64,000 bases of DNA from Spinacia oleracea. Taxonomy: Eukaryota; Streptophyta; Magnoliopsida; Caryophyllales; Amaranthaceae. The translations under genes and the position numbers were made by a program. Of this stretch, positions 1-64,000 are shown in pieces. The stretch lies in contig NC_079491.1 in NCBI RefSeq assembly GCF_020520425.1, positions 4,699,143 to 4,763,142 of the forward strand. The letters are read 5' to 3'. Numbering within the stretch: position 1 is the first letter of the stretch; every line of letters starts with the position of its first letter. Under the pieces are notes generated by a model. It was not told the origin of the DNA. It saw only the letters and a program-made list of their open reading frames with translations, and did not search any database.

Positions 1-38
1 GTTTTGGGGCCGAGGCAGGCTCTAAGTGGATCAGGTCT
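1..38. mobile_element. Truncated end of an hAT-like MITE at the window edge
   Basis: The first bases are GGCC-rich and end in GGATCAGGTCTA, the same terminus seen in the complete elements at 3427-3743 and 44635-44847. The rest of the element lies outside the window, so neither the second end nor a target duplication can be checked. Confidence 0.4.
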
Positions 39-631
39 ACTTCGATACCCTCATTTGGAGCTAAATAGCCAATAGGTCAAGTGCTGAAAAACAACTACAG
101 AAAAATGACACAAGTTGAATGCAAACTATGTCATTAGTTACCTTCCTCAACATTGTACATGACATAAAAAGTTCCTATAGTTTTCTCTTTAATTAGCAGC
201 AAATGTAGTGTAGATAACATTGCAGCATTTCATTTTCCTCCCTGTTTGAACCAGATCCTACCCAGGCTTACTTGATAATTAAAGATCATTAAATTCTTCT
301 TGAAACTACACGATCATGTAGTTTTAACACAAACAAAATGATATCTGCTTCAAATAACATACAAAATGATGCTTTGTTAATTTGCCATCAAAGGTGGCAG
401 AGTATGAGGTTCAGATCAACCTTAGACCATATTGACATCAGTTCTAAGCAAAATAAACTTAATACCAAAATATACTGATCTGAAATCACAGTGCCTGAAA
501 ATCATCCAGATCAATAATCTTATCAGAACTCAGAAGAAATAATACCAGTAGACAAACGAGTCATCTTCTCCTCTAATTCTCTCCTTTTCTTCGCGCTTCT
601 TTCCATGAACTCCTTTTCCTCCATGTCAATT

Positions 632-1585
632 TCAGCTTTTCTCGATCTTCTTCAGCATCTTTATCCTCTCCATTCTCAGCTTCTTTTCATTATGTTGTGT
701 CTTTGCCTCCTCAACCATGGGAGCTAACCAGTCCACTTTTAAGCCTACGCGGTTGAGATCATCTAGAATTAATTGTATCTCATCTACTGTCGAATCAGTC
801 AAGTCCTTTACTTTAGCCCTTTGGAGTGTGATGTTGAGCTTTGCTAATGACTCTAAGGCATAAGCTCGCATTGCCTTGCTACGGACAGAATTTTTACCGA
901 ATAGGGTACCGTGTTTAGCCCAAATTGTTTCTAATGTTGGGAGGAATTCAGACCTGATATCAACCCCTTCAAAGTTTACAGTTGATGAACCAGTTTTACG
1001 AGTCTGCAACAGGTCGAAAGAGTCAAAGAGTGCAATATTTGAGAATGCTGTAATCTTACTACGCAACTGAAAATAAAAAGCATTCTCGAGAATTAATTAT
1101 GGTTACCTGTTGTACAGTTGAAGGAGTTACAGGTGTGGAATTTGCAATGAAAACTCTCCCTTCTGATAAATTTGGACCTATATACATGAATATAATTAGA
1201 AATCCTTGTATAATTGAGTTAATGACTTGAAAAACACCTTCACAAATACCTAATCTTTCTTCTTCGACATGAAAAATGACTTTTCTGATGTCAATTAAGA
1301 ATCATTAAATGGAAAAAAGTATACGAGTTCATCACTAGTTAGCTAGGGGGTTAATTAGTATTACCTGTACTTCTTCCATTTGGAGTAGGTCTTATTTCAT
1401 CAGAGTGATTTGCTGCACAAGAATGTGGTTGTTCATTGAAAAAACTTGTCCACGCCTCTTCTTCTTCTTCATCCTGCTTGAAATTGGTTGTTCTGTTAAG
1501 TTCACTTGATTCGGAAAACTCCTGACTAGAGGAATCATCCACCACTCCATCTGAAGCTTGCTGGCGGGAAGGGCCTGCCTTTGTC

Positions 1586-1629
<44 letters not shown>

Positions 1630-1630
1630 T

Positions 1631-1661
<31 letters not shown>

Positions 1662-4600
1662 CATCTTCATCATCATCTTCATCATCATCATCATTGCGTT
1701 CACTTCAAAAGCAAACAAACATCCTGTCAGAGCTCTGATGAACAACTATGGAACATATTATTGACTCATAAAGAACAAAACCACTTCATATAATCATATT
1801 GCTATGGTTTAAGCTTAGTAGTAGTAGACATCTATTGTAATTAATAACTTCATTGCTTATCAGACAAGCTTTTTAGCCATATGCAACCATTGAATCACAT
1901 CAACTGTAACATGTACTGTTACAAACTGTACTTTGAAATATGAAAACGAAATTATAGAAACTAGATTAGGACGAGATTATCTCTGTCCTTAGGATAATAT
2001 TAGCCCCCACTATAATTGCTGATGAGATTCAAAGCTAATCTACCCCCAGGATTCCCTAATCATATGAACGGATTACAGCAATATCATCCATTCTCAAGAA
2101 CATGTGTTTATCAGAAATATGAATGAAAAACGTAATTAACATTAACCTTCTGCCTTAGGTTAAATAGGAAAATAATATGGCAGTTACAAAAGTAACCGCC
2201 TCTGATATTATCCTATTTAATTAAATCGTTAATTAGATCCTTAAATAAGCCGTGCGCGTGCCGGCTAGCAACTAGCTTGTTATTTAAATGGTCTAGCTAT
2301 TAGCTTGAAATTTATAAAAGTTTCAAGCTAGTCCCTCTCCCTAGCTACAACCATTGGAGATGCTCTTATTAACCCAATTAACCCAACACTAGCAAACAAG
2401 CCCAATGCCCCACTTGGTCCAATGACTCAAGGCACAACATATTTAATAAGTCAAGCACATGGGTATATTTAAAGATATACAAAGGTTCATATTTCTTCCA
2501 TGTGAGAGAAAACTCCCACATAACAAAGTGAAGACTATTATATCTAACATGTACTTCATCCATTATACATATATAGTTCTAACTTCTAAACTCCAAGTAA
2601 GCAACTTCTTTTCATCCATCGAGTTACGAGTGTGTTACATAAAACATTGACTAGTACTTTACAACGAGACAATATAAATGATTATGAAATGCTCAAACTC
2701 AGCTCGATCTCTCAAGTCATGTAATCATGGAAAATGCTTTTGATTGTTACCTTTTCCTTAATGAAAATTAGCAATGACAAATCAACAATTACTTTAATTT
2801 GATAATTGGTTACAACGATCAAAAGGAATATATTTGTCACCCTAAACCAGAAAGTTCAAAAAAAAAAATCATATGATTAATTACTGATTACAGAATAGCT
2901 TGAATAAGCATCATCAACAGCCAACACAAGCCCTTCAACAAAACTTAATTTACTATTTCCATGATATATAGTACACCAACATTTTACCATTTTCATGTTA
3001 TAGTACAAAACAACACCCAAAAATACAAAAGGAGAAGCTTGCAAAAGTGAGTAATTCCACATAAAACAGGGGAAAACGGAAAGTGAGTAATTTACGATTG
3101 GTGACCCTATCAAACCAATTTTAATTTTCTTACAAACCTTGATACTTTGATCAATAATACGAAGCACATATTACCGATAACAAATTCACAATTACTCCCT
3201 CCGTTTCATTATATTTGCTCCGCTTTGACCAAAAAGCCCTGACAAAAATTGGTCAAATGGAGCGAATAAAATGAGATTGAGGGAGTATGAAATATTTCTT
3301 CATGACTAGGCCAAAAACGAGACGTACAATTTGATTGCATAGCTACTTAATTGTTTTGTTTCCTAATTTATTAGTACCCTGCGCAGTACACATACTGACT
3401 TACATAGAACACGCAAATAAAAAAACTAGACCTGATCAAGACAAGCCCGGCCTGGCCCGCCCGAATTTTTTGTGAGTTTGGGTAGATTTTTCCGGCCCGG
3501 TTTCCGGGCCCGGTCCGAAAAATTAATTTTTCTGGGACGGGTTTGGAAAACACAAAAATACACTTTTTAGTTATAATTTTGGCCCGGCCCGAAAATGCCC
3601 AGAAAAGCCCGGTATTTTAGGCCCGAAAATAGCGGGTTTGTGTACAAATCTCGGCCCTGCCCGGTCTGGCCCGACATAGTGGGCTGATTTTTATGCCCTG
3701 GCCCAACCCAAACCCGCCCCGCCCCGCCGTTTGATCCAGTCTAAAAAAAACTATCAAATTTCTGTAACAAGTGAATCGAAATTTGACTAGCTACTTGTTT
3801 GGTTTCTTTATAAGAACAAACAAATCAACCAGATTTTATCAAATTTCTGTAACAAGTAAATTGAAGCAAGAAAATATTATCACATATAAATAAATGCATA
3901 CCTTTCAGGTAAAAACCAAGTCGGAGGAGGCCAAAACATTTTAGAAAAACTCGAAGAAAGTCTGAAATTGTTTCCTTCTCCCAATCTATGAACTCCAACA
4001 TCAACCTCTTCATCATCAAACAATCTGAAATCAGGTGCATCAGATTGACCACGATACTGAGTAAAACAATTTGCAACAAACAGAATCCGATTCCCCTTCC
4101 ACCCAGAAAAATTAAAATCTTCAGTTTTCACAAAAAAACAATAATCAACCCCAACACACAAAACTCTCCTCCCATTTCGCAAACAATTAATCTCATCCCA
4201 CCTCCTTCTTCCCTCGTCAAACTTATAGACATTAAAAACAACCGGTTCATCTCTTTTCACATACTCCCGCACCACCAGGTAAAGCTCCCCTGATGTGGGG
4301 TCCACCACCAACCTCTTCCGCCGGTCACCGGGTCTTTCAAAACCGCAAATTGGTTGCGCCACCAAGGTAACCGCCACCGTCATTGTTTTAGTGTTTAACT
4401 TATGAAGCCTACCTCTCCTGTCTATTACACAATACATTCCCTTAAACTTCACCAAATCATCCAAATTCTTAAACTTCATTGTCTCCCAACAATACCCCAC
4501 CTTCTCCGTTTTGTTACCGTCGTTAAAAACACCGCTTCGAGGTTTGATCTCCGGTAAACTTACAGTGAGTTTTCCTAATATACCCTCGTGGTACAACACC

Positions 4601-5094
4601 AAAATTTCCAGAGAAGATGAGGATGCGGAAAGGAGAACTTTATTAACACGACCTGTAGACTCTTTGAAAGTGTACACTTGAGCGAGCTTTTCAGGTTGGA
4701 ACTGCATCAAATTCAGACCGACGTGTGGGATGCTCGTGCTTCTTTTACGGGTAAGGGGATGTCGTAGCTTAATTATATTCCCCATGCCCGAATCCGATCC
4801 ATGGACCATGATCATCCCCTTACCCGACCCGGGGTTCGAATGAGGAGGGGTGATGAGGTAGATCGAGTTTCCTTGGAGGACTAATTTGGTGGAACAATGA
4901 AAAGGTAAAGGAATTGGAAGATGCAAAGTAAGGGATGAATTTTTTGCATGCAAAGAGGGGGGAGAATGATCATTTTCCCTCTTTGTAGTACAAAACATCT
5001 TTATCATTTTGAGAATTTGTTGTCTTGTTTTATGTTTTTCTGACATTTTGTGGATGATTTCTTCATCTTGATCCCACGACATTTTTTCCGACAT
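632..5094 (-). CDS. Gene A: degenerate F-box/KIB protein with 36-residue acidic tract and RTM3-like tail
   Basis: Four exons read in one frame: 5094-3902, 1702-1365, 1177-1107 and 1003-632, giving 657 residues. All junctions are GT-AG with phases 2, 1, 0. Exon 1 carries the KIB1-4 domain, ending in WPPPTWF, but the F-box at residues 5-40 is eroded: it lacks the Leu-Pro and CKKW positions that paralogue D keeps. Residues about 402-437 are 36 uninterrupted Asp/Glu encoded by a GAT repeat. Exon 4 (residues 535-657) is the tail with LPTLETIWAKHG and GLKVDWLAP. The tail stops at KKIEKS, shorter than in D, G and H. A readable continuation (KAEIDMEEKEF...) lies in another frame at about 475-631, so the stop looks like an old frameshift. 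Start: first ATG of the open frame; a second Met follows at residue 5. Introns hold a Stowaway (3195-3285) and an hAT MITE (3427-3743). F-box proteins normally bind Skp1; that function may be lost here. Confidence 0.75.
1585..1692 (-). repeat. GAT trinucleotide microsatellite coding for an acidic run
   Basis: Thirty-six codons in the sense of gene A are only GAT, GAA or GAG. The interruptions (GAA/GAG for GAT) keep the acidic character, which suggests either selection on charge or simple slippage. The opposite strand reads as poly-His or poly-Ile and the neighbouring frame as poly-Met; these are shadows. Confidence 0.9.
3195..3285. mobile_element. Short Stowaway MITE in intron 1 of gene A
   Basis: Inverted ends CTCCCTCCGTTTCATT and AATGAGATTGAGGGAG are flanked by TA dinucleotides (3193-3194 and 3286-3287), as expected for Tc1/mariner-type Stowaway elements. 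It is only 91 bp, so it is a deletion derivative without coding capacity. Confidence 0.75.
3427..3743. mobile_element. hAT-like MITE in intron 1 of gene A
   Basis: Terminal inverted repeats TAGACCTGATCAA and TTTGATCCAGTCTA enclose a Cys/Gly-codon-like, GGCCCG-rich body. The 8-bp duplication AAAAAAAC is perfect on both sides (3419-3426 and 3744-3751). An 8-bp duplication and subterminal GGCCCG motifs are typical of hAT elements. There is no coding capacity. Confidence 0.75.
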
Positions 5095-5579
5095 TATGGT
5101 TTCTTTTAAGCTTGGTAGTGTTTTAGCTTATCATAAAGAAGATGGTTAGATATGGAGAGTGTGGAGAGTAAATTAAAGAAGCTAGTTTAAATGCGGTTTT
5201 GAAAATGTTGGTTGGTATGAACTTAATTATGGGAAGAGCCCTTATGAATTATGATCTTTCTTCTTCCTATGCACACTTCTTACGTGTGCTTCAAGTCTTA
5301 AAAATGATTTTATTTGTAATTATTCCTACAAAAGAAAATAATCATAGACGTTAAAATATATATACCAATTGAAAATACTAAAATTTCAGGTACTTAAGAA
5401 ATTAGTTCTACTAAACGAGTAATACGAATAGCTACCTTATTAGTTTCAGCACCTTATTAGTTTCAGGTGACACCTTATCAGTTTCAGCTACCTTATCAGT
5501 TTCAGGTCACTTTCAGCCAATGTTGCCAAACAGAGCCAAAATGTAGAGTGTTTTAGGTGTTTCAGGTGAATACCTTCCT
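5095..5579. other. Upstream region of gene A
   Basis: This AT-rich stretch should contain the 5' UTR and promoter of gene A. A short duplicated phrase (ACCTTATTAGTTTCAG and variants) occurs three to four times at about 5433-5510. I see no gene in it and cannot define a promoter element. Confidence 0.4.
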
Positions 5580-6116
5580 CGAGTCGACTTGACTCGAAAA
5601 CCGATCCGAACCCGACCAGAAAATAATGGCTCTTGAACAAGATTTTGTGACCCCAAACCCGATTTTATCCGAACCTAAGCAACCCGAAAAGTAATGGGTC
5701 AAAATCCAACCGAACCCGTTTTGACCCGACCGATTGAAAATCATTATATAGTAATAAATGAGATAATTATGATGAACTTTTAGCATAATAAACACGTTAT
5801 TTTTACTATTATTGTGTGTAATATGATTTAAATTTGAATCATACGTCATTTTATGATTGAATTTGACTAAATATAAACTTGTGTAGGAAAATTTGTTAAT
5901 TTGTGCACGTATTTTGTATATTTATTACCTAAATTAATAAAAAAAAAAAATGCGCGTTTCAAAATCTCTCAACCCGTTTGGTCGACCCGAGCCCGAAAGT
6001 TTTGGGTCTTGAACAAGCTTTTGTAAACCCAAACCCGAAAGTGACTGACCTGATTAAATCCGAACCCGAAAATAATTTTTGACAATCCGACCCAACCGAC
6101 CCGTTTGACAGGTCTA
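5580..6116. mobile_element. GACCCGAA-rich hAT-like element, left end unclear
   Basis: Two GACCCGAAC-rich blocks flank an AT-rich centre, and the right end is TTTGACAGGTCTA. The element at 49519-49938 has the same layout, including the phrase TCTTGAACAAGATTTT, so they are one family. I could not fix the left boundary or a target duplication. Confidence 0.5.
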
Positions 6117-6674
6117 TCCTCAAGCGTTTAGCTTCAGTCCATAATAATAACAAATGGAACTATGTTTAAGCCCTTATATATGAAAGGGATAAAGAGATAG
6201 ATAAAAAAAAATTATTTTTTTCATGTGCCCTTGTTAATATTTCCTCCGATTCTTTTTTTTTTGCAACACTTTGCTTTTCACGCTTGTTAATGCATATCTT
6301 GAATAATTAATATATTTAACTAATAATAAATAAAAATTATAAAAAATTAATTTTCGCAAAATATACATTAAGACAAATTTAACAAAATCCCACCTGAATA
6401 TGTATTTCTCCTAAAGTGTAGATCATCAAAAATAAACAAAGTACGGAGTATAGATTATGTAAATAGTGCAAAAAACAAGGTGTTTCAACTATTTTGAATT
6501 GGAGAAAGTACTAAATATATAATACGTATAAGATATGTGATGAGTGCTTCAAGTCTTTAAAAGAATTTGTACGACTACCATTTAAAATAATACATTAAAA
6601 TTTAAGGATATTTTGGGTATTTTTTTATGGACATCTAACTCTTAAATGTTGGTTTGTACACTATATAATGAAAA

Positions 6675-7191
6675 CTAGTGTGTGGCTCGGGCGTTGCCCC
6701 ACTTTCTTACTTTTATTCGGGTTTATTAATTTTTTAAACATGTGCACATATAGATGGAGTCTTCGTCGACATCAAATGACATCGAATTACGGTGGCGACA
6801 CAAGATTAGTGGTCGATCAACAACTTTTCCAAATATGAAACCCCACATTCGAAAATCAAAACAAAGTTGGATACTTTTCTTCAAAATTAGTTGTTTTATT
6901 ACACCTTTTTTTGTTTTTTGTTTTTGAGGCTTAAGCTAGAAAAGTAATAACAATTAAGTAATCATTATTTTTTTTTTCCTTTTTTTTTACATTCACTTTT
7001 TTTTAATGTATTATTTAACGTCAAAAGAATATATATATATTTATGTAGAAAGATGTAACATAATTAAGTTGTGGTTGGCTAAGATGGTAGGAATTGAAGT
7101 GTAACTTTTAACAAAGAGGTATAGTGTTCAATCCTTGTTATACGTGACACATATACATTCTTAAGAACGCCTTTCAATATATTAGTATAGA
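6675..7191 (-). mobile_element. Non-autonomous Helitron
   Basis: On the minus strand the element begins TCTATACTAATATATTG and ends with the hairpin GGGGCAACGCCC, ten bases, then CTAG. It lies between A and T, the normal Helitron target. At 517 bp it has no Rep/helicase. Similar ends occur at 43002-43427. Confidence 0.75.
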
Positions 7192-7394
7192 TTTCCACTA
7201 AACTCGATCCATAATAATAACAAATGGAACATTTAAGTGAAATAATTTAAGTTACTATAGTGAAAGTTTTTTTCCCCTTCCTAAAAGCTAATGATAAATG
7301 ATAATTATTTAGAAAAATATGATGTTAGTTAAACCACAATTACGGAGGAATGGAAGGAGCACTTAAACATCAATTAACCAATGAGAGATGTTCT

Positions 7395-7506
7395 TTTTGT
7401 CGCCCTTAAAGGGCGATTTTTATGTCCCCCTTAAAGGACAGGAGGGCGATTTTTTGATCAAAAAAGGCGACAATTTTTGTCCATTTTGATCCTGTTTGTT
7501 GTAGTG
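7395..7506 (-). mobile_element. CACTA (En/Spm-type) terminal fragment
   Basis: The minus strand reads CACTACAACAAACAGG followed by repeated subterminal units related to TCGCCCTTTAAGGG, which is the organisation of a CACTA end. The partner end was not found, so this is a solitary remnant. Confidence 0.5.
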
Positions 7507-8438
7507 ATCTTAACCAACTATTTGATATTATCTTTACTACACATGAAGATGTAACTTGAAAAATAAATGTTTATTACGAAGTGATATGTACTACCGTGTA
7601 ACTTTTTAATTATTTTTATTCTTTTAGTAGAAATTGATGGAAAAATATGTTTATTTAATTCTACGTACCAAATAATTTTTATGGGCGGAGAGACAATTGT
7701 TCAAGCTAAAAACTAAATTATATTATTTTAGTATAAACCCTGAATATTATTAAAAAAGAGGTCGTACACCAGCACAAACCATTGTTCAATTCTTATTAAA
7801 GAATCGATAAATTTGGTAATTAATAGTCTATACGGAGTATATCTTTTGGTGGGAAAATAGTGTTTCATTTTTAATCCCTCAAAACAATTGTCCAAGTACC
7901 TTACAATGGTCCACTCATATTATCACTCAATTTTGACCGTAAATATTTAGTTACCTATATAACCAAAATTATAGCTATTTATTTTTTAAAAATATACAGA
8001 TTAACAAGTTAAATTAAACAAGATTTCACATAAAATTTTCTTTCTTGTGTACAAGTACAAATTATGAAAGACGATCGAATATTGTACAAATAGTGTTAAA
8101 ATGAACAATAATGAATAAACTTTTAAAAAATTCGTTAAACCTAAAAGTTCTTAAATGATTATTTTCACCAAGCATATCATGATAAGTTGTTTGGTTGGTT
8201 GACCGAAACATAGAAAATTGCATAACATTTAAAGTTCATTTTTAATTCTAAGAAATGATAGTGATAGTTGTATAACAATAAATCGGGGAAACATGTAAAT
8301 ACAAATATTTATTGGCTTGATCCATCCAATCTCTTTATCTTCCTCTTGCTCTTCAGTAATTGGGCTATATATTTTTAAAACTATAAATCATAAAACTTTT
8401 TTTTAGAACTATAAATCATAACACTTTTTTTAAAACTA
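7507..8438. other. AT-rich intergenic DNA
   Basis: No open frame of note, no recognised domain and no clear terminal repeats are visible. Tandem phrases such as AACTATAAATCATAA(A)AC occur at about 8380-8440, next to the MITE that follows. Confidence 0.5.
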
Positions 8439-8814
8439 CTACATCCTTTTTGTTTGTTACGTTTAGACTTTTGCACGTTTATTAACGTACATAATAAAAA
8501 AAGTTGTTTTTCTTTTTTATTAAAAAAATAAACCCAAGTAAAATTTCAATCCACTAATCATTACAACAACCAATAAGATTGTTTTATTTATCAAAATGAA
8601 CCCATAATAGAAAAGCACACAGATGGCTAACTTAACATACTTGAGAAATTGTAAAGAAATTTAATGAGTTGAAAAAATTGGACCAATTAAAATTAAAAAC
8701 TGGCATAACAAATGAAAATATAATAAGTTTATAAAAGGAAAGATTTTCCCAGGTAACAAACATTGTAAAACTCCCTAAAAAGAACACGTAAAAAATAAAA
8801 ATAAACGGAGGGAG
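8439..8814. mobile_element. Stowaway-like MITE
   Basis: The ends CTACATCCTTTTTGTTTG and AAATAAACGGAGGGAG are roughly inverted and are flanked by TA at 8437-8438 and 8815-8816. At 376 bp and AT-rich it has no coding capacity. Confidence 0.55.
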
Positions 8815-8904
8815 TATAAATCATAAGACTTTTTTTAAATCAAGGTTTAATGATTAGCGTATGTTACGAGGAGAAAGGCTACTGTTATCAAAAGGAGATC
8901 GGAA

Positions 8905-9450
8905 GACTAGGGATGTTAGGGGGTCGGGTTTTATGGGAGATCTGCCCCGCATCCATCCGATGTAGGCAGGGATGAAGGGAGGTTTGGCGGGTGATGGGGC
9001 GGGGATGAGTATAAAAATCAAAGGGTGATGGGGCGGGTGTGGATTTTGTGTTTGACCCGCCCCATCCTCGCCCACCTTGCCCCATCCCCACCCATCTCGC
9101 TTGATACTCGTCAATCCTACCCGAGTATCATTTTCCACGTGAATAGATAATTTTAAAGAAGATAAAAAGTTGAACAATTTTTTATGCGTTTGGATTTGTT
9201 TATAGTATGTCATAGTATGAATTTAGGCGAGACTTTTAATTTTGTTTGTTCGAACTTTTTAGTTATGGAAGTTAACTTTTTTTCATAATGTTTGCTAAAT
9301 AAGATAAACTAGGTGGGTGTTGGCATTAATATGGGGTGGGGATGGATACCGAGGTGGGTGATGGGGCGGGGATGGATTTTAATTTGTACCAGTTGGGGAG
9401 GGAACGAGATGAATTTTGTACCCGTCATGGGTGATGGGGCGGGGATGAGA
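8905..9450. repeat. GGGGCGGGGATG-rich repeat cluster
   Basis: Multiple copies of GATGGGGCGGGGATG and its complement lie in two blocks (8905-9110 and 9313-9450) of opposite composition around an AT-rich spacer. This looks like the subterminal repeats of a larger inverted-repeat element, probably hAT. The open frames through it (119 and 78 codons) are low-complexity Gly/Trp/Pro and are not genes. Confidence 0.45.
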
Positions 9451-10139
9451 TGTATGTTTTTTTTCTTATATATTCCCAACTTAAATATTTTTGTCGAAAC
9501 GCTAAACTCCTACAATCACACTAATCACTTTACAACCCAAATAAAATAATAATTTATTAATTTTATCTGATTTTTCCAACATCCGTTGATAAAAATTGAT
9601 TTATTTTGTTAAAAACTTCGTTTAAACAAATTATTCAGAACAGAAAACATATATTTAGTCTACCTAATCCAGTACTATTAATAAAAGTATGTCATTTATA
9701 GAAACGAGACGCGTATTAAGAGACGCCTTTAAGAGGAAAGCGGAGCAGGTATGAAGGGACGGAGAGAGTACACCCTAAAGACTCAAGTCAAGCTGTCAAA
9801 AAAAAAAGGGGGAAATTCTCTTTGGTAGCAATGAGCTCTTGCAAATTATCAATGGTAGCAAAATATTTGCCAAATTCTCCCAAATAGCATTATTTTTTAA
9901 AATTTTCTATGTAATAGCATTAAAATAAATATGTACAAAAAAGGATACAATATATAAAGAGAAACTTTTGTGTAAGACCGCCTCACAGGAAAGACCGCCT
10001 TGTTGGCAGCCCAGTTGGCAGCCATGTTGGCGCATGTGATGACGTCATGCTGACGTCAGCATATTTTTTTTTTTTTTGAATTTTTTTTTTTTGAATTTTT
10101 TTAAAAATTTTTTTTTTTAGGAAAAAAAAAATTTAGATT

Positions 10140-10860
10140 TTTTTTTCAGGCTTAACTAATTGGAATTCAGACTTAACTAATTGGAGTTCAAACTTAACTA
10201 ATTGGATTTCAGGCTTAACTAATTGAATTTCAGCCTTAAACTTTTTCTTTTTTTTCCCGATTCGAAATTTTTTTTTTTGAAATTAAAATTTTCAATTTTT
10301 TTTTTGGTACTAACTAAACTAGTGTAAAACATAACTAAAAGTAATAAAATCATAACTAATTGAATAACAAAATAGTTTAACTTATGAGTCAAATAGTTAT
10401 TAAATTAAACAAACATTTTATTAACTAAAACTCATAAAATCTTAACTAATTAGTTGCAATGCTTAACTAATTGATACCATTGCTTAACTAATTGGTTTCA
10501 GTACTTAACTAATTGGTTTCAGTACTTAACTAATTGGTTCATTGCTTAACTAATTGGTTTCATTGTATAACTAATTAGTTTCGTTGCTTAACTAATTGAA
10601 TCTCAAACTTAACTAATTAGTTCCACTGGTTAACTTAATTAAATCCAGTGCATCACTAATTGCTTCCAGTGCTTCACTAATTGATTTCAATGCTTCACTA
10701 ATTGGTTGCATGGTTTAACTAATATGTTACATTGCTTAACTAATTTATTACACTAATTGATTCTGAAGCTTAACTTAATAGTTTAATTTTTTAACTAATT
10801 GATTCAATTACTTAACTAATTGGTTTCAATGCTTACAATTTTATATCTTAACTAAAACTC
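10140..10860 (+). repeat. 21-bp minisatellite, unit near CTTAACTAATTGGTTTCAGTG
   Basis: About thirty diverged tandem units built on the core CTTAACTAATTG fill this stretch. They grade into a shorter unit (TAACTAAAACTCA) up to about 11400. The same core, inverted, fills the small element at 60129-60383. Confidence 0.85.
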
Positions 10861-11410
10861 TGAAATTCGTTATCCAAAACTCAAAAATACATAACTAAAA
10901 CTCAAAAAATCTTAACTAAAACCAAGAAAATCGTAACTTAAACTCGTGAAACTCAAAAAATCGAAACTAAAGCCCTGAATTGAAACTAAAAAATACGTAA
11001 CTAAAACTCAAAAAACTTTCACTAAAACCAAGAAAATCGTAACTAAAACTTATAAATTCATAACTAAAACATAGAAAATCAGAATTTTTAAATTAAACTC
11101 GAAAATTCGTAACTAAAATTAGAAAATATTAACTAAATTTCAGAAAATCTTAACTAAAACTCATAAATTTAATCTTAACTAAACAAGATTATTCTTAACT
11201 AAAATGAAACAATTCTTAACTAAAATGAAATTATTGTAACTAAAACAACAATATTCGTAACTAAAACAAAATAAATTATAACTAAAAGAAGCACTTGAAA
11301 TGAAATTAACTAAACCATCAACATACTTAACTAAACCAGCAACATTCTTGACTAAAAGAACCATATTCTTAACTGAAACAAAAGACCTAAAACTAATTAA
11401 ATAACAGTAA

Positions 11411-12370
11411 TCAATTGTTCATTCGCGACAACGCAAGTCTTAGCAGCCACCGCAAGGCTTCCTTTCTGCATCAATTGGTCCGATTACCACACCAACAACA
11501 TGAGCAACACCGAGCACCAACAAGCATGAGCACCGCAACTTCCAGCACCAGAGTGGCGGCTGTAGCCTCCACGGCAACCACCAGAAGCAACCACCAGTGG
11601 CAAATCCTCCTCCTGTCAGAAATCCACCAGTCGCAGCGTTGTGGAGAGCCAACAACAGCCCTGTTTCTTCACAGACACCAAGCATGCATAGTACCACAGA
11701 CCTGTACAACAAAACCTAATTAAATTCAATCTAATTGACATAAAAACCTAATTAAATTCAATCTAATTGACATGAAAACCAAATCGAATTCAATCAAATT
11801 GACATAAAAACCTAATCGAATACCGAAAAACCTAATCGAAATCATCACCAGATCGATCAAACTAGCATCAACAGATCGAGGTGAATATATCTCCGACAAG
11901 TCAACCTACGAATCAAAAGTAGGTCCAACAACAAAATCGGCAACGGAACATAGCTTCAACCATCAAAATCGACAACAATAAAAAACGAATTACATACCTT
12001 GAAGATTTAGTTAGAGCGAGAGAGAAGCCGGAAATTTATAGGTTGCGCGAAGGAGTTGGATTTCCGACAACCTTCGATGGCGACGGCGGCAAGGCGGCGA
12101 CGCCGGATTCTCCTTCCTCTCTTTCCTTCGCCGCTCTGGTTCTCGCTTCCCTATCCCGCCGGCCACCAGGATCTCCCGATGCTAAACGCCGCAATCGACT
12201 TCGCTGGTCGCCGTCGCGTCATTCACGTTCGCAACCACCACCACGAGCCACAATAAACCAGTAGATCTCGTTTCATCACCACCGCGCGCCTCCTTGCACG
12301 ATACCAGTAGCTCGTAGCCGCTCACCGCCATCGCACCCCCTTCGTGGACCACCTCTTGGTGGTGGTGGCC
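11411..12370. other. GC-rich, gene-like passenger sequence inside the inner element
   Basis: Composition changes abruptly from the AT-rich repeats to GC-rich DNA with codon-like texture. The 12043-12264 frame is Pro/Arg/Ser-rich and runs from a purine-rich leader-like sequence at 12010. No protein family could be recognised. It may be an acquired 5' end of a host gene, as in Pack-MULEs, but this is inference from composition only. Confidence 0.35.
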
Positions 12371-13294
12371 ATGGAATTAGTTTTGAGTTTTGAGGAGAGA
12401 GAAAGAGGCAGGTGTTTTGAGGAGAGAGAGTTTTGAGGAGAGAGAGAAACCGAGAGTTGTGAGGAGAGAGAAATGAAAATTGGTATTATATATTTTCAGA
12501 AAATAAAATAAAAATAAAGTTGATATTATGTTGATATCAATAATGACGTGGCAATAAGATGACAACAAGGCGGTCTTTCCTGTAAGACCGTCTTTTCTAA
12601 AAGTTTGTATATAAAAGTCCAGACTTTACTTACAATATATTTTTAGTAGTTCGGGAATATATTACAAATATGTATTGCACCTAAAGAAAGCAAAAGAAAA
12701 CAGAAATCATAATAAACGAAGAACATACACTGATACACCTCAGCTTCATGCTTGATATGTTTGAATACCAACGTATCTCCCATGTTCTTAATTTACTGGA
12801 TTATCTTGAAGAACTACGCAATTGGATCATCCATTGACGACCACCCCACCTAAATCACCAAATTGTTATGTATCTTTCAAGTTTTAAATTTTTGTATAGC
12901 TGTCAACTGTCAAGATATGAGAAAATAGTACTGCGTAAGTTATAAACGCAACGAATTGAAAGAACCAAAAAACCATATCATTAGGATGTAGGACTTGGCC
13001 AGTAAAATAGGATGAACCCTCGTTGCGTGCTCGCCGGGAAAACATAGGATGGTACCACAAAAGGTTGTTCTGCTTAATTAAAAATTAGGTGCTCATTTTT
13101 TGCTACCATTAAGAATTTACGAGAGTTCATTGCTACCAAAGAGAATTTCCCAAAAAAAAAGTCAAGTAGTCAACTCATCCCAAACCCGTTTCCACGTACC
13201 AACTCCCCGCTAACCCCCAATTCCAGACAGAACATTCCGGCAGTAAGAGGTTCCGCCGGAGTAGCTGAGAAAGAAAGAGAGAGAAAGAGAGACG

Positions 13295-14413
13295 ATGCAG
13301 AATTGTAGCTATAATCGTCGAAAGGTAAGCTGGTCTGATCTCCCCCAAACATTGCTTCAATGTATCGTCAAATTCCTGGGAAATGATGTGGATTCCTTGC
13401 GCCGTTTCCGATCAGTCTGCAAAAATTGGCGCCAATCAACTGCTTATTCTGTGCCCCCTTCAGTCAACAACAATGGGTTTTCTTCCTCCGTCATCCTCCT
13501 CCGCCCCCGTGGTGACTCAGCCGCTAACTCCACCCCATGGATGGTGTTTTCCGTCAATATCGCCCAAGGTAATACCCTCTTTTTCCACCCTTTCTCCGGT
13601 ACCCCTCTAGTTAATCTTCCCCCAACCCTCAATTTCTCTCAATTTCACGCCTCCTATATCTCCGACCCCGCCGCCTACCATAAGGCTGATATTAGCGGCG
13701 TGGTTGATAATTTGTCGGCTCTTTTCAGCCATGAGAATTTACAGCGAGGTTCTAAATCTCGACTCTCGAAAAGGGTTGAATGTGGGGATGAACAAACTGA
13801 TGACATTGTAAAATTTAGGTGGTTTATTTACTCCGTAGACAGGAAAGGAAACATATATTTCATTTCTTCAACAAAGAACTTTCCAGTTTCGAAAACACTG
13901 TGTTCTACTGCTAGTAATGAAGGGGAATTACATGAAGTGGGATATAGAAAGCGCCTTGTGACAACTTCTTCAACATCACCTAATGGGAAACTGTATTTGG
14001 TTGCAAGGGAGAAGAACATGTTAAAGATATTCGAGTGTAACAATGGGAGGTCAAGACGGACATGGAGCTTTTTCCAGATTCTTAGCTTTGGGGGTAAAAG
14101 TGGCCATGGATTAGTGCTGTTTGCCACTAGAGATTACAGTTTCTTTGTTCCGACTGAACAATTTCCTGGTTCTCGATTAAAGGATTGTATTGTTTTCACC
14201 CATGATGCTTTCCCTCCTTATTCCGGTGTTGTTGATTTGGTGATCCCTAAAGTTAGTGGAGGGATTTATATTTGCAAGATTGGAAGAAATACACATTCTT
14301 TCATACCGATTTGTTCTTACCCGGGATTCCCTCTCCATCTTTGCTCACCTCCATCTTGGGTTTTTGAGTTCCCCAAGTCTCAATCCCATAGGTATATAAT
14401 TAATCATCAATAA
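13295..14413 (+). CDS. C1: F-box/KIB1-4 protein without its own tail exons
   Basis: The open frame starts at ATG in a purine-rich GA leader and encodes 372 residues if unspliced. The F-box is at residues about 10-52 (WSDLPQTLLQCIVKFL, then FRSVCKNWR). The KIB1-4 domain follows to the conserved end ICSYPGFPLHLCSPPSWVF. A phase-2 donor (CCATAG then GTATAT, after 14391) matches the donor used by every paralogue, so the last 7 residues are probably intron read-through. No C1 tail exon follows. The next in-phase exon is 16859-18223, which begins with a linker and continues into C2. Either C1 ends in the intron as a short F-box/KIB protein, or it splices into C2 to give a product with two F-boxes. 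The family role, from knowledge of SKIP23/KIB proteins, is as an SCF adaptor. Confidence 0.7.
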   Translation: MQNCSYNRRKVSWSDLPQTLLQCIVKFLGNDVDSLRRFRSVCKNWRQSTAYSVPPSVNNNGFSSSVILLRPRGDSAANSTPWMVFSVNIAQGNTLFFHPFSGTPLVNLPPTLNFSQFHASYISDPAAYHKADISGVVDNLSALFSHENLQRGSKSRLSKRVECGDEQTDDIVKFRWFIYSVDRKGNIYFISSTKNFPVSKTLCSTASNEGELHEVGYRKRLVTTSSTSPNGKLYLVAREKNMLKIFECNNGRSRRTWSFFQILSFGGKSGHGLVLFATRDYSFFVPTEQFPGSRLKDCIVFTHDAFPPYSGVVDLVIPKVSGGIYICKIGRNTHSFIPICSYPGFPLHLCSPPSWVFEFPKSQSHRYIINHQ

Positions 14414-14741
14414 TCGTTTATTCCTGTTAATTTTTTATTTTTTGACATGTACAGTTCTGTTTTTTTTTACTTGGAGTAGAAAGTAGTATTATAGCACTTG
14501 TGAAATGTGTTATATGTTGCACGGAAATGGAACTTAGAAATGGGAATCAATTGAATACATTAACACATTCGGTTTTGGGTTTTACGAAATGTGGAAACGT
14601 ATAAAGTGAACTTATGATTAATTATTTTGTTTTAGAAATCTAGATTTCTTTGTAATGGTTTTAACAATAATCTAGGGAAGGAAGGGGAGGGAAAAGAAAG
14701 GGTAAGGTGGAACTCTACTTTCCCTTCAAATCTCTCCTATT

Positions 14742-15782
14742 GGGCTCAAGTAATGGTTCTTCCCAAAACAGTTTTAAAATCTATGAATGATATTTATTGA
14801 GCCTACTTGTGGCATGGAAAAACAGCTTGCAATGTTCCTGGTCGTGTAGCCTGGGATATCATTTGTCAGAAAAAGAAATATGGAGGGTTGGGAATTAGGG
14901 GCACTGAGGTATGGAATGTAGCAGCCTTAGGAAAGCATGTTTGGGCCATAGCCTCTAAACAAGAATATATGGGTAAAATGGGTAAATAGCGTCTACTTGA
15001 AGAATCAGGATTGGTGGAGCTATATGCCTAAGAGTAACTGCACTTGGTACTGGAAACAAGTGTGTGTAGTAAAGGAAAAAATTGAAGAGTGTGTATAATC
15101 CTGCTCAGCTGGGGCAGGGGAGTAAATACTCTATTAGTAAGGTGTATGAGTGTCTCAAACCCCCAGGAATCAGATGTCGTTGGGACACCATTGTGTGGGA
15201 AAGGTATGCTATTCCTGAACACAAGTTTATACCTTGGTTAGTTATGAACAAAGGCTAAAAACAAAGGACAGACTGATGAATTTTGGTATAATCGCAGACA
15301 AAAAGTGTGGGACTGCGGATGAAACCCACAACCACCTTTTCTTTGAATATGTATATAGTAAGAGATGTTGTGATGCTGTCAGAGCTTGGCTCGGCTTTAG
15401 TCAAAAGTTCAGAAGTATCAAAGGTTTAATCAGAGGCTTGAGAAATGGAAACTGCTCCAAATTCAGAAAAGGGGTGTATAGAACATGTTTTGTAGCTCTG
15501 ATTTACCAATTGTGGCAGGCCAAAAATGAAGTATACTGGCACCAAAAATTAGTGTGCATAGACAGTTTCATAAAGAAACTAAAAGGAGATGTCAAGTATA
15601 GATATTATAGTGTTAGTCCTAGGATTAGCTCTCAGGATAGAATTTGGTTTGATAACATTTGTAAATGATGTATTCTTTTGATGTAATCAGGTCTGTTCAT
15701 GGTGCCCTCTCCCCTTTGAGTTGTAAAAAGATGTTTGGGAATTGAAATATACATCTAAACTTGCTTACCAAAAAAAAAAAAA
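14742..15782 (+). mobile_element. 5'-truncated LINE in the C1 intron
   Basis: A perfect 10-bp duplication, CTCTCCTATT, lies at 14732-14741 and 15783-15792, and the insert ends in a poly-A run. The translated pieces are the 3' part of a plant LINE ORF2: VLPKTVLKSMNDIY, then GGLGIRG, and a zf-RVT-like region (HNHLFFE) ending at 15668. Stops and frameshifts break it, and no reverse-transcriptase core remains. Confidence 0.85.
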
Positions 15783-15792
15783 CTCTCCTATT

Positions 15793-16858
15793 TTCTTTTA
15801 CGGATGGTGTTCATTAAAGAGCTCTCCTTCTTTCCCCACCCCTTATCCAAACAAGGGTACTTCTTTCCCTCCTTTTCTTTCCATTTCCTCTTTATCCATA
15901 TTAAGTGTAGAGTTAGTTTAGGTATATTTAAAAAGACTTCATGAAGTAAAGGTTATTTTCCGGACTTGAAAGGTATCACATGAAACAGGGCTTCCCCTGA
16001 GTTTTCGAGTTTTCTTAAACTGATCTACAATGAGAGCTTCCATTCATAAAACTTTTTCAATAAGCATTTTTTTGCCAGAGAGTCATGCTTGTTAGAGATT
16101 TGGTGTCAGTAGTTTTTCCTGTATTCAAGGATATTGGCCTGGTTGATTTGAATTAGAAGATACTGCTTTCCTGTTTTCCCCTCATTTCAAAGATTTTTTC
16201 ATAACCTGGTGGATCTTGGGTGTGCCCTTTAGTTGTTGTGGACAACTTATTTTATTAGATTGCTATAATGTTGGATTCTTGTTAATGCTATTTCTTTCTC
16301 TTCTAAGATGTGACCATGAAGGATGCAGTTCACTCACTAGATGGCAACAATGAAGGATCTGTTGCGGACTACATTTTTAAATTTGCTATACATATCCTTT
16401 CGCATCCATGATCTTTCTGTATGTTGCTAAAATCTAAGGGTGCTAAGGCTATCTTGCAAGCACTTAATGATATGTTAGGACTGTTGTTTTATGTTTTTAT
16501 GGAGCATCATGCATTTCCTCTGTAACCAAAGACAAGATCAAAGTGTGTGACAGAATTGTGTTATCATGCAAGTGCATAAAAATATCTTTATTTGGTAACC
16601 TCACCTTAGGCTTGCATGATACACTCTTGTAACCACCTTGGGTAAACATTAAGTTTGAGAGAAGACGTTCATGAAGAATAAATAGTGCTAATAAAAACAA
16701 AAGGATGCTTCTTCGGAACAAACATATTTTGGTATGAGATGACACAATCATATTTTTTCTATAAAGTCAAGCAGATATAAAAATTCTAATGCTTAATCAC
16801 ATGTTTATGTAATCTGAAGAAGAGTTCTCAAATTTGAAGTTTTCTGTGTGTTGTGAAG
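15793..16858. repeat. C1 intron part, duplicated in the C2 intron
   Basis: From about 15990 to 16858 this intron matches 18540-18840 and 19440-19958. Shared phrases include GCTATCTTGCAAGCACTTAATGATAT and the acceptor context TTTGTGAAG before GGTGGCTGAC. This is the trace of tandem duplication within the C group. No gene is present. Confidence 0.7.
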
Positions 16859-16978
16859 GGTGGCTGACAGCTGTAACAAGGAAAAGAATGGAGAGAAGCA
16901 ACCTGTTCAAAGCTGTCAAGATGGTGAATCTCTGCTAGATAGTACACAGCATGAGTGTGCACCCCCACTTCCAGTCAT

Positions 16979-19900
16979 TATGGCCGGAAAGCCTGCTTCC
17001 TCTCCTTGCAACCTCACCACACCATCCCACAACTCCCTTGAAACAGAGGATTCAATCATCAAGTGCAAGCCCGACTCCCAACCTTCCAATTCGTCTAAAA
17101 TAAAGAAATTGAAACTGCTGCAGATTTGTACTCACCAGAAGGTAATCTGGTCAGATCTCCCTCAACCATTGCTTCAGTCTATCATCAAATTCCTGGGAAA
17201 TGATGTTAACAGCTTGCGCAGTTTCCGATCAGTCTGCAAGAAATGGCGGAAATCAACCGCTTTTTCTGTGTCCACTTCCATCAACAACACGTGCTTCTCT
17301 TCTTCAATCATTCTCCTCCGCCCCCGCGGTGTCTCTGGCTCTAGTTGTACGCCGTGGATGGTGTTTTCCGTCAAGATGTCTGAAGGTACTAATCTCTTTT
17401 TCCACCCTTTCTTTGGTACTCCTCTCATTAATATCCCCCAAAACCTCGATTTATCTCAATTTCACACTTCCCAGATCTTCGTAGCCAAGCATAAGCTTGT
17501 TATCAGCAATATTAATAGCCTTTCACCACTTTTCAGCGTTGAGAGTTTGATGTGGTTATACAGAATTTATGATTACGAGTCCAAAGGGATTAAATATTTA
17601 TCTATGATAAAAGGTGAATGTTGGGATGAACAAACTGATGATATTGTTGATTTTAGGCGGTCGATTTGTTCAATCGACCGCAAAGGAAACATATACCACT
17701 TGTATTCAAGTACGAAATTTCCAGTTTCTAAAACACTCCATTGTGCTGCTGCCTGTTACGAGATGGAATTACATGAAATTAGTTATCGTAAGCGCCTTGT
17801 CACATCTCCATCATGTTTTAAGAATTTGTATTTGGTTGCGAGGAAGAAGGAAACATTCAAGGTTTACCAGTTATCTATGCAATGTTGGTTATCAAAGTCA
17901 TGGAACTGTGTTGAGGTTCAGAGCTTTGGGAATAAAGATGGTGGTCTGGTGCTGTTTGTCACCAGAGATTACATTTTCTTTGCTTCTGCTGAAGAATTCC
18001 CTGGTTGTCAGTTAAGGAATTGCATTGTTTTCACCCATGATGCTTTCCCTTCTTATTCTGGTGTTGATTTTGAGATCCCTAAAGATAAGGGAGGGATTTA
18101 CTTATACCAGCTTGGAGGAAATTCTCATGCTTTCATGCCCATTTCATCTTACCCGGGTTTCCCTCTTCATCTTTGCTCACCTCCTTCTTGGGTTTTTCAG
18201 GTCCCTCCCTCACAATCCCATAGGTAAGTAATTTATGACCATCAATGATCTTCTATTCCTTTTAACATACAGTTTTAACATGTACTGTTCTTCATTTTTT
18301 ATTTTTATTTTACTGTTTCCACACTTGAAAACCTTTATTTGGAATAGCACTTGTGGAATGTGTCATATGTTGCACGGAATCTGAACTTAGAAAAGGGAAA
18401 CAAGTTAACACAAATTCAATTATAGGAAATGCGGAAACTTACAAATTGAATTTATAATCAATTATTTTGTTTAGAAATCTAAAGTTCCTTGTAATGGTTT
18501 TAACAGTAATGTGTAGATGAAGAAGTTGCTAGGTTAGGTATGTATAAACAGACTACTCAAAGAGAAGGTTGTTTTCAAGACTTGAAAGGTATTTAAGGGT
18601 AAGAATTTTTAGTCATAAATAAAGGACTTCCTCTGGTTTTTCGAGTTCTCTTAAAAAAGAAACTTAATCTCCATGACGTTTTCTGTGCACAAAGCTTGTC
18701 AATAAGCATCTTTTGTCCCGAAGGTTGTGCTGGTTAGAGATATGTCACATATGTTGTAGTGTTTTTTGTGTATTCGAGATATAGGCCTTGTTGGTTTGAA
18801 TTAGAGACAATAGTTTCCTGTTTTTCCTCATTTGAAGCGTTTTTTGGTAACCTTGCTCATTGGATGTTATTTAAGACTTTAAGCTCATAAAATGTTGAAC
18901 TTAAATATCTCTTGAACTAAAACTGAAGAAACAGAGAATTTTCTCCAATCATCCATAGTTGTAGTTTCAGCTTGAAGAGATATTTTATTTATGTTTTGTT
19001 GAAAGAAAAACTATCAGCTTAAGGTTATTTATACAAGTTGATTAAATACATCAGTGTTTTTTTTTATCCTGACCAATAGAAACACAACATATCAAACTCC
19101 AACAAAAGAAGAACAGCACTGCTGCATAGCTATTGCAGTTTGTTTATGGAGAATCTCTTAAGCTGGGACTCTGGGAGGCTGGGAGCTTCTCTAATAACCT
19201 TCTAAGTGAATCCACAATTCCAAAACCATGATTGTCAAGCTTCTTATCTACCTTTGATTTGGCTAGATTACTCTGGATGTTTCTGGACTTGATTGTAGCT
19301 GACTGCAGAAGCTTGCAAGTCTGCGCAAGCTGTTGCCTGAGCTGATTGTTGAGCTTGAGTTTGCTGCAGCAACTTTTGAGACACTGCTTTTCTGTTTTCC
19401 CTCATTTGCAACCTTTTTATGGTAACCTAGCTCGTTGGAAAACAATGTAGGATCTGTTGTGGACTACATTTTTAATTTGCTATACATTTCCTTTCCCATC
19501 CACGACATTCTGTATTTTGCTCAAATCTAAGGGCGCTAAGGCTATCTTGCAAGCACTTAATGATATGCTAGGAGTGTTGTTTTATGTTTTTATGGAGTAT
19601 CATGCATTTCCTCTCTAATCCTTACAAGATCAAAGTGTGTGACAGAAGTGTGTTATCATGCAAGTTCGTAAAAATTATCTTTATTTGGTAACCATACCTT
19701 AGGCTTGCATGATACACTCCTGTAAGTGTAACCACCTTGGGTAAATATTAAATTTGAGACAAGGCGTTCGTGAAGAATAAATAGTGCTAATAAAAACAAA
19801 AGGGTTTTTCTTCAGAACAAGCATATTTTGGTATGAGATGACACAATCATATTTTTTCTGTCAAGTCAAGCAGGAAAAATAATTCTAATGCTTAATCACA

Positions 19901-20973
19901 TGTTTATGTAATGTGAAGAAGAGTTCTCAAATTTGAAGTTTGATGTGTGTTTGTGAAGGGTGGCTGACAAGGAAAAGAATGAAGAGAAGCAACCTGTCCA
20001 AAGCTGTGAAGATGGTGCATCTCTGCAAGAGCGTACTCAGCATGAGTGTGCGCCCCCATTTGAACCTGAACCTGAGACACAGATCTCTGAGATTTCTGCT
20101 GTTTCAGCAGATGAAAAGAACACTACAGGATCCCCTACCATGAATGCTATAAATCATTTAGCTGATGAAGGTAATATTGCATCAATCTATAAATATTTTC
20201 GAGGGGATGCTTCCATCTATATAAAGATGTCTGAAATTGGACATTCCCCCCTTCTTAGATTTTGGGCCAAACATTTTTCTTGTTGATTAGATCCAGAGAT
20301 TTCGAGGGAGGATATCTTACACTCCGTATCCAGGGCTTACATAACCTCTGCAAACCAAGTAATATTTTAAACCACGCTTATCCTATCATTTTCTATTCAT
20401 CCCACTTCTAGGACCTAGTATGATGTTCCCCTTTCATTCTTTTGGCAGAGCAACAGAAGTGATAGTTCAACAATCAAATTTGAAGGACTTGATATAAAGC
20501 CTAGTCTAGTCCCAACATTGCAAAAGATTTGGTCAAAGCACGGGAACATCATAGAAGATAGTGTGATGTGTAATGGTGATATGATTGCTAGAGCGCTAGA
20601 GTCACTTGCTACCATGGTACTCATTCTCGAGGGTAACTCAGTCAGGTCTTTGAGTGATTGCCAAGTTGATTATCTGAGCTCTGCATTGTCTGACTTGAAA
20701 TGCATGCGCTTTAAAGTCGACTGGTTAATTCCTTGTGTTGAGAAGGCAGTAGGACTGTACAAAAGCAAGCCCGTGATAGAAACCTTAAACAAGCTCAGCC
20801 AGTTAGAAGACCAAGCCAAGGAACGCAGATCAAACCTCCTTGCGGAATTAGATAAACTTGATGGGATACAAAAAGAACTGAAAGAAGACAAGGCAAATCT
20901 ATCCAAGATGATTTCTTTTTCTGGAGAAGTGGATATGGACTTGGACATACCTTTAGGAGGGGGATTGTCATAA
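16979..20973 (+). CDS. C2: F-box/KIB1-4 protein with linker and RTM3-like tail
   Basis: Exons are 16859-18223 (coding from ATG 16979 if independent), 19959-20170, 20291-20358 and 20449-20973, with phases 2, 1, 0 and GT-AG borders. The F-box is WSDLPQPLLQSIIKFL followed by FRSVCKKWR, then the KIB1-4 domain to PISSYPGFPLHLCSPPSWVF. Exons 2-3 encode the linker, rich in Glu, Ser, Thr and Pro. The last exon encodes 174 residues with LPTLQKIWSKHG-like and FKVDWLIP motifs, then a coiled-coil-like stretch ending DIPLGGGLS. The frame is open upstream of ATG 16979 as far as the acceptor at 16858, where it reads as a C1-type linker (VADSCNKEKNGEKQPVQ). Joined to C1 exon 1, the whole reading frame would be 1088 residues. 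I chose ATG 16979 because the homologous position is the start in gene H. Confidence 0.7.
18950..19440 (-). repeat. Conserved block inside the C-type first intron
   Basis: The minus strand of this intron matches the plus strand of the H intron (57340-57550) and, weakly, the F region (54950-55060). In all three an antisense frame related to SSSTISSGNSLRRLA is legible, though with different stops. It may be an old gene fragment caught in the ancestral intron or simply conserved intron DNA. I do not recognise a protein family. Confidence 0.4.
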
Positions 20974-22102
20974 ATTGAATGATTGTGGGTTCTAAATCAC
21001 CTAAGGGGATGTTTGGTATGACGTTTTTTTGGTCTGGAAACGGATTTAAGTAACCGATACCGTTACTGAATGTTTGGTTAGAGGTATGGAGTAAGAATTA
21101 CCATTACCTGTGGGTAACCTATTTCTCCCCTAAGTTACTGGTCAAACTCCAAAGGTAACCGTTACCTTTCCTTTCTCCTAACAACACAACAGCACAACTC
21201 CTCTCTCGTTTCTTCGGTGGTGTTCTTCTTCGTCTTCTTAGGTAATGATTGCAACCTCCGTCTCTATCTATCCTCTCTTTCCCAGATGATGTTGTTTTGA
21301 TTCTTTCATCTGTTTCAAGTTGAAATTCATTGTTCTTCGATTTTTTCTGTACTATTTTGGCTTTATTTTGTTGAATTTATGTTTTTTATTGTCGAATTTG
21401 TGCTTAGATTGTCGAATTTGTGCTATAATTAGGGTTTCATTGATTTTCGATTTTTTCTGTACTATTTTGATTTGTAACTTACGGTTCATGATTCTTCTTT
21501 GTTAGTGTTTGTTGAATTTTCTCCTTAATCTTGCCAATTTGTGAGGATTTTAGTACGGACTTTGAATTAAGCAGATTTCATAATTGGATAGCCTGAATGC
21601 CTGATAGAGATTGACATAATTGGATTATATAATTTTTGCTGTTGGTGTTCTTTGTTTGGCAATTTGGGTACTGTTTTTATACATTTCAGCTGTTGCAATG
21701 CCAATTTTACTAGGAGTTGACTGCCTTGAATTCTTTGCAGTTTGCAATTTGTAGTTGGGTTGAAATGTGCATTTGTGTAGTTTTGGAACTGGTGCTTGGA
21801 CTGATCCTTTTTATGTACGGCGCCATACAAGCTATTCCTATCAATTTTCCGTGGTGCTCTATTTGTTGTTCGGAAGTTGCTACTTTGATCTGGGTTAAAG
21901 TATGTTACTTTGGGAAATGAGCATTTGGGTTTTCAGTGAAAATACACAAAGACCAATCCAAATTGGCAAGTTCAGTCATTCAGGATTGTGTACCAAGTAC
22001 AGTACCAGATCATCTTTCTCAGTTCTGACATTTTTAAGCATACTATATCGGCCACTTTGTCTATGTGATGCTATTTTGTACCATTAACTTATCATTATTG
22101 CA
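20974..22102. other. Intergenic DNA between C2 and G
   Basis: It contains a repeat-like segment at 21005-21180 with several GGTAACC-type motifs (GTTACCTTTCC, GGGTAACC), and pyrimidine-rich DNA at 21180-21260. The open frames are short and Phe/Leu-rich. I see no gene. Confidence 0.4.
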
Positions 22103-22245
22103 CATTAGACCTGGTTATTGGACAGGGTAGTCCAATGGATATAGGGTTAGGGTCAAGTTAATAGGGCTTTTATTGGGCAGGGCTCTTATTGGACAGGGCC
22201 TTTATTGGACATGGTCATTATAGGGTCAAACTTATACTACAATTA
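22103..22245. mobile_element. Partial hAT-like MITE
   Basis: It begins TTAGACCTGGTTATTGGACAGGG and shares GGTCAAGTTAATAGGGCT with the complete element at 26867-27227. Only the left part is present. Confidence 0.5.
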
Positions 22246-23197
22246 TTTTGAAAATTAAAATAGTAATGATCTACGTGTATAGAAGAGTAGTCATGTTACT
22301 CTGGTACAGTTGTACATGTATTGAAGTATTTGTTTGGTTCACATAATAAGAATCAACTTTATGGAAATTATTCTCTTTACGTACGTACTTCCTTAGAAAT
22401 GACCTTGTCGAGTTGTCGTATACTCGTATTTGATTGACAATATGACTTATGCACTTCCTAGGAAATCGACATGGAATTGTAATTGAAATGTTTTGACAAC
22501 TTTAGTAATCGCCTTAAGCTTCTTTTGCCTGATAAGCAAGGATTAGCATGATGATAAATTGTGGTTGTTTATAATTAGTACTCTTGGGTTTGTGTAACTG
22601 GATATTACAACAGGGATGTTGCCCTGCAAGGCAGCTTAATGTCTGTCTGTACATTGTGGTTGTTTTTATAATTCTTACTCTGTAGTGTAGTCCGTACTGG
22701 TTAGTTAAACATGAATTTATTTACTGAGAGTAGGGAGGGGAAGTTAGGTGGATGAGTAAATGAGTAAAGGACCAAAAGAAGTAAGAGAAAAAAAAAACTT
22801 GCCATAAAAGGAAAGAAACAGGAAATTTGAGAAATTTAACAAAAGGGAAAATGGGCCAAATAATTTGAAACCGATGAAGTATAAAATAAAATGAAAATCA
22901 TTTGTTAGTTTTTTTTGTTTTAGTCTTGCAAAGTCAGAACCCTTCTCGGGTCAATTTATTAGTGGCAGTTGGCACTCTAGTCTTTGCAGAGATACTTTGG
23001 GATTGGAGAGAGAAGGCAAAGATACTCTGTACTCAGTAATGTCAGTACTCAGTACTATCCTTTGCTTATTGAATTCAACAAAAGTAAACAAAAGGGCTGA
23101 CAAACTCCATTAAAACTGTCAAACTCTAGTTCTTCATTGATTTCTTCATCTTCCTCCAACAACCTCCTCCTAACTGTTACAGCAACAACTAACCCAG

Positions 23198-26100
23198 ATG
23201 GAGTTTCCTCCATTAAAGAGAAACAGAAAAACAGAGCAAGAAATGAAGGTGCTAAGCTCGTGGTATCTACTCCCTGTTGAACTCCTTAGATCCATCGCCG
23301 AATTCCTCAAGAACAACCCCGAAGACCTGCGTAATTTACGGTTAGTTTGCAGCAATTGGCAGCACGCAATTCGCCCAATTTCCTCCCTCCTACCTTATAA
23401 AACTCTGTTTTCTTCCTCCGTTTACCTCCTCTGCCGCCGCCGCTGCGGCCGTGACACCGACCAACCATGGCTCGTCATCTCAATGGAGAGCACCAAAGGT
23501 AAATTACAGCTTTACCATCCTCTCCTTGAACACCCTATCCCAGATATCCCTGATAATTTCACCTTACATGATAATCAAGAGTTAAACCCTTGTCTCCTTT
23601 CTGTAAATTACCATACTAATTATTCCAGTAACAATGACAAAGTGTTGCTCATCTCTCGAAACAATTCTTCCCCTTTTACCCTTGATGATTGCTCTTTGTT
23701 GGTTTTGTCTGAATCCGGTCTATTACACTGGTCTCTCTCCGTTGAACCGGAGAATCAATGTATATCATTCTGTAGGTTTAAATCCAAAACAATTGGTAGT
23801 TATGTCAGCAAATTTGATGACATTCTTAATTTCAATGATGTCGTTTATGTTCTAGATAGGAAAGGGAGATTATACCAATTGATTACCAAGCAATTTCCGC
23901 CTGTTATTGAAATACTTGTCCGAATCCCCATTGTTAGAGTCAACAAAGGGTGGAGGAAGCGGTTAGTGGGATCATCAATAGATAATACAGTCTATATGGT
24001 TGCTATGGATGATCTAAATTACAAGCTTAAAGTTTATCGGTTTTGTGAGTATACTAAGAATACATCGAAATGGATCAAAGTCGAGAGTTTTGTAGGTGAT
24101 CAAGTGTTGTTCTTGTCTAAACATTACTGCTTCTTTGCTGAAGCTAGATATTTTCCTGATTGTCAACTTGGAAACTGCATCATCTTCTATGATGAACTTC
24201 CCTTGGGTGAAACATTCAAGTTTCCAGAAGAGATACAGGTTTTTTGGTTAGGAGGAGGAGGTCATGGTTTCAAACCAATTTCGTCTTACCCTGGCTTTCC
24301 TGCAATCAATTTATTTTCAGCACCAATTTGGATTTCGCAGGCTCATATGTCTTCCTGTCAATCATATTCTCAAAGGTAATCCATAACTTATTCTGTCAGA
24401 TTAGTTGATTGCTTGATAAATCCTTTGTGTTAAGTACTTTCTAATTTTCTATGGCTACAGTCTATGGATTGCATTGGAAGTGCCTTATATGATAATTATT
24501 TCGGGCATGTATTTCAAATTTGTGCATAAGCACCAGATATGATTAGTTTTCATGGTTGATCTCCGCAAAAGTGATTCATGGTTTTCAAGGGTAAACAATC
24601 TACAAGTGTTATGCCATAGTATCAACATCTTTGAGTTGTAAATTCTTCATTCTGTTAGCTGATGTTCACGCATTGAATCTAGACAACTAAATTTTGAATG
24701 AAGTCCAGATAAATGGTTGATGGTACACTGTGCAAGAGCAGGTGTAAAATGTGAGTTATCATTGGAGCAATTGGATTTTATTTAGGTACATGAAATTCAC
24801 AACGTTGTGTAAGAAATATTCTTTATATGATGACAATTGTGAAGAATAAATCTTTTTCCTTGTGCTAAACTATGTTTTCAGGAAGTAGTTTAGAACTCAA
24901 ATTTGTACTTATGTGATGTTTTTTTGTGTGAAGTGGGTCTAAGGAGGATGAAATGATCCACTCTGATTCAAATGGTGAAGGTAGTGCATCTTTGCAACAA
25001 ATGATATCCCCTGCTAAATCTCATCCTGGAAGAGAGAAACAAATCGTTGAGATTCCTTGTTCCAGTTCTGTTCAGGCTGAAAGTACACGTTCTCCTTCTG
25101 TCGTGAATGACATGGAGCATGTTGTTGAAGGAGGTAACTATTGAATTAATATCAGATGCTCAGTTTACTCTTTTCTCCTTTCTGCTGTCCTGGAAAACAG
25201 AAGTAGCTACCCTAGGGGCAGAGGCATCATAGTGGTGAACTTGAAAATTGTTGCTTACTAGTTTTCCCTTTGGCTCATATTTTGATTTCCAATGTCAAAA
25301 GTTATCAACCTTAACCATATTCTTTCACCGTGATATAAGAAAGGACATTATCGTGTAAGGTGTTGTTTGATTTATTTTGATACATCTCTTTGAAATCAAA
25401 GAAATCAACGGTAAAAGGACTGTCTGGAGACCATAAACAAAAGAGGCAACAAATTTGAGATAAAGGAAATATGTGACAAATCATGTTGAATATATGATTT
25501 CTGTTCTTTTTATTGGTCCTTTCCTGCTAAAACTTGCTATTTGTTGAGTTTTTCACTTTTATTATTCTAGTAGAAACTGGATTTACACTTAAGAACCATT
25601 CTAATTTGGGGTTTATCTTTGCTAAATAGCTGTGGAGGAAGGGAGCTTTATGGATGACATGGTCCAGACAAATTCAGTGGTACCTTTGGTTCAGGTAATA
25701 TCAGGAATTTCATTGCATAATTCATTATTGTTGGCTATTTGGCTTGTCTGCGTGTACTTCCTTTCGACTTCTAAATAAGTTCCTGAAACAATGCTAAACA
25801 GTATAACGGTTCATATACTGTAAACTTAATTGCATTGTGAGATCATATGGCATATGTAGGTAACCATTTTTTATCTGGTCTAATGCAGCCATCCTCTGTA
25901 AAGAAAGTCATAACCACCTTCAAGTTTCGAGGAGTAGATGTCGAGGCTGACCACCTCCCTGTTTTACAAAAGATTTGGATGAAGCATGGAGATGTTATTG
26001 AAGGGAGTTCGATCCATAGTTGTGACACGATATCCATGGCGTTGTCTTCTTTGGCAAAGATGGTACTTATTCTGCAAACCAACTCTGCAAATACCTTGAC

Positions 26101-26398
26101 TGATGACCAATCCCGTTATCTGGAATCAACTTTAGCTGATCTACAATATATGCATCTAAAACTGGATTGGCTGACTCCTACGGTTGAGAAAGCCATGTCG
26201 ATCCAAAAAACCAAGCAATTGCAAGCATCTTTGGTGGAACTTGAGAAGTCCAAGGCTAAGGCAGAAGAGATGGAAACGAAGTTCCTTTCAATGATGGCTG
26301 AAATGAAGCAAGGTTTGGATAGGGATATAATACTTGTTTCTGACAAAATACCACCGACATTTGATCCTGAAAAATTCCTTGGTGAAGGACTGTACTGA
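23198..26398 (+). CDS. Gene G: F-box/KIB1-4 protein with linker and RTM3-like tail
   Basis: Four exons (23198-24375, 24934-25133, 25630-25694, 25889-26398) make a 650-residue frame with GT-AG borders and phases 2, 1, 0. The F-box lies at residues about 20-62 (YLLPVELLRSIAEFL, then LRLVCSNWQ). The KIB1-4 domain follows, with VYVLDRKGRLYQL and the end PISSYPGFPAINLFSAPIW. Linker residues 393-481 are rich in Glu, Ser and Pro. Tail residues 482-650 contain LPVLQKIWMKHG, LKLDWLTPTVEKA and a Lys/Glu-rich predicted coiled coil, ending PEKFLGEGLY. The start ATG follows a pyrimidine-rich leader. G is the most divergent intact member and is uninterrupted by transposons, so it is the best reference for the family structure. 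A truncated copy of its tail is E (50942-51300). Confidence 0.8.
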
Positions 26399-26866
26399 TT
26401 TCCTGCTGAAGGTATTCGTTTATGTTGATGAAAATTTTAACTGTTTCGTTCCTATTAGAGTATTATGATTAATTGGCTGATAGATATATTTCTTACTTGA
26501 TGTAAGTATAATTGTTGAGTTGTTTGTGTATGTGTTAATATGTGCTTCGATTTTCTAGATATAAGTATAACTTTGGCAACTGATCAAATGAATTGTTTTA
26601 GCTTGTTCTTAGTATAAGATGTTTGTCACTGTTGGCTTATTGTGAGTAATTCAAGGAAGAAATTTACTTGAAAGAGTGGTTGAACTGATGCTTAAAAATG
26701 CAATTACCAAATCATATAAATTAAAATGCAAACTATGGAAATTCTGGATACCCCTGCGGGCTCCTTGCTCTTATCTCCCTGTATATCATCTGGTGAGAAG
26801 GATGAAGAAGTTAACTTCATCTCCCCTTATCTGATTGTCACTCTTTAGGCTGATATTAGTCACAAT

Positions 26867-27227
26867 TAAGCCCGGTTATTGAATTGGGTAATCCAATGCT
26901 ATAGGGTTTGGGTCATGTTAATAGGGCTCTTATTGGACATAGTCTTTATCGGATAGGGTCAATATGGGGACCAACTTATAACCCATTAATTTTGAAATCT
27001 AAAATAGTTCTGATATAAAAATTTATATGGCTAGATTCGTATTCACTTGTATTCGCTTACGACTCTACTTTTTCTTTTCATTTTCTTCTATTGACCCGCC
27101 CATTATCGGCCCGACTAACAACCCGTGGACCCGTCCTTTATTGATCTGGTAAAATTAACCCTTTCATTACCCGACCTACTTTTGACCCACACCGACCCTA
27201 ACCCGACCCAACCAGTAACCAGGCCTA
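26867..27227. mobile_element. hAT-like MITE downstream of G
   Basis: Inverted termini TAAGCCCGGTTATTG and CCAGTAACCAGGCCTA are flanked by GTCACAAT and CTCACAAT, an 8-bp duplication with one mismatch. The body has subterminal GACCCG repeats. No coding capacity. Confidence 0.65.
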
Positions 27228-29096
27228 CTCACAATAAGCAGTGGTTAATAAGTGATCAACACCACTTATATGATGTTGAACTCATGTATTAGTTGTCCCG
27301 GTAAGCGATTTTACCAACCAAGTAACGATCTTAACTACTCCCTCTGTCCCTTAATACTTGTACCGTTTTGACTTTTTGCATTAGCTCTGAAATGTACAAG
27401 TGTAATTTTCTTAATCTAACATTATATTAGTATTTTACTTGGACAAGTTATGTAAAATATTATCTCTTATTTTTCATTTAAGTGATAGTTTGGACAATGG
27501 TATTAAACGATATGTAAATATTTCATAAATATGCATTATTATTCTTAAATTAACGAGCTTGCGAGCTTTCGAGGAACACCATTGAGTTTGAGTTTGAGTT
27601 TGGTTCATTTAGATATCGAACCATAAATTTAAGCTCAAGGTTGATTCATTTACAAACAAATAGCTCTAGCCGAACTTTTATCGAACTGATTCCGAACTGT
27701 TTACGAACCGTTCTGTTCGTGTCCACCCCTACTTGTGCATTGCACTTGTATTACTTAAACTTTGTTAACCTTAATTGCGCGCCCGAGTAATTAGTGGTCA
27801 TTTGGTGCATAGGAACTATCATTTCTTAATATATAAAATTTTTAATTTAAAAAAGTGTAACAAATTGTTTGGTTGATCATGTAAAGTCAAACTTTATGGA
27901 AAATTTTAGTCACCTAAAAAACTTATTCCATATATTTTATGGAAAATATGGAATTTTAAATGAAGTGCACTTTCCTATGTTTCTGTTAACCAAGTAACTT
28001 ATTATGCATTTGCTTGCTGAGATTTTCAATTTCAAATGCATTCTCATATCAATCAGACAAGTACCACTAAAAGAAATTGTACCATTAACGACCAGAAATC
28101 CCGTCCCTAAAAGTCAATAATCGTTGATTAACGATGGGATTTCCTGTCGTGAACCTGTTAAAAGGGGGCTGTCATTGATGGAAAATCCTGTCGTTAACTC
28201 GTCGTAAAATACATTTATGACGGTTGTTCCCGTCTTTGTTTGATTGTTAGCCCCATCACAAAAGGCTTTTGTGGCGAGATCTTTAACCTGTCGTTATTGG
28301 TACACCATTTTAGCGGTCGTTTGCTATATGATATTAGACTATAATTTCTTAAAATATAATATTTGCATTTTCACGTAAAAAGGTGCATCAAGTTGTTAAT
28401 TTTGTTGATCATCTTAACACAATACGCTTCATTTTTAACCATCACTAGTTATAGTTTCTTGCATGCATGGCTCTAATAAGAGTAGCTACTACGAGTTCCT
28501 ACGAGGCTACGAGTACTTGCATTTCATCTCCCCATAGTTTATTTTAGTGGGTGGATATCGAGAAATTTTAAAACAATCTCTTTGGCATATTAAGTGACAT
28601 TCTCGTAATTATAATGAAAAAATATATAATCTACAAATTGCAATGTACAACATATTTGATATTTTAAAAAATTAAAAATAAAAGAAAATAATTTTAATAT
28701 AAAAAGAGATTGTATATTTTGATAATTTATTTACGAAAATAACACTATATATATGTTTAACTCGTCAATCATGGAGATTGACTGGGCATAACTCGTGGAT
28801 ATTTCTGTTGGAGATTAATTCAGAATTGTAACGGACTTTAGGCCTTGACCCAACTTTTTTTAATAAAAACCTAAATTTATTAAAATAAAAAGATATATTA
28901 ATAATTAAAGTTGTGTATTGGAAAGTAGGTAAGTCAAAACTTGTTTTAAAGAGATGTTGGAGTGTCGCCTATAATAACTAAGGAGTAACGAAGGTTGCTT
29001 AATTTCTCTGCTCTCTGTGCTCTCCCTTCTTCATTTTTCTGAATATTAGAGACTCCATTTTTCTCTCGCTTTTAAGAACTATATACCTAAAAGACA
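27228..29096. other. Intergenic DNA with remnants of several DNA transposons
   Basis: A Stowaway end (CTCCCTCTGTCCCTTAATAC) lies at 27341-27420. An hAT-like end, finishing GTGTCCACCCCTA, lies at 27546-27732. A CACTA end (CACTAAAAGAAATTG, then units around TCGTTAA) lies at 28065-28330. The rest is AT-rich, with no gene seen. The 5' region of pseudogene I should lie in the last few hundred bases. Confidence 0.5.
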
Positions 29097-29510
29097 ATGT
29101 CATGGGATCAAGAAATCATCCACAAAATCCCAACCCAATTCAAAACCAGAGAAAAAATAATCAAATTTATTAAGTTCATTAACCAGGAAAATCATTCAAT
29201 TACTTTGACACAATGCATCCCTTACTTTGCATCTTCCAAACTCCTTACCCTTTCACGATTCCACCAAATTAGTGCTTGAAGTCAGTTCGATTTACCTAAT
29301 TAACCCTAATCACTCTCCTAATTCCAAGTCGGGGATAGGGATGATCATGGTTCAGGGATCGGACACGGGGAGGAATATTCAACTACGACATCCCCTGACT
29401 GGTAAAGGAGACATGAACATCCCACACGGTGTTAACTTGAAGCAGTTCCGCCCTTCAAATCTCGCTCATGGTTACACATTCAAGGACTCCGATCGTGTTC
29501 ACAAGGTTCT

Positions 29511-29672
29511 TGTCAAATATTGTGTAATCTCGTATCATTCTCATTAATAACATACGTATATATAGTACAACTCAGTTACCTAAACCCTAGGTACACATTA
29601 GGTAACTCACCATAGTTAGGACTCTACAGAATATTCACAGAATAATATCTAATATCTTAACATATCTTAACA
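29511..29672 (-). repeat. 3' LTR of the Copia element
   Basis: It begins TGTCAAATATTG and ends CTTAACA on the plus strand. It is identical to the LTR at 34299-34460 and is flanked outside by GTTCT. Confidence 0.95.
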
Positions 29673-29678
29673 TCCCCC

Positions 29679-32600
29679 TCAAGGTGGAGCATGTAGATCT
29701 CGAATGCCCATCTTGTTCAAAAAAAACTCAAATTGCGCCTTCCCCAACGCTTTGGTGAAGATATCTGCTAACTGAACCTTCGTCGACACGTACGACGGAC
29801 TGATGATCCCTTCCTTGATTGCATCTCGAATAAAATGACAATCTGACTCGATGTGTTTTGTCCTTTCATGGAACACCGGATTCTGTGCAATATGCAACGC
29901 AGACTGACTGTCGCAATACATCCTCATGCCTTGGTCGTGTGTCACCCCCAAGTCGCGTAGTAGTTGTTTCAACCACTTCAACTCACACGTCAGAGCTGCC
30001 ATCGACCGATATTCTGCCTCAGCAGACGACCGAGAAACAGTATGCTGTTTCTTGGTCTTCCAAGAAACTGGCGACATACCAAGTGACACAAACCATCCAG
30101 TTACCGACCGACGCGTCATTGGACACCCTGCCCAATCCGAGTCGCACCACCCCTCCAACTGCAACGCACTGTCCGACCGAAGTAGTATACCTTGACCCGG
30201 ACACTTCTTCAAATATCTCACTACTCGCAAAGCTGCTTCCCAATGTGCCTCCTTTGGTGCTTTCATAAATTGAGATAGGACATGTACAGAGTAGGCAACG
30301 TCTGGTCGCGTGACAGCCAAATAAACCAGACGTCCGATCAGACGCCTATACTGCTCACCGTCCGACAGGTCTGGCCCGTCTGCCAATGCCAACCTATGAT
30401 TCTGTTCCATGGGAAAGTCCACAGGCTTTGCTCCCAACAATCCGGCCTCTGAGATGATGTCGAGGGCATATTTTCTCTGACATACATAGAACCCTTGACT
30501 ACTTCGTGCCACCTCTAACCCAAGGAAGTACTTCAGAGCCCCGAGGTCTTTCATTTTAAAACACTCCTTCAAGTATGCCTTAAAACTCTCAAGCGCAAAC
30601 TTGTTATTGCCCGCGATAATCATGTCGTCCACATAAATGAGCACACTCAGCTGCAACGTACCTTTAGACAGAGTAAAGAGCGAATAATCGGACAGCGACT
30701 GTCGAAATCCATAGTGCGTCAATGCCGTCGACAACTTCTGGAACCAACATCTAGGTGCTTGTTTCAACCCATACAACGACTTTCTCATTCGACACACTTT
30801 GTCAGAGTGATTCTTCTGGAATCCAGGAGGAATCTTCATATAGATCTCTTCCTCCAAGTCACCGTGCAAGAACGCATTATGGACGTCCATCTGATGCACG
30901 TCCCACTGTTTGACAGCTGCGACAGCTAGGAAAGTTCGAACTGTCGCCATCTTCGCGACGGGAGCAAATGTCTCATTATAATCCAACCCTTCCTCCTGAT
31001 GATTCCCTAAACATACCAATCGAGCCTTCAGTCTCAACAAATTCCCATCCTCATCACGCTTCTCAGTATACACCCATTTACTCCCCAGTGCTTTCTTCCC
31101 TTCCGGTAAATTTTCCAACGTCCATGTCCCCTGTTCCTCCAACGCGTCGATTTCAGCGGCCATTGCCTGACGCCACCCCTCATGCTGCATCGCTTGTTTA
31201 AAACTCTTAGGAACTTGCCCTTCTTGCAATGCTGCTATATAATGCCTGTGCTTTGACGAAAAACGCTCATAATTAACAAAATATGTGATAGGATAAGGAG
31301 TACCTGAGAGTGATGACGCCGTAGGTGTTTTGTCGGAAGTACTATATTTTTCCCGTATTGTATGTATCACACAGTCTTTCAGCTTTGTCGACGGAAACTT
31401 CACACGCTTCCCCCTTCCTAACTCCGTATCCTCCACACACTGCCTTGTCTCACTCTCGTCACTACCCGTCGATTCCTCTACACCTGTCTGTGAGGAGACG
31501 ACGTCTGAATCCACTCGACTAGGTGTTTCATGTTGTTGTTCCTCCCTCACAGGCGACGACACTCCCCTGTCGTCACCACTGGTCAATGACACCCCCTCAT
31601 CAGCTCCCGGAAGCGACAACACTCCCTCAGTATCACCTGTAGGCGGCGACACCCCAGCAGTATCACCTGCAGGCGACGACACGGTCTCAGGACCCGTAGT
31701 CCCACTCTCATCCAAACTCCAATGGTCAAGCCCCCCATGACCATCATGCACCGGTGGCAACACATCCGATTCATCTGCAAAAGGAAACGTCCCTTCATGA
31801 AACTTGACATCCCGTGAGACGAAGAACTCATGTGTCTCTAGATCATAAAGTTGCCATCCCTTCCTGCCAAACGGATAACCCAAAAACACACATCGGCGAC
31901 TCCGAGACTCAAACTTATCCCCTTTACACCGGAGATTATATGCATAACACAGACACCCAAACACTCGGATAGGCACATACGATGGTGGTTTACCAAACAA
32001 CATCTCATAAGGTGTTTTATTGTCAAGGATCGGGGTAGGTGTACGGTTTATCAAGTAACAGGCGGCCAAAATACATTCCCCCCAAAATTTTATTGGAAGA
32101 TTTCCTTGAAAACGTAACGCCCTCCCAACATTCAAAATATGTTGGTGTTTTCTCTCGACTCTCCCATTTTGTTGAGGCGTCCCAACACACGACGACTCAA
32201 ACAGAATCCCATGTTGACGAAAATAATTTTGTAAGCAATTGAATTCAGTACCATTATCACTGCGTACTACCCGAAGGGATCTATTAAACTGACACTTAAT
32301 CATGGCAACAAAATTAAGAAATGTCGATGCAACTTCCATTTTATTATTCAGTAAATAAATCCACACACCTCTAGAATAATCGTCAACAATGGTAAAAAAA
32401 TACTTTGCCCCACAAGACGAGGGAGTCTTGTAGGGTCCCCATAAATCAAGATGAACCAATTCAAATGTGCGACTAGCACGACTAACACTAACTGGAAAAC
32501 TCTCCCTACATTGTCTCGCCCGCGGACATACATCACAAATTGTTTTATTCTTCCTAATCTTATGACTCACATGAGGAAGTAACTGCAACACTTTTTCCGA

Positions 32601-34190
32601 CGGATGCCCCATCCGTTGATGCCACAAGTCGACCACACACTCCACTGCTAGCACACGAACCTTTGGAGCCCCACGGAAAAAATATAGTCCTTCCTGTCGA
32701 TCACCTACGCCAATCACCATCCTCGTCGAGCGGTCCTGAAGAACACACATTTTGTTAGTAAATTGAGCAGCACAATGTAATTCGTCACTTAATTGAGTTA
32801 CAGAAATTAAATTGCAGTTCAATTTAGGCACAAATAGAACATTATCGAGCACGAAACCATCCTCCAAGACCACCGAACCATATTGGTTTGAATTTGCAGG
32901 TTGACCGTCCGGCAACACAACCTGTTGATTTCTTGATGTCTTGATATTTCTCAGGATTGAAATATCACCCGTCACATGACGTGATGCCCCACTGTCAACA
33001 ATCCAACGTAAATCAAGATTACCTTGCAACTTGGTTGAAGGTCGTGACAAGATGTCAACTATTTGCTGGACTTGCTCCTTCGTCACCCCAACAAGCTCAT
33101 GATTGGTGGTCGTCACTGCACCATGCGATCCGTCTCCACTCGTCACAGTGGTTGTCGCCCCTCCTGTGGCATTGCTCACGGCATTGGCACGAGCGACACC
33201 ACTGGTCGACGACGCTGCCCCGCGAGCTACTCTGCCTCCTCTAATCGACGTCCTGCCTCCCCGACCAGGCCCTCGTCCACCTCGTTTCTTCTCATCCCAC
33301 CATTCAGGAAATCCAATCAGCTGATAACAAGTTTCTTCCTCATGACCCTCACGATTGCAATGACCACAAAATCTGCCACTGACATCTCCCGACCTCGACC
33401 GAGCCTTAGTCTCGACCTTGAACGCCATGACACTCTCCGGACCTCTCGCAGCCTTGGCGCGCATGGTCTCGGTATTCATAACCGTCTGGTACGCCTCGTC
33501 GAGTCCTGGCAACGGCGATCGTGCTAACAGTTGTGCACGAATGGCTTCATAGTGATCATCCAGGCCAATTAGGAAATAGTGCAGACGATCTTCATCGTGA
33601 ATGTCCCCCACCTGCTTCGCTATATTACACGTACAACCCGCACATACACACCTGGGAACTCGTGCATACTGTACGTACTCCTTCCATACCTTCGACAAGC
33701 GGCCATAGTACTCCATGACGCCCTCAGACGTGCCCTGCTTGCAACCACTCAGAGCCATCTTAATATGGCAGACCCTGGTGCCCGACACGACGCAGTACCG
33801 CGTCCTCAAATGACTCCACAACTCGTGAGCAATATCAAAGTCCTCCAGATGCGAACGCAAACTCTCGTCAATGGTGTTTGTGATCCAAGACACCACCATC
33901 GAATTGACCGCAATCCAATGTTTCATCTTCGTCTCGTCCGTAATGGGCTCCTTCACAGACCCATCAAGAAAACCAAATTTGAATTTTGAAATCATCGAGC
34001 GACGAACGGCTTTGGCCCATTCATCGTAGTTCGATGCTCCTCTCAGTTTCACAGGGGTGATAACAATACCGGGGCCGTCGCCTGACCCGAGATAGTAGTC
34101 TAGGTCGACGGCGGCGGCGATGACCTTTGGTGGTGCCTCCTCATCGGAACTCATGGTGATACTTAAGGAATTGTTAACTCCTAATCTCAA
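29679..34190 (-). CDS. Copia Gag-Pol polyprotein
   Basis: One 1503-codon frame. Domains in order: Gag with LRGASNYDEWAKAVR near residue 50, a CCHC zinc knuckle (CGHCNREGHEEETC) near 275, aspartic protease (WIVDSGASRHVTGD) near 395, GAG-pre-integrase and integrase zinc site (HQRMGH...CDVC) near 525-560, integrase core (DLWGPYK, VRSDNGTEF, GRVERKHQ), reverse transcriptase (MDVHNAFLHGDL, YVDDMI) in residues about 1020-1260, and RNase H (WCDSDWAG, SSAEAEYRS, ADIFTKALG) at the end. The order integrase before reverse transcriptase defines Ty1/Copia. The Gag type and short LTRs suggest the Ale/Retrofit lineage, which I cannot confirm. All catalytic motifs appear intact. An alternative start lies 12 codons downstream. 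Confidence 0.97.
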   Translation of the reverse strand: MRLGVNNSLSITMSSDEEAPPKVIAAAVDLDYYLGSGDGPGIVITPVKLRGASNYDEWAKAVRRSMISKFKFGFLDGSVKEPITDETKMKHWIAVNSMVVSWITNTIDESLRSHLEDFDIAHELWSHLRTRYCVVSGTRVCHIKMALSGCKQGTSEGVMEYYGRLSKVWKEYVQYARVPRCVCAGCTCNIAKQVGDIHDEDRLHYFLIGLDDHYEAIRAQLLARSPLPGLDEAYQTVMNTETMRAKAARGPESVMAFKVETKARSRSGDVSGRFCGHCNREGHEEETCYQLIGFPEWWDEKKRGGRGPGRGGRTSIRGGRVARGAASSTSGVARANAVSNATGGATTTVTSGDGSHGAVTTTNHELVGVTKEQVQQIVDILSRPSTKLQGNLDLRWIVDSGASRHVTGDISILRNIKTSRNQQVVLPDGQPANSNQYGSVVLEDGFVLDNVLFVPKLNCNLISVTQLSDELHCAAQFTNKMCVLQDRSTRMVIGVGDRQEGLYFFRGAPKVRVLAVECVVDLWHQRMGHPSEKVLQLLPHVSHKIRKNKTICDVCPRARQCRESFPVSVSRASRTFELVHLDLWGPYKTPSSCGAKYFFTIVDDYSRGVWIYLLNNKMEVASTFLNFVAMIKCQFNRSLRVVRSDNGTEFNCLQNYFRQHGILFESSCVGTPQQNGRVERKHQHILNVGRALRFQGNLPIKFWGECILAACYLINRTPTPILDNKTPYEMLFGKPPSYVPIRVFGCLCYAYNLRCKGDKFESRSRRCVFLGYPFGRKGWQLYDLETHEFFVSRDVKFHEGTFPFADESDVLPPVHDGHGGLDHWSLDESGTTGPETVSSPAGDTAGVSPPTGDTEGVLSLPGADEGVSLTSGDDRGVSSPVREEQQHETPSRVDSDVVSSQTGVEESTGSDESETRQCVEDTELGRGKRVKFPSTKLKDCVIHTIREKYSTSDKTPTASSLSGTPYPITYFVNYERFSSKHRHYIAALQEGQVPKSFKQAMQHEGWRQAMAAEIDALEEQGTWTLENLPEGKKALGSKWVYTEKRDEDGNLLRLKARLVCLGNHQEEGLDYNETFAPVAKMATVRTFLAVAAVKQWDVHQMDVHNAFLHGDLEEEIYMKIPPGFQKNHSDKVCRMRKSLYGLKQAPRCWFQKLSTALTHYGFRQSLSDYSLFTLSKGTLQLSVLIYVDDMIIAGNNKFALESFKAYLKECFKMKDLGALKYFLGLEVARSSQGFYVCQRKYALDIISEAGLLGAKPVDFPMEQNHRLALADGPDLSDGEQYRRLIGRLVYLAVTRPDVAYSVHVLSQFMKAPKEAHWEAALRVVRYLKKCPGQGILLRSDSALQLEGWCDSDWAGCPMTRRSVTGWFVSLGMSPVSWKTKKQHTVSRSSAEAEYRSMAALTCELKWLKQLLRDLGVTHDQGMRMYCDSQSALHIAQNPVFHERTKHIESDCHFIRDAIKEGIISPSYVSTKVQLADIFTKALGKAQFEFFLNKMGIRDLHAPP

Positions 34191-34298
34191 TACTCAACAA
34201 GCGAAGAAAGTCGCTGTTCTCAATACTCGGCTACACTCTCTCAAATTTCTTGCGGAAAAAAAAAATCTAGGGTTTTTAATCCTAGGCTCATGATACCA

Positions 34299-34460
34299 TG
34301 TCAAATATTGTGTAATCTCGTATCATTCTCATTAATAACATACGTATATATAGTACAACTCAGTTACCTAAACCCTAGGTACACATTAGGTAACTCACCA
34401 TAGTTAGGACTCTACAGAATATTCACAGAATAATATCTAATATCTTAACATATCTTAACA
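34299..34460 (-). repeat. 5' LTR of the Copia element
   Basis: This 162-bp LTR is identical to the one at 29511-29672. Promoter and polyadenylation signals for the element should lie here; TATATATAG is visible on the plus strand. Confidence 0.95.
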
Positions 34461-34552
34461 GTTCTCCTCTGTTTAACAACTTGCTCATCTTTTGAAATCT
34501 TGGTGTTATACCAAAGAGGCTCGTTAGGGAAACTCACTGTATGGGTTCCTGA

Positions 34553-34553
<1 letters not shown>

Positions 34554-34592
<39 letters not shown>
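34554..34592 (+). repeat. AAC microsatellite in exon 1 of pseudogene I
   Basis: Thirteen AAC units followed by AAG units would code for 13 Asn then 5 Lys inside the KIB domain, at the place where gene A has a variable loop (EIKPRSGVFNDGNKTEK). Confidence 0.9.
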
Positions 34593-34594
<2 letters not shown>

Positions 34595-36124
34595 GAAGAA
34601 GAAGAAGGAGGAGGTGGGGTATTGTTGGAAGAGTATGAAGATGAAGGTTAAGTATTTGGATGATGTGGTGAAGTTTAAGGGAATGCATTGTGCAATAGAC
34701 AGGAGAGGGAGGCTTCATAAGTTGAACACTAAGACAATGACGGTGGTGGGTGCCTTGGTGTCCGAACCAATTGGCGAGCCTGAAGCTCCCGGAGACAGGC
34801 GGAAGCGGCTCGTGGTGGGCCCCACATCAGGGGAGCTCCACATGGTGGTTCGAGAACACGTGAAGATATATCATGAACTACTAGTAAGGTTGAAGATCTA
34901 TAAGTTGAATGAGCGATGCGAAAGATGGGTAGTGATCATACCCAGATAACAAATTGTTCCATGATAAGGAGTTTGATATCGGAGTTTATAAATTCAAGGA
35001 AGAAAACAACTTCAAAATATTGTCATCCAATTTTTCTAGAATGATTTGGCCTCCTCCTACATGGTTTCTCCAAAGGTATTGCTTTAACTTAAACTATTAC
35101 AAAACATGTGTTTGTTTTTATGTTTCTTTCAATTTACATAAGTTTCGATATGTTATTATATTGTACATTCTTTCAACTTGAGTTTATGTGTGTGTTGGTA
35201 CGACTAGCTAGCTTTAATTCAAATTGTGCCTAATTATGTGTTTGTTTTTCGTACATTGTATTGATATTTTGAGGAACTGATCAAGATTTCGTGATTTATC
35301 GAATTGGTTACTAGTTAGTTGCTATTGAAGATAATATCAATATCCCTTGATTGATATGATCGATCTCCTTGATTACAGCATTGATCTACTCTCTTGTATG
35401 CATATAATATATTTGACTTCTTTTATGTGAATACTAGTTTTATATGCACGCGATACATGCCTGTATTATATATCTAGTTAAATGTAAATGGTTGAGTTTC
35501 CAACTTTAGGGGCGGAGAAGCGTAGTCGTTGGATCTCCCTCGGCCATGGCGATTATTCCGAGATTTTCAATGAGTTCTTCTTGTATTAGTTTGTCATGGG
35601 GTTTTATAGCTCTTTCATTCTAGGCATTTTGTAATTGAATTAAGTTGTGAACTTACGAAGGCCCTTACCGCGGTTTGATTTTAGGCATTTTGTAATTTAA
35701 TTTGATAAATTATGTATAATTAGAATATTGTGTAATCTTATAAATTAGATTAGCATATCTTTTGGTCAATAATTATTCCGTTATTTTGGCCTAGCACAAT
35801 ATGATAGTTTAGGCAAGCATATATTTTAGTCAATAATTAGTCCTTAATTATAGCTTTAGTTTACGTCCTCAGCTCTTCCGAATAGAGATATACAATGTAT
35901 TTCTAATTTACAAATATACTCCGTATATCTTTTGGAAAAAAAATTGCAAATTTAACGTTGATTACTATGCTTTGTGCTATTATATATATCACCACAAATT
36001 TTAGACAATACAAATTGTTCACAAAGTTCATCTTAAAAAAATTATACATCAAATTAGTAAGTTCATTCAATAATGCGAAGAAAACCTAAATCACAAAAAT
36101 AATCCCCAAAATCTGTAAAAATCA

Positions 36125-36303
36125 AGAGAGATTAATAAACTTAACATTCTTCCTTCTTTGCTAAAACAAAACTTAACATTCTTCCTTCTTCCTTCTTTGC
36201 TGGGGTTATAAGAGAGATTAATAAACTTAACATTCTTCCTTCTTCCTTCTTTGCTGGGGTTATAAGAGAGATTAATATCAGTAACATTCTTCCTTCTTTG
36301 CTG
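36125..36303. repeat. About 60-bp tandem repeat, three partial units
   Basis: Units share AAGAGAGATTAATAAACTTA followed by ACATTCTTCCTTCTT and TTTGCTGGGGTTAT. It lies inside the Helitron candidate and has no plausible coding role. Confidence 0.8.
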
Positions 36304-37367
36304 GGCCATTTTTCAGCTTCTGTAAACAAAACAAAATCAAAAGTATGCAGTGAAGAATGCCTTGTGCTTAATATCAGTGACCTTGTTCACGGTCTAGTCC
36401 TAGGTACCTACTCTGCGTTAAAGTTAATGACATTTGAGGGAGTATACGTTGTCCTATTAACTCCTAGAATGCAAAATATTCATAATGTTGTACACAAAAG
36501 TACAGATGTATATTTATCCTTCAATGTCCAAATAAGGTTCATTATATTTAAAATTTTGCTAAGATTGAAATATGCGTTGTGACTAAATAGATAGCTCTGA
36601 TTATATTAAAGTTCTGCTAGGATTGAAATGTGAGTTGTGACTAAATAGGAGCAGCAGACTAAGGTGTTTATGTTCTTGTTGTTGTGTCCTCTTGAAGATC
36701 ATTAGCCGTGTGAGTCTGCTAAAGATCATGTCTTAATGATGGTGTTTCTTATAAAATAACTTTGAGACTCTGGATTTCCAACTTCCTCATTATGGACAAT
36801 ATTTATTGGGTTTTGTGTGGAATGATTTTAGAATATGAATTCCTTTCTTCTGGATAACCTCTAATGGAGAACTCTGAACCATGACTATCAGGTAAATTCA
36901 ATCAGCTTGTTTACAACAAAATTCAGACCAGGAACTTTTTGATTTCCTTCTCCTCCTTACTCGATGATCTGCTAAAGAAATGCATAATTTCTGAAATCCA
37001 TAAGTAACATGTACGGAGTAGGATTTACTTCAAAAGTATTCCAAAAACTCAACTAATTCAATAAAAATCCTTCCTTATTAATCTCTCCTAATTCTTACTC
37101 TTCTCACATCAATAACCAAATCAAACCATAAAAAAACTCTGTTCTCGAGCAAGAATAAAAATTCAACCCAACACCGGCTCATCAAATTCAGCCTAAAACC
37201 CATTTCTATAAATCAATCATCATAAATAAAGATTCAACCCTAATCTACTCACAGAGTCACAGTAGCAATTCAAATAAATACAAACAAAAAGGTCAAAATA
37301 GACAAATGCTCACACAAATTCACCACAAAAAACACATAAATGGAAGCAGATTGAAAAAATGTAAGAG

Positions 37368-37475
37368 AGAATCGGTGATTGCGTCTTGCAACATTCTGGT
37401 GGACCCTATGGAGAGAACATTGCCGGTGGCTGTAATGGTGGATATGAGTTAAGTGGCACAGATGCAGTATTGATG
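37368..37475 (+). pseudogene. Fragment of a PR-1/CAP-domain gene
   Basis: The plus strand reads RIGDCVLQHSGGPYGENIAGG and, after a short insertion, LSGTDAVLM. This matches the conserved core of plant pathogenesis-related protein 1 (HSxGPYGENLAW followed by SGTDAV). Only about 36 codons are present, with no signal peptide or C-terminal Cys region, so it is a captured or decayed piece. Confidence 0.7.
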
Positions 37476-37478
37476 TTG

Positions 37479-37547
37479 AGCCTATGTAGGAGTCGAACCT
37501 ACACCTTTGTGTAAACACAACGCTCTAACAATTTGAGCTTATGGCTA
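37479..37547 (-). tRNA. Degenerate tRNA-like sequence
   Basis: The minus strand has a perfect T-arm (GTAGGTTCGACTCCTAC) and a D-arm-like GCTCAAATTGTTAGAGC, the two internal promoter boxes of a tRNA. The anticodon arm is about five bases short (TTGTGTTTACACAA) and the acceptor stem pairs at only four positions. It is probably a tRNA pseudogene or the head of a tRNA-derived element; I assign no amino acid. Confidence 0.45.
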
Positions 37548-38683
37548 TATCATCAAATTTAATCAATCCGACAAAATCAGCATTTCTACATTAACATTAA
37601 TGCAGAGTCACAGATGACGACTTTCCAACTGATTCATTCAACAATGTCAAATATCATTATTAGAGTTTATGATTCAGCTATCAAAAATAGGAAATCAAAG
37701 TTAAATATTGTATATGGCTTAGAATACAGAAGTCCATAGATGAAAAAGAGAATTAATTTAAATTGAATTTGTAAAGAAAAAGTCAGAAATCTCGTGTGGA
37801 TTAGCCACGCTCATCGCAAACGCCATGAGATTGCTGCGTTTGCAAAAGAATAGAGATTCATCACCCTTTTTCAGCAACATTGCAACAGAAATTTGTAAAA
37901 CTCAATTGGAACACAAATAACTTTCGAGGATAGAACACAATACACCGAATTTGAAATTGAAATGGGAAGTTCAATTTAAAAGGGAGAGAGAGAGGGGAGG
38001 GGAGGAGAAACATTTCTGTGTTGGGTATTGCTGTTACTGATTGCAAAAATTTAAAAGACCTCTGTTGCATTCTTGATGTTGCATTTCTACTGCATTTTTG
38101 ATTTGGATTTATGAGTATAGTAATAAAGCAATGGTATAAACAGGATGTATACAAAGGTACGGAGGAAGAAGGAAGGAGGAAAATGGATGAAATGAGGGTT
38201 GTTAACTTCAAGTAAATTCAGTTACTGTCTAAAATTGAAACTTTAAATAAATTTTCAGCCTATAATTAAGTCGAATTACAAAGTAATAATAATCCAAATT
38301 GGATTAAAACCCCTCAATCTTGTTTGGGAAGTAGCCAAAAAAAACCAAACTAATCAGATCCCTAAAACTAAAACCGCAATAACTACAGATTTTATTGAAA
38401 AATACGATATAAAAATTATAAATTTCACAACAAAGAATAGTAATTGTACCAAACCCGAGTAAAAAATATTGAAACATAAATTGTAATTGCATAACAACAA
38501 AGAAAATTGGGGAAAAAAATCTGGTTCACACCTTGAAACATAAACTGATAAAAGCCCAAATTTCTTAAATTGAGGGAAAAGAAAATACCTGAATTCCTTG
38601 TTGATTCAAAATACAGAATCAAAGCTCATAAAAGATATGAAACCCTAGAAATACAAAATTCAAGATTTAGAGTCAGGAAATAC

Positions 38684-38978
38684 CTAGAACTACTCCCTTT
38701 TAACTGATGAGCATGATTTGCCACTTGATTGAAATCTACACTGGCTCCTCACTGTAAAACATAGAAAATATCCATTTTAAAATTACAGAAATGAAGCAAA
38801 AATAAATTTAAAAAACCCAACAAATATTGGAAAAAAAAACACATAATTAAACTCACAGAGTTATGTCAAGGAGCTTTTCATAATCTTGAAAGAAAAGGGT
38901 TACAACTTCAATAACAAAATCTGGGCAACTCTCGTCAGCTAATTCCTGCAATTGGTTGAACTGATCATCCAAATAAAG
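38684..38978 (-). pseudogene. Fragment of a histidine-containing phosphotransfer (AHP-type) gene
   Basis: The exon at 38978-38857 reads [20 protein letters not shown] and continues [20 protein letters not shown], the helical start of plant HPt proteins of the cytokinin two-step phosphorelay. After an intron, 38751-38684 holds VDFNQVANHAHQLKGSSS, including the His of HQLKGSS that accepts the phosphate in this family. The join is out of frame: using the acceptor at 38752, the phase gives LEEPV then a stop. Neither the first nor the last exons are found. It lies in the Helitron candidate. Confidence 0.75.
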
Positions 38979-38984
38979 CTGCCA

Positions 38985-39900
38985 AAATCATCAATAAAAT
39001 CATTTAAGTTTAATAAATAGAGATTGAATAATAGAGATTGAATTCCCCTCTTGATAATTAAATACAATCCAAAATGAAAATTGAAAATTCACCAAAACCA
39101 ATCAAGTATTTCGTTATCATTCTCGATATGTTTTACATGTAAAAAAATGCAATTAAGGAATTAGAATCTCAAGGCCTTAAACCCGGAGCTGCTCACGACG
39201 CTCACTTTGGTTTCCACTAGTCTCTTGCATTGTCGGCCCTCCAGCAAGGGTCCGATGTTGTTGCTCAAATCAATTCCACGAATCACTGTCTTTGACTTTT
39301 CCCAAATCAAATCCCCAAATCAGATCCAAATTCGAATCAAATATATCCAAAATAAATCCCCGAAATCAAATCAAAACCCCCAAATCAAATTAAATCTCAT
39401 CTACAAACTGCAATTCACCAAATCCCACAACTCTTTTCCAACCGATCTCAAAAACCCACCAAATTTCTTTCCAAATTATGAACACCAACTTCCAAAAACA
39501 ACACAATTGAAGAAAAACCCAGGAAAAAAGAGCAATTGTGAGAAGATCAGACGGTGATAAAAATCGGAAAAAAAAACACACATCAAATCAACACAATCTT
39601 CATAATCAATTGGAAAAAATGAAAACTTAAACAAAATTTTTGAAATCTTACCCGAATCTCCAAAAGATCAATCGGTGATGGTGATGGTGATGGTGATGGC
39701 GACGGCGAGAGGCGGAGGAGAGAGACTGTGTGTGTGCGGTGAAAGAGAGATGAAATATTTAGGGTTTAGAATGGAGGATGGGATTTGGTGGAAGAGGATT
39801 AGAGGGAGAAGATCGAAGAAGATGAAGAGGATCGAAGGAAAAACACAGAGGAAGGAGAGAGAAAACGGGAGGGAGGAAGGGTTAGGGTAGTTTAGTTTAG
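38985..39900. other. Passenger DNA with a 5'-end-like GGTGAT repeat
   Basis: A GGTGAT hexamer repeat (39671-39700), followed by GGCGACGGCGAG and purine-rich DNA to 39890, looks like the leader region of a gene on the minus strand, perhaps the source of the HPt fragment. I see no convincing exon here. The open frame at 39207-39557 is Pro/Asn/Lys-rich and not recognisable. Confidence 0.3.
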
Positions 39901-40200
39901 TCGCTCAGCACGATAATCAACGAAGGAAGGGTATTTTGGTAATTTTGATTGGGGACACGAAAAGTGTTATTACCAAATTAACCTCAGCTGTTCCTTTATA
40001 TAATAGAGATAATTCATTAGGTAAATATTTTCTATAACCATGTATAGAATATCCCTTTGCAAGGATATTATTTACTTTCCGTAGTTAGGTTTATTATGTT
40101 ATATAATTAGCCTTGTACTCCTTATTAATTAAAAAAAAAAAAGTAACTTCCTCTCAACCTTTCAGTTGCAAGTTTGGTTATCAGTCTTTACAAGTATTCA

Positions 40201-40515
40201 CAAATTCTTATTTACAATGGGTGTACAATAAATATTGTATATCGGAGTAAAAGTTAACTCAAAATGTTTAAAAGTTAAGCATATATATGTAAAAGTTATC
40301 TATTTTTCAATGATAAATTTTTTCATTTTAGTAAAACTTATTTCTTCAAAATAAGTAATAATGTATAAAATTAATCATTTAACCCTTTAAAATATTTATC
40401 TATTAATTTTCTTTTTACTAATATAAAAGTTAATCAAAACTAGGTTAAAGTTACAAAAAAAAAGGGTTAAAGTTATCTTGGTATACAATAAATTTATTGT
40501 ACACCTTGTGCGCAC
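40201..40515. mobile_element. MITE with palindromic TGTACAATAAATTTATTGTACA ends
   Basis: The ends are GGGTGTACAATAAATATTG and AATTTATTGTACACC, with an AT-rich body containing GTTAACTTTTA-type repeats. An inverted copy lies at 50257-50575 and an interrupted one at 61955-63665. The superfamily is uncertain. Confidence 0.65.
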
Positions 40516-40987
40516 AAGACCTTTTGACAAATATTTGATAAAATCTCGTCATTGTGCTTGATTTATGTGTGTGTCAGTACTAATTAAAATAAATCAATAC
40601 AACTAGCTATACGCAATCAATCAATTGGTTATTGTCATGATATGGTGAAATAATTGGTTATTGTCTTTGGTTATTGCTTGCTAGTTACTACAACTGATAC
40701 AAACTTTGCATAAAAAAACATGTGTTTTTTTGAGCATTTCGTAAGCTTATTTCCCCAACAAAATCATAGGAATAGTCAACTACTCCGTATATGTCCCATA
40801 GTTGTTTATGACAGCAGCATGTATTATTTTCAAAATCAAAAGGCAAATATGTCTAAAACTACTTTAGTTGTAATTAACTACTACGTACCTTATTAAAAAA
40901 AAATTATATTGTAAGATACTACCTTTGATTGGATTACCAGCATTGATTAAACATTTCGGGGTCGACCTCGCTCGTTCCTTTTATCAG

Positions 40988-42179
40988 ATGTGATCAAGAA
41001 ACAGATACCTCTAGTGAGGAGTCATCTGAATCAAGTGACATAAACAGAACAACCAATTACAATCAGCAGGATGATGATGCAGAAGAGGCGCGGAGAGGTT
41101 TCTTCAACGAAAAACCACATGCTTTTGCAGCAAATCACTCTAATGAAATAAGACTTACTCCTAATGGAAGAGGTACAGGTAATACTAATTAACCCCCCTA
41201 GCTAACTACTCCCTCCGTCCCTTAATACTCGACCTGTTTTGACCGGACACGCTTGTCAATGCACAACTTTGACCACCAATTTCTTTAACTACATATTATA
41301 AAAATATTATATTTTGAAAATATATATTAAGATGAAGCCAACAATACATTATATATTAACATTTATTTTCATATACTAGAAATAAAATAGGGTCAAAGTA
41401 AATTATGTAAATAGTAGAAAAAGTCAAAACAGGTCGAGTATTAAGGGACAGAGGGAGTAGTGATGAACTGATGATACTTTTTCCATTTATGATTCTTGTT
41501 TAATAAAATTGACATCAGAAATGTCCTTTGATATCGAAGTAGAAAGATTAGCTTAAGCATGTGTGAAGGCGTTTGTCAAATTGTACACTCAATTATACAA
41601 GGATTTTAAATTTTATTCATGTATGTAGGTCCGGATTTATCGGATGAGAGAGTTCGGAATGCAAATTCCACACCTGTAACTCCTCCTTCAACTGCACAAC
41701 AGGTAACCATAATTCTCGAGAATGCTTGTTATTTCCAGTTACATGGTAAGTTTACAGCATAGATGCTCAATTATTGCACTTCCTCTGACCCTTTCGACAT
41801 GTTGCAGACTCATAATATTGGTTCCTCAACTGTCAACTTTGAAGGGGGTGAAATCAGGGCAGAATTTCTGCCAACCTTAGAAACAATTCGGGCTAAACAC
41901 GGCACCCTATTTGGAGTAGATTCTGTCATTACTAAGGAAATGCGAGGTTACGTCTTAGAGTTATTGGCAAAGGTCATGATCATTCAACAAAATGTTAAGG
42001 CAAGGGACTTTACTGATGCCGAAGTTGATGGGCTACCATCGAAAGTATCTGACCTCCAACGGGTAGGCTTAAAAGTAGACTGGTTAGCTCCAATGGTTGA
42101 GAAGGCGAGGATAATCCATAATGAAAAGAAGCTGAAAATGGAGAGGTTAGAGAAGCTGAAGAAGATCGAGAAAAGCTGA
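40988..42179 (+). pseudogene. B: linker and tail exons, probably the 3' half of gene I
   Basis: Exons 40988-41178, 41629-41702 and 41808-42179 keep open frames, GT-AG borders and phases 2, 1, 0. The linker reads EESSESSDINRTTNYNQQDD with an acidic bias. The tail has LPTLETIRAKHG and GLKVDWLAPMVEKA and ends KKIEKS, exactly where gene A ends, with the same out-of-frame continuation to about 42282. Without I exon 1 it has no start. The only upstream candidate is the I exon 35075 donor, which has the right phase. A Stowaway element (41209-41457) sits in its intron. Confidence 0.75.
41209..41457. mobile_element. Stowaway MITE with a paralogous empty site
   Basis: Ends CTCCCTCCGTCCCTTAATAC and the inverse are flanked by TA (41207-41208 and 41458-41459). 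The same intron position in gene A (about 1335-1345) has uninterrupted GCTAACTAGTGATGAAC, so the insertion is directly demonstrated. Confidence 0.93.
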
Positions 42180-42505
42180 AATCGACATGGAGGAAAAGGA
42201 GTTCATTGAAAGAAGCGCGAAGAAAAAGAGAGAAATTGAGATGGAAATAGCTGTTTTGTCTCCTGGTATTCCATCTCCTTAGCTCAACCATTGTGTGGTT
42301 GTTTTTGTTAATAGGTGAATGGCCTTATTAAGATGTTCGGGATGAGTTCAGATTTTGTAAGTGTGACTAATGAAACAAACTATTCGACCGGTCTCTTTTA
42401 TTTTATCAGTGGCTTAAATATGTATGAAAACATATGAATGTTTAATTTGTTATTTTAATTTGTGAAACTACGAGTACTACGAGGGGATGAGTATGAGTTT
42501 TTCGA

Positions 42506-42621
42506 GTCTTTTTTTTAAGGTATGAATGAGGCACAAGGACAAACGGAGGCGAGAGGATTCGAACATGAGATCTATTATACACAGGCTTTCGGTCTTAATT
42601 ATTAGGTCAAGACCTTAACGG
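42506..42621 (-). mobile_element. tRNA-derived SINE
   Basis: On the minus strand a B-box-like GTTCGAATCC lies in a short head, followed by an A-rich tail. The flanks TATGAGTTTTTCGA (42492-42505) and TATGAGTTTTCCGA (42622-42635) form a target duplication with one mismatch. Confidence 0.7.
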
Positions 42622-43001
42622 TATGAGTTTTCCGAATTCCGAGTCTTGGATATGGGACTATGCAAATTTCAGCCTTCGAAGCTGAGAGAGGTAGTAATAC
42701 TTTTGTAGGGAACTAGAGATGGGCTTTATGGAAGTTAGCACCCGGTTCACCTTTAGGGCTAATCCGGATTAGGGGCGGGTTCTAGGTGGTTAGGTTCCAG
42801 TCCCCTCCCAATTGTTTTTTGCGGAGATAGAACTGGGTTCTCCCTACCAAGTTCAACCCCAATCACTACTGAACCAACAAGCAATTAGTAGAGATATGCT
42901 TTATATATGGGTGTGTGCCTTAAACTTCAGAGTTCAGACTATCATAGTTTGGGCTTTTGAGCAGTACAAAACAGGTTAAATGAGTAATTGGACCGGACAC
43001 A

Positions 43002-43427
43002 TCTATACCTAGTATTTAAAAAAGAAAACCACAATTTATTAGATGACATGTGTCAACGTATTTGATTAGATGACACGTGTCATCCATTCTTTCCTCTATC
43101 AATTTGGTTTTATTTTATATTTTCTTTGTTGTTTGATATATTATACAACTCCAATCGATTCTTTCACTTCATCTTCCTCATACAACATCAATTTCACCAG
43201 TCTATTCATTCAACATTTTCCACTCCATCTTTCCGATTAACACTCAATACTAATACACTATTTAATTTATATATTAATTCAACTTTTAAAATTTACCTCT
43301 ATTAATCATATATTCTATCTAAAATCACAAGCTCAAAAAAATTTGAACTTAAAAGGATAAACTAAATACAGAGTATCATAGTAACCACTACACAATCGCC
43401 TGTTCTTTGAACGGGCTCAAAGGCTAG
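43002..43427 (+). mobile_element. Non-autonomous Helitron
   Basis: It starts TCTATACCTAGTATTTAAAA after an A and ends with the hairpin GCCTGTTCTTTGAACGGGC, then TCAAAGG and CTAG before T. At 426 bp it is a short deletion derivative. Confidence 0.8.
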
Positions 43428-43841
43428 TTCTTGTAACTTAGCATACCATAGTTTACTAATCATACTTGTGAAATTTTGTTTAGGTCATTACTGAAACTAA
43501 CCATAGGTTTTATATTAATCCACTTCCTAAACTTCATTATGCTTCTGCATTATGAATTAGTCCTTCAACGGAAGCCTACTACATCCCAACATTCATATAA
43601 GTGTTGATCAAAGAAATCGAGTTCATAGTTCACAAGTTGCATTTTTTGTAGAACAGCAACACCAAAATAGATAGCTAGCCTACTAGCACATTCTATCACC
43701 AAAAAAAAAAAACCATGAAACATTCAACATTGAAACCAAAAGAACAAGTCAAATCATTTGCTTATCATCTAACAAACAGGCTGCTATGTACCAATTTCTA
43801 TCCAAAAGATGCACCAAGAAATGCTTAAAACTGCAATCCCA

Positions 43842-46800
43842 TCACAAAAGACCGACTCCCAAGCAATGATCAAGATCTATAATCTCCGTGGAAGAAATCC
43901 CAGCCGACAAACTAGCCATGTCCTCTTCAATTTCTTTCTTAACCTTAGCACTACGGGCTAGGAACTCTTTCTCCTCTTGTTCAATTCTAGCTCTTTTCTT
44001 GTCTAGAGCCGTTATTGATTCAACCACTGGCTTAATTTTAGGGAGTTTCAATGCTTTTTCTACAGTTGGAGCTAACCAGTCCACTTTCAACCCTACACGT
44101 TCAAGGTCTGACAACATCAATCGCATGTCATTAGCCTGAGATTCAGTTAAGCTCCTTCCTGTAGTATTTTGAAGAGTTATCACGAGCTTTGCTAGTAACT
44201 CCAAGGCACAAGCTCGTAAATCCTTGCTATGCACAGTTTTATCACAAAACAGGCTACCATGTTTGGCCCAAATGGTGTTTAAAGTTGGTAAAAGCTCGGA
44301 CTTTACATTAACCCCTTGAAATTTGACAGTTGAAGAGCATCTTTCACAAGCCTGCAAACATTTGTGTAGAAGAAGAAATGCAATAAAACATGCTGCAATG
44401 GTAATTAAAATGTACTGAAAGTAATTAACAAGCATACTTACCAATGGAGGCAGTACTGTTGAAGGAGTATAATGAGTGGGATTTGCATTGAAATTTTGTT
44501 CCTCTGAGAAATCTTGTCCTGCATATTAACATAATCAAGTCTGAGTGTGTTACTCGAGTGTTGATCAAATTATAAAGGTCCTTCAATGATTATGAGTTTT
44601 AATTTTGAATTTAACAACGGTCATGCCCGAGGAGTAGACCTGATTATCATGAGCCCGGCCCAAAAAATACTGGGTATTGGGCAGAATTGTCAGGCACGAA
44701 TTTTGGGCCCGACCCGAATTTTTTTATTTTTTGGGTGGGTCAAAACTGCAATTTTAGTTATAAATTTAACCGAACCGAAAATATCCGAAAAGCCTGCTAT
44801 TTTGGCTCTGACCCCGACCCGAACCCGGCAGAATATGATCAGGTCTACCAAGGAGTAGGGAAGTGAGTTACCTAATCCTTCTCCTTTCTTCTTATTGTTC
44901 ATCTTGGGAGTGACTATGTTGTGTTCTTCATACTCAACGGTTAATGGAGGGGCAAAATATACATCATTTTTTACTGATGGTTGCAGATTGCAGTTATCTG
45001 GAGAAGCAGACCTTACTTTGTCAGCAGAGAAATTTGATTCAGTAGCTTGTGGTTGTTCATTGGAGAAACTTGTATCTGTATTCTCTTCTTCGCCTTCCCC
45101 AGAATCAATCGATCCATTGCTTTCATGTGCTTTGGACGACTTTTGAGTAGATGAATCTAGAAACATCTCTTCATCTTTGTCCTTATCTGAGGAGCTTTCA
45201 CCTGATGAATCTGTGAGCATCCCTTCAGCGTGATTGTCAGAAAGAGATTTCATACTGTTGGAGTTCTCTTCATCTGAAGCTTCTTGGGTTGAAGAATCTG
45301 ATTTTGTTTCCTCTTCATTGCTGCATTCACTTCATAAACAAACAAACAATCAACCAGTTTAAGAAATCTTGACATTCATTCCCTCCCAAATTTGATCTGA
45401 TCAAAGATGATAACTAGGTCTCTTCTTTCTGTTATTTGTTTAGCAAGAGGTTGTCGTTTGTTTTGGATGGAACATTGATTAGAGATATAGAGATGTATTC
45501 CTTCTAACACAATGTTAACTCATTTTTAAGTTGTGAGAAACAAATTTTGATTAGAATTAGCAAAATACAATGAAGATTGAGTACGAATATAGAGTGATAA
45601 TGACAAAAGATCGAGTACTAAATCATGAAATGTTAACTGTCCTGCAGATTGTTATTGTTGTCCTATATTGATGCTAAAATACTCAAACAGATTCTATGGA
45701 AGCTGAACTCCATGGAAAACAATGGCATAAGTAAATTCTGTCAACAGATTGTAAGATGCCTCTTTTAAAACAAGGCTTAGATCTGTTATATGATAGCTTA
45801 GCTAAGTGTTTGTACTAAGTTCCTTTTGCAGGAAAAACTTCAAACTAGTTCTAACAAGTAACAATATTTCTGCTGTAAAGCTAATTTGAAACAAATTGCA
45901 GGACATTCAGGAGCAACTAATTAAGGGCTTGCCACTCTTTACGGCACCTCAATTTTTATCATAACAATTAATTCATTATGTTTAGCTGTTTTGTTTCTTT
46001 TATTAGTTTCCTTTATTAGTACCCCACACACATTAAACAAGTAATGTAACAATTTTTTATCAACAAGTGATGCAGGAACGAACCCAAATACTACGCAGAA
46101 AATACTTGTGTAGGAAGTATATTTCTGCTGCAGCTAATCAATCTGCTCCAAACTGATCAGGAGCAACTTATGGGTCTGCCACCCTTTATCAGATAACATG
46201 ATTGCTGTTCTTTACCTTTCATTTTTCTGATTTTCTGATCACTTCTATGTAAATGTATAATTTAATTAGTGTAAACTGACAGCAAACAACAGTTAACCAA
46301 TAATTTTGTCATGGGTTCAATCAGATAGTTGGCTTGTCAGTTCAGAATCCAAACACATAAAATAGAGCACACAAACTTTCATTAGATTTCTACTAATCTA
46401 TTTACTACGGAGGACCAGACATATGTTACATAAGTAAAACTGCTCTTTCGAGTAAAGTTGTTACTTGATTTACTAACAATAAGCCTTAAACTTACTCGAA
46501 TGCAAACGGTGACAAACATTTTAAAGCCAAGATCATGCTAAAACAATAATCAAAACAACCAGTTAATTACCACTTACCAGGCCTATGAAACCAGAGTTGA
46601 TTACTGCAAAATTCAGTCACTCCAACCAAAATTACCCTAATACATGATCAGATGATTACCCTTCCAATTTGATGTATTATTCTGGTCACTCGGTTGCATA
46701 TGTAAACATCATTTAAACTCCTATTTCAAGTAAAGTCTTTACTTGATCGAATGCCAACAGTGACAAACTTTTACAGTAACAAGTACAACCAGTTACCACA

Positions 46801-48150
46801 GTTCAATCAATTCTACATAAAACCCCAACACACATAACACAACACACACATATAATTTATTAAATCAACAAACAAATACTTCTCTTATCTATCAACCGAT
46901 TTATAATCTTATATGATTTGAAAGAATTGATACCTTTTGCAGGAAAACCATGTCGGAGGTGGCCATATCAACTTAGAGAAATCAGGATAGGCAGAAGATA
47001 ATAACCTAAAGTTATCCCCTTTCCCTAATCGATACACTCCAACTTCAACATCCTCATCACTAAACAACCTTCCATCAGGGGCATTACGACCACTATACTG
47101 AGTGAAACAGTTAGCAGGAAACACAATGCAATTTCCCTTACATTTAGGAAAATCATTAACTTTCCCAAAGAAAGTGTGATCAACACCTACGAACAACACT
47201 GTTTCTTTTCCCAAATCCTCTAAAACATCCCATTGTTTGTGTTTGTTGTTGAACTTATAAACCATAAACCTCGCTTTGGCCGTCGTGTTCTCCCGTACCA
47301 CCAAGTGTAGCTTCCCTGATGTGGGGTCCACCACCAGCCGTTTCCGCCTCTTGCATTGCACTTCCCCTTTTACAACCGGTTCAGACACCAACACTTTCGC
47401 AACCCTCATTGCTTCAGTGTCCAAGATATAGAGTTTCCCTCTCCTGTCTATTCCACAATACATTCCTTTAAACTCTATGATATCATCCAAGTAGCGGAAC
47501 CAGTATTGACGATTTTCCCGCACTTTTAAATTCTTCCAACAATACCTTGTCGTCTCCACGTCTTCGCTGTCACTCTCATCATGAGCTTGATTTAGATCTC
47601 TCACAGTGAGTTTCCCTAAAATACCCTCCCGGTACAACACAAGAACATCAATAGAAGAAGAAGGCGAAGTTGATGAACAGAGGAGAACTTTGTGAACACA
47701 ATCAGAATACTTGAAGTTCCACCCTTGAGCAACTTCAGTGACTCGGAACCGAGTCAAGTCGAGAGTAGATGGGAATTTCTTGCATCTTTTTGCAGTTAAG
47801 GGATGTCGGAGTTTGAGTTTTCCCGAGTTCGATTCCTGAACCATGACCATCCACGGCTTCAAAGAACCAGTGAAAGGGGTGATCACATAAATGGAGCTCA
47901 CTTGGAGAACTAAAGGACGAGCATGATCGTGAAAAGGAGGAGTTTCAGAGGTTGTGGAAATGGGTATGTTGAGAGGGAGAGTAAGTGATAGAGTGTTTAC
48001 AGGGGTAGGAACAGAACGCATCCTCCATTTCTTACAAACACGCTTAAATCGAAGGATTTGGTCTCGAGTTTTGAGTTTTTTCGAGATTTTGTGAATGATT
48101 GATCTAGGAAGATTGGACCAGGAAGTATGATGCTGCCGGGAACTCACCAT
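43842..48150 (-). CDS. Gene D: F-box/KIB1-4 protein with long acidic linker and RTM3-like tail
   Basis: Exons 48150-46934, 45329-44872, 44518-44442 and 44351-43842 give 753 residues, with GT-AG borders and phases 2, 1, 0. The F-box (residues about 8-45) is canonical: WSNLPRSIIHKISKKL, then FKRVCKKWR. The KIB1-4 domain contains MYCGIDRRGKLYIL and RRKRLVVDPTSGKLH and ends WPPPTWF. Linker residues about 406-584 are rich in Ser, Asp and Glu (SSGESSSDKDKDEEMF) and are probably disordered. Tail residues 585-753 contain LPTLNTIWAKHG, GLKVDWLAPTVEKA, a charged helix (KKRARIEQEEKEFLARSAKV) and the end LDHCLGVGLL. I start at Met 48150, directly before the F-box; the open frame runs 63 codons further upstream, but that part looks like leader sequence. 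An hAT MITE lies in intron 2. Confidence 0.8.
44635..44847. mobile_element. hAT-like MITE in intron 2 of gene D
   Basis: Termini TAGACCTGATTAT and ATGATCAGGTCTA are flanked by CCGAGGAG (44627-44634) and CCAAGGAG (44848-44855), an 8-bp duplication with one mismatch. It ends 24 bases from the exon 2 donor and is in the same family as 3427-3743. Confidence 0.75.
45330..46933 (-). other. Intron 1 of gene D
   Basis: No transposon end or gene could be defined in this 1.6-kb intron. Two diverged direct repeats around CAGGAGCAACT (about 45908 and 46158) and a phrase CGAATGC.AACRGTGACAAAC (about 46498 and 46738) suggest an internal duplication. Confidence 0.45.
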
Positions 48151-49518
48151 TTTTTCTGTTCTGTGTTTCAAAATTTTGTTGGAGGTTTTTAGTTTTTGTA
48201 GAGGTGAGAGGTTTTGAGTTGATGATTTAGGTGAAATGGAGTAAGTGGGCAGTAATAATAGTTCTGGGAAGATGAGAAGGTTTTCGACAATGTTTAAGTT
48301 GCATTGAATAAGGTGTATGGTAGTGGATAAATTAAACACTTTTCTCTATCAAATTATGCATCTTAAGGTTTTGTTTGGTAATTATTATTTGCTGGGATAA
48401 TTAAAGATGGTCGTGGACCGTGCTGGTCTGTGATTCGTGTATCTTGGGCTAAAATGAGTCCTTGGCCTACACCAAGTTCACTAGCTTGTTTTATGTCGGA
48501 CGTATTAGATCGAAAATTTTAAAAGACGGTCCAGACTCTAGGTAAGACCCAAGCCCACATGCCTTTGTATTATCTTTTGTATCCAAGTTAATTTCATTTA
48601 ATTTCACGTGTTTACCTCAAGGGAATGACTCGTAGTTTTTTTCTTTTTTGAGCTCAAGGAATGACTCATAGCTTGAGCCATACATAAGAAATAAACAATA
48701 ATAAAAAAAATAAAAAAAAAAGTACGAGTTGTGATATTCTTACAAGTTGTCAATATTACAATCGACTATTGTTAAACCTGTCTGCCCAATACGTAGTAAA
48801 CTTGAGAGTAAAATAATGCACATATGATCACTTTTAATATAAGGCAATCACAAAACAAACGACCTAAAATAAAAATTCGGGCAAACTTAAAATAACGAAA
48901 GGAGTTGTTTGAAAAAAAAAACCATTTTACAATATTAAGTTGTTTAGCCTTGTTCATGGAGTTAAAAAAATTAAGGAGAAAAAACTAGACAAAAGTCATT
49001 GGTCGATCAAGAAAAACCTACATCAAGTTAGGTAATTAATACACATTATCTAAACACAATTAAATATCCTATTTAAAGATACTACAACTATCACAAGCAA
49101 GCATTAATTGAGGCCATAGTAACAAACAAAATATATTCAACTTCTTATAATCAAGGGGTAAATGAATTAATGATGCTCCCACTGCCCAAATACACACTTG
49201 CAGTTGGGTATACATATACTCCGTACTCATTACAAAGAATTTAAGAGCATGTGATAACGTATCCGTGTATAAACGAAATAATACTCCCTCAGCTTCTTTT
49301 CTGTTTTTCCTACTTTGACTTTTATGTCACAAAAAGAATAGCAAGTATAAAAGAGACCGGACTCACGAGAGAAGAGTATTACGTAAGAATGTAAGATGCT
49401 AAAGCTAGCAAAAAAAAATATGATAACGTTCATATATTTTTGTGACAAATAGATAAGATAAAGAAAAAATTGATAAAGGCCAATCTAAAATATCCCAAAT
49501 AGTAATATGGCTTACAAG
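48151..49518. other. Intergenic DNA upstream of gene D
   Basis: The first 300 bases include the open frame continuing upstream from gene D and probably its leader and promoter. Further out it is AT-rich, with a Stowaway-like end (CTCCCTCAGCTTCTTTTC) at about 49284. I see no gene. Confidence 0.4.
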
Positions 49519-49938
49519 TAGATATGTTAAAAATCCACCCGACCCGAAAATATTGGATCTTGAACAAGATTTTATGACCTGTAAATCGATTTTATCCGAA
49601 AAGTAATGGATTAAAATCCAATTGAACTTGGCCATCTTTGAACCGGCTGATTGAAAATCTTTGTATTTATAGTAATAAAATAAGAATATGAGGAGAATTT
49701 GTATAGGATTGACTAAATATAAACTTGTATAGGAGAATTTGTTAATTTTTACCCATATTTTGTGAATTTATACCTAAAATAATGAAAATATAATACGCAT
49801 TTTAAAGTATCTCAACCCGTTGGATCGACTCGAACCCGAAAGGTCTGAACCATGAACAAGCATTTGTAAGCCCGACCCTAACTAACTCGAACCCGAAAAT
49901 AATTTATTTACAACCGACGGACCCATTTGAAATGTCTA
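49519..49938. mobile_element. hAT-like element related to 5580-6116
   Basis: Ends TAGATATGTTAAAAAT and ATTTGAAATGTCTA are inverted. Flanks CTTACAAG and CTTAAAAT are a weak 8-bp match. GACCCGAA blocks lie inside both ends. Confidence 0.5.
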
Positions 49939-50256
49939 CTTAAAATCTATTGAAAATCATCCGAGTTATGTCAATCCATTTCCTAAAGGAGGTTTGGTGT
50001 GTGTTTTGCGGCCTGTTCATCTACTTGGCTGAGTCTGTTGAACGAACACTATGTTACTTTTATATCATGCTCATATATTACATGGTTATGTAATCATGTT
50101 TGATCATCACACATGTCCATGATGTAATTTTGTGCTCGCCCACAAGGATGCTTATGCTTGGACCAAACAGATTACAAAATTGGCAGTAGATTGGGCCTAA
50201 AATCCACACTGTACGTGGAACTTGGACTTATCCATAGCTTGCATTTTAATCAAAAG

Positions 50257-50575
50257 GTCTTGCGCGCACAAGGTGTACAATAAATTTATTGTACACCAAG
50301 ATAACTTTAACCTTTTTCTTTGTAACTTTAACCTAGTTTTGATTAACTTTTATATTAGTAAAAAAAAATTGATAGATAAATATTTTAAATGGTTAAATGA
50401 TTAATTTTATACATTATTAGTGATTTTGAAGAAATAAGTTTTACTAAAATGAAAAAATTTATCACTTAAAAATAGATAACTTTTACATATATAAGCTTAA
50501 CTTTTAAGCATTTTGGGTTAACTTTTACTTTGGTGTACAATATTTATCGTACACCCATTGTAAATAAGAATTTGT
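50257..50575. mobile_element. Second copy of the TGTACAATAAAT MITE
   Basis: It is an inverted, closely similar copy of 40201-40515, including the body phrase GATTAACTTTTATATTAGTAA. The shared outer sequence GCGCACAAGGTGTACAAT marks one end. Confidence 0.65.
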
Positions 50576-50941
50576 GCATTTTAATTATATTGGTCTGTTT
50601 ATTCTCCTTGCATTAAAATTGCATATGTAACTATGTAAGTATCAGTTAGCAACTCTTTCAAGTAAATTAATTTCTTCCTTGAATTACTCACAATAAGCCA
50701 ACAATGGCAATCTTAATACTAAAAACAAGCTAAAACAATTCGTTTGATCAGTTGCCAAAGTTGAATCGACTCTAGAAAATCCAAGCACATATAACAAATT
50801 AAATACACAAACAACTGAACAATTATACTTACATCAAGTAAGAAATATTATCTATCAGCCAATTAATCATAATAATCTAAAAAGGAACAAAACGTACAGT
50901 TATAAATTTCATGAGCATAAACGAATACCTTCAGTACGAAA

Positions 50942-51300
50942 TCAGCACAGTCCTTCACCAAGGCATTTTTCAGGATCAAATGTCGGTGGTATTTTGTCAG
51001 AAACAAGTGTTATATCCCTATCCAAACCTTGCTTCATTTCAGCCATCATTGAAAGGAACTTCTTTTCCATCTCTTCTACCTTAGCCTTGGACTTCTCAAG
51101 TTCCACCAAAGAGGCTTCCAATTGCTTGGTTTTTTGGATCGACATGGCTTTCTCAACGGAAGGGGCTAACCAATCCAGTTTCAGGTGCATATATCGTAGA
51201 TCAGTTAAAGTCAAATCCAGATAACGAGCTTGGTCATCAGTCAAGGTATTTCCAGAATAAGTACCATCTTTGCTAGAGAAGACAACGCCATGGCCCGGGA
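50942..51300 (-). pseudogene. E: truncated copy of the gene G tail exon
   Basis: From TLTDDQARYLDLTLTDLRYM to PEKCLGEGLC the frame is 90 percent or more like the G tail (residues about 535-650). Upstream, ATGGCGTTGTCTTCTCTAGC matches G but a deletion of about 15 bases before AATACCTTGACTG shifts the frame. The 5' half of the exon and all other exons are missing. DNA past the stop (50640-50940) also matches the region downstream of G, so this is a genomic duplicate and not a processed copy. Confidence 0.85.
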
Positions 51301-51944
51301 AACGACACCAAAAAAGCACGGCACTTCATGCAAACATTGTGTTTTAAAATAATAGAATAGATAAGTCAATAACATATCAAATTGATAGTTCATTTTTACT
51401 AACACACTGTTTTCTCTTTCTTTATCCCCTTTTTTGACCCTATAGAAGATGATATTTAGAACATGTATAGATGTACAAACCTAAGATTATGACATGTGAT
51501 AAACTAATGTCTAATGACATGTGATAATAAAATATCCCAAAATATCCCAAATAATTATGTGACTTGCAGTTGATAAAAGCCAACTGATACAGCACAAGGA
51601 TTCTCAAAACATAAGATACACATGAGAATTCAGTTAATATTCACCTCTATCATTTACTTTTACTAGCCAAAACAACTACACAAACAGTGTCATAAACTCA
51701 TATACCTAGCCTTAATAATAATATAAACACGCTTTCGGTTTATGATAGTCCCCCTTTGTAAAGAAATAATCTAAGATAGATTTGCCCCGTTTTCTTTCGT
51801 TCTTTCAGCATTTCATCAAGTTTAGCTAATTTCTCAAGGAGGTTTGATCTGCATTCCATGGCTTGGTGATCTTTAGCAATGTTGGGACTAGACTAGGCTT
51901 TATGTCAAGTCCTTCGAATTTGGTTGTTGACCTATCACTTTTGT

Positions 51945-54105
51945 TGCTTTGCCGATGATCTCATCCTGTTTGGGGAAGCGAATGAGAAAACCTTGAAAGC
52001 CATGATTGATACTCTTGATCTATTTGGTAATGTTTCGGGCCAAACAATCAATTTCGAAAAGAGCAAACTAATCTTCTCCCCCAATACCACATCCACCATG
52101 ATTGAGCTCTTCCAAGACCACTTGAACTGTCAAAAGTCGGAGGATCTTGGTACATATCTGGGCTTTCCTTTGGTCCATAAAAGACCCACCAAGAACCAAG
52201 TTGAGTATATTGTTGAAAAAGTGAGAAATAAGTTGTGTACTTGGAAAACTTCCTACCTTTCTAGGGCGGGTAAAGTATGTCTTATAAAAGCCTCAATCGC
52301 AGCTATTCCCTCTTATTATATGTCATGCTTGCCTATACACAAAACTATCATAGGTAAAATTAACTCCATAGCTGCAAATTTCTTGTGGGATGCGTCTTCC
52401 AATTCAAAGAGGGTGCATCTTGTCTCCTGGGATTCTCTATGTTGCCCTACTTGGGCAGGGGGAGTGGGTTTCCGTAATCTAGAGGTTTTGAACAGGGCCC
52501 TCTTTCTGAAATTGTGTTGGAAGCTTGTGTCAAATTCGGATAACTTAGCCTCTCAAATCATGAGAGCTAAGTATATCCAAAGAAGAGCTATCCCAAACAG
52601 CTTCAATAAAGGGTCTTATATTTGGAAAAGTTTGGGAGGAGTCTGGGACCACTTTAAAAATTCCACTAAATGGGTAATTGGGGATGGGGCTAATATCTCC
52701 TTCTGGTTTGATAAGTGGGTGGGAGAGTGCACTTTGCGATCCATTGTCCATGGGCCTATTGGGCCGAATGAAGAGGGCCTCACCTTAAATCAATGCATTT
52801 TAGACTCTGACTGGTCACTCCCCCAAATCAGTTTTAACCTCCCTCCTCTCATCAAAAAACAAATAGCAGCTACTCATATCCCCCTCTTCCCAGTCAATGA
52901 TACTACGGTATCCAAATACGTCCACAATAACAAGTTTAGCCTCAAAAAAGCCTACCTTGACCTACACCAAAACCAATTTGTTTATGAAAAAGATCTATCC
53001 CTCATATGGAAAGCCCAAACCTTGCCTAAGATCAGATTCTTTATGTGGTTAGTTTGGAAGGAGAGACTACCCTCCAACCATACTTTAGCAAACAGGGGGA
53101 TCATACACTCGCCCAACTGCCCCTTCTGCCCATCTCAAAACGAAACTCCTTTCCACATCCTTTTCCATTGTATTCGTGCAAAAGAAGTATGGGGGAAAAT
53201 CCCAAGTGCCCCTTTGTGTGCAAATGATACCGTTGAACATTGGCTTCTGGGAAATATGAAAAGTGATGTGACACATGAGGGGCTAGGGTGGAATATTTTC
53301 TTCCCCTTTGTTATATGGCAGGTCTGGAAACGAAGGAATGCATGGGTCTTTAATATAGAGAACACATCTGTGGTCAGTTGTTTAAAAATGGCAAATTTTG
53401 GTGCATGGGAGTGGCTGTCAAACCAGCCGCCTAAACCTCCTACCTCTATCGCCCAGACCCATGAACAAGGCCCAAGGTGGACCCCTCCAAATCCTGGTCT
53501 GATTAAAGTCAATGTTGACGCCTCGTGGGATAAGTCATCTTGGGTCGGGGGCATAGCCGTGGTAGCCAGAAACTATAGAGGTAGATGGATGCTAGGGGGT
53601 TACCAGAAAAATGTAGTGAATAACCCTCTTGCAGCAGAAGTTTATGCAATCCGAATGGCTCTCCAAATGGCAAAAGGCAGGGGATGGGGTAAAATATGTA
53701 TTACTTCGGATTGTAAAGTGGCTGTAGAACTTCTGGAAAAGGACACAAGACATGAACATGAACTCGCTAATATTATTAGTGATTGCAGGGTACTGAAGGC
53801 ACACTTTTCAGAGATGCACCTTCGGTTCGAGGGTAGAAGATCCAACCGGGTGGCCGACTTACTGGCAAGAAGTGCAAAGGAGGAGCTGATGGATTTTAAC
53901 AAGGCTATTTGGTTTCAACAACCCCACTACTGTTGTAATCAGATTTATGAGGAAGAACTTCTTAGTTGTGTAACTGCAAATGAGTCTGTAACTTAAATGA
54001 GCACTAAAACTCTAACCACTACTAGGAAACTTTTGTATGATTTCGTTATTTTAATCTAATTTCCTGCCCTCTTTTACCAAAAAAAAAAAAAAAAAAAAAA
54101 AAAAA
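51945..54105 (+). mobile_element. 5'-truncated LINE with intact ORF2 end
   Basis: It starts inside the reverse transcriptase at the FADD box and ends in a 27-base poly-A. The 5' junction shares TGCTTTGCC with the target exon, so it may have been joined by microhomology; no clear target duplication is seen. The single frame 51924-53996 is unbroken, which suggests a fairly recent insertion. Confidence 0.85.
51950..53996 (+). CDS. LINE ORF2 C-terminal portion: reverse transcriptase end, zinc-binding and RNase H domains
   Basis: After CFADDLILFGEANE, the catalytic Asp pair of the reverse transcriptase, come the thumb-like region (YLGFPLVHKRPT, LIKASIAAIPSYYMSCL), a zf-RVT zinc-binding module (CPFCPSQNETPFHILFHC) near residue 400, and an RNase H fold of the RVT_3 type with VNVDASWD, AAEVYAI, ITSDCK and RVADLLAR, the four expected acidic positions. 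There is no promoter or proper start; the ATG upstream belongs to target DNA. It is a transposon remnant, not a host gene. Confidence 0.85.
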
Positions 54106-54621
54106 GAATGCAAGGGGAACATCATACTAGGTCCTAGAACTCGGATGATTGAAAATGATAGGATAAGCGCGATTTTATTATTACCTTATTTATACAGGTT
54201 ATATAATCCCTAGATACAGTGCATGATATCCTCCCTCAAAATCTCTGGATAGACTGATAGAGCCCTAATCAACAAGAACACTGTTTAGCCAAAAATATTT
54301 ACATAGATTTCAGACATCTTTATATAGGTTGATCAAAAACATATATAGAGAGAGATGGAATATTACCTTTGTACCAGCTAAATGATTTAGAGCACTCATG
54401 GTAGGAGTTCTGATACTGTTCTTTGCATCTGCAAAAACAGCAGGAATCTTAGAGGTTTGTGTCTCATGTTCAGGCTCAAATGGGGGTGCAAACTCATGCT
54501 GTGTACGCTCTAGCAGAGATGCACCGTGTTGACAGCTTTGGACAAGTTGCTTCCTTTCATTCTTTTCCTTGATGGACCTCCACTTTTTAACGGGCAACTC
54601 TGGACCGTTAAAAACAAACAA

Positions 54622-55727
54622 AACATGTGTTAAGCATTACTATTTCGGATTCACTTCACATAACTAATGTGATTGTGTCAACTCATACCAAAGTATTCTT
54701 GTTTCCAAAGAAGCACTACTAATTATTCATAAACATCTTCTCTCCAGATAATAAAGTGCTTATTGTGCTAGCTGATTTTAGCAACATAGTAAATTAGATG
54801 GGCAATGATGCATCATTATTGCCAATTTGCCATCTTAGGAGACAACTACCATCTTAGAAAAGAAATCAATAGCAAAAACAAGAATCCAACATTATTGCAA
54901 TCTTATAGAAGAAGTTAACCACAACAATAAGGTGTATGTCAGCTGGAGTATATGAAACAGCTGACACTTCCACATCGGCTCAAGAGTTGCAGCCAACTCA
55001 AGGTCAACAATCAGTCCAAGCAATGCGGACTTGCAAACTTCTCAAGTCTGCTGCAATAATATCTTAACCAAAGTGTAAGGCCCAAACAACCTGTTTGGAA
55101 TTGAATATGGTTTGTTTTAGTGCTTTCACCCTACTAAATATCCGCATTGAACTCTAAAAAAAGCCACTTCTCATTCATTATTTGAATACCCATAATAATC
55201 ATCAACCAAATTTTGATTTATATTTACACACAAATTTATGTAACTGACAGCTCCTTTTTAATGTATGGTGCACAACAAAACAAAGAATATCCGTAACGTT
55301 TATTTTGTGAATAGTAGAAAATGGAGTATTCTGTCTAAAATATCCCAAATAATAACACAACTTATTATCTACGGAGTATTGCAGTTGATAAGAGCCAACA
55401 ACTAATATGGCATTCTCCACCAGAAAACTCCAAACATCCATTATTGTTTGTTACAATGTGACAGCAATTCTTTCCTTCAAACAAATATCACAAGAATCCT
55501 CGAAACACCAGATACTCACACTGGTACACACATATAGGTAAGCACTATGCTACGAGTAGCCGATATAACCGATACAAGTAAATACCCTAAACAAATCATG
55601 AGAATTCACGATTAACATTGAACACTATCATTGTCTAGCCAAAAGAAACAACACAAACAGGGTCATACATTCATATCCCTAGCCTTAAAAACACACTTAG
55701 GTGATTTAGAACCCACAATCATTCAAT
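54622..55727. other. DNA between F linker and H tail
   Basis: It matches intron sequence of the C/H-type genes in places: TCATACCAAAGTATTCTTG (also at 56883), and the block at 54950-55060 that resembles 57340-57450. This suggests it is the decayed first intron of F. No gene or F-box exon is left. Confidence 0.5.
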
Positions 55728-58700
55728 TTATGACAATCCCCCTCCTAAAGGTATGTCCAAGTCCAAATCCACTTCTCCAGAAAAAGAAATCATCTTAGTC
55801 AGATTTGCCTGGTCTTCTTTCAGTTCTTTTCGCATCTCATCAAGTTTAGCTAATTCCTCAAGCAGACGTGCTCTGCGTTCAATGGCTTGGTCGTCTAATT
55901 GGCTGAGTTTGTTCAAAGATTCAATCAAGGGCTTGTTTTTGTATAGTCCTACAGCCTTCTTAACAAAAGGGACTAGCCAGTCTACCTCAAAGCGAATACA
56001 TTTCAAGTCAGACAATGCAGAGCTCAAATAATCAACTTGGCAATCACTCAGGGACCTGACTGAGTTACCCTCAAGAATGAGTACCACTGTAGCAAGTGAC
56101 TCTAGCGCCCTAGCTTTCATATCACCATTAGACATGAGGCTATTCTCTATGATGTTCCCATGCTTTGACCAAATCTTTTGTAATGTTGGGACTAGACTAG
56201 GCTTTATATCAAGTCCTTCAAATTTGATTGTTGAACTATCACTTCTGTTGCTCTGCCAAAACGAATGAAAAGAGGAATATCGTACTAGGTCCTACAAGTG
56301 GCATGAACTGAAATTCTGAAAATGATAGGATAAGGGAGATTTAATTATTACCTGGTTCACAGAGGTTATAGAAGCCCTGGATACAGAGTGTATGATATCC
56401 TCCCTCAAAATCACCGGACCTAATGAACAAGAACAGTGTAACAGTGTTTATCCCAAATTCTAAGAAGGGGGAAATGTCTGATTTCAGACATATTTAGGTA
56501 GATTGATGCAACCCCTCAAAAAATTTATAGATTGATGCAATATTACCTTCGTCAGCTAAATGATTTAGAGCATTCACGGTAGGAGTTCCTGTAGTGTTAT
56601 TTTCATCTACAAAAACAGAAGGAATATCAGAGGTCTGTGCCTCAGGTTCAGGTTCAGGTTCAACTGGGGGCGCAAACTCATGCTGTGCACGATCTAGCAA
56701 AGATACACCATCTTGACAGCTTTGAAAAGGTTGCTTCTTTTCCTTCTTTCCCTTGTCAGCCACCCTTCACAAACACACATCAAACTTCAAATTTGAGAAA
56801 TCTTCTTCACATGACAAAAACATGTGGTTAAACAATAGAATTATCATTCCGGCCTCACTTCACATAGCTAATATGATTATGTCATACCAAAGTATTCTTG
56901 TTTCCAAAGAAGCATCCATTTCTTTTTATAGCACTACTAGTTATTCACAAACATCTTATCTCCAAATAATAAAGTGCTTGTTGTGCAAGCCGATTTTAGC
57001 AACATACAAGATGGTTGATAACAAAACAGCAGCACATAATAAATTACATGGGAAAGGAAATGCATAGCAAATCTTTTTTTTTTTGGGGTGAAAAGAGAGC
57101 CACACAGGACAAGCCGATAAATGGTGTAGACGAGATTCGATCCGGGTACCACCCCTCAAGACTTTACTATCTAAGCTAGTGGACATCCAAAACAAATCTT
57201 TCAATATAGTCCTAAACAGATCCCACATTATTGCCATCTTATGAGACAACTACACCCTACATTATTACCATCTTTGAACAGAAACCAATAGCAACAAACA
57301 ATAAGGTGTATATCAGTTGGAGTGAATGAAGCAGGTGACACTGCCATATCAGGTCAAAAGTTGGTGCAGCCAACTCAAGCTCAACAATCAGCTCAAGCAA
57401 CAGCTTGTGCAGACTTGCAAATTTCTTGAGTCGGCTGCAATCAAGTCCAGAAGGTTCCAGATTAATCCAGCCAAGTCAAAGGTAGTTAACAAGCTTGTCA
57501 ATCAAGCTCCTGGAATTCCAAATTCAGTTAGAAGGTTAAATAGAGAAGACTAGCTCAGAGATTCTATTACAACAAACTACATTAGCTATGTTGCAGTTCT
57601 GTTCTCCTGCTAGTCAGAGTCCGATCTGCTGTGTTTCTATGGGTTAGGATAATAGATATTGACATATTATCATCTTGAATATACATAAGCAAAATATCCC
57701 TCCAAGCTGAAACTACAAGATATGGATGATTAGAGAAAATTCTCTGTTTCTTCAGTTTTAGTATGGAGAGATATTTTAGTTAAACATTTTATGAACTGAA
57801 GGTCTTAAACAATAAACAAGCTATGTTACCAAAAAAAGGTTCCAAATGAGGGGAAACAGGAAAGGCAGTGTCTCTAATTCAAACCAACAAGGCCAATATC
57901 CTTGAAAAATACTACAGCATATGTAACATATCTCTAACAAACTAACAAGCACAAGTGCACAACCCTCGGGACAAAAGATGCTTATTGACAAGCTTTGATG
58001 CACAGAAACTCTCATATAGATCAAGTTTCCTGTTTGATAAAACTCGAAAACCCAGAAGAAGCCCCTTTAATATGACTAGCAAATTCTTACCCCTAAATAA
58101 CTTTCATGCCTTGAAAACCAACCTAGCAACTCTTCATCTATACATTATTGTTAAAACCATTTAGAACTTTATTTCTAAACAAAATAATTGATTGTAAATT
58201 CAATTTGTAGGTTTCCAACTTTCCTAAAACCTAAAATAGAATTTCTGTTAACTTGTTTCCCATTTCTAAGTTCCATTTCCGTGCAACATAGGACACATTT
58301 CTCAAGTGCTACTCCAAACAAAAAATATAACTCCATAAAGCTTTCAAGTGTGGAAACAATCTCAAAATTTGAAGGACAGTACATGTTAAAACAACAGGAA
58401 CAGAAGATCCTTGATGGTTAATCACTACCATAAATTACTTGCCTAAGGGATTTTGAGTGGGGGGCCTGAAAAACCCAAGACGGAGGTGAGCAAAGATGAA
58501 GAGGGAAACCCGGGTAAGACGAAATGGGCATGAAAACATGAGAACTTCCTCCAAGCTGGTATATGTAAATCATACCCTTATCTTGTATCTCCAAATCAAC
58601 ACCGGAATAAGGAGGGAAAGAATCATAGGTGAAAACAATGCAATTCCTTAATTGGCAACCAAGGAATTCTTTAGCAGAAGCAAAGAAAATGTACTCTCTA

Positions 58701-59557
58701 GTGACAAACAGCACCAGACCACCATCTTCATCCCCAAAGCTCTGAACCTCAACACAATTCCATGACTGTGATGACCAACATTCCACAGATAACTCGTAAA
58801 CCTTGAACATTTCCTTCTTCCTAACCACCAAATACAAATTCTTACAAGATGGGGAGCTTGTGACAAGCCGTTTTCGATATCTCATTTCATGTAATTCCAT
58901 CTCATAACAAGCAGTATTACAACACAGTGTTTTAGAAACTGAAAATTTCTTACTTAAGAAAAATGAATAAATGTTTCCCTTGCGGTCGATTGAACAAATC
59001 CTCCACAAATAATTAACAATATCATCAGTTTGTTCATCCCAAACTTGACCTTTTCTAATAGATAAACATTTAACCCCTCTGGAATCGAAATCGGGCATTC
59101 TTTGTAACAACATTAACTTCTCAGGGCTGAAAAATGGCAACAGGCTATCAATCTCGCCGATATCAGGCTTATGGTAGGCTATGTCCAACTCGGAAGTGTG
59201 GAATTGGGATAAATCGAGGTTTTGGGGGATATTAATGAGAGGAGTACCAAAGAAAGGGTGGAAAAAGAGATTAGTACCTTCGGAGATCTTGACAGAAAAC
59301 ACCATCCACGGCGTACATCTAGTGCCAGAGACACCGCGGGGGCGGAGGAGAATGATTGAAGAGCATAAGCAGGTGTTATTGATGGAAGCGGGAACTGAAA
59401 AAGCGGTTGATTTGCGCCATTTTTTGCAGACTGATCGGAAACGGCGCAAGTTGTCAACATCATTTCCCAGGAATTTGATGATCAATTGAAGCAATGGTTG
59501 ACGGAGATCTGACCAGTTCACCTTCTGGCGAGTACACCTCGGCGACTTTCCGACCAT
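55728..59557 (-). CDS. Gene H: F-box/KIB1-4 protein with linker and RTM3-like tail, GC donor
   Basis: Exons 59557-58443, 56764-56547, 56419-56352 and 56252-55728 give 641 residues, phases 2, 1, 0. The F-box is at residues about 12-54 (WSDLRQPLLQLIIKFL; FRSVCKKWR), with Arg where the Pro of LP is usual. The KIB1-4 domain ends PISSYPGFPLHLCSPPSWVF. Linker residues 372-467 contain EPEPEPEAQTSDIP. Tail residues 468-641 contain DIKPSLVPTLQKIWSKHG, FEVDWLVPFVKKA and a Leu/Glu/Lys coiled-coil-like stretch ending DIPLGGGLS. The donor of intron 1 reads AG then GCAAGT, where all paralogues have GT; the remaining match to the consensus fits a functional GC-AG intron. If unspliced, the first exon ends in a 379-residue protein. 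It is the nearest relative of C2. Confidence 0.8.
57077..57192 (-). mobile_element. tRNA-derived SINE in intron 1 of gene H
   Basis: The minus strand has a tRNA-like head (GGTACCCGGATCGAATCTCG around the B box) and ends in CACCCC plus a poly-A run. CAAATCTTT flanks both sides (57068-57076 and 57193-57201), a perfect 9-bp target duplication. Confidence 0.85.
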
Positions 59558-60128
59558 AATGACTGGAAATTTTGTTCGAATTTGGAGATTTGTGGTAATT
59601 CAATCAGACAAACTAATGACATTGGGGTTTAGCGGGGATTTTAATAAATTGTTCTTCTAACAGGGGTAAGTAAAGATGGTTGGCGGCTTGCCGGGCTTCG
59701 GGCTAAGCCCACGGGTCGTGGGCCTAAACTGACCTGGCCTACGCTAACTCCGCATGTAACGGACTGGGCAATGCCGGGCCAATTTTAAAAGTGGCTCATG
59801 CCCATGTGCCCTTGCCTCGGTTGGGTCGGGCCGTCGTGTTAAGCCTATCGCCGTGCTTTCTCCAAAAACATGGGCACAAGTCGGCCTACGACTTATGTCT
59901 GTGTCACATCGTGTTTTTTTGTGTGTGTGGGGCCAAGCCTTTTTGTGTCGGGTCAGTTAGGTCAAGCCCACAATCATCTTAGGAGTAGTATGTTAAGTAT
60001 GTTCGTCATGTACTCCCTCCGACCTTGTCCCTTAAAAAAAATTCCGGGCGTTTTTGCTAAATTAAATAATAGTGTTGAGTTTCTTTCAAAAAATAACTAG
60101 TGTATATTTTTTAAGCAAATTAAATAAT
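59558..60128. other. Upstream region of gene H with hAT-like and Stowaway-like remnants
   Basis: About 100 bases next to the H start are probably leader and promoter. From 59660 a GGGCC/GGGCTT-rich block begins CAGGGGTAAGTAAAGATGG, like an hAT terminus, and runs to about 59970. A Stowaway-like end (CTCCCTCCGACCTTG) follows at 60012. No gene. Confidence 0.45.
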
Positions 60129-60383
60129 ACAAACTTTTTTATAAGAAGGTCTTATACAAAAGACCACTTTGGTATTATATAAGTTAAGCAATGGAACCAA
60201 TTAGTTAAGCACTTGAACTAATTAGTTAAACACTGAAATCAATTAGTTAAGCAAACGAATTAATTAGTTAAGCAATTGAATCAATTAATTAAGCAATATA
60301 ATCAATTAGTTAAGAAATTAAACCAATTAATTAAGCAACTAAAGTGGTCTTTCCGGTAAGGCGGTCTTACACAAAAGTTGCCG
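60129..60383. mobile_element. Small Mutator-like MITE with the same ends and minisatellite as 9960-12607
   Basis: The perfect 10-bp duplication ATTAAATAAT lies at 60119-60128 and 60384-60393. Ends of about 39 bp include CTTTTGTGTAAGACCGCC and AAAGACCACTTT. The centre is about eight units of AATTAGTTAAGCA, the inverse of the minisatellite core at 10140-10860. Confidence 0.85.
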
Positions 60384-60844
60384 ATTAAATAATGATGATG
60401 ATATAAGAGTTGAAGATTTGTGAGTTTTAAGAATGTTATAAGTTTTTTAAATTAAATATTTATGCTTTGTTTGGTAAAATATTAGTAACAGAATGGTAAC
60501 AAGTGGTATGCAAATTCTTATGTTTTAAAATATTAAAATAGATATGTAAAAAGTTGCAAGAAATAAAACCGACCAACTAAACAAACAGTAGAAAATTTTT
60601 CATAAATCTCATGGATATCAAAATAGATTGCAAAATAGATTGCAGTAACTAATACGGAGTAATATGATTAATACCATAAACAGAGTTCTAATATGAATTG
60701 CCTACAAAGGAATTAAGGGCTAAATTCCACATTACCCATCTGCGTAATTGCGCAATTACACTAATTAATACAATATTAAAAAAAAAACTAATTAAGGTCA
60801 TGCGAAATTGAACTAGAATCTAGCAGACATCCAGTGGAATATAT
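60384..60844. other. AT-rich DNA downstream of the small unknown gene
   Basis: This is the likely 3' flank of the gene at 60845-61312. There is no recognisable element or open frame. Confidence 0.4.
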
Positions 60845-61312
60845 TCACTTGATTCGATTAACCTTCTTCTTCTTCTGCTCTGTTTTCTTCTTCTTCTTCG
60901 AGGCGGCATTACGAAGACGATAACCTTGATCATCATTATCAGTGCAACAAACATCATTATAAACACTACCCAAACACTCTGCCATGGTAAAGTTGTAAGG
61001 ATCAACAACTTCATGATCACTATCTTCACTGTAGTACTTAACGCCGTTATCGTCGATGATGCGAGGTTGAGGCTTAGGGCTAGGATAATACTTAACGCCG
61101 CCATTGTCGATCATTCGAGGCCGAGTGGTAGGACAATACATGAACTTGTTAGGAGGATAGTATGAGTGCACCATGTGTTGACGATGATACGGGTGTAAGA
61201 AAACAGGTACAGGAACAGGGAAAACAGGTACAGGAACAGGAAAAACAGGGACAGGGTAACATGGAATTGGTTGATGAGGTTGTATGAAATTATGAGAAAT
61301 AATAGCCGCCAT
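60845..61312 (-). CDS. Unknown 155-residue Pro/Val-repeat, Lys-rich protein
   Basis: The start is in good context (ACAATGGCG). The N-terminal half has a VPVFPVPVPVF repeat (residues about 20-40) and Tyr/Pro/His-rich sequence. There follow two similar segments, RMIDNGGVKYYPSPKPQP and RIIDDNGVKYYSEDS, then an acidic part with two adjacent Cys, and a Lys-rich end (KKKKKTEQKKKK) that resembles a nuclear localisation signal. No signal peptide, membrane segment or known family is visible. The internal duplication and balanced codon use argue for a real gene, but low complexity weakens the case. It has no visible link with the F-box family. Confidence 0.55.
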   Translation of the reverse strand: MAAIISHNFIQPHQPIPCYPVPVFPVPVPVFPVPVPVFLHPYHRQHMVHSYYPPNKFMYCPTTRPRMIDNGGVKYYPSPKPQPRIIDDNGVKYYSEDSDHEVVDPYNFTMAECLGSVYNDVCCTDNDDQGYRLRNAASKKKKKTEQKKKKVNRIK

Positions 61313-61954
61313 TGTTGTATCGATTCAAGAAGATTTTAGCAAAGATGATGAAAGCTAAGAAATATACTTGTAATTTTCAGAAAGTATTTGTTTTTGATGG
61401 AATTAACTTTCAGAAAATATTGTAAGAATTATGTCTGGTTTATGTTGGTATTTAAGGACAAGTTACTTCTATTAGGTTAAATTTGTAGTCGGTTTAATTT
61501 AATTTGCAAGAAATAATTAGGAAACTTTTTTAGGTAAATTTTGGAAACTTTCCTTATTTCTTCTCTTAGGTTAAAAGTTTGTCAACGGGAATATTTGGTT
61601 TTAGTTGTCAACATAAAAGTATCTACGGTATGTTTTAACCATGTCATTTATTTAATTGGACCAAAAAAAAAATTATGGGATCGATCAATAATTAGGAAAG
61701 TTTTAACAATATTGTAAAATTAGGTATTTGTTGCTTACTTTCCTTATTTCTTCTCTTACGAATATGTTGTCAACGGGATTATTTGTTTTTAATTAGCTGT
61801 CGTAAATTTCTCATTAAAAAATACCTGTCTAAATTTTCCTCAAACAAAAAATTAGCTGTCCTAAATCATAAATATTATTTATACTTTTTATTTTATTTAT
61901 ATCAACACAAAGAAATCCCTGTTTGTGCCCATGTACTCTTATACAGAGTATGTC

Positions 61955-62134
61955 AAAAAGAAAATTAACTTTTACCTAATATTTTTAACTTATAACATGT
62001 TTTGATTAACTTTTATATTATAAACAAAAATTGATAGATAAACATGTTAAAAGTGTTAAATAATACTTTACAGTATATGTGATTTTGAAGAAATAATTTG
62101 TATTCAAATAAAAAAATTATCACCAAAAAATAAA
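61955..62134. mobile_element. Left part of a third TGTACAATAAAT-type MITE, split by the GH31-carrying element
   Basis: ATTAACTTTTACC, TTGATTAACTTTTATATTA and GATTTTGAAGAAATAA match the MITE bodies at 40201 and 50257. The match resumes after the inserted element at about 63607 (AACTTTACATGTATAAAG to about 63665). Confidence 0.6.
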
Positions 62135-63606
62135 GGATTTTTTTGGATAAAACCACCTTTTAAAGTTGCAGTTTTTGAAATAACCACCTTATATGTTTTT
62201 TTTTTAAAATAATCACCTTAAACTTTCTTTTTTTATGAAATCACCACCAAATGTTAACGGACATCCAAACTTCCGTTAGTGGGGCCCACAACCAACGACC
62301 AAAATTTGTTTTCCCTCCATTTTCACTCGATACTCTCTTTCTTCTCCTTCTTTACTGTTATTTTCATTTTCCAACCAATTTCTTCTTCCTCATTATTGCT
62401 CTTCACACTCCCCCCTCATTTATTCTCTGTATTTTTTAACCTCAACCCCACAATTCGAATCTCTCTCTCCTCCATCTCTGTCAAAGCCTATGACATAATT
62501 CTAAGGGCTAAAAGGATAGAGGTTTACCTGAATTCATCGACGACATAGCTCTTCTGATGTATTTTCAGCAAAACCACATATATCTGCTCCAATTATTGGC
62601 ATCCAAAAATTCCAAAGTTCAACATAGTTGGAATAGAATACTGCAAATCATCCCATCTTGCAGCATCATCTCCAGTCCAATGCGCGGTATACTTCCCAGA
62701 ACTAGTAAACGTCGACCTTGAAAGTAAATACGGCCTTTCATCGCTGGTTTTAACGAGTGCTTCACGGGTGGCTTGAGATTCAAGAAACCCGTAAAGGTTA
62801 TGGACATTATAATCCGTTACATTACCGTAGTGCATAACTGTTCCTGGTATAGTCTTGCTGATTATAGGTACATGACCTCCAGAATTGTTTATCTTATATG
62901 GTGGATTATCAAGGGTAGATCCAGGTGTAGGTGTAGAAGTTATGAAATTTGAAGCTTCATTCATGTCAATCCAGATTGGTAGGAAACTCCATGTGTGTGC
63001 TTTAATTGGTAGGAAAGGACGATTAAAGTATTAAACTATAACTCCAATCTCGAATTTGTTGATTAATTAGTAATTAAATTTCTTCTTTTGTTGATTGGTA
63101 ACCCCAAAAAATTGATTTGTTGAAATTGATGCAATTTGGTTGATTAAACTATGAATTTGGGCGTTTGGTTGATTAAACTTTCAGTTGAGTTTAAATCCCC
63201 AAATTGAAAAACCCCCAAATTCTACAATTGAAGAACCCTAATTTTAATTTAGCACAAATTACATGCTGATAATTGGGGGGAAGTGCCGAAATTTTCTTGC
63301 AGATGAATTGTACTTGAAAAATTGGGAGAGAAATAGATTTAATTTGTGGAATTTTGATAAAAAATTTCGAGAGAGGTTTGTTAATGGAGGAAGGGTTCAT
63401 GGAGAGGAAGAAGGGAGGAAAAGAGGAGGGAAAAAGAATATGGTCGTTGGTTGTGGGCCCACTAACGGAAGTATGAATGTCCGTTACCATTTGGTGGTGA
63501 TTTCATAAAAAAAGAAAATTTAAAGTGGTTCTTTAAAAAAAAAAACATATAAGGTGGTTATTTCAAAAATTGCAACTTTAAAATGTGGTTTTATCCAAAA
63601 AAATCC
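62135..63606. mobile_element. Pack-MULE-like element with about 200-bp inverted ends
   Basis: The ends GGATTTTTTTGGATAAAACC and the inverse continue as near-perfect inverted repeats through AACGGACATCCAAACTTCCG and GGGGCCCACAACCAACGACC, about 200 bp. It sits in an A-rich site inside an older MITE, with AAAAATAAA on both sides, though not sharply placed. The centre carries a GH31 gene fragment. There is no transposase. Confidence 0.8.
62549..62980 (-). pseudogene. Captured alpha-glucosidase (GH31) gene fragment
   Basis: The minus strand reads [71 protein letters not shown] and [12 protein letters not shown]. After a one-base deletion near 62602 it continues [17 protein letters not shown]. This is the core of a plant GH31 alpha-glucosidase, including the nucleophile Asp of WIDMNE and the HWTGD acid/base region. 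About 145 residues of a protein usually near 900 are present and there is no start, so it is not a functional enzyme. Confidence 0.92.
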
Positions 63607-64000
63607 AAAAAAAATAAACTTTACATGTATAAAGTTAAATTTTAGGCATTTTAACTTAACTTTTACTCCCTCCGTCCCTTAATACTCGCACCGATTTGAC
63701 CGGTGCGGAGTTTAATACACTTGAATTGACTTATTAATTTAATTGGTGTTAGTTGATATTGAGGTATTTTTTACTCCCTCCGTCCCAGATTAGTTGTTAC
63801 ACTTTCCTTTTTCATCTGTCCCAGATTAGTTGTTACATTTCTAAATTATGAATGACCCCACAATTATTATATTGTCTCTCTCTTCCCACTAAAACTTCTT
63901 TTGTCCCCTTTCAATTAAAAAAATACCCCACTAACTTCTATCACATCTACTTTTTCAATAAAATAACAATTGATAACCACGCAACCACTTATCACCTAAA
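63607..64000. other. MITE remainder and Stowaway ends at the window edge
   Basis: The MITE resumes to about 63665. Two Stowaway-like ends follow: CTCCCTCCGTCCCTTAATAC at 63666 and CTCCCTCCGTCCCAGATTAG at 63773, the latter with a second CCCAGATTAGTTGTTACA at 63820. The partner ends are outside or lost. Confidence 0.5.

Follow-up and report, generated by a model that had tools for sequence, protein, structure and literature searches.

A predicted spinach gene family joining an F-box/KIB1-4 head to a C-terminal PEARLI-4 domain

Loci and domain content of the cluster

The window, a 64,000-nucleotide stretch of Spinacia oleracea contig NC_079491.1, holds a cluster of loci in which a head with a KIB1-4 propeller, in most cases preceded by an F-box, is followed by two linker exons and a PEARLI-4 tail (Table 1). 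Locus G, on the forward strand, opens with a start codon at 23198 and closes with a stop codon whose final base is 26398. The four-exon design that a sequence-only reading had attributed to loci A, C2, G, D and H was borne out, since all five models are open, contain no internal stop and have intron phases 2, 1 and 0; they encode 657 (A), 682 (C2), 650 (G), 753 (D) and 641 (H) amino acids. Fourteen of their 15 introns are GT-AG, the exception being intron 1 of H, which is GC-AG in the context TAG|GCAAGT. Splice sites were picked by eye to connect open frames, and alternative GT/AG dinucleotides are present close to the end of exon 1 and the start of exon 4 in every locus.

Table 1. Positions and domain matches of heads, linkers and tails in the window (scores are Pfam bit scores)
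Feature	Position	Strand	Description
A exon 1	3902..5094	-	KIB1-4 propeller, PF03478 72.2; no F-box match
A exon 2	1365..1702	-	Acidic, poly-Asp linker
A exon 3	1107..1177	-	Resembles D exon 3 (0/500 shuffles)
A exon 4	632..1003	-	Shortened PEARLI-4 tail, PF05278 57.5; helix end in another frame at 526-651
C1 head	13295..14391	+	F-box 23.0, PF03478 41.8; same phase-2 donor; no own tail
C1 exon-2-like piece	16859..16979	+	In frame with the start of C2
C2 exon 1	16980..18223	+	F-box + KIB1-4 propeller; PF03478 46.7, F-box 20.7 (scanned on 16857-18224)
C2 exon 2	19959..20170	+	Linker
C2 exon 3	20291..20358	+	Linker
C2 exon 4	20449..20973	+	PEARLI-4 tail; PF05278 54
G exon 1	23198..24375	+	F-box + KIB1-4 propeller; PF03478 58.2, F-box-like 26.1, F-box 20.5; donor AAG|GTAATC, phase 2
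G exon 2	24934..25133	+	Linker; open in frame, end phase 1; shuffle similarity to H (0/500) and C2 (1/500), none to A or D
G exon 3	25630..25694	+	Linker; end phase 0; no significant similarity to other loci
G exon 4	25889..26398	+	PEARLI-4 tail and stop; PF05278 37.1
E broken head	29209..35178	+	Head-profile matches 29209-29544, 34449-34946, 34936-35178; split by Copia
E shortened tail	41808..42179	+	PEARLI-4, PF05278 32.3 (scanned on 41763-42176); frame change as in A
D exon 1	46934..48150	-	F-box + KIB1-4 propeller; PF03478 90.7, F-box 29.3 (scanned on 46912-48282)
D exon 2	44872..45329	-	Ser-rich, acidic linker; resembles A exon 2 (0/500 shuffles)
D exon 3	44442..44518	-	Part of the four-exon model
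D exon 4	43842..44351	-	PEARLI-4 tail; PF05278 51
Broken headless G-like tail	50942..51960	-	Tail-profile matches 50945-51325, 51829-51960; 92% DNA identity to G tail region over 361 nt
H exon 1	58443..59557	-	KIB1-4 propeller, PF03478 40.2; sub-threshold F-box 12.6, F-box-like 14.1; GC donor TAG|GCAAGT
H exon 2	56547..56764	-	Linker
H exon 3	56352..56419	-	Linker
H exon 4	55728..56252	-	PEARLI-4 tail; PF05278 60; predicted fold pLDDT 82.8

Heads were evaluated against the Pfam cut-offs for the KIB1-4 propeller (PF03478, 27.4 bits), the F-box (PF00646, 20.5 bits) and the F-box-like family (24.3 bits). The propeller scores above its cut-off in all six uninterrupted heads, and PF00646 does so in four of them (D, C1, C2 and G). 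The G head lies exactly on the PF00646 cut-off and also exceeds the F-box-like one, the H head falls below both, and the Pfam scan returns no F-box match for the A head. The expectation of an F-box plus KIB1-4 domain at all five four-exon loci therefore stands for KIB1-4 throughout, but for the F-box in D, C2 and G and not in H or A.

The tails correspond to PEARLI-4 (PF05278, curated cut-off 29.9 bits), which scores above its cut-off in six of seven tails; the seventh, a lone partial tail at 50945-51259, has no PF05278 match in the Pfam scan. A tail-profile search of all stop-to-stop frames of at least 20 residues in the window recovered these seven tails and four small pieces, namely the helix ends of A (526-651) and E (42160-42279), 51829-51960, and a weak match at 51244-51480. 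The A tail stops early and does not include the end of the long C-terminal helix. Chance likeness of the tails was rejected, as none of 500 shuffles reached the exon 4 score in any of the 10 pairs. As regards the coiled-coil-like terminal helix proposed earlier, a single long helix spans residues 107-157 in the predicted structure of H exon 4, and a crude heptad test did not support a canonical coiled coil. The tail motif quoted with it (LPxLxxIWxKHG ... GLKxDWLxxxVEKA) is loosely kept, C2 and H having VPTL and FKVDWL/FEVDWL.

The tail had also been likened to the C-terminal module of RTM3, a protein that restricts viruses. This proved sound at the level of class assignment: the tail is PEARLI-4 in Pfam, and published work terms RTM3 a MATH-PEARLI-4 protein (PMC12238093) and places it in a MATH class about half of which bears PEARLI-4 (PMC3664471). 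The likeness thus reflects a real shared domain. No MATH family appeared among the Pfam matches of the 28 segments scanned (E up to 10, 1 and 0.01), and membership of the spinach loci in the MATH class was rejected on that result.

Linker exons 2 and 3 are short and fast-evolving, which counts against reading head and tail jointly. In the shuffle test, exon 2 is significantly similar in four of 10 pairs (A-D, G-H, G-C2 and H-C2) and exon 3 in two of 10 (A-D and H-C2). Since these exons mostly have no significant similarity between lineages, it is their shared phases and order, not their sequence, that carry the case there. Their description as an acidic Ser/Pro linker fits A best, with an Asp plus Glu fraction of 0.39 against 0.17 to 0.22 in the other four loci. 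Exon 2 of A starts with a near-pure Asp/Glu run encoded by a GAT-rich repeat (1590-1702, reverse strand). S/TP sites are not enriched in the linkers (10 in all, a number reached by 308 of 2000 shuffles), which leaves a MAPK link for these genes unsupported.

Further copies and fragments accompany these loci. The stretch from C1 to C2 (13295-20973, forward strand) can be read as an open spliced product of 1088 amino acids that would carry a pair of F-box/KIB1-4 heads but a single PEARLI-4 tail; the in-frame join may be due to chance, frame alone being expected in about one case in 3. Locus E is split in its head by a Copia element (29511-34460, reverse strand). The element contains an open frame of 1504 codons, its 162-nt terminal copies show 100% identity, GTTCT is present on both flanks, and the insertion looks very recent. 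When two of the broken E head pieces were scanned for PF03478, one reached 26.6 bits, below the cut-off, and the other gave no match. A (526-651, reverse strand) and E (42160-42279, forward strand) share a frame change that removes the end of the tail helix, and an internal segment of the tail is missing from both, so they probably derive from one shortened copy. The broken G-like tail adjoins a frame of the reverse transcriptase/RNase H type (51897-53996). Downstream of H, an exon-2-like fragment (54310-54636, reverse strand), which over 197 nt matches C2 exon 2 at 86% as an inverted copy, is another trace of a lost copy. Beyond the last locus of the cluster lies a partial glycosyl hydrolase family 31 gene (62596-63030, reverse strand).

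Divergence and selection across the exons

The five four-exon loci fall into three lineages, A/D, C2/H and G. Between lineages, exon 1 is 30 to 39% identical and exon 4 is 35 to 43% identical, and synonymous divergence in both exons is at least 1.4 and often beyond estimation; exon order, donor position and intron phases are kept despite this divergence. Synonymous sites this close to saturation would predict that related plant families have the architecture too. Head and tail distances agree closely (Mantel r 0.974, a value that 2 of 120 relabelings attain, the true one among them), and heads and tails have diverged in parallel. Together with the shared phases, these matching distances support the single ancestral fusion that had been put forward for the family. 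When A and D were compared by blastn, seven of the eight matches lay on exons 1, 2, 3 and 4 and reached at most 19 nt into introns, and the eighth ran from intron to intron (141/127 nt).

Selection was assessed in the closest pair, H and C2, with Fisher tests on rounded counts. The dN/dS ratio is lowest in exon 4 (0.24, p 4e-7), followed by exon 3 (0.26, p 0.054), exon 1 (0.58, p 0.005) and exon 2 (1.21, p 1), and the Jukes-Cantor distances of introns 1, 2 and 3 are 0.32, 0.15 and 0.19. Exon 4 of this pair is under purifying selection. The pattern across exons is that of a tail maintained as a protein domain, with exon 2 behaving like a loose spacer.

Joining of head and tail

On the sequence evidence, head, linkers and PEARLI-4 tail very probably form one predicted gene. 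Such a gene would have arisen when a complete F-box/KIB1-4 gene, corresponding to exon 1, gained a splice donor just ahead of its stop codon, and exon 1 would then be spliced via two short linker exons onto the PEARLI-4 exon. The first donor lies 1 to 8 codons ahead of a stop in all five four-exon loci, and read-through at this position gives a complete head protein. The computation establishes the domains, the order and phases of the exons, purifying selection on the H-C2 tail exon and the parallel divergence of heads and tails.

The same closeness of donor and stop also speaks for a rival arrangement in which each locus is two adjacent genes, a single-exon F-box/KIB1-4 gene and an independent PEARLI-4 gene, that were copied as a pair but are not joined by splicing. 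C1, as a head with no tail of its own, fits this arrangement, and methionines in exon 2 of G, D and C2 (residues 7, 26 and 61 of exons 2-4) could start a tail protein. However, a phase-2 donor is found near the end of all six complete heads (GT in five, GC in H), and the exon 2 acceptors of the five tailed loci keep the matching phase. Moreover, the first methionine of exons 2-4 falls inside the PEARLI-4 match in both A (residue 181, with exon 4 beginning at 137, hence exon 4 residue 45) and H (residue 135, with exon 4 beginning at 96, hence exon 4 residue 40). The want of a methionine ahead of the tail domain argues against a separate tail gene in these two loci, for which a complete independent tail gene was rejected, and we regard the two-gene arrangement as improbable. 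The cluster could instead be mostly decaying, its tails remnants and its heads no longer E3 receptors, as the Copia element interrupting E, the isolated and broken G-like tail, the undetectable F-box and shortened tail of A and the tail-less C1 might suggest. Against this stand G, C2, D and H, whose models stay open for 641 to 753 codons, and the purifying selection on exon 4 of H and C2, and general decay appears about equally improbable.

A further possibility accepts the joined gene but makes the tail a regulated addition: with the donor 1 to 8 codons before the stop, retention of intron 1 would give a tail-less receptor, that is, a plain F-box/KIB protein, while splicing would add the PEARLI-4 tail. 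The GC donor of H accords with production of both forms, but a donor at this place would also be a straightforward outcome of the way in which the fusion may have come about, and we consider this outcome rather unlikely, if less so than the preceding two. By a modest measure, we lean towards the explanation that the fused genes form an old family and that their products are SCF receptors in which PEARLI-4 serves as a module for association.

Proposed function and related systems

From the protein families concerned, we infer splicing, E3 function and association through the tail. The F-box would dock SKP1 and the propeller would hold the substrate, and the PEARLI-4 tail, in which a small helical bundle leads into a long helix on a flexible linker, would bind either itself or further proteins of the PEARLI-4 or MATH-PEARLI-4 type. 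The fused protein would thus most likely be an SCF substrate receptor whose tail provides for self-association or for a further partner; this mechanism as a whole is put forward tentatively, by analogy with the following proteins. KIB1 is described as an F-box ligase that binds BIN2 via Kelch repeats and promotes its degradation, in a review that states KIB1 and its homologues to be restricted to Brassicaceae (PMC7352359). RTM3 is reported to interact with itself and to bind RTM1, and the rtm3-1 mutant differs by one change, located in the C-terminal CC domain, which led the authors to assign this domain a part in resistance (PMC3377653). A published set of putative MAPK substrates includes the PEARLI-4 proteins AT4G38550, AT2G20960 and AT2G20950 (PMC4202796), and AT5G11140, also a PEARLI-4 protein, is reported as induced 503-fold by flg22 and 141-fold by AtPep1 (PMC11149889). 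One elaboration, which we offer as speculation of low probability, is that these are ancient, tandemly expanding SCF receptors in which PEARLI-4 would act as bait or bridge, bringing PEARLI-4 binders to the ligase, be they RTM3-type immune or phloem factors of the plant itself or pathogen proteins directed at such factors; inclusion of the tail would be set by the donor against the stop of the head, and C1-C2 would be able to form a double-headed receptor.

A literature search among open-licence papers, mostly judged by title or the start of the abstract, found no description of an F-box/KIB1-4 and PEARLI-4 fusion. The word PEARLI does not occur in the main text, supplementary tables aside, of either Hua 2011 (PMC3030570) or an eggplant survey (PMC9780924). 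The former, covering 18 plant species, counts 3,678 F-box proteins in total with rare modules or combinations. Given that F-box proteins already bear many rare modules, a PEARLI-4 fusion would be one more such combination. PEARLI-4 is a plant domain still called of unknown function in a published account (PMC3664471). If the fusion is true, the domain would be physically tied to a putative ubiquitin ligase receptor, and SKP1 binding and partner screens would offer a simple handle on what PEARLI-4 does.

The spinach genes combine features of several known systems. With F-box/KIB1-4 (DUF295) proteins such as Arabidopsis KIB1 they have in common the PF03478 propeller and, in D, C1, C2 and G, the N-terminal F-box of a likely SCF receptor, to which they add linker exons and a C-terminal PEARLI-4 domain; ordinary KIB1-4 genes are not known to carry either of these additions. 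With RTM3 and other MATH-PEARLI-4 (MATH and coiled-coil) proteins they share the C-terminal PEARLI-4 module, but an F-box/KIB1-4 head here replaces MATH. With the PEARLI-4 (phospholipase-like) proteins, for example AT4G38550, AT2G20960 and AT5G11140, the PEARLI-4 domain is common, whereas the head domains differ.
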